IMG/VR virus record: IMGVR_UViG_3300050175_000073
Coordinates: 1 to 36,486 of that record
Direction: 5' to 3' (one strand)
DNA from: a virus
Length of the DNA stretch: 36,486 bases
A program made the position numbers and the translations under genes. The notes under the pieces were generated by a model. That model saw nothing but the letters and a program-made list of their open reading frames with translations, made no database searches and was not told where the DNA came from. Of the stretch, positions 1 through 36,486 are shown piece after piece (position 1 is the stretch's first letter; every line of letters begins with the position of its first letter).

Positions 1-127
1 AAAGACTCAACTTTTTCCTCGGCAGTCTGCAGCTTCTGGCTCATCCCTGAGAACTGCCCATAGAACATAAACAACGCGCCTATCACAGTAACAAAAACGG
101 GAAGGATCAGCAGTAGGCCTTGCTTTA
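1..127. repeat. terminal direct repeat, left copy (circle overlap)
   Basis: The first 127 bases are identical to 36360-36486. A gene reads straight through the join when the ends are merged, so the molecule is circular (36,359 unique bp). A length of 127 equals a common assembler k-mer, so this is more likely an assembly overlap than a biological terminal repeat. Confidence 0.95.
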
Positions 128-299
128 TGTCCATCGCCGCGCCCATCCCGTGAAATTGATTATGACTCTTTACCTCAGACCCTGCGGCCTGGTAATTCAT
201 ATGCCCATTTTCCACATATACCTCATGACTTACTCTTGTAATCCTACATATCGACGTAGACGCCGATTCTTTTCCGCTCGCCTTTGCTATCTGATTCAT
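1..299 (-). CDS. 5' part of junction-spanning membrane/coiled-coil protein (DUF2730/Mu gp25-like)
   Basis: This is the N-terminal part of a 191-residue protein whose remainder lies at 36083-36359; the frame is open through the circle junction. It has about 58 residues without recognised features, then a hydrophobic span (LLLILPVFVTVIGALFMFYG), then a long charged coiled coil. The chosen ATG at 299 has only a weak ribosome site, so internal ATGs at 146 or 134 are possible and would match the short N-terminus of the paralogue at 347-730. Mu-like phages carry a similar TM-plus-coil protein (gp25, DUF2730) near the terminase genes. A holin or spanin-like role is possible but unproven. Confidence 0.75.
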   Translation of the reverse strand, partial: MNQIAKASGKESASTSICRITRVSHEVYVENGHMNYQAAGSEVKSHNQFHGMGAAMDIKQGLLLILPVFVTVIGALFMFYGQFSGMSQKLQTAEEKVES

Positions 300-346
300 G
301 CCGCCATTATCACATAGCGGCGAAAGTTCTTTGTATCTAAAAGCGT

Positions 347-730
347 CTAATCTTTGTTACCAAAATTCGATCCCGACCGCTCGATCTCTATTTTCCTGAG
401 GGTACTTATTGACTGTTCAGTCTTAGCGCGCCAACCTTCGTAGTCCCTGAGCCCTGTAATCAACTCAGAATACTTGTGATTCATATTTTCAATCTTTATT
501 TCAAGGATCGAGGTTCTTTCCCTAATGTCTTGGATCCTGTTAGCAAACGTGTTAATTGTCCCGTCCAGAATTACAGACGTTTCCTTTGTCGATATCTCAA
601 CTGACCTTAAGCGCTCCTCCATGATGGAGAACTTCCCATAAAAAATAAATGCAGCCCCTAATATAGCCACCAAAGCGGGGATCGATGACAATAGGGACTG
701 CATTAATTGCTGCTGCGTATTCTCGGTCAT
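347..730 (-). CDS. membrane/coiled-coil protein, paralogue of the junction gene
   Basis: 127 residues: a short N-terminus, a single transmembrane helix at about residues 13-32 (PALVAILGAAFIFYG), then a predicted coiled coil rich in E, R, I and T. The stretch around the membrane exit (ILGAAFIFYGKFSIMEERL) matches the next gene's VIGALFMFYGQFSGMSQKL, so the two arose by tandem duplication. It starts 9 bp after the stop of the preceding gene. Position just before the packaging genes resembles Mu gp25/gp26. A membrane-anchored oligomer, possibly in lysis or host interaction, is inferred only. Confidence 0.8.
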   Translation of the reverse strand: MTENTQQQLMQSLLSSIPALVAILGAAFIFYGKFSIMEERLRSVEISTKETSVILDGTINTFANRIQDIRERTSILEIKIENMNHKYSELITGLRDYEGWRAKTEQSISTLRKIEIERSGSNFGNKD

Positions 731-739
731 TTCAACAAT

Positions 740-1225
740 TTACCATTCCTTGGTAAGTAGCACAAATTCGGAATGAGCGGCTTTATCCTCCTTGCTTGGC
801 TCGCTATAAAGATCGCTTTTATAAGCGAAGGGTTGCCCAGTTTTTCGAGATGCCGCCTCCCCTATAATCTTCTCGATATCATCGCCTCTACGATAGCACT
901 TATAAGTCGTGTTGTAAGCAAGACCGTAAAACTTTGCGAAGGCATATAACGACTTGAACTCCCTTCCCTCGTGATCCTTAACGGGGCCAGATACCGTTCT
1001 CGCCGATTTATTGTTCGCGTTCTTCCTGTTCTTCGATCCCTTGGGTCTGCCCAGTTTGTTGGTGCCATACTCGCCAACTGGCTTCGTCAGGGCATGTTCA
1101 TCGCTCCACCCGTACTTTTTTATCCTATCCCTGTATCGCTCGTAAGGGACGCCGTAGTAACGACACATGTCAATTATGCTTCTGAACTCATTACCCTCGT
1201 GGTCTACAACAGCCTTCTTTGTCAT
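740..1225 (-). CDS. DNA-binding protein with duplicated HTH-like module and AT-hook
   Basis: 161 residues. Two copies of a module are visible: DHEGNEFRSIIDMCRYYGV at about residues 8-26 and DHEGREFKSLYAFAKFYGL at about 84-102. Each is followed by a Tyr/Arg-rich helix. The first copy ends in GWSDEHALT, as seen in NUMOD-type and other phage DNA-binding repeats. Between the copies lies an AT-hook-like GRPKGSKNRK (59-68). It probably binds DNA through two HTH-like units plus a minor-groove hook and could be a late-gene activator or a packaging factor. The start overlaps the previous stop as ATGA, so it is co-translated with the pseudo-nuclease gene. Confidence 0.8.
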   Translation of the reverse strand: MTKKAVVDHEGNEFRSIIDMCRYYGVPYERYRDRIKKYGWSDEHALTKPVGEYGTNKLGRPKGSKNRKNANNKSARTVSGPVKDHEGREFKSLYAFAKFYGLAYNTTYKCYRRGDDIEKIIGEAASRKTGQPFAYKSDLYSEPSKEDKAAHSEFVLLTKEW

Positions 1226-1584
1226 TGATCGGCACCCCCTAATGCGAGCATTCTGACGAAGTCATCAACGTCGAAAGATGCGTTTATCCCATCCATGGCC
1301 TGGTCAATGAATCCCAGGTCCAGCGACACACGCCAGTCTTGGCGATCTTGCCTATAGGCCAGGGCGCAATACCTATTCAATTTATCCGCATCCGATACCG
1401 CATTACTCAGCAATCTGTCATAGTCCTTTTGAGTTATCTTGGCCCTGCGCTCTATGGTAAAGTAGATGCTATCGAAGCCAAGCATTTCGTATCCTTCTCC
1501 TAACTCCTTCCATTCAAAACTATACTCATCAATGAGTATCTTCATGAACTCTTTTATTCCAAGCCGTTGTTTTTGATCTTTCAT
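1222..1584 (-). CDS. degenerate PDDEXK nuclease paralogue (active site lost)
   Basis: 120 residues from the ATGA-coupled start at 1584; an upstream start at 1611 is less likely because it overlaps the preceding gene more. It aligns with the neighbouring nuclease: CALAYRQDRQDWRVSLDLGF here against PALAYRGDREKWRVLVDMGY there, and FTIERRAKIT here against LEVKKRRVIT there. In that second motif the catalytic ExK of the neighbour is replaced by TIE, so activity is doubtful. A structural partner or regulator of the active enzyme is inferred. Confidence 0.8.
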   Translation of the reverse strand: MKDQKQRLGIKEFMKILIDEYSFEWKELGEGYEMLGFDSIYFTIERRAKITQKDYDRLLSNAVSDADKLNRYCALAYRQDRQDWRVSLDLGFIDQAMDGINASFDVDDFVRMLALGGADQ

Positions 1585-1979
1585 TTCCGCTCTCCCGAAC
1601 TCGTCAAACAATAACCTAAGAAATGCAGGAATCCCTGCACCGATAGGTCCGCCAATATCCCCGATGCGTTGTTATGGAAGTAACCCATATCAACCAAAAC
1701 TCTCCACTTCTCTCTATCACCCCTGTAAGCAAGCGCCGGCTCCTTGCCAACATCGTCGGCTTGCCTGCGCGCCTGCTTCCAGAAACCCCTTATCTTTGCT
1801 TGCGTGATTACCCTCCTCTTCTTAACCTCAAGCGCTATACCAGGAAGCCCGTCCAAGTCGTGACCGCCTTGCCTAGTCTGCTGAAGGTTACGAGTAATGC
1901 GTATGTCGTACTTATCCCTCATAAGGTTCGAGAATTCCCTCTCGCCTTCATCGCCCTTCCGCTTTGAGTTTATCGGCAT
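1581..1979 (-). CDS. PDDEXK nuclease, Holliday-junction-resolvase (Hjc)-like
   Basis: 132 residues from ATG 1979. The N-terminal KRKGDEGEREFSNLMRDKY resembles the conserved start of Hjc-type resolvases, with the helix Glu. GGHDLDGLPGIALEVKKR carries the D-(x)n-ExK catalytic signature. These enzymes cut branched DNA to resolve recombination or replication junctions before packaging. A longer reading from a TTG at 2075 is open but overlaps the small gene upstream and has no better ribosome site. The gene sits in the recombination block and is followed by its own degenerate copy. Confidence 0.8.
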   Translation of the reverse strand: MPINSKRKGDEGEREFSNLMRDKYDIRITRNLQQTRQGGHDLDGLPGIALEVKKRRVITQAKIRGFWKQARRQADDVGKEPALAYRGDREKWRVLVDMGYFHNNASGILADLSVQGFLHFLGYCLTSSGERK

Positions 1980-2113
1980 GTCTTTGCCCTGCTGGATTTT
2001 AAGTTGGCCACTTTCAGGTACATAATGGTTCTGTACATGACTGCCTCCTTGCTGCTTTCCTTCTTGTCCTGGCAAAACCGGTTCTTTGTCTTAGGCCGTT
2101 TTCGCTTACCCAT
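1970..2113 (-). CDS. small basic protein of unknown function
   Basis: 47 residues, Lys/Arg-rich, starting MGKRKRPKTKNRF. The start codon lies 8 bp inside the end of the upstream gene and the end overlaps the nuclease start by 10 bp, an arrangement typical of translationally coupled phage genes. No family is recognised. The frame could be fortuitous because it overlaps on both sides, but the coupling geometry favours a real gene. Confidence 0.45.
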   Translation of the reverse strand: MGKRKRPKTKNRFCQDKKESSKEAVMYRTIMYLKVANLKSSRAKTCR

Positions 2114-2339
2114 AAGGCTTATGCTCCGTCGGCAAAGGCCAAAGATTATCATCGGGCGGTACTAGCATGAGCTTACCGCACCAGTTTGGCGCACGCGGGA
2201 AGGCCAGGAGTTGCATAGTGTGGTTTTCGTAATAAACCCCGATAGCTCGCCAAGTTACTTTATGCTCTCCTAACTCGTCAGTTGAATAACCAAGGTTAGC
2301 GGCTACGTAGTGTGTTACTTTATAGGCTGTCGCACCCAT
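2106..2339 (-). CDS. hypothetical protein
   Basis: 77 residues beginning MGATAYKVTHYV. ATG 2339 is preceded by AGAGGTGATAAAA, a good ribosome site. The GTG at 2348 would fall within that site, so the shorter start is preferred. The protein looks globular, with several aromatic and Pro residues (LLAFPRAPNWCGKLMLVPPDD). No motif is recognised. It lies between the ATPase and the nuclease genes in the early operon. Confidence 0.65.
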   Translation of the reverse strand: MGATAYKVTHYVAANLGYSTDELGEHKVTWRAIGVYYENHTMQLLAFPRAPNWCGKLMLVPPDDNLWPLPTEHKPYG

Positions 2340-2382
2340 TTTTATCACCTCTTAGCGTTTGCTCGTCCCTGAGAAATAACTC

Positions 2383-3561
2383 TTATAACGAACCATCTAC
2401 GATGTAAAAACCCTCACCGGTTGGCTCATTGGACACGCATTCGATCCATACCTGAAACTCGTTATCCTTAGCAAAGTCACGGACATTTTTCATTGAAAAC
2501 CCATCGATCAACGATCCATCTTTTATCATCATCACTCTAAGCTGCGGGTTGCTATGTATGGATATTTTCATCGCGAGATCCATCTTTTCGAAAGTGGATA
2601 TTTGTCTGGCATTAATTCCATTCACCTGGATAGCGCCCTCAGGCGATAGTGACAAATCAACCCCGGGCAACCATTCCTTGCACATATCCGCAAGGCTTGC
2701 GTCAATCACCTTATCTTCGTGCTTCAACTCTTCAATGCTTTGCTCTATCTGGAACCCCTCGTTTATCATTGCTTCTGCCTTGACTGATTTTTGATACTCC
2801 TCTATCTCCGCCTTCGCCTCATCCATACGTTCCATGATTTCTTCTATATCTATGGCAACTCTATCCTTGAGAGCTATCTCCAGGTCCGCCGCTTTCCTTG
2901 CAAGCCTCTCTATCTCATGAGTGGTTTCATCGAACTGACGCTTCATGCTCGCTGTTTTATCGTTGTATTCCATTGCCTCCTTAAGCTCAAACTTGAATGC
3001 TTCGGGTTTTATATTCGGAGGGTTGGCATATTCCTTGTAATCGCCAATCATATCGCGCATGGACTTGTTGACTTTCAGGTCTGACCTCAGTCTCCTAAGG
3101 TCTTCCTTTATGACTTCCTTGCGGGCCATAAGGCCATGGGATGCCTTGGACCCTTCCTGTCCGGATAGCATCTCCACTTGCTGCTTGCTTCCGAGGTCAA
3201 AAAAGCCCATGGGGTCAACCGCGAACGGCCCCATCAAAGACTTAAGCACTGCTTGAGGAGATCTTTTTATCTCGCCCATTTTGCTCTTGACCTGCAACTT
3301 AACGGAAGACTCTTTGATTACCCGCCTTATCTTATAATCGCCTATATCAATATCCACATCGCCCAGTACCTCGCCATCGCGCAGCAATTGCTTGTCTGAT
3401 GACGAGGTTCCGCCAAACCCCACGAGTAAGGAATCCAGTACGCAAGATTTACCGGCGCCGTTGGGACCGTTGATAAAAACGATTGGGTTGTCGGGGTCAG
3501 GTGTAATGTCTACAGCCTTAATGCCCTTGAAGTTGTTTATGACTAACTTGATTATCTTCAT
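2383..3561 (-). CDS. RecF/SbcC-like AAA ATPase (phage recombination-type)
   Basis: 392 residues. The N-terminal KLVINNFKGIKAVDI followed by the Walker A motif GPNGAGKS (32-39) is typical of the RecF/SMC/SbcC family. The middle (about 150-300) is coiled-coil rich. The C-terminus has the phage-type ending around DGSLIDGFSM and QVWIECV, where the ABC-type catalytic acidic residue would lie. Such proteins hold or load onto DNA ends in recombination and repair. It follows the KPGAEK-family and DHH-like genes, has a strong AAGGAAAG ribosome site, and belongs to the same leftward operon. Confidence 0.85.
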   Translation of the reverse strand: MKIIKLVINNFKGIKAVDITPDPDNPIVFINGPNGAGKSCVLDSLLVGFGGTSSSDKQLLRDGEVLGDVDIDIGDYKIRRVIKESSVKLQVKSKMGEIKRSPQAVLKSLMGPFAVDPMGFFDLGSKQQVEMLSGQEGSKASHGLMARKEVIKEDLRRLRSDLKVNKSMRDMIGDYKEYANPPNIKPEAFKFELKEAMEYNDKTASMKRQFDETTHEIERLARKAADLEIALKDRVAIDIEEIMERMDEAKAEIEEYQKSVKAEAMINEGFQIEQSIEELKHEDKVIDASLADMCKEWLPGVDLSLSPEGAIQVNGINARQISTFEKMDLAMKISIHSNPQLRVMMIKDGSLIDGFSMKNVRDFAKDNEFQVWIECVSNEPTGEGFYIVDGSL

Positions 3562-3617
3562 GTCACTTTCCTTCTAGTGGGTTGAAGTAAATATTATATG
3601 AAAAAGCCGAGACTTTT

Positions 3618-3953
3618 TCAACGAACGATTGGCCTGTAGTAGCGCTCTACTATATACGGCAACGATCTATTTTCACCTGTGTTTATAAACACGTTTGGGG
3701 GAAGGTCGAGGAAGGCTTCTATTTTCTTATGGAACACTATTACGCTGCCAGCCTGGCGTGCAAGTTCAAACAGATCGGCTCTTGTGCCAGGTAGTCCGAT
3801 TAGTATCACGCTTTTATCTTGAACGTCCGGGAATATTTCGCCGCAATCAACAGGAATTAATTCGCAATCGACGTTCTGATTTACAATGCGGGCCGCAAGT
3901 TTGCTAGGCTCGCAGTCTCTTATGTAAAAGCAAACTTTATTCATGGAGTTCAC
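3618..3953 (-). CDS. degenerate DHH-phosphoesterase-like protein
   Basis: 111 residues; its GTG start overlaps the previous stop as GTGA. The layout follows the N-terminal half of phage/bacterial DHH proteins: a strand, then CELIPVDCGEIFPDVQDKSVILIGLPGTRADLFELAR and SVIVFHKKIEAF, then a bulge like the one before the SGA motif. The metal ligands normally in HxxxDG, DxS and DHH are replaced by IRDCEPS, IGL and FHK. I read this as a truncated, probably inactive relative of an oligonucleotide phosphoesterase. The family assignment rests on pattern only. Confidence 0.6.
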   Translation of the reverse strand: MNSMNKVCFYIRDCEPSKLAARIVNQNVDCELIPVDCGEIFPDVQDKSVILIGLPGTRADLFELARQAGSVIVFHKKIEAFLDLPPNVFINTGENRSLPYIVERYYRPIVR

Positions 3954-5002
3954 CGTACGGCAGATTTCGCCTTCTTGATGTATTCAGCAGCCAGTTCGTC
4001 CCTTGCCTTTTCAATGCCCTCGGGGCCGGACCCCTTCTTTTTTTCAGCAACTATCACTGACAATATCTCGGGAAACCGCGACGCGTCTGCGTCGGATATC
4101 TGTTCCAACTTAAGCGCTTTAGCCACTGCGGATGAATCAACGCCAGTCTCTGCCAGAATGGCATCTATGCGCTTGATTAGTTCCTCAGTTAGTGGCTCCT
4201 TATCCTTTGGTTGATCCTGGGTTACTGGCACCGTATCCTGGATTGTTGGCTCCTTAGCCTTTGGTTGATCCTGGGTTACTGGCACCGTATCCTCATCGCT
4301 TTGCTGGCCTAACAAGGCTGCTTTGTGGTCTTGGCATTTTTTATTTATTTTCTCCCGATCAGGTGTGCCCATAGAGTTAATCGAGTTGAGGTTGTCCCTG
4401 TACCAAGCCCTCAGTGCCTCAACGGTCTTTGCTCCCTTAATGTCTTCGGATAACTCTTGGCAACTCTTAACTGGGCCTGAAAATCTCTCAGGTTTCCCCT
4501 GAAGTTTTTCTGCTCCCATGTCCTCCAGGTCCTGCGAGAACACATCGGACAGCCCAGCAAGGCGAAGTGTAGCGTCAATCATGGCCGACTTAGCTGCCAT
4601 CTTAAGGCTCTTATTCATGTCGTTGTAATCGGTTTCTAGATCCCTGGCGCCTACGCCATAGGCCAAGGTCTTGCCTGCGGGATTTCTTAGCTCGCACGAC
4701 AGCACAACCCTCTCTAACGCTAATCCCGATAACGCGGCCGCTTCATATTCGTGGAGCGATGGAAAGTATGGCTGGACATTCATGACCAAGCAGACCTTCT
4801 CGGCGCCAGGCTTAAATAAGGATGGCTTTGTCCATTGGTTTATCTTCTTTAAGTACAAGGCGCCGAAATCTATCTTGTCTTCAAGATTATCGTTTATCCA
4901 CAAGAGAAGCCTATTGCGGTTCTTGCTGCGCCGGTCGATGGCCTCGGCGAATTCTTCGCACGGAACGTCTAGTGGGGACGGTTCAATAATTTCATCGTTC
5001 AT
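3950..5002 (-). CDS. KPGAEK-family protein, probably recombination/ssDNA-associated
   Basis: 350 residues. The motifs KPSLFKPGAEKVCLVM (59-74) and MNKSLKMAAKSAMIDATL...GLSDVFSQDLEDM (129-162) define a family common in phages and bacteria near recombination genes. An annealing or ssDNA-handling role is suspected but not proven. After residue 170 comes a linker with an 18-residue tandem duplication (TVPVTQDQPKAKEP and TVPVTQDQPKDKEP) and a helical C-terminal domain (about 270-350). It is the first gene behind the leftward promoter at 5038-5066, with a GGGAGA ribosome site, so it heads the early operon. Confidence 0.75.
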   Translation of the reverse strand: MNDEIIEPSPLDVPCEEFAEAIDRRSKNRNRLLLWINDNLEDKIDFGALYLKKINQWTKPSLFKPGAEKVCLVMNVQPYFPSLHEYEAAALSGLALERVVLSCELRNPAGKTLAYGVGARDLETDYNDMNKSLKMAAKSAMIDATLRLAGLSDVFSQDLEDMGAEKLQGKPERFSGPVKSCQELSEDIKGAKTVEALRAWYRDNLNSINSMGTPDREKINKKCQDHKAALLGQQSDEDTVPVTQDQPKAKEPTIQDTVPVTQDQPKDKEPLTEELIKRIDAILAETGVDSSAVAKALKLEQISDADASRFPEILSVIVAEKKKGSGPEGIEKARDELAAEYIKKAKSAVR

Positions 5003-5035
5003 TGCGGTCTCCCGTTTTGATTAAGTGGACAATTG

Positions 5036-5047
5036 ATAGTCTACTAT
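5036..5047. promoter_or_regulatory. operator-like inverted repeat over the early promoter
   Basis: ATAGT-CT-ACTAT is a perfect inverted repeat covering the -10 box of the leftward promoter. A bound regulator here would block it. TACTATT (5042-5048) occurs again twice upstream of the other HTH gene (13972, 13994), which suggests a shared regulator. Confidence 0.5.
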
Positions 5048-5066
5048 TATGGCTTGATTGTGTCAA
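5038..5066 (-). promoter_or_regulatory. leftward early promoter
   Basis: Reading leftward there is a perfect -35 TTGACA (5066-5061), a 17-base spacer, and a -10 TAGACT (5043-5038) matching 4 of 6 consensus bases. Transcription would start near 5031, about 30 bases before the ATG at 5002. The -35 lies in the inverted repeat CTTGA-ttgtg-TCAAG (5053-5067). Confidence 0.6.
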
Positions 5067-5067
5067 G

Positions 5068-5078
5068 TGCTATACAAT
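5068..5078 (+). promoter_or_regulatory. possible extended -10 promoter for the plus-strand HTH gene
   Basis: TGCTATACAAT is an extended -10 element facing the HTH gene at 5279, back-to-back with the leftward promoter. No good -35 is visible, which fits an extended -10 or a weak promoter. It would give a leader of about 200 bases containing the large palindrome at 5114-5145. Confidence 0.35.
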
Positions 5079-5113
5079 TATTAATTTACTCGGGTCTCGG
5101 CAGAGCAACTCCA

Positions 5114-5145
5114 AAATTTCCGATAATAACAATTATCAGAAATTT
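5114..5145. promoter_or_regulatory. 32-bp imperfect palindrome in the divergent control region
   Basis: Two 14-base arms (AAATTTCCGATAAT and ATTATCAGAAATTT) separated by 4 bases differ by one position from perfect symmetry. No T-run follows, so it is not an intrinsic terminator. It is likely a regulator-binding site or an RNA hairpin in the HTH gene leader. Confidence 0.5.
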
Positions 5146-5235
5146 CTGACCTTCATGAGCATTACTGATGGCCGGTCTTTCATTTACCACTCCAATTTAC
5201 CCTGTTTTGTGATAAAGTGGGCAAACTATAACACC

Positions 5236-5257
5236 AACAACATGTTGTGCACAATGT
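5236..5257. promoter_or_regulatory. overlapping palindromes just upstream of the plus-strand HTH gene
   Basis: ACAACATGTTGT is a 12-base perfect palindrome and overlaps TTGTGCACAA, a 10-base perfect palindrome. Both end about 25 bases before the ATG at 5279. The AGTGGGCAA element at 5216 also recurs as AGTGGACAATT (5024) and AGTGGGCAATT (14006). This arrangement suggests autoregulation by an HTH protein. Confidence 0.45.
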
Positions 5258-5278
5258 TTTACAAACAAAGGATTAAAT

Positions 5279-5476
5279 ATGGGAAAGTACGACAATAAAG
5301 TAGACCACAAGATGAGATCTCGGACCAGGAAATACAAAGAAATCTACTCGGTAAATGACCTTGCGGAGAAAAGTGGGGTTGGGACTAGGACTATTTACCA
5401 CTTCCTGGCTGGAAGGGGTATTAGGCTTGATAACTACTTGAAGATCAGAAAGGTTCTGGATTCAGTTCTAGACTAA
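5279..5476 (+). CDS. small HTH regulator, likely repressor of the early operon
   Basis: 65 residues. VNDLAEKSGVGTRTIYHFLAGRGIRLDNYLKI is a Cro/C1-type helix-turn-helix, and a basic N-terminus (KMRSRTRKYK) precedes it. It is the only plus-strand gene in the genome and is divergent from the recombination operon. An AAAGGA ribosome site lies 6 bases before ATG. It shares the GV-x-x-RTIY recognition-helix pattern and overall size with the HTH at 13708-13950. The position argues for a phage switch repressor. There is no dimerisation or peptidase domain, so LexA-type cleavage is unlikely. Confidence 0.8.
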   Translation: MGKYDNKVDHKMRSRTRKYKEIYSVNDLAEKSGVGTRTIYHFLAGRGIRLDNYLKIRKVLDSVLD

Positions 5477-5723
5477 GTTGGCGCCCACCCGGCCAGAGCA
5501 AGGAGTGGCGCCTAGCGAAGTGGGGGAGGCCGCCAACCAAATCGATACTATCATCAGTGCATTCCAACATCAACATAGCCTATTGACTTGTGGACAAGTC
5601 CTGCGGACCAGACCGGTTCCTGCGGACCATGTGGATAACTCTTCGAGTTACCCACATTACCGGTCTTCTTGCCCACAGGGTCAACAGGCTCAACCGTTCT
5701 TTCCACAATAAGAGGAAATAAGC
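5477..5723. other. convergent gene-free region with DnaA boxes and nested inverted repeats (origin candidate)
   Basis: No gene is seen. GTTGGCG (from 5478) pairs with CGCCAAC near 5530. GACTTGT-GG-ACAAGTC (5585-5600) is a perfect inverted repeat that resembles a DnaA box. CCTGCGGACCA occurs twice (5600-5610, 5619-5629). A consensus DnaA box TGTGGATAA (5630-5638) lies in a 13-base-arm hairpin (5629-5657, one mismatch, loop TTC). That hairpin is enclosed by GACCGGT (5611-5617) and ACCGGTC (5659-5665). A 20-base sequence at 5672-5691 recurs inverted at 7054-7073. This density suggests a replication origin. Confidence 0.55.
5672..5691 (+). repeat. 20-bp inverted repeat, left copy
   Basis: CCCACAGGGTCAACAGGCTC is exact, and its reverse complement lies at 7054-7073. 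The two copies point toward each other and enclose the three small genes at 5724-6786. Similarity ends abruptly on both sides at exactly 20 bases. Function is unknown. Confidence 0.85.
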
Positions 5724-6206
5724 CTATTTCGTACGATTGACGTCCATCTTGAATTCACCGCCCCGGCCAACGCTAACGGTCCCCATCCTGGCTGATGGCA
5801 CGCTAACCTCTATGCTAGATGATGGGCAGCTACGACCACGAGACCTTGTCTGCATGACAACCTTACCGCCAACGCCAAAGGTAATCTGCCTAACGGAAGC
5901 ATTTGCTGCCCTAACTTGAACCTGGGTAGATGGGCAGGGCTCGCAATACTTCTTTGTCGCACAGTTCTCTGGCTGACTTTTGATCATGTCCTCTATCTGC
6001 CCCACCATCGTCCCGCAAGTGCCAGCTCTATCGGTGTTACGCCTGCAATACTCGTCGAAATGATCCTGGCCATAAGCGTAGGCCTCCAAGAAGTCCACAT
6101 CGCCCTTGTCAAACTTCCCGTTGCGGTTAAAGTCCAAATCACCCCGGGTGTCGAATGCGTAGAACATTGCTAACACAAAAATCCAAGTAAAAATAATAAC
6201 CTTCAT
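5724..6206 (-). CDS. secreted protein with a single dockerin-like EF-hand loop
   Basis: 160 residues. The N-terminal MKVIIFTWIFVLAMFYAF is a signal peptide or anchor. DFNRNGKFDKGDVDFLEAY supplies a 12-residue calcium loop (D1, N3, N5, K7, D12) of dockerin type. A Cys-rich stretch follows (YCRR...TCGT...NCATKKYCEPCP), then two beta-hairpin-like repeats (ITFGVGGKVVM and VSVGRGGEFKM). It is a paralogue of the next gene upstream, with which it is TAATG-coupled. Export and disulfide bonding suggest an envelope role such as lysis or superinfection exclusion. No enzymatic motif is visible. A 6-bp-arm hairpin overlaps the stop codon. Confidence 0.75.
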   Translation of the reverse strand: MKVIIFTWIFVLAMFYAFDTRGDLDFNRNGKFDKGDVDFLEAYAYGQDHFDEYCRRNTDRAGTCGTMVGQIEDMIKSQPENCATKKYCEPCPSTQVQVRAANASVRQITFGVGGKVVMQTRSRGRSCPSSSIEVSVPSARMGTVSVGRGGEFKMDVNRTK

Positions 6207-6601
6207 TATTGAAGCTCCAAGGTAACTTGACCGGACTTGTTAACGGTTAACTTGCGCATATTCCCGACCGGGCACGTCGATTTCCCTACGGGACACTGGG
6301 TTGGTGCCGGGCAAGGGGTTGGCTGCGGGCAATCAGGGCATGGCCTCTGGCTTGGGCACCCCGGTCGGCGCCCAGCTATCAGCGTATTAATGTCACTTTT
6401 TATCTCCGAGCACCTTCTGAAACTGTTGGTGACCTTGTTGCAGAACCTCTTGAATGTCCGATCACTGGCAATAAATGCCGTCAAAAAGGTGACGTCCTCA
6501 CGATCAAGATTACCGTTTTCGTTGAAGTCAATGCTCTGCCCGTTGACAACTTGAACCATAAACATCAGGATCAGAGTAAGGAGAATAATTGTTAGTTTCA
6601 T
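6206..6601 (-). CDS. secreted Cys/Pro-rich protein with dockerin-like loop (paralogue)
   Basis: 131 residues. MKLTIILLTLILMFMVQVVNG is a clear signal peptide. DFNENGNLDREDVTFL is a dockerin/EF-hand loop matching the partner gene. C and P spacing is conserved with the partner up to PCPDCPQPTPCP, followed by further CP repeats and a single LTVNKSGQVTLEL hairpin-like motif. The start overlaps the previous stop as ATGA. No function is recognised. Two neighbouring paralogues may form a hetero-oligomer in the periplasm (inference). Confidence 0.75.
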   Translation of the reverse strand: MKLTIILLTLILMFMVQVVNGQSIDFNENGNLDREDVTFLTAFIASDRTFKRFCNKVTNSFRRCSEIKSDINTLIAGRRPGCPSQRPCPDCPQPTPCPAPTQCPVGKSTCPVGNMRKLTVNKSGQVTLELQ

Positions 6602-6786
6602 AGCTTAAACCTCCATTGGATTGTTTTTAGAATGAACCTGGTCACGGTCAGACCCTCAATCATCTGGTCGATCTGCCGTACCAACCTATCTGTGTTTTCC
6701 TCGGGCTGCCATGTTTGGCCTTTCTTTTTATAGTAAAAGTACCATAGCCTGAACCCGATATAGCTTATCTTGTCATAATCGCTCAC
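6598..6786 (-). CDS. small hypothetical protein, first of the secreted-protein trio
   Basis: 62 residues from the GTG at 6786, which has AGGAGG five bases upstream. A longer in-frame reading from TTG 6837 has no ribosome site. The protein is aromatic-rich (YIGFRLWYFYYKKKG), then helical (DRLVRQIDQMIEGL), ending WRFKL. No signal peptide or clear membrane span is seen. It is coupled by ATGA to the dockerin-like genes, so it probably acts with them. Function unknown. Confidence 0.6.
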   Translation of the reverse strand: MSDYDKISYIGFRLWYFYYKKKGQTWQPEENTDRLVRQIDQMIEGLTVTRFILKTIQWRFKL

Positions 6787-7053
6787 TACCTCCTCCTGCT
6801 GGTTTGTTTGCCTCACTGTCTGCACAGTATATGACAATGCCGAGACTATTGCAAGCGGCCCTTAGATTATTTTGCCTGCGCCATGCGCGTTCCTGCATGC
6901 AGAGAGTAGGTGCATGGCTTTTAAAAGACTAGGGGTAGTAGGAGGCCTTTGAATTCTGCAGAGGGCTTCAGTGGAGCGTGCAGGGAGGAGAATCAGTGCA
7001 TTGCCATCTCTTAAACCTATCTCTTCGAAGATGATGAAAAAAAATATTCTCAG

Positions 7054-7073
7054 GAGCCTGTTGACCCTGTGGG
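7054..7073 (-). repeat. 20-bp inverted repeat, right copy
   Basis: Reverse complement of 5672-5691, all 20 bases identical. On the minus strand it is followed after about ten bases by a run of seven T. The pair flanks the three-gene secreted-protein cassette. Confidence 0.85.
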
Positions 7074-7251
7074 TAAAAAGAGAGTTCCGCTGGGTGGATC
7101 TTCTGTAGGGAAGTACCTCTCTTTTTATCCACAAGTCACCAGGCTTAATGTGGCACCCGCAAAGAAACCCAGCCTGTTTCTTTATACAGGGAAGATCCAC
7201 TGCAAGGGTTGTTGCAGGAAGAAGTTCCGCCTACGGCGGTGAAGTTACGCC

Positions 7252-7499
7252 GTGACAGATACGTGACATGGCGGGGTCACGGCGATGAGTCCAGTAAAAA
7301 CGCTGGCTACACTGTATATGTTACACCGTTACCCCTATTATTAAAAAAAGTATAAATATAGTAAAAGGGTATATGTAGCATTAAAAGTTTTGTTTGGCGT
7401 TTTCCGGTGTACATTGTCACACGGGCGTGTGAAGTAGTTGTTTGGAAAAGGAAAATTGGCGTGACAGGGGGGTGTGACACCGTGACACCCCGATGTCAC
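7252..7499. repeat. GTGACA/TGTCAC iterons around an AT-rich core
   Basis: GTGACA occurs at 7252, 7263, 7461, 7474 and 7482, and inverted as TGTCAC at 7415 and 7494 and as GTCAC at 7276. Hairpins TCACAC-gggc-GTGTGA (7417-7432) and GGGGTGT/ACACCCC (7469-7491) overlap them. Between the two clusters lies an AT-rich stretch (7335-7390) that could melt easily. This iteron-AT-iteron layout next to a helicase gene is typical of replication origins or multi-site operators. Confidence 0.6.
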
Positions 7500-7526
7500 A
7501 TTTCTGTGAACCGGGGTGTGCTTGGC

Positions 7527-7584
7527 GCACCCATGAGGAGTGGTAGCCCTCATGTTGCACCCATGAGGAGTGGTAGCCCTCATG
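7527..7584. repeat. two tandem 28-bp copies, each a hairpin
   Basis: Copies 7527-7554 and 7557-7584 are identical over 28 bases and are separated by TT. Each contains CATGAGG and CCTCATG arms. The right copy extends to a 10-bp perfect stem (ACCCATGAGG/CCTCATGGGT, 7559-7587) with a 9-base loop. They lie 63 bases after the helicase stop codon and lack a T-run, so they could be processing, stability or protein-binding hairpins. Confidence 0.7.
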
Positions 7585-7649
7585 GGTGGCCATTCTAGGA
7601 AGGTATCAAGTTCTTTGAATGGTAAAGTGCGAAGTGCGCAGTTAGCTTA

Positions 7650-8984
7650 TCAATATGCGCCGTCCTTGTCAAATCTTTCAGCAGGATGTGGCGCCTTCCA
7701 GTCTTTATCCTTCCGCCTCCACCCCCTGCCTCGTCTATTCTCAATGATCCGAGTCCCTGGTATATTGTATTTCTTGGTAAGCATCCTTTTATATTCAAAG
7801 CCAAGCTTGATCATTATGCTGGATATCCTTGCATACTTAAGGTTATTCATATCCCTTATTTCTATATCAAGGTGGTCTGTTATCTCCTTAACCAGTATAT
7901 GAAACTTATCCTCAACAAGGTGCTCTATGTCATCCGCCCAAGCATCGTCTATTTCTGAGCCCCTCTGGCGCTCTATGGCGAGTTTTTCCTGGCGGGGTGG
8001 TAGGTAGATATTAGTCTTCTGATTAAAGCCGTCTGTGGTGCGTTCTAGCGACCTTTCTATGGCCTCGGCGAATAACTGGTCCTTGATTTCTCCTAAAGCA
8101 TCCACTTCGATATTATCGACCCTGATAGGCAGGTATCTTCTGTTGCCAGTCTCATCGCGCAGGAAACTGTCGTTATTGGTTGTCCCGACCAGTATGCAGC
8201 GCCGGGGATAAGACTTATACATGCGGTCATAGGGCATCCTGATATTGTCATGCGTGCCGGTTATGAATGACTTGGACTCGCACGAGTCGCTGCGCAGGAA
8301 TTGCTTAAGCTCGGCTATCTCTATGCACCACCGCCCTTGTATCTCGCGTAAAGATTCCTTGTCGAATTTCGTGCCTGTCATCTCAGCATAGAAGGGCTCG
8401 AATAACGTCCTCATAGCGCTTGTCTTGCGGCACCCTTGCGGCCCTATGAGTATGGTCATGTAATCGAACTGATTTCCTGGTCTAAGCGCTCTATTGACGG
8501 CACCGAACATCATCATCAATCCAACCATAGAAGAGTATTCCTCATCCTTGGCGCCGAAGTATTTAGCGAACATTGACTCTAGGCGCTTCTCCCCGTCCCA
8601 CTCCAGAGGTTTAAGGTAGTCGGCAAGTGGGTCATACGGGTTTAGCATGGCCACTGCTTCGATTACCGCATGCACCTTTTTATCGTTTGGCTCAGATATT
8701 ATATAGTGCGACAAAGGAGTTTCCGTAAGCCAGGAGCACGCCATAGTTATGTGTGCGTCTTCCCATGGGTAGGTGTTACTCTTGAAGGGCAAAGGTTCCA
8801 GGTTCTGGACTATACCAGTCATGACGTTGTACTTTATCTTCCCCTTTAAACGCTTGTCGTTAAGGAAGATCTTCATGAGGTTGTGGTAGTCTGATTTTAA
8901 GACTTCGCCCTTGGTGTAGTGTAAATTTTCAGTCCATGTGTCGTTGTTTTCTATGTTTGTTTGATTTTCAGTGGTATAATTCAT
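7650..8984 (-). CDS. VirE/SF3-type helicase, probable replication initiator
   Basis: 444 residues of the VirE (PF05272-like) P-loop family. Walker A is GPQGCRKTS (181-189), a Walker-B-like element is WCIEIAEL (219-226), motif C is ILVGTTNN (264-271), and an arginine-finger stretch is GNRRYLPI (280-287). The N-terminal domain of about 130 residues has no primase motifs visible, and the C-terminus has a winged-helix feel (RISSIMIKLGFEYKR). It is the only replication enzyme seen, so it likely unwinds or loads at the origin while the host supplies primase and polymerase. The adjacent iteron region is the obvious target. Confidence 0.85.
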   Translation of the reverse strand: MNYTTENQTNIENNDTWTENLHYTKGEVLKSDYHNLMKIFLNDKRLKGKIKYNVMTGIVQNLEPLPFKSNTYPWEDAHITMACSWLTETPLSHYIISEPNDKKVHAVIEAVAMLNPYDPLADYLKPLEWDGEKRLESMFAKYFGAKDEEYSSMVGLMMMFGAVNRALRPGNQFDYMTILIGPQGCRKTSAMRTLFEPFYAEMTGTKFDKESLREIQGRWCIEIAELKQFLRSDSCESKSFITGTHDNIRMPYDRMYKSYPRRCILVGTTNNDSFLRDETGNRRYLPIRVDNIEVDALGEIKDQLFAEAIERSLERTTDGFNQKTNIYLPPRQEKLAIERQRGSEIDDAWADDIEHLVEDKFHILVKEITDHLDIEIRDMNNLKYARISSIMIKLGFEYKRMLTKKYNIPGTRIIENRRGRGWRRKDKDWKAPHPAERFDKDGAY

Positions 8985-9236
8985 TTTGATCCCTTTAGGG
9001 TTGAATGTTTATGCAATGTGGCCCCATGACAGTTGATGCGTTTATGTTCTTCTCTTGGGTAGGTTTATTGGTGTTGACCTCCTTTCACTCCCCTCCCCGG
9101 AAGTGGTGAGAAGCGCTAGATGATAGCCTAGCGCTTCTCTTTTTTCCTTTGCAAGTCGTACACCCTAGTTAAAGTGATGCGCGTTGCCTTGCCGCAGACC
9201 ATCGCACGGGGTATTCCTTGTCCGTGGCCAAAATAG
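8985..9236. other. intergenic region between the LRV operon and the helicase gene
   Basis: No gene is seen. It carries the strong hairpin at 9108-9139. Reading leftward there is an orphan ribosome-site-like AAAGGAGGT near 9080 with no start codon behind it. Apart from the AAAGGG ribosome site of the helicase gene just before 8984, I recognise no clear promoter. Confidence 0.5.
9108..9145 (+). terminator. intrinsic terminator, plus-strand orientation
   Basis: GAGAAGCGCTAG (9108-9119) and CTAGCGCTTCTC (9128-9139) form a perfect 12-bp stem with an 8-base loop, followed by six T (9140-9145). On the minus strand it has a leading A-run but no T-run, so it stops rightward transcripts better than the leftward LRV transcript. 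Confidence 0.7.
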
Positions 9237-9989
9237 CTAGCTTTTCGGGAGGTGTATTTTGGTTCTCCGCCGTACGCTGTTTCGCCCCCCACCCTTATTC
9301 CGATTATATTTGACGCGCCATCGCACTGGGAATTCTTTATCTGAAGCCAAAATGTCTATGGTCTCAGGAAGCGTGCTTTTATTGTCCGCCACGGCCCATC
9401 GAACCATGTAATCTTGATCTTTGCCCAAGATTGATAGGATATCCTGGGGAGTATTTTGATTGCCCGCCACACGCCGTCGCACTTCGTGGTTTTGATCTGC
9501 GGCCATAACAGTTAGCGTCTCCCGGGGCGTATTTGGATTGCCCGCCACAACCCATCGCACAGATTCGTCTTGATCTGCGGCTAGAACAGTTAGCGCTTTC
9601 TGAGGCGTATTTGGGTCGTCCGCGACAATCCCTCGCACTTCGTGGCTTTGGTCTGCGGCCAAAACAGTTAGTGTCTCCTGGGGAGTATTTGGATTGCCCG
9701 CCACAGCACGTCGCACTTCTCGGCTTTTGTCTGCGGCCAGAACAGTTAGCGTCTCCTGGGGAGTATTTGGATTGCCCGCCACAGACCATCGCACTTCGTG
9801 GTCTTGATTTGCGGCCAGAACAGTTAGCGTCTCCTGGGGCGTACTTGGATTGCCCGCCACAGCCCATTGCACAGATTCGTCTTGATCTGCGGCTAGAACA
9901 GTTAGCGTCTCCTGGGGCGTACTTGGATTGCCAGCCAAGTTCCGTTGAACTTCGATTTTTTGGTCTGAATCATCGCATCCCGTATTCAT
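9237..9989 (-). CDS. LRV-repeat protein 3 (8 repeats)
   Basis: 250 residues: a 20-residue cap starting MNTGCDDSDQ, eight 26-residue leucine-rich-repeat-variant units (nucleotides 9306-9929), and a basic tail (NRNKGGGRNSVRRRTKIHLPKS region). LRV units form a right-handed superhelix of alternating alpha and 3-10 helices in the Azotobacter structure; no general function is known. The last two repeats diverge most (QDILSILGKDQDY and LPETIDILASDKEF) and act as the C-cap. Repeat 8 resembles repeat 10 of LRV2. The start is TAATG-coupled to LRV2. The complete N-cap suggests this may be closest to the ancestral copy (inference). Confidence 0.85.
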   Translation of the reverse strand: MNTGCDDSDQKIEVQRNLAGNPSTPQETLTVLAADQDESVQWAVAGNPSTPQETLTVLAANQDHEVRWSVAGNPNTPQETLTVLAADKSREVRRAVAGNPNTPQETLTVLAADQSHEVRGIVADDPNTPQKALTVLAADQDESVRWVVAGNPNTPRETLTVMAADQNHEVRRRVAGNQNTPQDILSILGKDQDYMVRWAVADNKSTLPETIDILASDKEFPVRWRVKYNRNKGGGRNSVRRRTKIHLPKS

Positions 9990-12900
9990 TAGCTAGTTTC
10001 CTTTGGTTTGTTATTCAGGTTCTCCGACGCACCGCATCGCACGGATTCGTCTTCGTCCTCGACCAAGATGGCTAGGGCCTGCGAAGGCGTACTTGGATTG
10101 CGCGCCACGGTCCGTCGCACTTTGCGGTCTTGATCTGCGGCCAGAACAGTTAGCGCCTCCTGGGGCGTATTTGCATTTCCCGCCACAGCACATCGCACTT
10201 CGTGGTCTTGATCTGTAGCCAGAACAGTTAGCGCTTCCTGGGGCGTATTTTGATTGCCGGCCACAGCCCATCGCACCACAAAGATTTGATCTGCGGCTAG
10301 AACAGTTAGCGCCTCCTGGGGCGTATTTTGATTGCCCGCCACGGTCCGTCGCACTTTGTGGTCTTGATTTGCGGCCAGAACAGTTAGCGTCTCCTGGGGC
10401 GTACTTGGATTTTCCGCCACGGCACGTCGCACTTCGCGGCTTTGGTCTGCGGCCAAAACAGTTAGTGTCTCCTGGGGAGTATTTGGGTCGTCCGCGACAG
10501 CCCATCGCACTTCGTGGTATTGATCTGCGGCCATAACAGTTAGCGTCTCCTGGGGAGTATTTGGATTGCGCGCCACGGCACGTCGCACTTCGCGGCTTTG
10601 GTCTGCGGCCAAAACAGTTAGCGCTTCCTGGGGCGTACTTGGATTGCGCGCCACACGCCGTCGCACTTCGCGGTTTTGATCTGCGGCTAGAACAGTTAGC
10701 GTCTCCTGAAGCGTATTTGGATTGCCCGCCACAGCCCATCGCACTTCGTGGTCTTGATCTGTGGCCAGAACAGTTAGCGTCTCCCGGGGCGTATTTGGAT
10801 TGCGCGCCACGGTCCGTCGCACTTCTCGGCTTTTGTCTGCGGCCAGAACAGTTAGCGTCTCCTGGGGCGTACTTGGATTGCCCGCCACAGCACATCGCAC
10901 TTCGTGGTCTTGATTTGCGGCCATAACAGTTAGCGTCTCCTGAAGCGTACTTGGATTGCTCGCCACAGCCCATCGCACCACAAAGATTTGGTCTGTAGCC
11001 AGAACAGTTAGCGTCTCCTGGGGCGTATTTTGATTGCCCGCCACGGTCCGTCGCACTTTGCGGTCTTGATCTGCGGCCATAACAGTTAGCGTCTCCCGGG
11101 GCGTACTTGGGTCGTACGCGACAACCCATCGCACTTCGTGGTTTCGGTCTGAAGCCAAAACAAATAGGGTTTCCGGAGGCGTGCTTTTATTGCCCGCCAC
11201 GGCACGTCGCACTTCGTGGCTTTTGTCTGCGGCCAAAACAGTTAGCGTCTCCTGGGGCGTACTTGGATTGCCCGCCATACGCCGTCGCACTTCGAGGTTT
11301 TGATCTGCGGCCATAACAGTTAGTGTCTCCTGGGGAGTATTTGGATTGCCCGCCACAGACCATCGCACTTCGTGGATTTGGTCTGCGGCCAGAACAGTTA
11401 GGGTATGCGGGTGCGTGTTAGGGTTTCCCACCAAACGCCGTCGCACTTCGTGGCTTTGGTCTGCGGCCAAAACAGTTAGCGTCTCCCGGGGCGTATTTGG
11501 ATTGCCCGCCACACGCCGTCGCACTTCAAGGTCTTGATCTGCGGCCAGAACAGTTAGCGTCTCCCGGGGCGTATTTGGATTGCTCGCCACAGCCCATCGC
11601 ACTTCGCGGTTTTGATCTGCGGCTAGAACAGTTAGCGTCTCCTGAAGCGTATTTGGATTGCCCGCCACAGACCATCGTACTTCGTGGTCTTGATCTGTGG
11701 CCATAACAGTTAGCGCTTTCTGGGGCGTATTTGGATTGCCCGCCACAACCCATCGTACAGATTCGTCTTGATCTGCGGCTAGAACAGTTAGCGCTTCCTG
11801 AGGCGTATTTGGGTCGTCCGCGACAATCCCTCGCACTTCGAGGCTTTGGTCTGCGGCCAAAACAGTTAGTGTCTCCTGGGGCGTACTTGGGTCGTACGCG
11901 ACAACCCCTCGCACTTCGCATCCCGTATTCATTAGCTAGTTTCCTTTGGTTTGTTATTCGGGTTCTCCGACGCACCGCATCGCACGGATTCGTCTTCGTC
12001 CTCGACCAAGATGGCTAGGGCCTGCGAAGGCGTATTTTGATTGCGCGCCACAGCCCATCGCACCACAAAGATTTGATCTGCGGACAAAACAGTTAGCGTC
12101 TCCCGGGGCGTATTTGGATTGTCCGCCACACGCCGTCGCACTTCGTGGTTTTGATCTGCGGCCATAACAGTTAGCGCCTCCCGGGGCGTATTTAAATTGC
12201 TCGCCACAGCCCATCGCACTTCGTAGTCTTGATCTGCGGCCAAAATGGCTAGTGTCCCTGGAGGCGTATTCGGGTTGCCCGCCACAGACCATCGCACCAC
12301 AAAGATTTGGTCTGCGGCTAGAACAGTTAGCGCCTCCTGGGGCGTATTTGGATTGTCCGCCACGGCACGTCGCACTTCGTGGATTTTGTCTGCGGCCATA
12401 ACAGTTAGCGTCTCCCGGGGCGTATTTTGATTGCTCGCCACGGCACGTCGCACTTCGAGGTTTTGATCTGCGGCCATAACAGTTAGTGTCTCCTGGGGAG
12501 TATTTTGATTGCCCGCCACAGCCCATCGCACTTCGTGGTCTTGATTTGCGGCCAAAACAGTTAGCGCTTCCTGGGGCGTACTTGGATTGCCCGCCACAAC
12601 CCATCGTACAGATTCGTCTTGATCTGCGGCTAGAACAGTTAGCGCCTCCTGGGGCGTATTTGGGTCGTCCGCGACAACCCTTCGCACTTCGTGGTCTTGA
12701 TCTGTGGCCAAAACAGTTAGCGCTTCCTGGGGCGTACTTGGATTGCCCGCCACACACCATCGCACTTCGTGGTCTTGATCTGCGGCCATAACAGTTAGCG
12801 TCTCCTGAAGCGTACTTGGATTGCTCGCCACAGCCCATCGCACTTCGTGGTCTTGATCTGTGGCCAAAACAGTTAGCGCTTTCTGGGGCGTACTTGGATT

Positions 12901-13524
12901 GCCCGCCACACACCATCGCACTTCGTGGTCTTGATCTGCGGCCAAAACAGTTAGCGCTTCCTGGGGCGTATTTTGATTGCCCGCCACACGCCGTCGCACT
13001 TTGCGGTCTTGATCTGCGGCCATAACAGTTAGCGTCTCCCGGGGCGTACTTGGATTGCGCGCCACAGCCCATTGCACAGATTCGTCTTGATCTGCGGCTA
13101 GAACAGTTAGCGTCTCCTGGGGCGTGTTTGGGTCGTCCGCGACAACCCCTCGCACTTCGTGGTCTTGATCTGTGGCCAGAACAGTTAGCGCCTCCCGGGG
13201 CGTATTTAAATTGCTCGCCACAGACCATCGCACTTCGTGGTCTTGATCTGCGGCCAGAACAGTTAGCGTCTCCCGGGGCGTATTTGGATTGCGCGCCACG
13301 GCATTTCGCACTTCGCGGTTTTTGTTTGCGGCCAGAACAGTTAGCGCTTTCTGGGGCGTATTTGGATTGCCCGCCACAGCCAATTGCACCACAAAGGCTT
13401 GGTCTGCGGCTAGAACAGTTAGCGTTTCCTGGGGCGTATTTGGATTGCGCGCCACACGCCGTCGCACTTTGCGGTCTTGATCTGCGGCCAAAACAGTTAG
13501 CGTCTCCTGGGGCGTATCTGGATT
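9306..13524 (-). repeat. 52 LRV repeats of 78 bp in three arrays
   Basis: The units total 20 + 24 + 8, all exactly 78 bp and in frame, interrupted only by the caps at the gene junctions (9930-10021 and 11894-11964). Variation concentrates at unit residues 17-19 (DHE 12 times, DES 7, DRK, IFV and SRE 4 each, and others) and 22-23. Residue 22 is Trp in 24 units and Arg in 19. Neighbouring units are as different as distant ones, and multi-unit blocks recur, so the arrays appear shuffled by recombination. Confidence 0.9.
9989..11932 (-). CDS. LRV-repeat protein 2 (24 repeats)
   Basis: 647 residues: MNTGCEVRGVVAY, then 24 LRV units of 26 residues (10022-11893), then NLNNKPKETS. Compared with LRV3, the N-cap after MNTGC is missing and the sequence jumps into the end of a repeat (EVRGVVAY), as expected from a deletion by recombination. 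The last unit (SQALAILVEDEDESVRCGASE) is shared with LRV1. No signal peptide, membrane span or catalytic motif is visible, so a cytoplasmic or virion solenoid that binds protein or nucleic acid is inferred. It overlaps LRV1 and LRV3 as TAATG on both sides, so the three are made together. Confidence 0.85.
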   Translation of the reverse strand: MNTGCEVRGVVAYDPSTPQETLTVLAADQSLEVRGIVADDPNTPQEALTVLAADQDESVRWVVAGNPNTPQKALTVMATDQDHEVRWSVAGNPNTLQETLTVLAADQNREVRWAVASNPNTPRETLTVLAADQDLEVRRRVAGNPNTPRETLTVLAADQSHEVRRRLVGNPNTHPHTLTVLAADQIHEVRWSVAGNPNTPQETLTVMAADQNLEVRRRMAGNPSTPQETLTVLAADKSHEVRRAVAGNKSTPPETLFVLASDRNHEVRWVVAYDPSTPRETLTVMAADQDRKVRRTVAGNQNTPQETLTVLATDQIFVVRWAVASNPSTLQETLTVMAANQDHEVRCAVAGNPSTPQETLTVLAADKSREVRRTVARNPNTPRETLTVLATDQDHEVRWAVAGNPNTLQETLTVLAADQNREVRRRVARNPSTPQEALTVLAADQSREVRRAVARNPNTPQETLTVMAADQYHEVRWAVADDPNTPQETLTVLAADQSREVRRAVAENPSTPQETLTVLAANQDHKVRRTVAGNQNTPQEALTVLAADQIFVVRWAVAGNQNTPQEALTVLATDQDHEVRCAVAGNANTPQEALTVLAADQDRKVRRTVARNPSTPSQALAILVEDEDESVRCGASENLNNKPKETS

Positions 13525-13548
13525 TTCCGCTGCGCTTTGATTATTCAT
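11932..13548 (-). CDS. LRV-repeat protein 1 (20 repeats), first gene of the LRV operon
   Basis: 538 residues: MNNQSAAE, 20 LRV units of 26 residues (11965-13524), then NPNNKPKETS. Each unit begins N-P-N-T-P-Q-E-T-L-T-V-L and continues A-A-D-Q with variable residues, then V-R and a second variable pair before V-A. The length adds up exactly (8+520+10), with no broken unit. An AAAAGGAGA ribosome site lies 9-10 bases upstream of ATG. Two palindromes and a terminator-like hairpin precede it, and a small HTH gene lies upstream, so expression is probably regulated. Function unknown; modular binding is inferred. Confidence 0.85.
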   Translation of the reverse strand: MNNQSAAENPDTPQETLTVLAADQDRKVRRRVARNPNTPQETLTVLAADQAFVVQLAVAGNPNTPQKALTVLAANKNREVRNAVARNPNTPRETLTVLAADQDHEVRWSVASNLNTPREALTVLATDQDHEVRGVVADDPNTPQETLTVLAADQDESVQWAVARNPSTPRETLTVMAADQDRKVRRRVAGNQNTPQEALTVLAADQDHEVRWCVAGNPSTPQKALTVLATDQDHEVRWAVASNPSTLQETLTVMAADQDHEVRWCVAGNPSTPQEALTVLATDQDHEVRRVVADDPNTPQEALTVLAADQDESVRWVVAGNPSTPQEALTVLAANQDHEVRWAVAGNQNTPQETLTVMAADQNLEVRRAVASNQNTPRETLTVMAADKIHEVRRAVADNPNTPQEALTVLAADQIFVVRWSVAGNPNTPPGTLAILAADQDYEVRWAVASNLNTPREALTVMAADQNHEVRRRVADNPNTPRETLTVLSADQIFVVRWAVARNQNTPSQALAILVEDEDESVRCGASENPNNKPKETS

Positions 13549-13569
13549 TAGTTCATTCTCCTTTTAGTC

Positions 13570-13621
13570 TGTATTAATACATCTTGCATTATTCTCGACT
13601 TATTCATACAATGTGCATTGT
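13570..13621. promoter_or_regulatory. two operator-like palindromes in the LRV leader
   Basis: TGTATTAATACA (13570-13581) is a perfect 12-base palindrome just before the LRV1 ribosome site. ACAATG-tg-CATTGT (13608-13621) is a perfect 6-base-arm inverted repeat 26 bases further upstream. Their spacing in a leader right behind an HTH gene suggests binding sites for a regulator. I see no clear -35/-10 pair to name a promoter. Confidence 0.5.
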
Positions 13622-13641
13622 CATCTTGTTTGTTGTAACAT
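13621..13641 (-). CDS. possible 6-residue leader peptide (MLQQTR)
   Basis: ATG at 13641 with AAAAGGAG placed five bases upstream opens a six-codon frame ending in TGA at 13621, next to the palindrome at 13608. The ribosome site is as strong as that of LRV1. It could be a translated leader or a decoy site; short length makes chance occurrence possible. Confidence 0.3.
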   Translation of the reverse strand: MLQQTR

Positions 13642-13664
13642 GACGACTCCTTTTAGTGGCTTTC

Positions 13665-13709
13665 GCCTGCGGGACTCCTCACGGTCCTACAGCCCGCAGG
13701 CTTTTTTTT
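13665..13709 (+). terminator. terminator-like hairpin, plus-strand orientation
   Basis: GCCTGCGGG (13665-13673) pairs with CCCGCAGGC (13693-13701) and is followed by eight T (13702-13709). The T-run overlaps the stop codon of the HTH gene on the other strand. A GGAC/GTCC inner stem can also form. For leftward transcripts there is no T-run after the stem, so here it would be a leader hairpin of the LRV mRNA. Confidence 0.6.
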
Positions 13710-13950
13710 ATGTTCCCTCCATATCCATGGTAAGCAATGTGTACTTAAGCTTTAGCAGCTTGTCAGCGCTCAATCCGTTACCGCCGTAATTGTTTTCAAT
13801 GACGTTGTAGATGGTCCTGCGCGATACCCCGGATAGCTGCGATACCTTACTTAGCTCTCTTCGTCTCTGGCGATGAAGTACCCCTTCCCTTACCCTGTTG
13901 ATAGCTATATCGGAGAATAGCCTAGCCGCCTCCACTTCTCTCTCATACAT
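13708..13950 (-). CDS. small HTH regulator upstream of the LRV operon
   Basis: 80 residues. LSKVSQLSGVSRRTIYNVIENNYGGNGLSADKLLKLKYTL is a Cro/C1-type helix-turn-helix with a helical N-terminus (REVEAARLFSDIAINRVREG). The recognition helix SRRTIY parallels TRTIY in the plus-strand HTH at 5279, and both end in a K-L-K/I-R-K-type helix, so they may be distant paralogues. The ribosome site is AGAGGG, seven bases before ATG. Its own upstream region has an ACTATT-ga-AATAGT inverted repeat, suggesting autoregulation. It likely controls the LRV operon that follows (inference). Confidence 0.8.
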   Translation of the reverse strand: MYEREVEAARLFSDIAINRVREGVLHRQRRRELSKVSQLSGVSRRTIYNVIENNYGGNGLSADKLLKLKYTLLTMDMEGT

Positions 13951-13972
13951 TGTAATGCCCTCTGCTAAAACT

Positions 13973-14008
13973 ACTATTGTACAGCATTGGGCTTACTATT
14001 GAAATAGT
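13973..14008. promoter_or_regulatory. operator/promoter region of the second HTH gene
   Basis: ACTATT-ga-AATAGT (13995-14008) is a perfect inverted repeat, and a second TACTATT lies at 13972. On the minus strand a TACAAT -10 with a poor -35 (TTTCAA, spacer 17) overlaps the repeat. AGTGGGCAATT (14006-14016) recurs as AGTGGACAATT at 5024-5034 in the other HTH control region, which supports a common regulator. Confidence 0.45.
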
Positions 14009-14014
14009 GGGCAA

Positions 14015-14485
14015 TTATGTTTCCACTATCTCAGATAAGGCGTAAAGGCCCAGGCCGGGTCCGCTGGCGGGGATATACATTTCCAGGGTTATAGGTTCAT
14101 CAAAGAAGAAATACTCATAATCTATCCCCACTACCGAGGTGCCGACAGTGTTAACAACGCCAACGCCGAAGATAGCACCTGACGGGTTAAAGGTGAGGGT
14201 GTTGCTGTAAATGACCTTTGGGGTTGGATAGTTTATTGTAATCCTCGCACCTATTGTTATGCTTGGTTGTGCGGTGGCTTTGGTGCCGAATACGCCAAAA
14301 AATTTGACGTACCCAGGATTCTGACGGCTGAATACTGTTTCCCATTTTGCTTCGGAGGTTGCTACCGGAGAGCTGAAAGTCATTCCGTGACGCTTTCTCA
14401 AGAAATAATCGTACAACGCAGCGGTGTCTCTTACAGCTACTCCACTGGGATTGAGGGTGACTGGTCTCGGTCTGTTTTTAGACAT
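14015..14485 (-). CDS. tail-tip accessory protein (RP-x-P beta module)
   Basis: 156 residues from the TAATG-coupled start at 14485; an in-frame ATG at 14506 is also open. MSKNRPRPVTLNPSG...AALYDYF at the N-terminus matches MAIITNRPRPPSR...GVYGVF of the next upstream gene and SRPAPIKGFG...SLYDHF in the C-terminus of the tip protein. WETVFSRQNPGYVKFFGVFGT matches WVTAFERSGSPGFIGFGLLAS in the tip protein. It is therefore a standalone copy of a beta-sandwich-like module, likely decorating the tail tip or binding the receptor (inference). Confidence 0.7.
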   Translation of the reverse strand: MSKNRPRPVTLNPSGVAVRDTAALYDYFLRKRHGMTFSSPVATSEAKWETVFSRQNPGYVKFFGVFGTKATAQPSITIGARITINYPTPKVIYSNTLTFNPSGAIFGVGVVNTVGTSVVGIDYEYFFFDEPITLEMYIPASGPGLGLYALSEIVET

Positions 14486-14991
14486 TACGAAAATCTCATT
14501 TTCCAAGTTAATGCGAGACGTTGTGTCAGGGTCTGACTAAACGATGTACATGATGTTTCGATTCTTATGCTGTTGGAGAATATCAGCATTCTATCCAGGG
14601 TCATGGATGATATTTTCTGATCGCCAGAGTCCACCAATATGGAACCTACCGGAATGTACCCGATATCCTTTTGGGCCGGACAGTTTATATTTACCTCGTT
14701 TAGCGCAGCCGATCCGTCAATGGTTAAGCGTATAGAGAATTCTATCGCCTCGCTCGCGTGATTGTTTCGGCAGGCTATCATAAGGAACTGCAAGTGACCG
14801 GATCGCCCGGCAATATCCAAAACGGTTTGATCCGTTACAGCAAACTGCGGATCATCTATCACTGTTCCGCTCCATAGATTGCCAATCAACACACAGTGGT
14901 TAAATACCCCATATACACCGCTTCCGTAATCTACTTCGGAACCAAGGTCTATGCGGCTGGGTGGTCTTGGCCTGTTTGTGATAATTGCCAT
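14485..14991 (-). CDS. tail-tip accessory protein (RP-x-P beta module), second copy
   Basis: 168 residues, directly abutting the tip protein (TAA then ATG). The NRPRPPSR start and the stretch ALNEVNIN...FSNSIRIET match LLNEVGLN...WSNSIKIEV in the tip protein C-terminus. GHLQFLMIACRNN matches GVLQLFIITVDNQ there. The gene thus repeats the same fold as the tip protein's last two domains. A receptor-binding or tip-decoration role is likely from position and homology, without direct proof. Confidence 0.7.
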   Translation of the reverse strand: MAIITNRPRPPSRIDLGSEVDYGSGVYGVFNHCVLIGNLWSGTVIDDPQFAVTDQTVLDIAGRSGHLQFLMIACRNNHASEAIEFSIRLTIDGSAALNEVNINCPAQKDIGYIPVGSILVDSGDQKISSMTLDRMLIFSNSIRIETSCTSFSQTLTQRLALTWKMRFS

Positions 14992-17900
14992 TTAAGTCTC
15001 CAGAACAGAGTAGGCGACCCTTACCTTGAATTGGCCGCCGTGCGAGCCGTTATTTATTTCTAGTTTCATCTTTTTACTGAATGGGAAATGGTCTAAGACA
15101 ATGTCGCCGACAGAGTTATCAAGCCTAAAGGTGATATTACCGCACAAGGAATAATACCTAAGGTTCCCAGACACTAGATTAACGATCCAGGTTTTCGCAG
15201 GGTCATCGTCTACGGTATATCGAACGGTGACCGTTTTAGCTACACCAACCTGATTGTCTACAGTAATAATGAAAAGTTGCAGAACCCCGGGTTTATTTTC
15301 TATATCCACCACCGGTATGTAATTGCCTTGAGAGTCATCTATCTGCTTGTAGTGCAAGTTAAGGTTTGCCCCAGATGTAGATAACCCGTCCACAAAATGA
15401 TCGTAGAGACTAGCCTTTGCGGTGGTGATGATAGGCTGACCAAAACCTTTTATCGGCGCCGGCCGGGACACGGGGAACTCTTTTATTATTTCGTTTTCCC
15501 AGTACACGAAACGTTGATACGTTTTATCTGGGTCATCTCGGTAAACCTCTATTTTTATACTGTTGGACCAGGGTATGTAGTCTTGCCAAACCCCCACTAT
15601 ATCGTTTGGCGCCGGACCTAAATCTGGCAAGATGGCGCCTATTATGTTCAATCCAACTTCATTTAGTAATGCTGTGTTTTGATCTAGTACATAGTCGAAA
15701 GATATAACGCCCTTTCCGTCAATGCTCATTTTTATTCGTATAGCCGTTCTTCTTGTCAGGGTTACCCTAACCCTAGACGCTAGCAAGCCAAATCCTATGA
15801 AGCCAGGGCTTCCACTCCTTTCAAAAGCGGTAACCCAGCCCTCTGTCGTGGTATCGAAACTGAAATATTTCCATGTCCCCGTGTAAAGGCCTGACACGTA
15901 GGTATAGGGTTTATACTCGTGCGGTATGACAATTACGTCCGTAGGCTTTTGTAATTCACTTGTTGGCACCCTGGGAGTTTCAAGAAAAAAAGATCCTTTT
16001 GGTTCTTTTATTGACACATCTTCGTAAGATGCCTGGCTGGATTCATCGCCCTCCTTGTCTATTCCCTTGACAAAATAACGTGCAGATCCGGCCGGAACAT
16101 CAACGTCGTAATAAAAGATTTGACCATTCACTGGCCGGTTCGTCTCTAGTGGCACGTCTTCATCTAGTTGCGTGGCAGACTCCCAAGTGTCTGTTGAGCT
16201 GCCTCGGCGCACTCTATACCCGTAGTCTGTGTGGGCGAGAATGTTTGTCCAGCTAACACCCACCCGGTCCCAGTACTCAGTTATGGATATGCTGCCAACA
16301 TTTGCAGGAGGCTGCACCGAGCCATTTAGGGATATGGAGCTAGAGGATCCATTGGCGCTCTGAGTACCTACCGTGCTTATGGAGAACACGGTGCAAAGGA
16401 ACGGGCTGTCGAGATCAAGCGGTCCGGTGCGTATCTTGTGCTCTACACCTGCGCCAATGTGTTGCAGCGCGAGGTTCTCCCAAACCTTTGTCCCGCTATT
16501 GCTGGTGACCTGTATTCTGTAAGAAGAGCTATATGGGTGGTTAACGCCAACCCAACTTATCTCTATGCAAGAGCTTCTTGAGCCAGATTTCCCCTTCCAT
16601 ACCTCCTCCGAAGTGTTCACTGACGTGGGCGGGTCGATGACTGCTGGAGATGGTAGATTGGGGTTGCCCCTAGGGATTGGCGTGTGACTTGTGTCCGCGT
16701 ATTCCCGTGCATCATATACCCGGCCAATAATTTTTGGTAAATACATTCCCTCGATTTCTACAAGATCGTTGCTTAATATCCTCACTACATAGGTGCCGCT
16801 CATGTTGGGAATGTTACTGATGGATGCCAAATCGCCACGCTCAATCATCATTTGGGAATCCTTTCCCACCCAAGAGAAATTAAAGGTAGAGTAAAGGCCG
16901 GACCTATATATCTGCACTGCTTCCCTATAAGCTTGCTTTGCGCTTTGAATCCAGGGCATGCTGAACTGGGAGACGAGACGCGGTTCTGTACCGTTCTTTA
17001 CTGCAGTGGTTTCGTATACCTCCACGTCACTGGCCCATGGTATTACAGTGGTGTTTGTGTATAAGACACGGATCACGTTGGGCGCATTAACTTTTATTAT
17101 AGGTGCCGCTCTAAACGACCCTTTGCGTATATCCCTCTCCATGTCCAGGGAGAAGCTAGTGCCGTCCGTCCATGCGCGACGAGGCTTTATTTTTTCTTTA
17201 TCAACCCTAAGAAACGCCCCGGCGGCAGAGGTCATGGTCACGATCCAATCGCGCAATGGGCGCTGCGACTCCATGACCATGCCTGACCTTTTACGCTTCT
17301 CACCGTCCACGTTTTGGTCGCAGAAGTTAACCAAGGCACCGAAGTTAGCGTCGTCAGTGTCCCACTTTGGCCCAAACTTGCCAGACCGAAAGAACTCGTA
17401 TAGGTGGACGCCAGGGTTATCATTGGACACCATGGATCCATCGGCCGGGTTCCGGCACTTCAGACCATCGATATTGGCAGTAAAGTTCAAACTATCCGGC
17501 ATGACATCGTATTCAATACGAATCACGCTATACGCTATCCCAACGGACTCGCCGTCTAGTGTCATGACCAGCTTGTCATCAAACCCTGAAATTGCAGCAG
17601 CAAGCCATGGGTCAACAAGCTGCGTCGTGGTCCCTGTGTATGAGTTTATCTCGATGCCGGTTTCCACAACCTTATCATTGAGCCTGATCTCATTGATCGC
17701 GCCAATCTCTCCAAGGCACCAGCGAATGTGCACTAACCATTTATCGTCATGAGTGCCTATCCAGATTATTTCTCCACCGATACTGACATTACCAAAGCAG
17801 ATCTTAAGTGGCCTGCTATCGGCCGACACTGTTACCTGGGTTTCAACTGCCTGCACAGTAGTATTGTTTAGCGTATCCCGGCCTGCGTACCCGTCGCTTG

Positions 17901-19665
17901 TGCGGGTGACCCTGGGACTGGTGGGGCGCCCGAACTTAACGGGTGGTGTATAGGGCTGCCCCTTTTTGAAGCTGCCTGGGTATTGATCGTAAATTGACCC
18001 GCCGGTTGGCGCTAATGGATCGTAAGGCCACAGATAATCGGGGATTCCGTCCGGGTTGTCCGGGCTTATCGGGTATTCGGGGATGTCAGCCATGTCTCTA
18101 TCATCTCGCGGGTTAGCGGGTCTGTACTTGCCATATGTTTCTGGGTATTGGTCCCAGATATAACCGCCCGTTGGGGCCAGTGGATCATAGGGCCAAAGGT
18201 AATCCGGGATTCCTTCGGGCTTTTCCAGAGCATCATCGGGGTATCCAGGTAAATCAGAGTCCTTTTTTATAGGCGCAAGCTTATGCCCCTCTTCCGTCTT
18301 CCTAAACTCCATCCATGACCTGGCTGCTTCCTCCATTCTGCGTTTCTTTTCTTCAGTGGCCCTATAGATCTTCTCTTTTTCTTCGGTAGGTAGTGCGGCT
18401 ATCTCTAGTTCCTTATCAACAGCCTTTTTCCTTCGCGCACGCTCTCTTTCCTTGGCCTCTTCCTGTGCAACCTTCTTCCTGTCCTCTTCCCTATTTCGAG
18501 CTTCGATAATCGCCCTTTGCTTTGGCCCTAACTTTGCCATCTCTTCTTCTTGTCGCTTTTTCTCGGCCGCCGCAGCATCAGCCTCCGCCTTTTTCCTTGC
18601 ATCGACAAATGGTTTGGCAGCTTCCTCCATTCCGCGTTGCTTTTCTTCAGTGATCTTATTGATCCTGTCTCTTTCGGCGGGGGGTAGCGCGGCTATCTCC
18701 TTCTCCTTCGCAAGTGCCTTTTTCCTGCGCGCCTCCTCTCTTTCCTTGGCCTCTTCTTGTGCAGCCTTCTTCCTGGCCTCTTCCTTCGCTTGAGCTTCAA
18801 GAAGCGCCTTTTGATGTGACCTTAGCCTTGCGCTCTCTTCTTCTTTTCGTTTCTTCTCGGCCGCCTCAGCATCTGCCTTTTTCTTAGCCTCGGCAAATGA
18901 CCTGGCAGCCGACTCCATGCGCTTGCGGGCCTGTTCCGCCCTGATGGCAGCAAGCCTTTGCTCCTCTGCGGATTTGGCCTTCAGGGCGGCCTCTGCCGCC
19001 AGCGCCTTTTTCCTGCGCGCCTCCTCTCTGGCACGCGCTTCCGCCTGGGCCTTCTGTTTGGCGGCCTTCTCCCGGGCCTTGGCCTGTTCCAGTGCCTTGG
19101 CCTGGGCTGCTTGTTGCCTGGCTATCTCTTGTAGTTTTTCCTTGCGTTTAGCCTCGGCCACGGAAGCCCGCCAGTGTGCGGCAGCTTCCTCTTGCACCCG
19201 GATTGATTCTGCAAGAGCCTCGGCATAAGCCTTGCGCTCCGCCTCCGCCTTGGCTGCAATCGCCTTTTCGGCCGCAATAGCTCTGGCCCGCCTCTCTTGT
19301 TCCCTGGCCTTTGCGGCAGCCTGAGCGGCCGCCTTCCTGGCCTCTTGCTCTGCCTTCTGCTTGGCTAGCGCCGACGCTTGCGATGCTGCTTTAGCGGCTC
19401 TTTCGCGCTCCGCAATCTCAGCCTGCCGAGCGGCCTCCTTTGCCTTTGCCGCGTAACGTGCCTTGTTAGCCCTCTCAGCCTCTTCCGCCTCCAGTCTCTG
19501 CTGCTGCCTGTAGGTGAGCTTCGGGGCTCTTGACTGAGACTGTGAGGGAGGCCTGTAGCGATATCTGGGGTGGGAACTTATGCTTGATCTGGAATAACGA
19601 GACGCGCCAGACGTCGGGTTAACATTTGTCTCGGGGTCATCCGAGTAATAGGGTATGTCAGCCAC
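14992..19665 (-). CDS. J-like tail-tip protein with a long Ala/Lys/Glu helix
   Basis: 1557 residues; GTG start overlaps the previous stop by 8 bases. Residues about 45-465 are an A/K/E/R-rich, stop-free helical region with a ~96-residue tandem duplication (shared EIAALP, ARRKKA and RMEEAA motifs), unusual for a J protein. A Pro/Tyr-rich linker repeats DYLWPYDPLAPTGG twice. Residues about 600-1000 match the lambda J/tip-attachment core (ETQVTVSADSRPL, GGEIIWIG, and GVHLYEFFRSGKFG followed by NFCDQNVDG). Two fibronectin-III-like domains lie at about 1010-1220, and two RP-x-P beta modules end the protein. It forms the central tail spike and host contact. Confidence 0.85.
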   Translation of the reverse strand: MADIPYYSDDPETNVNPTSGASRYSRSSISSHPRYRYRPPSQSQSRAPKLTYRQQQRLEAEEAERANKARYAAKAKEAARQAEIAERERAAKAASQASALAKQKAEQEARKAAAQAAAKAREQERRARAIAAEKAIAAKAEAERKAYAEALAESIRVQEEAAAHWRASVAEAKRKEKLQEIARQQAAQAKALEQAKAREKAAKQKAQAEARAREEARRKKALAAEAALKAKSAEEQRLAAIRAEQARKRMESAARSFAEAKKKADAEAAEKKRKEEESARLRSHQKALLEAQAKEEARKKAAQEEAKEREEARRKKALAKEKEIAALPPAERDRINKITEEKQRGMEEAAKPFVDARKKAEADAAAAEKKRQEEEMAKLGPKQRAIIEARNREEDRKKVAQEEAKERERARRKKAVDKELEIAALPTEEKEKIYRATEEKKRRMEEAARSWMEFRKTEEGHKLAPIKKDSDLPGYPDDALEKPEGIPDYLWPYDPLAPTGGYIWDQYPETYGKYRPANPRDDRDMADIPEYPISPDNPDGIPDYLWPYDPLAPTGGSIYDQYPGSFKKGQPYTPPVKFGRPTSPRVTRTSDGYAGRDTLNNTTVQAVETQVTVSADSRPLKICFGNVSIGGEIIWIGTHDDKWLVHIRWCLGEIGAINEIRLNDKVVETGIEINSYTGTTTQLVDPWLAAAISGFDDKLVMTLDGESVGIAYSVIRIEYDVMPDSLNFTANIDGLKCRNPADGSMVSNDNPGVHLYEFFRSGKFGPKWDTDDANFGALVNFCDQNVDGEKRKRSGMVMESQRPLRDWIVTMTSAAGAFLRVDKEKIKPRRAWTDGTSFSLDMERDIRKGSFRAAPIIKVNAPNVIRVLYTNTTVIPWASDVEVYETTAVKNGTEPRLVSQFSMPWIQSAKQAYREAVQIYRSGLYSTFNFSWVGKDSQMMIERGDLASISNIPNMSGTYVVRILSNDLVEIEGMYLPKIIGRVYDAREYADTSHTPIPRGNPNLPSPAVIDPPTSVNTSEEVWKGKSGSRSSCIEISWVGVNHPYSSSYRIQVTSNSGTKVWENLALQHIGAGVEHKIRTGPLDLDSPFLCTVFSISTVGTQSANGSSSSISLNGSVQPPANVGSISITEYWDRVGVSWTNILAHTDYGYRVRRGSSTDTWESATQLDEDVPLETNRPVNGQIFYYDVDVPAGSARYFVKGIDKEGDESSQASYEDVSIKEPKGSFFLETPRVPTSELQKPTDVIVIPHEYKPYTYVSGLYTGTWKYFSFDTTTEGWVTAFERSGSPGFIGFGLLASRVRVTLTRRTAIRIKMSIDGKGVISFDYVLDQNTALLNEVGLNIIGAILPDLGPAPNDIVGVWQDYIPWSNSIKIEVYRDDPDKTYQRFVYWENEIIKEFPVSRPAPIKGFGQPIITTAKASLYDHFVDGLSTSGANLNLHYKQIDDSQGNYIPVVDIENKPGVLQLFIITVDNQVGVAKTVTVRYTVDDDPAKTWIVNLVSGNLRYYSLCGNITFRLDNSVGDIVLDHFPFSKKMKLEINNGSHGGQFKVRVAYSVLET

Positions 19666-20167
19666 CGATAATGACCGTTCTGTTCCGGAGAGTTACCTTT
19701 GTGCCCGCCGGCAGGATGTTTTTGTGGTGATAGTAGGGATGAGGCACGAGCAGGTCCCTGCCAGACTTTCGTGTTAAGATCATATCAACGAATTTGCCCA
19801 GAAATGGGACGGTCTCGATCTCGCCCTTAATGAGCAATATCATCTCGTCCTGGGGTATTGTTTGGGCGGTGTTATAGCCTATCCATAAGCTAGCGGGCTT
19901 GTCTATGATACCCTCTGCCTGGATAAGCGCAGATACCGAGCCATCCGAATTGTTAAGCCTGATACTTGCCCTATCTATCGTGTAATCGTCCGTCGTCAAC
20001 GATCCAAATTCCATATACTCGCTCTGCCAAGTCTTACTATCCCAGTTGACCACACCCCTTGATGACAGTCTAAGCGGGGTAGAGAATGACAGTTCAAGCA
20101 AAAAGAATGGGTGAGTTCCCTCTTTTGACATGTTGATAATTGTGTTTGGGTGAACGTCTTTTGTCAC
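19658..20167 (-). CDS. minor tail protein, L/DUF2163-like
   Basis: 169 residues, start GTGA-coupled to the previous gene. PFFLLELSFSTPLRLSSRG and the pattern of short beta strands with a DDYTIDRASIRLNNSDG segment fit tail-tip baseplate proteins of the lambda L/DUF2163 type. The gene lies between the M-like protein and the J-like tip gene, as in lambda-like tail operons. It probably forms part of the tail tip complex below the tape measure. Confidence 0.65.
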   Translation of the reverse strand: MTKDVHPNTIINMSKEGTHPFFLLELSFSTPLRLSSRGVVNWDSKTWQSEYMEFGSLTTDDYTIDRASIRLNNSDGSVSALIQAEGIIDKPASLWIGYNTAQTIPQDEMILLIKGEIETVPFLGKFVDMILTRKSGRDLLVPHPYYHHKNILPAGTKVTLRNRTVIIGG

Positions 20168-20505
20168 TGCTTTTGCCCCCTGAATCGAGTTTGGACGGTG
20201 TAATAATTACCTTGCTCGCGTTGCATTACGATTCCCCCGGGCAGGAATCGACAGTTGATGTAGGTAAGAGAATCCACTCTGTAGACAAAGACAAACGGCA
20301 GCGACTTGTTCGTCTCCCAGAAGGCTTCGATAGCGTAAGCCTCGGTCTGGGTAATGAATGGATGTATTAAGTTGAACTCATACCAGGGCGTGGTATAGCT
20401 ATCCTGAGTGTAGGTCTTGCCATCCGGCGATATAGCGATTGCGAGACCGCCATCTATATGCCTAAAGCTGTTATGGGATATATCTGTATCCGGGTAGGTT
20501 GCCAA
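20164..20505 (-). CDS. minor tail protein, M-like
   Basis: 113 residues; TTG start preceded by AGGAG at 8-base spacing. FNLIHPFITQTEAYAIEAFWETNKSLPFVFVY is the usual shape of small tail-tip proteins that follow the tape measure. NYYTVQTRFRGQKQ ends with a basic tail. Its place directly after the tape measure and before the L-like gene supports the assignment; sequence identity to lambda M is not evident. Confidence 0.6.
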   Translation of the reverse strand: MATYPDTDISHNSFRHIDGGLAIAISPDGKTYTQDSYTTPWYEFNLIHPFITQTEAYAIEAFWETNKSLPFVFVYRVDSLTYINCRFLPGGIVMQREQGNYYTVQTRFRGQKQ

Positions 20506-20516
20506 CTGCTTATCTC

Positions 20517-23500
20517 CTACGCACCTACGGCGCTCTCTGTTTGGATGATAATGGGAGTCCTGGCCGCTGCCGACATGTTACGCGCCGCAACTGACATCTG
20601 GTTAGCCGCCGCCTGCATGGTGTTTGCAGCAACATCGAATCCTTCCGCCGATCGGTTTATAGCCTGCTCCAGTATCTGTGCTGTGCGCTCGCTGGCGGAT
20701 ATTACAGAGTCCCGCTGCGCTTCAAGCTGACCCTTGGCGGCCCCTGAAACCTCGCCAAGGAAGGCTATGAACTCCTGGCCTACCTGCTTCCTCTGCTCGT
20801 TATTAAGCAGACCGAAAGCCTGTAAGGTTATAGACCGCGCCTCCTCGGCCGTGCGCCGTATCTCATCGGGGTCCGACATCGTTGAAATGGCATCCGATAG
20901 CGCCAGGGCTTCGTTCCTGAGGAATGAGTACTGGTCCTCCGTGTTAAGCAAGGATAGCTCAATCTCGCGCATCGATGTCGTGAACGACTGGCTGATAGCG
21001 GCCGATGCCGAGTCGATAAGGGAAAGCATGGCAACTTCGGCTTGGCGCATGTTTTGCGCAGCAGCCGCAAACTCAGCCGCAGATTGCGCACCGCCATCAT
21101 GAGCGCTCGCAAGCCTCAGAACCTCTTGACGCTGCCGGCGCAGGGACTGCGCCAGTGTCTCGGTGGAGCTTTTATATTCCTCGGTAAGCGTCCTGTTGGC
21201 TGCACTTAGCTGTACAACTGCGGTGGCTTGTTCAGTGGTGGTGCTCACCAACTGCTCGTTAAGCTGGTTCAGACTAGCTAGGGCATCGGCAGCTTGCAGC
21301 CACTTGGCCAGCGATTCACCGGTTATACCGGACCCGACAGCCGCCTCTAAGTCCTGGGCAAAAGAGCCGGCCGTAGTTTCAAGTTCTTTGAGCGCCTCCT
21401 GAACGCCTGGCGATATGGCCTCTATTTGCCTCTCAAGCAACTCGGAAGGGTCTAGGAAGTTCTCCAGGTAGCGATTGACAAGGCCCGTTAAGGCTTGCGG
21501 CCCACCAACGGCGCTCTGGGCCTCTACTCCAGCCAGGGCGCCCTCAATTGTGCCGGTATCCAACCCAATCAGGTCCAGAATGCCCCTTGATGAAGCTATC
21601 TTTGCCAGAACCTGGCCCAGGGTCTCGCCTTCTTCAGCGAACTGCTTCATGACCACGTTAAGGGTCTCGGTTGTGGTCAGGGCTTCAGCAAACAGGTTGT
21701 TTCCTTCGCTGATCTCCTGGTTAATCAGCGCGATGCCAGAGGCGAAGTCTACAACCCCCTCAACCTTGAAGTCCCTAGTGAACTCTAGAAAAGCCTCGTT
21801 CAGCCCTGGCTCGACTTCCCGGAATGTTCGCGCAAAGCGGGCCCGCACAAAGTCCCGAATCCTGCGGTCATCAACACTGCCTTCGCCAAGGTTGATTTCT
21901 TGGAGTAGTTGCTTGCGAATGTTTGACTGGGTTGCCTTGTCCAGCGTGCTCGCTATGATCTCGTCAACGCTTGCCACTACCTCAAACAGGGCAGTGATCT
22001 CATCGAGCATGCCTTGCGCATCGGCGTCACTTATCTGGCCAGCTCCACCAATGCGGTGAAAGTTGGCCGACAGCGGTCCCAGGGGGCCGCCAACGGTCGA
22101 TGATAGGGCGCCCGGTAGCGGCCTGGTGCCCAGGGAGAGCCTGGAAGGCTTAACCCGGTTCTTATCGAATGCACCGCTAAGGAGAAGGCCGCCACCCGCG
22201 ATCAGGGCGAGCACGCCAGCAATTGGTCCGAGAGTGCCCAGCAGGCTACCGCTTGCTGCCGCGCCAGCGCCAGCGCCAGCGCCAGCTCCAGCAGCACCGG
22301 CCCCTGCAGCAGCACCAGCCCCGGCACCGGCGGCTGTTCCGGCCGTTGCCGCGCCAGCGCCAAAGAATCCAGCTATAGATGCACCAATACCGCCAAGAAA
22401 ACCGGATATTCCAGTGCCTGCGGTCGCCCCGCCAGCCCCTGAACCTATAGCGCCGCCGATACCAAGCTGTACCAGTATGGGCCGGGTTATGGCTGCGTGC
22501 GCCATCTCGGCAAGCATAGTGCGGAATGCACTTGTAAGCGAGGACTTGAAGGCGTCAAAGCCCTTTAGCGCGCTACCCCAAAGGTCAGCAAAGGATTGGT
22601 TGATCTTGTCCGCAGCCCTTTCCCATGCGCCTACTAACGGATCTACTGCCGTTGCGGATTCCTCTATTGTTCCGCCGAGGGACTCTAACGCGTCTTTGTA
22701 TGCTTCCGACCCGATAACGCCATCTTGAAAAAGCTCATCAAGTATTGTCTGCTTATCAAAAAACAGGTCGTACTCTTCCTCAAGGTCTATAACGGATTGT
22801 CTGTATCGGTCTAAGCTGCTTTCAGCGACTTTGATCTTGGGCGATGATGCGCCAACCTCCTCGCCTAGCTTTTTAACGCTATCTTTTAGCTTATCAACCT
22901 TTGGGCCGGTATTATCTGCGGCACTGCCTATGCCGATAATAAGCGGTGGCTGGTCAGTACCATCCAGCTCTGCCCGTAACCTTTCAGCCTCGTCTGACAG
23001 GCTTTTAAGAAGCTTTTGTGCGCGCTCAAGTCCTGGGCCAGAGAATGCGCCCGTACTGATGCGGTAGGAAAGCTTTGCCCAGCCCTCGTCTAGCTTATCG
23101 ATACGATCCAGAAGGTCTCCGCGACTACCCAGGCGAAAGAAGTCTTGAAACGCAACCGTAAGCTTGTTAACCGACGCGGTTGCAATGGAAATTCCGTAAG
23201 TTATTCCTTCCATTGCGCCCGTGATAACGGACACCAACCCGGAAGCGGAGATAGAGTTCTTAAGCTCCAACCAAGCGTTATCGAACCGAGCAAGCGCTGC
23301 GTTAGCGCCTTCAGCGGCCTCGCCGGTCTTTACGCCTAAGGTATTAACAATTTCCTCGCCAAGGCCAGGCAAGACATCCGCTGTCAATACCTTGCCTGAA
23401 GAGATCATTCTTATCATTTCATCCGTTGTCGTACCCATAGACCTGGCCAAGGCCTGCTGAGCACCTGGCAGCCTGCCAGCGATCTGCTGCACTTCTTCCA

Positions 23501-24083
23501 TGGATAGGGTAACATTCGAGACCGCCTGAGACAGTGCCTCGAAAACCCCTTCAGTGTTTGCGGCGGATAGCCCGAGAACAGAAGCCGACTCCGTGAACTG
23601 GGTGAATACTTTGCGGGCCGTTTCGCCCTCTAGCTGAGTCTCGCGGGTAGCGGCGGCAAAGCCAATAAACCCATCGATGCTTGCCTGTAATGAAACGCCT
23701 AGCCTTTCGGATTCATCTTTGAGGAACCGCATAGAGTCAGCACCAAGAGCGGCGCTTCCTGTTGCAGCCTGTAGCGCGGAATCCCAGCGCTCAAACTGTG
23801 CGGTTGCTTCTGCAAATCCTCGCACAGCGCCAAACGCTTCCTTGACTAACCCAACAGCGATACCTACGAGAGAGAGGGCTCTTGCGGCTTTTCCTGCCGC
23901 CCCGGTTAGCCCTTCGGCAGCATCTGCGTTATCCTCTAGCGCATCGCTAGTTCTTTCGGCCTGGCGTTGTGTTCTGGAAGATGATTCGGTGAGTTCATCT
24001 ACAGCGTCTGCGCTGCGATTGAACTCCCTGATTAAGGGGCGCCCGTCTGCGTCTAGACGAGCCGATAGGGTATATTGAGCCAT
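20517..24083 (-). CDS. tape measure protein
   Basis: 1188 residues, the standard position after G/GT. The N-terminal domain is coiled coil (QRQAERTSDALEDNADAAEGL), followed by typical ALGVSL-type repeats (AATGSAALGADSMRFL, VLGLSAANTEGVFEAL, VSNVTLSMEEVQQIAGRLP). A Gly/Ala-rich membrane-insertion stretch lies at about 545-645, and the C-terminal half is coiled coil. At 1.5 angstrom per residue it predicts a tail near 178 nm. It also probably helps DNA pass the inner membrane. Start ATG 24083 has an AAGG ribosome site. Confidence 0.9.
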   Translation of the reverse strand: MAQYTLSARLDADGRPLIREFNRSADAVDELTESSSRTQRQAERTSDALEDNADAAEGLTGAAGKAARALSLVGIAVGLVKEAFGAVRGFAEATAQFERWDSALQAATGSAALGADSMRFLKDESERLGVSLQASIDGFIGFAAATRETQLEGETARKVFTQFTESASVLGLSAANTEGVFEALSQAVSNVTLSMEEVQQIAGRLPGAQQALARSMGTTTDEMIRMISSGKVLTADVLPGLGEEIVNTLGVKTGEAAEGANAALARFDNAWLELKNSISASGLVSVITGAMEGITYGISIATASVNKLTVAFQDFFRLGSRGDLLDRIDKLDEGWAKLSYRISTGAFSGPGLERAQKLLKSLSDEAERLRAELDGTDQPPLIIGIGSAADNTGPKVDKLKDSVKKLGEEVGASSPKIKVAESSLDRYRQSVIDLEEEYDLFFDKQTILDELFQDGVIGSEAYKDALESLGGTIEESATAVDPLVGAWERAADKINQSFADLWGSALKGFDAFKSSLTSAFRTMLAEMAHAAITRPILVQLGIGGAIGSGAGGATAGTGISGFLGGIGASIAGFFGAGAATAGTAAGAGAGAAAGAGAAGAGAGAGAGAAASGSLLGTLGPIAGVLALIAGGGLLLSGAFDKNRVKPSRLSLGTRPLPGALSSTVGGPLGPLSANFHRIGGAGQISDADAQGMLDEITALFEVVASVDEIIASTLDKATQSNIRKQLLQEINLGEGSVDDRRIRDFVRARFARTFREVEPGLNEAFLEFTRDFKVEGVVDFASGIALINQEISEGNNLFAEALTTTETLNVVMKQFAEEGETLGQVLAKIASSRGILDLIGLDTGTIEGALAGVEAQSAVGGPQALTGLVNRYLENFLDPSELLERQIEAISPGVQEALKELETTAGSFAQDLEAAVGSGITGESLAKWLQAADALASLNQLNEQLVSTTTEQATAVVQLSAANRTLTEEYKSSTETLAQSLRRQRQEVLRLASAHDGGAQSAAEFAAAAQNMRQAEVAMLSLIDSASAAISQSFTTSMREIELSLLNTEDQYSFLRNEALALSDAISTMSDPDEIRRTAEEARSITLQAFGLLNNEQRKQVGQEFIAFLGEVSGAAKGQLEAQRDSVISASERTAQILEQAINRSAEGFDVAANTMQAAANQMSVAARNMSAAARTPIIIQTESAVGA

Positions 24084-24183
24084 GGCTTTACCTTATTAAT
24101 CGCCGTTCGATAGACCATGGCGCCGGGGCCGGCCCGCAGATCGGCGCACTGCGGACCGATATAAAGAAACAGAGCGGAAGTCT

Positions 24184-24543
24184 CTATTGACCCCGGCGCT
24201 GCTTATTGTACATTATCTTGATAGCAGCATCTTCCATGACTGTGATGCAATAGAGTAAATCAGCACCCTGTTCCGCACCTTCAGAATACCCAAGCATTCC
24301 GGCTACCGCTGTTATCGCATTATAATCCAGCGCGATGAACTGACCGGACATTGGCGCAATAAGCCATTGGGACCGGCAAACAGAGAACAAGTGAGTGGCC
24401 TTTACATTCTCCGGCCAAACATCGATGCTCGGTAGGGGTTCAATTTTGTCTATTTGATCCTGCGGAACACCGAGTTCTTTCAGCTCGTCCCTGATTTTGT
24501 TGTTGCCTCCACTGACCAGGTATCCGGCAATGTCCTTTAGGTT
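24184..24543 (-). CDS. tail assembly chaperone T part, made by -1 frameshift (GT)
   Basis: The G reading frame ends at TAA 24539, right after A-AAA-AAA (24549-24543). A -1 slip there continues as AAC CTA AAG GAC ATT and stays open for 119 residues to TAG 24184, giving a 251-residue GT fusion. The T part has no independent ribosome site. In lambda-like phages GT recruits tail tube subunits to the tape measure, and only a few percent of ribosomes shift. The open frame begins precisely at the slip site, which is strong evidence. Confidence 0.8.
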   Translation of the reverse strand, partial: NLKDIAGYLVSGGNNKIRDELKELGVPQDQIDKIEPLPSIDVWPENVKATHLFSVCRSQWLIAPMSGQFIALDYNAITAVAGMLGYSEGAEQGADLLYCITVMEDAAIKIMYNKQRRGQ

Positions 24544-24938
24544 TTTTTTCTGGCTGGTCCGCTCCTAGCTTCCATGTAGGCGTTCATGATTGCGCCAGGC
24601 ATGCCCGCCATGCTGAGAAAATTATCCATGGTGGTGTCATTGCAGATAATGTCTTCGTTGTCTTCATCCTTGAGTTCACCGATATCCCAACCCAGAAAAA
24701 CTTTCCTTATAAGCGCCTTATCTTCGGACACGAAGTCGCCGATATTTGCATCGCCGCCGTCCTCTGAAATAACGCTTTTCTTTGCCTTCTCAATGTCAAA
24801 GGTTAGTTTTAGAAATTCCTCGTTACTGATCATGAGGAATCTGGCATTGAAGACGTACTTGGTAAACCTGCCGTCACCTGGCTCGTAATACGTCACTGGC
24901 CAACTAAATTCAATAGGTCCGCTCTTTATCTTTAACAT
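24537..24938 (-). CDS. tail assembly chaperone G
   Basis: 133 residues ending in RSGPARKKT at the slippery A-run. MLKIKSGPIEFSWPVTYYEPGDGRF is the conserved start of G-type chaperones of siphoviruses, followed by an acidic helical C-terminus. Its -1 frameshift makes the GT form (24184-24543). It lies between the tail tube and the tape measure genes, one base after the tube stop. It acts in the host cytoplasm and is absent from virions. Confidence 0.8.
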   Translation of the reverse strand: MLKIKSGPIEFSWPVTYYEPGDGRFTKYVFNARFLMISNEEFLKLTFDIEKAKKSVISEDGGDANIGDFVSEDKALIRKVFLGWDIGELKDEDNEDIICNDTTMDNFLSMAGMPGAIMNAYMEARSGPARKKT

Positions 24939-24939
24939 G

Positions 24940-25872
24940 TCACTTGGTAGTTATCTTTAGCTCATCGTTTCCGGCATCGGAAGGGATTATGGAGAGGTCC
25001 ATTTCCAGGGTGCGGATGCCGTCGCTATCCCCGTACCGTGGACTGAGTAACTGAACGCGAGGAGCATCGAATTGGACTATATTACCCTCGGCAGTGCCAT
25101 GGATCACTTGAAGCGCTCCAATAGTTTCTTGCCTAACCGTGGTGAAATAGTTCTTAGTGCTCAACGCTGGTGCCTCGATACCAACCCGTCCGGTAGTAGC
25201 GCGATCCACTATCTGAATGCTTTGACTGCCCACGACGTCACGATAAACCACCTGATTGCCAAGGGTTATGATCAGGGTCTCCATGTTCGCCGCATAAGAG
25301 TCCAGGCTAAAGGTTGGCGTGTTTACGCTGTTCACCGGTAGAGGAGTCTTGTAGTTGGAGAAGTCTACCGTTGGATCGGGGGCAGAGGCTGGGTCTACCA
25401 AAAGACCGAGGAAGTTGAACGAAAAGACCGGCACGCCACCGGTTGAAAGGTTGATGTCGAAAGTCCCCCTGGACATCAGCATTACATGCTTTTGCCCGTC
25501 GAAGAACATATGCATTGAAACGGATTTCCAGTTAGAGGACACCAAATCGTATTGCACGTCGCTGGCGCCAACTGTCGCTGCCATTCCGCACGCACCGAGA
25601 AGCGAGCCGTAAGCGGGTGGCGTTTCCTTGGTCCCGGATCCGGCTATCTCTACGTTAAAGGAGCAAGACGCATGAACGCCAACGTGTATCTGCGGGCTAG
25701 CCCCGAGGGTGGGCCGGTCCAGGTTCCTGTCTACAAGGTTCGATACTATCGGGGTTATGGTAAGATCGCTGGTTAGGACTGCGTCAGTAGAACCAATAGG
25801 TGACGAATCCTGACCTGGCGGGGTTTCAGTCTTGGCTAGTAATACGGCTTTGCGGGCCTGTAGTGTGCTCAT
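24940..25872 (-). CDS. major tail tube protein
   Basis: 310 residues with a two-domain beta-rich layout. STLQARKAVLLAKTETPPGQD at the start and repeated VPVFSFNFLGL and TLEMDLSIIPSD strands fit phage tail tube subunits. It lies between the tail-completion genes and the G/GT chaperone, the usual slot. Ribosome site AGGT. Length is within the usual range for tube proteins with an added C-terminal domain. Confidence 0.75.
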   Translation of the reverse strand: MSTLQARKAVLLAKTETPPGQDSSPIGSTDAVLTSDLTITPIVSNLVDRNLDRPTLGASPQIHVGVHASCSFNVEIAGSGTKETPPAYGSLLGACGMAATVGASDVQYDLVSSNWKSVSMHMFFDGQKHVMLMSRGTFDINLSTGGVPVFSFNFLGLLVDPASAPDPTVDFSNYKTPLPVNSVNTPTFSLDSYAANMETLIITLGNQVVYRDVVGSQSIQIVDRATTGRVGIEAPALSTKNYFTTVRQETIGALQVIHGTAEGNIVQFDAPRVQLLSPRYGDSDGIRTLEMDLSIIPSDAGNDELKITTK

Positions 25873-25883
25873 TAGGTTACCTG

Positions 25884-26222
25884 CTAATGTGAAGTTAACA
25901 TTATAAGCGTGAATTTAGACCCTATCTCTAGGTCATAATCTTCTATCTGTATGTTCGCAGAAAAGCATTTAACAAGCTTTGAATTTACCAGTTCGCTCAG
26001 TATAAGCCCTGCCGCAGATTCGTATAATTTGCATATCACCCCGTTTATGCACCAGTATCGCAACAAGCAATCCTCCGACCATATCGATTCATTTACCACG
26101 CTAACCGAGTAATCGCGTTCTCGGTAAAGCTGGGGCTTGGTGTCTACCTGCTCCTTGGTTAGAGCGTTGTCAATTATGAGCGATACCTCTTTGGTTATGC
26201 TGCCCGCATCCGGGATTGTCAT
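25884..26222 (-). CDS. hypothetical protein of the head-tail region
   Basis: 112 residues, ATGA-coupled to the upstream gene. It is mixed alpha/beta with DAGSITKEVSLIIDNALTKEQ and VSVVNESIWSEDCLLRYW. No family is recognised. It lies between the tail terminator-like gene and the tail tube, so a tail-completion or tail-assembly role is likely. Confidence 0.6.
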   Translation of the reverse strand: MTIPDAGSITKEVSLIIDNALTKEQVDTKPQLYRERDYSVSVVNESIWSEDCLLRYWCINGVICKLYESAAGLILSELVNSKLVKCFSANIQIEDYDLEIGSKFTLIMLTSH

Positions 26223-26680
26223 GGGAGGTAATACCTCGTCTTGAGGAATATCTTACAAGAATGGCAAAGCACCTCAGACATCTCTACAGGTTCGCTTTCA
26301 TCTAACTGGCCGCCATGCAGGTTATCCACAACGGTGCTAGCAACCGCGCCGCCCAGAGTCTCATCGGTGGCAAATGCCTGGCATATCTTATCAATGATAT
26401 CGTCAAACTTTAGCTCAGACTGCAACTCATCGTTAATTGCAACGTACCCGCTAATGCGCCAGTTTGTGGTGACGTTTATCCGGCCAATCGCGTTGGAGGT
26501 TCTGGCTTCCGAGACGCGTCGGATGTTCCACCCGTTAATGGTCGCGTCTGGGCCTTGGTAGAACTTGACGAAGTCAGCCATTCGCTTTGCGTATCGCTCG
26601 TATTCATGCACTTGCCCGATACCGGTAGCGCCCTTGAGCAGGTTAGCGATGGCGGTTCTTATCTGTCTGTGGTTACTCAT
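26219..26680 (-). CDS. tail terminator-like (gpU-type) protein
   Basis: 153 residues, overlapping the previous gene by 8 bases. Features fitting tail terminators: SNHRQIRTAIANLLKGATGIGQVHEYERYAKRM, a NGW strand followed by beta strands (NVTTNWRISGYVAIND), and a helix before the C-terminus. The family caps the tail tube and joins it to the head. Assignment rests on order and shape. Confidence 0.6.
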   Translation of the reverse strand: MSNHRQIRTAIANLLKGATGIGQVHEYERYAKRMADFVKFYQGPDATINGWNIRRVSEARTSNAIGRINVTTNWRISGYVAINDELQSELKFDDIIDKICQAFATDETLGGAVASTVVDNLHGGQLDESEPVEMSEVLCHSCKIFLKTRYYLP

Positions 26681-27161
26681 TCACCCTATTTAGTATATTC
26701 TCAAGCGCTATATTGAATCGCCGGTTTATCAGGGGCGTAGATGACCTTATTGCGTCGCGGAACATAAACTTTCCTTTGGTTCCCCTTTTCGATATCTTGC
26801 GAGCCACCAAGAAAGCCACCCCTGGCACATCCTTTTCAGGCACGTCCAAAACTTTCCTTACCCAGTCATAAAGAGCAGCGGGAGGTGGGAAATGCGGTCT
26901 TGTACCAATCTCTACGTGCTTGGCATAGGGGACGCTAGTGCCAACAAAGCCAAACAATTGGTTTAATGGCTGACGCACTCCTATGGAGTTGCGAAGACCG
27001 CCACCACCACCTGAAGCGCCGACAGGGGTATTCTCTTTTGTCTCTCTTTCCAGAAACAAGAGAGCCTCAGTCAGCGCCGCCTTCAACTCCTGTTCCGTTA
27101 TGGACCTGCTTCCGGCAAGGTAATTCCTGAACTGGTCGGCGCCATCGATTACTACTCTCAT
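26673..27161 (-). CDS. HK97 gp10-like head-tail/tail completion protein
   Basis: 162 residues, ATGA-coupled to the connector gene. YAKHVEIGTRPHFPPPAALYDWV and AFLVARKISKRGTKGKFMFRDAI are characteristic of HK97 gp10-like (virion morphogenesis) proteins. LRNSIGVRQPLNQLFGFVGTS is the preceding strand pair. It helps attach the tail. Confidence 0.8.
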   Translation of the reverse strand: MRVVIDGADQFRNYLAGSRSITEQELKAALTEALLFLERETKENTPVGASGGGGGLRNSIGVRQPLNQLFGFVGTSVPYAKHVEIGTRPHFPPPAALYDWVRKVLDVPEKDVPGVAFLVARKISKRGTKGKFMFRDAIRSSTPLINRRFNIALENILNRVNE

Positions 27162-27814
27162 CGCGGGAACATAGGTGCACGGTTAGTTAGGTCTGACAGT
27201 TTCCAGTCCACAAAGACAGAGCCTGGGTTAGATACCTTTGATTCCACGCCGAGCGCATCAAAGTACCTATTGCGCAGATTCATTGCCCTCTTCTCGAATT
27301 CATCCCCGCGAGATCCATGGTCAACGGTATCGGCCGCGATAGTGCTGTCCGAGCTGCCAGAGTAGAACGCCGCCAACTGGGAGCACAGTATGGAGGCGGC
27401 AAAGGCGGCCATGGGTTCAATGTACTGAACCGGGATACTGTTATGCCCATCGGTTAGCTGATGGATAACGGTATAGTTGACCCTTAGCGTGCCAGATACC
27501 TTGTTGTACACCATTATCTGGTACTCGGTAGTAGATCTGTAGAGCCCATAGCTGCCTTGCGGCAGGTATGTCGGGGGAACCGAACCGATAGGATGCTCGA
27601 TGCCTATCAGCTCGGAGAAGTCGAATACCCAATAGGCTGGGATATTCGCCACCCCATTGGTGAATTCGATATCTTGAACCATTAAATTGGGACTGTCCGT
27701 GGACAGTTTCGCAACGCTGTCGTCAATGGCTCTATTTACGTCTTCAGGTGTAATCCTATCCTCGTCATCACGAGCGTAGGCCATCACCATCCGACGAACT
27801 TCATCTCTATACAT
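27158..27814 (-). CDS. head-tail connector/adaptor protein
   Basis: 218 residues, TAATG-coupled to the capsid gene. RITPEDVNRAIDDSVAKLSTDSPNLMVQDIEF at the N-terminus and YIEPMAAFAASILCSQLAAFYSG in the middle fit the gp6-like adaptor proteins located after the capsid gene. EKRAMNLRNRYFDALG is the C-terminal helix. Role inferred from the motif pattern and gene order. Confidence 0.7.
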   Translation of the reverse strand: MYRDEVRRMVMAYARDDEDRITPEDVNRAIDDSVAKLSTDSPNLMVQDIEFTNGVANIPAYWVFDFSELIGIEHPIGSVPPTYLPQGSYGLYRSTTEYQIMVYNKVSGTLRVNYTVIHQLTDGHNSIPVQYIEPMAAFAASILCSQLAAFYSGSSDSTIAADTVDHGSRGDEFEKRAMNLRNRYFDALGVESKVSNPGSVFVDWKLSDLTNRAPMFPR

Positions 27815-29721
27815 TAGGGTACTATGTTACCTTGCAATCCACGGTACTCAACCGGAACCCCGCCATACACATGACGCATCTTATAAGTGATCTGGTCGTT
27901 AGAGAAAACGCTACCCTGGGATGGGTTGTCTTGCGTGAACACTTCAGGCTCCTGCTGACCGCCGAGAAAGCCGATCTCTATGGTAGGCACATCCATGGGG
28001 TTGGTTGAAAGATACCAGTTGTTCGCATCAGTCCAGTACCATACCGGGATAATGGTAGGCTGAACCGTTTGCAGAAAGTCGGGATCGTTGTTCGTGTCGC
28101 GCTTGAACATATCGTAAGCGGTCTGTTCAAGATCCATGGGAATGACCAGATAAGATGGACCGGAACCTATGCGTTGACCGCTATCCTTCTCGGTCTGCTT
28201 CAGGACCATCAAGCGCCCGGCCGCATAAGTTGCATCGCTCAAAGCGGTAGTGCCTAAGTTGTTATGATCGGCGTGAAATAGCGTCTTAGCGTCATAGATA
28301 ACCGGGTTAGTGGATAAGAAGTCGAAAACGAATGTCCCAATAGTTCGTTGAGCTGCCCGCGCCATGTCGGTGGGGATTCTGCGAACGACGCCAACGTCAT
28401 CGTTACGAACTGCCTCCAGGTTCACAACCTCGGTGCCGCCGCGCTTGGCAACTGCGTATTCCGCTTCCTCATCCCCCGGGGTGGTTAGAGCAGTATATGA
28501 AGCACCAGCCGCCACGGTCGGAAGATTAGAGTAGCCACCGATTCGCACACGCTTGTTGGATCGGAAGTCACTCACTGGAACAATGTTTACCAAGGGGCGC
28601 CAGTTCATGTAAGCCGAAGGAAGTCTGTAAGCCGCTATCAGGCGCCTGGTTATAGAATCGCCCAGAGCCTTAGAGAAATGAGCGGTCGTGACCGCCTCGG
28701 TTAGCTTCGTGCAATCTTTCTGTCGGCCGGTTACCTGCTTGTCACCGGTCATCTGGATGTAGCATTCCTTAAAGGACTGGACGCTACCATCATCTACGTC
28801 GAAGAAAGCATCCAGCAGCTTGCCGTGCTTATCTTCCTCCGCCTCGATCAGGGATATATCATCACCAAGACCCTTTACCTTGCCGTCAGGTATAAACTTG
28901 GCCACGTAAGCACGCTCGGACTCGATGAGCTTGTCAACGCCTTCCTTGTCTGGGTAAGCCTTGCCAACCTGGTCCTTTATCTTTTCTTTGGCGATATCCG
29001 GAAGATTGGACCCAGCCAGCGCCTCCGCGAAATAAGACTTATTTTCAAAGTTTTTAAGAAATTCGGATATCTTTTTGTCGTTGGATTCATCCGCTTTTGG
29101 CGGAACGGCTTTTAGGGCCTCTACCATGGTCTTCTGCATTTCATCGATCTTGGAGAAAAGCGCTTCATTTTCCATCTGGGGTTCCTCGTTATCTTGGTCG
29201 GATTCGACCAATTCTACAATTTTGCCACCTGCCGATGGCTCTACGACTAGATCTACTGATTTGATTCTGCTAATGTTCTCCACCAATCGGCCTTGGGACG
29301 TTCTATTAGCGGAACCCGTGGCGATAATAGAGAAACCAAAAAGGTCTTTGAAGCCCCTCTGATGGGATTCCAGTATCTTTTCGGCAGGCTCCCCTGCGGA
29401 TTTGAGTAGGTTAAAGTTTGCCAATATTTCGCCGTCACCGCTTTTATCGACATACCGGGGGGAAGATAGCTGGCCTATAAGCTCGCCAAAGTCCGCGCCT
29501 GGCATTTTTGAATGTTTGGCATCAGGCCTTACGTAAACTTTGACACCCTCAAAAAGAGGCGCGGCCTTACTCAGCACTGCGGGACGGTAAATGTTCCCGT
29601 TTTTAGATCGACCTGACTTGATTACCCTAATTAGCCATTGCAGACCCTTCGTACTTTCGTCGGGCCCGTCAATAGCTTCAATAATCTGCGCATCTGTTTC
29701 TGTAAGGCCAACATCTTTCAT
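27814..29721 (-). CDS. maturation protease-scaffold-major capsid fusion (Mu gpT-like capsid)
   Basis: 635 residues in one frame. Residues 1-170 resemble a prohead protease: KVYVRPDAKHSKMPGADFGE with H70, a serine at 131 in FGFSI, and SVDLVVEPSAGG at 155-165. Residues about 180-310 are helical and scaffold-like (DEMQKTMVEALKAVPPK). Residues about 315-635 are a Mu gpT-type capsid with the motifs AEYAVAKRGGTEVVNL and LFHADHNNLG. A cleavable fusion would give the protease and scaffold in equal number to the capsid. H70/S131 are inferred. Confidence 0.8.
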   Translation of the reverse strand: MKDVGLTETDAQIIEAIDGPDESTKGLQWLIRVIKSGRSKNGNIYRPAVLSKAAPLFEGVKVYVRPDAKHSKMPGADFGELIGQLSSPRYVDKSGDGEILANFNLLKSAGEPAEKILESHQRGFKDLFGFSIIATGSANRTSQGRLVENISRIKSVDLVVEPSAGGKIVELVESDQDNEEPQMENEALFSKIDEMQKTMVEALKAVPPKADESNDKKISEFLKNFENKSYFAEALAGSNLPDIAKEKIKDQVGKAYPDKEGVDKLIESERAYVAKFIPDGKVKGLGDDISLIEAEEDKHGKLLDAFFDVDDGSVQSFKECYIQMTGDKQVTGRQKDCTKLTEAVTTAHFSKALGDSITRRLIAAYRLPSAYMNWRPLVNIVPVSDFRSNKRVRIGGYSNLPTVAAGASYTALTTPGDEEAEYAVAKRGGTEVVNLEAVRNDDVGVVRRIPTDMARAAQRTIGTFVFDFLSTNPVIYDAKTLFHADHNNLGTTALSDATYAAGRLMVLKQTEKDSGQRIGSGPSYLVIPMDLEQTAYDMFKRDTNNDPDFLQTVQPTIIPVWYWTDANNWYLSTNPMDVPTIEIGFLGGQQEPEVFTQDNPSQGSVFSNDQITYKMRHVYGGVPVEYRGLQGNIVP

Positions 29722-29724
29722 TTA

Positions 29725-29895
29725 TCATTCCTCGTGTTCCGGTAGGTGACCGCGAAGTTTTCGCCCATCGACAGTAACTACAATAACTTCTTTATCATAT
29801 GCCTTGTAAGCGAAAACTTCGCGAACTGCAACCCCTACGGCCTTGGCTGCAAGTGATTTAGTGAGTTTTATCATGCTTTTGGCCTTTTTCTGCAT
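29725..29895 (-). CDS. small hypothetical protein between MuF and protease-capsid
   Basis: 56 residues: a basic N-terminus (MQKKAKSMIKLTKSLAAKAVG), then a short strand pair (VIVVTVDGRKLRGHLPEHEE). Its ATG overlaps the MuF stop as TAATG, and its TGA lies three bases before the capsid start. The frame is tightly coupled on both sides. Function unknown; it could be a small head-assembly or internal protein. Confidence 0.6.
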   Translation of the reverse strand: MQKKAKSMIKLTKSLAAKAVGVAVREVFAYKAYDKEVIVVTVDGRKLRGHLPEHEE

Positions 29896-30827
29896 TAGAT
29901 GATCTCCCTTATGGATTGTCCGGCCGCCAGCTTTCGCCTGCCTTCGGCCGATGGGCTATCACCTTCTAGCTCGCGCTGGGTAAATGGTTTGTGCCCTTTG
30001 TTGCGAACTTCCCAGGCTTCGTTATAAGGTAGAGAATCGCACCCGCAGTTGATTCTTTCACCGATAGGTGCTCTTGGATCTCTTGGAAACCTGATAGAAA
30101 TTGTGCGCTTAGTCTTCATTTCGACTATATTATAGTCGTCTTCTACATTTCTTACTTGCCCGTCAACGGCATCATGGTTTGTTCTTGAATGAACCTTGCC
30201 GGATCGGCGCCATTGCTTTTGCAGGGCAGGAACAAACTCTTTAGCCTGCTCCATCCTGCCCTGCGTTGCAGACGAGTAGGCTGTGCCCATTTCGGTGCGC
30301 ACTATGCCCAGAATCCTGGAGCGAGCACCCGTTAGGATATTACTGATTTCGTCGGTCGCCTGGGATATGGTTTGGGTGCCAAGCATGGCCAGCCCGAGCT
30401 GCTGATTAATGCGGTTGACGGTATCGGAGTTAGCGCCCCGTATCCGGTTGGTGGAGAAGTTCACCATGGCATCAAGCTGACGCAGGTCAAGCGATGGGGC
30501 CAGCCCGGCCAATGATATGCCTTCCGCCCTCAAAGGATCGTCCACCATTGAAACCCCCAAATCGAAAGAATTGGCCATAGCTGGGGTTATGATTCCGTTG
30601 GACTGATCCGTTATCTGGGCCATTACATCCTCAATGGCCTGCTGCAATGCGGTTAGCTGAGTCATAAGCTCAAAATCGCTCTCGCCAAGTTGCGCTATCC
30701 TGGCCAGGATTTCAGCATGTCCTAGCTGGAGTATCCGCATTATCTCGGCGCGGGTATCGGCGAACAGGCTAATCTTGGCTTTTTGAATAATGCCCCTTTC
30801 ACGCCTGAAACCGTCACCTTCAGCCAT
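29895..30827 (-). CDS. phage head morphogenesis protein, MuF/SPP1 gp7 type
   Basis: 310 residues from ATG 30827 (overlap 8 bases with the portal stop); TTG 30836 is also possible. LGIVRTEMGTAYSSATQGRM, WRRSGKVHSRTNHDAVDGQV, FPRDPRAPIGERINCGCDSL are the canonical MuF signature at 185-275. The N-terminal half is helical. The protein associates with the portal in procapsid assembly. Confidence 0.85.
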   Translation of the reverse strand: MAEGDGFRRERGIIQKAKISLFADTRAEIMRILQLGHAEILARIAQLGESDFELMTQLTALQQAIEDVMAQITDQSNGIITPAMANSFDLGVSMVDDPLRAEGISLAGLAPSLDLRQLDAMVNFSTNRIRGANSDTVNRINQQLGLAMLGTQTISQATDEISNILTGARSRILGIVRTEMGTAYSSATQGRMEQAKEFVPALQKQWRRSGKVHSRTNHDAVDGQVRNVEDDYNIVEMKTKRTISIRFPRDPRAPIGERINCGCDSLPYNEAWEVRNKGHKPFTQRELEGDSPSAEGRRKLAAGQSIREII

Positions 30828-32205
30828 CTTCTTCAACCGGCGTCGCGGTTACGTCCTTATCCTCTTCTGGTTGGGTCTTCACCTCTTCCATGACCGCAAT
30901 TAACTCCTTCTCTGCGTCAAACTCAACTCCAAGACGACCCGCTATTGACTGAATGAGCTGCACCGCCGTCCTCATGGTAAGCAATCCGTTCTGCACAGAA
31001 AACGCCACCGCTGCCACTACTTGCTGTAGCGATGCGGCGTAACGCGCAATATCCTTTGACCCCAGTTCTGGAAACAGGGTATTAACCATGAATGCAGGGT
31101 CATCAATGGGTATGCTTCCCGCGCCCGCAGCCAAGTGATGCTGCTCCAGAACGTAATACCCCACAAAATCCAGCATGTGCTTGATCTGCTTTTGTATAGA
31201 GGCCAGCACCTTCAGGGTAGGGTCAGCCATGGACTCGCCAGTTGCCCGGTTAACATCCCCGCCGCCGCCGAACCAGTGTTCCGGTATAGTGCCGCCGCCC
31301 AGTGCATGGTTCCTAAAAAGCCTGGCCGCCTCGGAGGTATCTACTGACTTTATGTCAGGGGTTACCGCAGACCATACCTCTGAGTCATTGTGAACATTAA
31401 GACTGCCGGGCTTTGGTGGCGACATAGAGGCCGATCTTTTTAACACGTCGGTATCTCTTGCGCCCTTCAAGTGAACGTCCCATATAAAGCTCGATAGGTA
31501 GCTGAATCGCTCCATCTCGCCATATAGATAGTTCTCGTAAGCATCGACCCAGTCTATCTGCGCGAGTATCAGGGAGCGCCCCCTAGTTCCTGACACCAAA
31601 CCGTTAATCCTGTAGAAGAAGGCTTCCCCAGCAGTAAAGTTCTCGCGCATTGACTTGGCATCCTCGGATAAAGCGTCATCGAACTTTACTATTACCTTGT
31701 ATAACTTGAAGTTCCCTTCCAGGTCTGCCTTTGTTTTGATACCTATCGGCTGCTCCACGTTTTGAGGGTCAGTTATCACCCTATCTATAACCGATGGAGG
31801 CAAATAACCAATGCGAACCGCGCCAGATATCGGGTTAACGAAAACTGGCCAACACTGCTCGCCAAACATCAGCAGCTCCCGGATCTTACCGATCAATGTC
31901 AAATCCAGATCATTGAACGTCCAAAAGCTATCGATTATCTTTTGGTTGTCCTCGTCGTCTACCGTCATGCGCAGCCCTTCGCCCAGGATGTAGGAGAGCG
32001 GCAGCTCTATCATGCGATTGGCGAGCATGTTGGACTCCCAAAGCTTTCTCACTAGCTTGATCATCCTTTCTTGGGAGACCGAGGACAGGTCGCTGTCTTC
32101 CTTGTTACCGGTCAACCTTCTGTAAAGGTGATCGTCGTCGTCGATCTGTGCGCTTGCCGACTCAACAAGACCAAGGTTCAGAAACTTCTTGAGAAAATTA
32201 ATCAT
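30820..32205 (-). CDS. portal protein
   Basis: 461 residues from ATG 32205, which overlaps the terminase stop as ATGA; GTG 32211 is an alternative. The N-terminal helical KLVRKLWESNMLANRMIELPLSYILGEGLRM, central FMFGEQCWPVF-type strand (LLMFGEQCWPVFVNP), and wing/stem region with GTIPEHWFGGGGDVNRATGESMADP and QKQIKHMLDFVGYYVL are typical of portals of siphoviruses with Mu-like neighbours. It forms the dodecameric DNA gate and is directly followed by MuF. Confidence 0.85.
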   Translation of the reverse strand: MINFLKKFLNLGLVESASAQIDDDDHLYRRLTGNKEDSDLSSVSQERMIKLVRKLWESNMLANRMIELPLSYILGEGLRMTVDDEDNQKIIDSFWTFNDLDLTLIGKIRELLMFGEQCWPVFVNPISGAVRIGYLPPSVIDRVITDPQNVEQPIGIKTKADLEGNFKLYKVIVKFDDALSEDAKSMRENFTAGEAFFYRINGLVSGTRGRSLILAQIDWVDAYENYLYGEMERFSYLSSFIWDVHLKGARDTDVLKRSASMSPPKPGSLNVHNDSEVWSAVTPDIKSVDTSEAARLFRNHALGGGTIPEHWFGGGGDVNRATGESMADPTLKVLASIQKQIKHMLDFVGYYVLEQHHLAAGAGSIPIDDPAFMVNTLFPELGSKDIARYAASLQQVVAAVAFSVQNGLLTMRTAVQLIQSIAGRLGVEFDAEKELIAVMEEVKTQPEEDKDVTATPVEEDG

Positions 32206-33662
32206 CGCCACATACCTGCTCTATTTGATGGCCTGTTCGCTGCCCGGGGTTCGATAACTACGCCCATAGCCGGGGCGCAATCCAATCGCGCGGCTGCCCA
32301 GGCAAGTAACCCGGCAACTGCCGAGTCGCCATGTCGCTTCTTACCATCGCTGCCCTTAGATGTACGGGAATCAACGGCATACCCGCCACGGGTACGTATA
32401 AAGCTGCGGTGATCCATAAAAACGCTTTCGTCTTTAGGGATTATTATTTCCTTACCTTCAAGCGCTGCTTTGTAGGCCGGCACCTCCATTCCGTAGAATC
32501 CGGTTGTAGCCGACACGGCATTGACTCGGTTGGGGCCAAACTCTTGCTGACCTTCTTCAGATAGCTGCTGACCGTTACCTCTACCCTCCAGGTTTGCGGT
32601 CATTAGTAGCGGCACTTCATTGAGTATTTGGAACAGGATAAGCTTTTGACAGTCAAAGGGTATGCATCTTAGTTCCACGATGAAGGCCGTTCTCCACCGG
32701 GTATCCGATACGTTCTGAAGAACCCAAATAACCGATAGGTCTATGTCCCTACCGAAGTCCATGCCCAGAACGGTCCTGGAGTTAAGGGACATTGACTCAA
32801 GCACTGGATTAAGATGGTCGGATATCCACCCCCTTATATCTGCCAAGCGATCATCATCCATGTAAAATTCTTCATGCCTTTCAAGCCTCAATACCGGAAT
32901 CTCAGCGTTTGCGCATCGCTCAAGCATGGCCCTGGGTATGACCATGTAGCCCGAAGACCTGGCTATGCAATCCAACTCCTCGGATGCGGAATCACCGTAT
33001 GAAAGGTACATTTCATCAATCCATTGCCGTTCAGATTCCTCGGACCACTCCTGCCCTGTGACTTCGCAAATCTTTTTGAACAGTCCCTCCCTGACAGCCT
33101 GCATGAATTTTGTCGATTGAAGGGTATAGGGCCACTTTCCATCTTTGATCTCGGAGATCAATTTGTAAAATTCATTATCCTGCCCGTTATGGGTAGACAA
33201 GACCCTTATGCGCCCGCCCCACATCAGAAGGGCCATGGCCGCCTTGATCATCCCGGGCAGGTCTTCAATGTAGGCTGCCTCGTCAAGCACAACCTTGCCC
33301 TGCCTCGATCTAAGGCTTTTGGGCTTGCTTGGCAGTGCCTTTATCGCCTTCCCGCTGGCGAACCTTATAACATAGGTTAATATTTCTTCCTTTCCGTCCT
33401 TCCATATATCTTCCCCCATATACCTGGCTGGTCTGTTAAAAGCCTTGGCCCAGGTTCCGCAGTCATGGATGTACTCGGTAGCCATATCCTTGTTGTACCC
33501 GATGTATAACACATTCATGGGGCCTTTCATTGCTGATGCGGTGAGCACAGAGTCGGCTGCATCGCAGAAGGAAGCGCCAATCCTTCGGCTTTTCTCCCAA
33601 AAGACTACGTTATCTCTGCGACTTATCCACTCAGACTGATAGGGAAGTAATAGGCTGCCCAT
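32202..33662 (-). CDS. terL: terminase large subunit, Mu gp28-like
   Basis: 486 residues. LLLPYQSEWISRRDNVVFWEKSRRIGAS holds the Walker-A-like EKSRRIGAS (23-31). KVVLDEAAYIED is the Walker B with the catalytic Glu. STHNGQDN is the coupling motif, and VLGMDFGRDIDLSVIW starts the RNase-H-like nuclease. These define the gp28-type packaging ATPase/nuclease that drives DNA into the capsid. TAATG start coupled to the previous gene. The C-terminus ends RAGMWR. Confidence 0.9.
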   Translation of the reverse strand: MGSLLLPYQSEWISRRDNVVFWEKSRRIGASFCDAADSVLTASAMKGPMNVLYIGYNKDMATEYIHDCGTWAKAFNRPARYMGEDIWKDGKEEILTYVIRFASGKAIKALPSKPKSLRSRQGKVVLDEAAYIEDLPGMIKAAMALLMWGGRIRVLSTHNGQDNEFYKLISEIKDGKWPYTLQSTKFMQAVREGLFKKICEVTGQEWSEESERQWIDEMYLSYGDSASEELDCIARSSGYMVIPRAMLERCANAEIPVLRLERHEEFYMDDDRLADIRGWISDHLNPVLESMSLNSRTVLGMDFGRDIDLSVIWVLQNVSDTRWRTAFIVELRCIPFDCQKLILFQILNEVPLLMTANLEGRGNGQQLSEEGQQEFGPNRVNAVSATTGFYGMEVPAYKAALEGKEIIIPKDESVFMDHRSFIRTRGGYAVDSRTSKGSDGKKRHGDSAVAGLLAWAAARLDCAPAMGVVIEPRAANRPSNRAGMWR

Positions 33663-33976
33663 TAATAAGTTGGTAATATTTTGTCAACATGGTACTCATA
33701 TATGTCGGTAACCGCATCCTGGGCGCCGTATTCGGCTTGCACGAGTACGCGTCTCAACTCCGTATCGTTGCCCGGATCAATGATGTAGTTCTCATCTGGC
33801 TTGATCTTGATCTCTATCGTCGAGGCGGGTGGTATGCTGGTCACGTCCACCACGGTTGACCCGGTAGTCAAGCACCTTATCGAATAATACGCGACGGTAG
33901 GGGACTGCGCATTACCGTCTTTATCGTAAAAGGTCAGGTTGAGGTAGCCGGTAGTTCCTTCGTTTATGCGGTCCAT
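33662..33976 (-). CDS. small beta-rich virion-associated protein
   Basis: 104 residues, beginning MDRINEGTTGYLNLTFYDKDG, with a VTDIYEYHVDKILPTY ending. A family with this start and end is common beside terminase/portal genes in siphophages. An Ig-like beta sandwich is predicted from strand pattern. Lies four bases after the preceding gene. Decoration or assembly role is inferred from position. Confidence 0.65.
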   Translation of the reverse strand: MDRINEGTTGYLNLTFYDKDGNAQSPTVAYYSIRCLTTGSTVVDVTSIPPASTIEIKIKPDENYIIDPGNDTELRRVLVQAEYGAQDAVTDIYEYHVDKILPTY

Positions 33977-33980
33977 GGGC

Positions 33981-34475
33981 CTAACTCTGCGTTAGTGAAA
34001 CTTCAAAATCAAGCGTCCAGACTGCCTGAACGCCTTTCACCCCATTGTCCTGCACCTTCCTGTTAAGGTTTATGCCTGCGTTAGAACCCGAAGTGCTAAC
34101 GGTTAACTCTTTCCATGCAAAGGCGGCTTCCCCCGCGAGGAATTCAGATCGCCACTTTAGTTTGTTATTATCAAGTAATGGGTAACCGGCCATCATGCCC
34201 TTATAGGCTTTGTTAGTTGGCGCCTGGAGTCCGCCATGTCCTGACGACTCAGGCACATCGCTATCGCCAACGCCAAGGTGTGCGGCAGCGTTGGACCAAG
34301 CCTGAGGAGATCCTATGCCACCTATAAGACTCAGTATGTTATCGCGCCCTTCGTTCAGTATTATATTGTGCCTGATTCGGGATTGGTGGTATGGGTTAGC
34401 CCTTCTGTACTCGTGATCGTTCTTGTATCTGGTTATCACCCACAAGCGTTCGATAGTTAAAACTTCTCTTTTCAT
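33981..34475 (-). CDS. phage structural protein of the LNEG family
   Basis: 164 residues from ATG 34475 (GTG 34478 in the same frame). RHNIILNEGRDNILSLIGG, AAHLGVGDSDVPESSGHGGLQA, LKWRSEFLAGEAAFAWKELTV, INLNRKVQDNG and VWTLDFEVSLTQS form a recurrent pattern seen in virion-gene blocks of many phages. Function is not established. Beta-rich, likely virion surface or tail. Confidence 0.7.
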   Translation of the reverse strand: MKREVLTIERLWVITRYKNDHEYRRANPYHQSRIRHNIILNEGRDNILSLIGGIGSPQAWSNAAAHLGVGDSDVPESSGHGGLQAPTNKAYKGMMAGYPLLDNNKLKWRSEFLAGEAAFAWKELTVSTSGSNAGINLNRKVQDNGVKGVQAVWTLDFEVSLTQS

Positions 34476-34484
34476 CACCTAACC

Positions 34485-35738
34485 CTACTTTGGTTTGAAT
34501 AATTTGAACTGAATATTTCGGCCTTTCATTTCGACATCCTTTACGGACCGCGCGGACATCTTCATCTGCAACTCGCTTATCCTTATTTGCATGTCCCTGT
34601 AGAACTCATCCACAACCCTGAATTCCTCTTGGAAGGAAATATAAGCGGAAGAGGACACTGACTCATTAACGGAGAACTCCTCCCTTGCTAGAAGGTTGTT
34701 TATAGAACCCTCTTGCATACCGAAACTATCCGATGCGCTTATCGAATAATTAGCTTCAGCAATACCTATGTCGGATGAAAAACGTCCCCTCGGCGTTCCG
34801 TTGTAATCGGTGTCCGGAATGACAAATGAAAAGGTGCCAAATCCATTACCCAACAAATCGTTGTCTGGGTGATCAATCGGCTGGAGGACTCCACCGGTCA
34901 AGTCTCTTAGCATAACTACAAAACCTTGGCCAGGGTCGTTAGTGGTGTCCTGGAATGCGCAGTCATGCATGGAACCCGAGCCTGGCCCAGTGTCATCGCT
35001 GGTAGCGCAGTTATTGCCGTTCACTCTTCCGCTACTACCCTGCGATATGCACTTGTGACTAGATGAGGCGCAGTGAATAGCTGCGTTGTTCGCGCTCATG
35101 CTGCCGGTGCCCTGCTGGAACGATCCAGTGGCGTACCCAAAGGCTGGCTTGCCGCTTTGGGCGTTATGACACATGTTGTAGGCCGTGACGCAGGTTGTTC
35201 TGGAGGTTAAGCCAAGCTCGTTGTTTATAATGAGTCCCGCGCCGGCAATGTTGAAGAACTCGCAATTCTCTGCGTATAGGTGTCCGGTTATTTCATCCGT
35301 GTTGTCGAAGAATATGGCATCTGAGTCATGAGTCAAAAGATCCCTAAACGTGCAGTTTACGACACGCGTATTTATAGCTTTTGATGCATCGATGAACTTT
35401 TGCCCCGCCTGGTTCATGCTCGCCCCATCAAAATAGAGGTCCTTCAGGTAGACGACTCCTGAATCCCTCTCTATCTCAATGACATTTCCGGGAACCCCGG
35501 CAAGAGGCCTTATAATTGCCTCGTGCGTATCAGGGGAACGCATCAGTATCAAGTCGCCTGGGCCGGTCCAGCCACTTATAAGGGCGTGAGAAGTTTCGGG
35601 TGATTGAGATGAAGCCGTTATCTGGAGTATGTGCCTATCGCCCGAGGCGATGTTGCCTTTCTCTGCATCGTTCCATGCCTGGATGGAGGTGTAGTCAGCC
35701 CCTCCTGCGGGGTTCATGGTTTTTATGGTATCTGCCAA
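34485..35738 (-). CDS. right-handed beta-helix virion protein
   Basis: 417 residues from TTG 35738 (GAGG ribosome site about 8 bases upstream). MADTIKTMNPAGGADYTSIQAWNDAE is the usual start of parallel beta-helix phage proteins, followed by strand repeats (VVYLKDLYFDGASM, TRVVNCTFRDLL, LYAENCEFFNIAGAGLII, SMSANNAAIHC). The C-terminal 90 residues are charged and helical. Such helices occur in tailspikes and head decoration. Its place before the terminase rather than the tail is unusual, so a surface or assembly function is open. Confidence 0.75.
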   Translation of the reverse strand: MADTIKTMNPAGGADYTSIQAWNDAEKGNIASGDRHILQITASSQSPETSHALISGWTGPGDLILMRSPDTHEAIIRPLAGVPGNVIEIERDSGVVYLKDLYFDGASMNQAGQKFIDASKAINTRVVNCTFRDLLTHDSDAIFFDNTDEITGHLYAENCEFFNIAGAGLIINNELGLTSRTTCVTAYNMCHNAQSGKPAFGYATGSFQQGTGSMSANNAAIHCASSSHKCISQGSSGRVNGNNCATSDDTGPGSGSMHDCAFQDTTNDPGQGFVVMLRDLTGGVLQPIDHPDNDLLGNGFGTFSFVIPDTDYNGTPRGRFSSDIGIAEANYSISASDSFGMQEGSINNLLAREEFSVNESVSSSAYISFQEEFRVVDEFYRDMQIRISELQMKMSARSVKDVEMKGRNIQFKLFKPK

Positions 35739-35741
35739 AAT

Positions 35742-36083
35742 CTAACCCTCATCAGAAAACAAGTCCAATTGTCCAATTTGCTCGCTCTTGAATTGGCCAG
35801 TTTGCTCGCTCTTGACTTCGTGGATGCCCAGCATGTCCCGCTTAATGGCTCTCTCGATAAACTCCACGGTGTCTCCGCTTAAGCCAGACAATTTACTTTC
35901 CTGCTGGAGATCATCCGTAGCCTCGCCTGATACGTTAGCTAGCGATGGGATAATCTTGTCCAGTAGAGTGTTAATAGTCCGCGGGTCATTCTTCCTTACT
36001 AGCTCCATGGCGTGTTCTATGATGTCGTCTATGTGCTCGTATATCTTTGAGCGAGCCAGTAGCTTTGCTTCGTTGATGTTCAT
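35742..36083 (-). CDS. possible terminase small subunit (weak)
   Basis: 113 residues, TAATG-coupled to the membrane/coiled-coil gene. EHAMELVRKNDPRTINTLLDKIIPSLANVSGE resembles the helical part of some small terminases, and the Mu order (gp25-type, then small terminase, then gp28) fits. The C-terminus has a short duplicated KSEQTGQFKSEQIGQ segment. No HTH is obvious. Assignment by neighbourhood more than sequence. Confidence 0.45.
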   Translation of the reverse strand: MNINEAKLLARSKIYEHIDDIIEHAMELVRKNDPRTINTLLDKIIPSLANVSGEATDDLQQESKLSGLSGDTVEFIERAIKRDMLGIHEVKSEQTGQFKSEQIGQLDLFSDEG

Positions 36084-36486
36084 TACTGCATAGACCGCAT
36101 AGCCTGGGAATGCATCCGGCTTGGTTCCATGATGGGCTTCAATATATCCTTTGGGATCGGCTTACGTAAGCGGCTCACTTCCACTTCCCGCAAGGTCTTA
36201 ACCATCATCTCAAGCTTTGCAACCGCCAGGACACACTGTCTTAAGTCTCCGTCTAGTCTGCTCAATGTCGCCTTTAGGTTATCGGTTCTAAGTTTGATTA
36301 GCGATACCTCTTCACTCATCTGGTTCATTTTAGACGAATATGCTTCGATATGGTGAGAGAAAGACTCAACTTTTTCCTCGGCAGTCTGCAGCTTCTGGCT
36401 CATCCCTGAGAACTGCCCATAGAACATAAACAACGCGCCTATCACAGTAACAAAAACGGGAAGGATCAGCAGTAGGCCTTGCTTTA
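36083..36486 (-). CDS. 3' part of junction-spanning membrane/coiled-coil protein
   Basis: This is the C-terminal part of the gene that starts at base 299 across the circle join. It contains the end of the membrane span (VIGALFMFYG), the coiled coil (GQFSGMSQKLQTAEEKV, KMNQMSEEVSLIKLR), and a basic tail ending MHSQAMRSMQ. On the circle the gene is 576 bp (191 residues). Bases 36360-36486 duplicate 1-127. The stop overlaps the next start as TAATG. Confidence 0.8.
   Translation of the reverse strand, partial: KQGLLLILPVFVTVIGALFMFYGQFSGMSQKLQTAEEKVESFSHHIEAYSSKMNQMSEEVSLIKLRTDNLKATLSRLDGDLRQCVLAVAKLEMMVKTLREVEVSRLRKPIPKDILKPIMEPSRMHSQAMRSMQ
36360..36486. repeat. terminal direct repeat, right copy (circle overlap)
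   Basis: Exact copy of bases 1-127. It lies inside the membrane/coiled-coil gene that continues from 36083 across the junction to base 299, so it should be counted only once. Confidence 0.95.

Follow-up and report, generated by a model that had tools for sequence, protein, structure and literature searches.

Coupled phage genes built of leucine rich repeat variant units as candidate members of a diversifying family of binding proteins

The leucine rich repeat variant (LRV) genes of uncultured phages are rather likely to encode a fast-diversifying family of repeat proteins that bind other proteins inside the cell and that would block host defence factors or rival phages. Three of these genes lie in the stretch of DNA analysed here (the window), an IMG/VR virus record taken in full (36,486 bases). 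In the mechanism that we propose, their products would be cytoplasmic HEAT-like alpha-solenoids built of LRV units, with no enzyme domain, and the stacked units would set the variable residues of helix B into a long binding strip, placed on the concave face by analogy with alphaRep. The strip would bind proteins, with host defence factors or proteins from rival phages as the likeliest targets, and would neutralise them by occupying them. Point changes at six codons would give rise to new specificities, as would short-tract recombination among units, gain or loss of repeats, and gene duplication. For a solenoid inside the cell whose surface changes under selection and which has no enzyme domain, the best reading is a partner-blocking binder.

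Nearly all window genes are on the minus strand. The head module is Mu-like, with portal, head and capsid families matched, and the terminase is 43% identical to that of Microcystis phage Mae-JY22; tail genes, a VapE helicase/primase and an SbcC-like ATPase are also encoded. The LRV operon and its surroundings comprise the following features.

7650..8984, minus strand: VapE-type DNA helicase/primase, downstream neighbour of the LRV genes
9108..9139, no strand assigned: hairpin with a 12-bp stem, terminator-like on the plus strand, downstream of the LRV operon
9187..9264, minus strand: 53rd LRV unit, NQNTPPEKLAILATDKEYPVRWSAAR, out of frame with LRV3, beyond the G6 run
9237..9989, minus strand: LRV3, a 20-aa N-cap, 8 LRV units and a 22-aa non-repeat tail, 250 aa
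9285..9290, minus strand: G6 run at the LRV3 end, where the LRV reading frame is lost
9442..13524, minus strand: tandem array with a period of 78 bp and 52.3 copies (Tandem Repeats Finder)
9989..11932, minus strand: LRV2, N-cap MNTGCEVRGVVAY, 24 LRV units and C-cap NLNNKPKETS, 647 aa
11932..13548, minus strand: LRV1, N-cap MNNQSAAE, 20 LRV units of 26 aa and C-cap NPNNKPKETS, 538 aa
13549..13707, minus strand: region upstream of the LRV operon, with an AAGGAG Shine-Dalgarno before LRV1
13708..13950, minus strand: small protein with a weak HTH_23 match, upstream neighbour of the LRV genes

A preliminary description of this DNA had claimed three coupled genes made almost wholly of LRV repeats, 52 units in all, and that count stands. 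Splitting into 26-residue units gives exactly 20, 24 and 8 in-register units for LRV1, LRV2 and LRV3, and all three proteins match the Pfam LRV family (PF01816; E = 2.7e-103, 1.5e-130 and 8.3e-44, respectively), with bit scores for the three window proteins of 417, 332 and 145 against a curated cut-off of 21.6. Both couplings, LRV1/LRV2 and LRV2/LRV3, are 1-base stop-start overlaps (TAATG), and a purine-rich Shine-Dalgarno-like site precedes every start (AAGGAG for LRV1, AAAGGA for LRV2 and LRV3). The further claim that units and short caps account for all of LRV1 and LRV2 and for most of LRV3 is accurate; LRV3 closes with its non-repeat tail, with the 53rd unit out of frame, and its end is a frameshift or a sequencing error. 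Tandem Repeats Finder reports a single array (77% matches, score 4181), and the long ORFs in its other frames are by-products of the 78-nt period. The longest exact repeat within the array is 74 nt, so the array is not a recent block duplication. LRV1 and LRV2 end in almost identical C-caps followed by almost identical start regions, and the LRV genes therefore probably arose by duplication of whole capped units. Upstream of LRV1, a weak sigma-70-like site at 13617-13588 was not above chance, and a hairpin following the HTH gene within 13549..13707 was read by eye. Within 8001-14000, the G+C content rises to 54-57% over the LRV array, from about 45-49% in the flanking segments.

The predicted structure places these proteins in the LRV/HEAT class, as the preliminary description had done, with agreement among sequence profiles, AlphaFold2 and structure comparison that included 1lrv. 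The AlphaFold2 model of LRV1 (pLDDT 95.1) is a HEAT-like alpha-solenoid with a regular two-helix repeat, in which helix A occupies unit positions 6-12 and helix B positions 18-26. Comparison by VIA-align put alphaRep complexes at the top (Z 18.1, 17.7 and 16.1; range 18.1-14.1) and gave Z 15.6 to 1lrv, with an rmsd of 4.6 over 224 aligned residues; Foldseek alone ranked PP2A scaffold HEAT proteins first. Each repeat thus has two stacked short helices in a 1lrv-like solenoid according to AlphaFold2 and VIA-align, and the fold is the same in the model of a 233-aa LRV protein of another phage (pLDDT 94.0, pTM 0.86; Z 14.6 to 1lrv, Z 16.9 to alphaRep). LRV repeats alternate alpha and 3-10 helices, two types that the secondary-structure output used here counts together. 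At E <= 0.01, 1lrv was also the sole PDB sequence match to LRV2 (3.9e-14). The Azotobacter LRV protein (PF01816/1lrv) shares both repeat sequence and fold with the window proteins; it is a single protein, whereas the window has a coupled gene family that is phage-borne, with longer and more uniform arrays and hypervariability at six fixed positions. The Azotobacter protein has Fe-S character, with a cysteine cluster for a 4Fe-4S centre; the three window proteins contain only 3, 4 and 1 cysteines, which gives no indication of such character.

Variation within the units is concentrated at a small set of positions. Across the window's 48 core units, variability is highest at six of them (17, 18, 19, 22, 23 and 26), while L9, V20, V24 and A25 are almost fixed, and the packing residues (L9, L12, V20, R21, V24, A25) are nearly fixed as a set. 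In the model, positions 18, 19, 22, 23 and 26 lie on a single face of helix B and 17 is the helix N-cap residue, in keeping with the earlier expectation that the solenoid would expose one variable surface. The six-residue combinations are distinct in 45 of the 52 window units, on nearly constant scaffold DNA. By simple counting within the one array, a crude measure as units are non-independent and multiple hits uncorrected, pN at the six positions is 0.41 versus a pS of 0.20 and a pN of 0.10 at the other positions, and the scaffold codons have a purifying pattern (pN/pS 0.48). Mutual information with z > 4 occurs mostly between neighbouring positions (17-18-19, 22-23, and 26 with position 1 of the next unit), which we read as short-tract shuffling among units, and weaker linkage is present among positions 6, 8, 14 and 16. 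Codons 17, 23 and 26 vary mainly at bases 1-2, and codons 19 and 22 at base 3 too.

In the phage contigs G064, G053, G070 and G071 the same six positions rank as the most variable; these contigs add only two lineages to the window, G064 and G053 being relatives and G070 and G071 likewise. With a looser unit definition the top six were unchanged in three of the four contigs, and G053 has 16 for 18. Across the four, pN at the six positions is 1.8-2.6 times pS elsewhere. Bacterial LRV arrays vary at several of the six positions too, and part of the hypervariability pattern is therefore a general LRV property; in Deinococcus psychrotolerans, the six sites have a pN lower than the pS of the remaining positions (ratio 0.71).

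Turnover of the LRV genes is documented in other phages only, because the searches brought up no close relative of the window phage. Protein scans of viral contigs with LRV2 and VapE confirmed none, and a 23-base array motif gave no match in the search for window relatives. A window-like LRV motif had zero matches in genome contigs and one in viral contigs, the latter in a contig that was already part of the set. Terminase relatives of the window phage reach at most 47% identity, and the 49 of them that were searched are all without LRV. Diverse LRV stretches, once aligned, differed too much to serve for a pattern scan. In the G070/G071 pair, the 31 shared non-LRV genes have a length-weighted amino-acid identity of 98.0%, with DNA identities of 96.4% over 16.0 kb and 96.7% over 6.4 kb, and the best LRV matches of the six LRV genes of G071 are 55-77% identical. 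Structural genes of G064 and G053 are mostly 93-100% identical and all 70 shared non-LRV genes average 89.5%, with LRV genes at 51 to 87%. In four syntenic LRV pairs of G064 and G053, 54 of 84 residues at the six positions differ (64%), versus 48 of 280 other residues (17%; Fisher p 7e-16), and one syntenic pair differs in length by two whole units. We take this pattern of LRV differences in G064/G053 and G070/G071 as the strongest sign of selection for a changing surface, and the two pairs would be suited to testing the drivers of turnover.

The preliminary description named no other phage operon of such arrays. Coupled LRV genes are not peculiar to the window, and they are present in numerous uncultured phages. 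Searched with a degenerate DNA motif of the LRV unit, IMG/VR gave 101 stretches, and LRV was above the cut-off in all 50 of the IMG/VR records scanned among the motif matches, so that at least 50 viral contigs carry it. The earlier suggestion that viral databases be searched for adjacent LRV genes proved fruitful: same-strand neighbours occur in 28 of 101 viral versus 3 of 118 cellular stretches, a comparison for which the Fisher value is only indicative as some viral stretches share a contig. Many phage LRV genes are paired by stop-start overlap, with the shared caps MNKLEQARDPNTPP ... NPNTPHYIKKYLKIQ. About 23 LRV genes were counted in G064 (179,526 bases), a tailed phage with terminase, tail lysozymes and tail fibre, and about 20 in G053 (125,003 bases); gene calls in contigs other than the window are mechanical ORFs, and these counts hinge on a loose pattern. 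Neighbours of LRV genes in other phages have mixed functions, mostly replication, metabolism and unknown (gp32, UvsY, PhoH, helicase, ClpS), and no recurrent partner gene was found among 88 neighbour proteins from viral LRV loci. The lack of a conserved neighbour suggests that an LRV gene works by itself or together with the twin to which it is coupled.

In design the phage proteins resemble alphaRep, the best structural match to both LRV models in VIA-align. The alphaRep library is randomised at repeat positions 18, 19, 22, 23, 26 and 30 (PMC3754942), and its crystal structures have targets bound on the hypervariable concave face (PMC6362204). The spacing of the variable second-helix positions (18-19, 22-23, 26) is equal in alphaRep and phage LRV; the identical numbering comes partly from the choice of unit start, and the spacing is the true agreement. 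The alphaRep repeat is longer and has its sixth variable position at 30, which the 26-aa LRV repeat lacks, and alphaRep is artificial whereas phage LRV is natural, allows cysteine and would owe its diversity to evolution. The idea of a modular binder, put forward in the preliminary description, fits this fold and these variable positions well. The window proteins are acidic (pI 4.78, 5.23 and 5.65), and in other phages Tyr, Trp, Ser, Gly and Cys are frequent among the variable residues; together these properties point to protein partners, and turnover of the arms-race kind suggests host defence proteins or rival phages as targets. It is possible, although we advance it tentatively, that phages carry a fast-evolving alphaRep-like binder repertoire, with as many as about twenty genes in a genome and frequent coupled pairs, each gene disabling a different host-defence or rival-phage protein, as a viral counterpart of a repeat-based immune-receptor repertoire. 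If so, phages evolve general-purpose binders by the design engineered into alphaRep and deploy them as a rapidly changing set, which would amount to a new class of anti-defence or inter-phage weapon and a natural library of binder scaffolds.

Other explanations were weighed against a partner-blocking binder. The LRV proteins might be scaffolds or regulators of the phage's own proteins, in assembly, transcription or lysogeny control, with a surface that drifts neutrally. Repeat solenoids frequently act as scaffolds and an HTH gene adjoins the operon, yet own partners would hold the surface constant, and it differs where the phage is otherwise about 98% identical, with pN at the six sites exceeding pS elsewhere; we regard this explanation as unlikely. 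A structural or adhesive role, in which virion, tail or receptor-binding proteins carry a repeat shaft, is quite unlikely. It would suit the place of the LRV genes after the tail region in transcription order and one G064 LRV gene that directly precedes a tail-fibre gene, but most LRV genes lie elsewhere, among replication, metabolism and unknown genes, the window operon sits between the HTH gene and the VapE helicase, and the LRV proteins matched no virion family.

Sequence-reading nucleic-acid binders, with one base or base step per unit as in TALE, PPR or PUF proteins, would likewise be long and modular, each unit having few variable residues, and HEAT-like folds include DNA-binding enzymes such as AlkD. 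The preliminary description had likened the arrays to TALE and PPR, a likeness that two observations do not support. The window proteins have net charges at pH 7 of -26, -18 and -4, LRV proteins of other phages are mostly acidic, though a few are basic, and a basic nucleic-acid-binding surface like that of TALE and PPR is thus not found in the window. TALE and PPR repeats have 33-35 aa and two code residues, whereas LRV repeats have 26 aa and six variable positions, which are rich in acidic residues in the window and in aromatic or small ones elsewhere (aromatic share 10% in the window versus 17-27% in other phages). A TALE/PPR code was rejected on charge and residue pattern, and nucleic-acid reading in general is very unlikely. 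Selfish or neutral repeat expansion kept in frame by chance, or an artefact of assembly, is highly improbable: although the source contig comes from an uncultured virus, a 52-unit tandem array is risky to assemble from a metagenome and a frameshift is present at the LRV3 end, the 52 units are stop-free with intact frames, three Shine-Dalgarno-like sites, 1-nt couplings, purifying scaffold codons and no exact repeat above 74 nt, and the same architecture recurs in unrelated contigs.

Two further candidates were rejected. Hypermutation by a diversity-generating retroelement would require a reverse transcriptase, and the window has none, nor do 24 of the 25 other LRV phage records searched, several of which are fragments. 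The exception, G054 (L356, IMGVR_UViG_3300044678_001935), has 54 LRV matches and, next to its reverse transcriptase, C-type-lectin-like reading frames with YWSSTEAS in common; this locus looks like a diversity-generating retroelement, and its reverse transcriptase was dismissed as an LRV diversifier because it adjoins the C-type-lectin-like gene instead. Membership in a known defence family was also set aside, the PADLOC matches of the LRV proteins being weak repeat-type matches.

The LRV fold family is old and phage members are present in databases; we found no description of the phage use proposed here and, in the open-access papers searched, none that joins leucine rich repeat variant or LRV repeat with phage. 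Deposited phage proteins include those of uncultured Caudovirales annotated 'Leucine rich repeat variant' (e.g., A0A6J7WYX0, 547 aa) and of Moorella phage MTATph1, which was alone among 50,697 phage records in matching either LRV query and has merely a short LRV stretch in one 327-aa gene. A 2024 review of alpha-solenoids states that HEAT-repeat proteins have yet to be annotated in viruses and covers poxvirus ankyrin-repeat gene families (PMC11514114), and a paper on conflict systems mentions HEAT repeats and not LRV (PMC7159879). The poxvirus families are likewise multi-copy, divergent viral repeat-protein genes with duplication, but differ in fold and hosts, and targets are known for some. 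Long LRV arrays, some of them neighbouring, also occur on plasmids of D. psychrotolerans, Synechocystis (pSYSA) and Allomeiothermus, which are cellular replicons. The D. psychrotolerans plasmid (L094) has two neighbouring giant LRV genes at 2505-5939 and 7335-11222 (1145 and 1296 aa). On pSYSA (L090) an LRV gene adjoins a DUF262 gene, with a type I-D CRISPR-Cas locus close by, and on Allomeiothermus pMESIL01 (L100) one lies beside a VWA-like and MoxR pair.

Several features of the window lie outside the LRV operon. The 1557-aa ORF at 14992-19665, without a match in Pfam or PHROG families, contains a 294-bp tandem duplication of 1.9 copies at 18321-18878. A perfect 30-bp repeat of 1.9 copies occupies 7527-7584, at the 5' end of the minus-strand ORF 7341-7583 directly downstream of VapE. 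The SbcC/RecF-like AAA ATPase at 2383-3561 belongs to phrog_1499 (unknown function) and is weakly similar to several defence-system ATPases.
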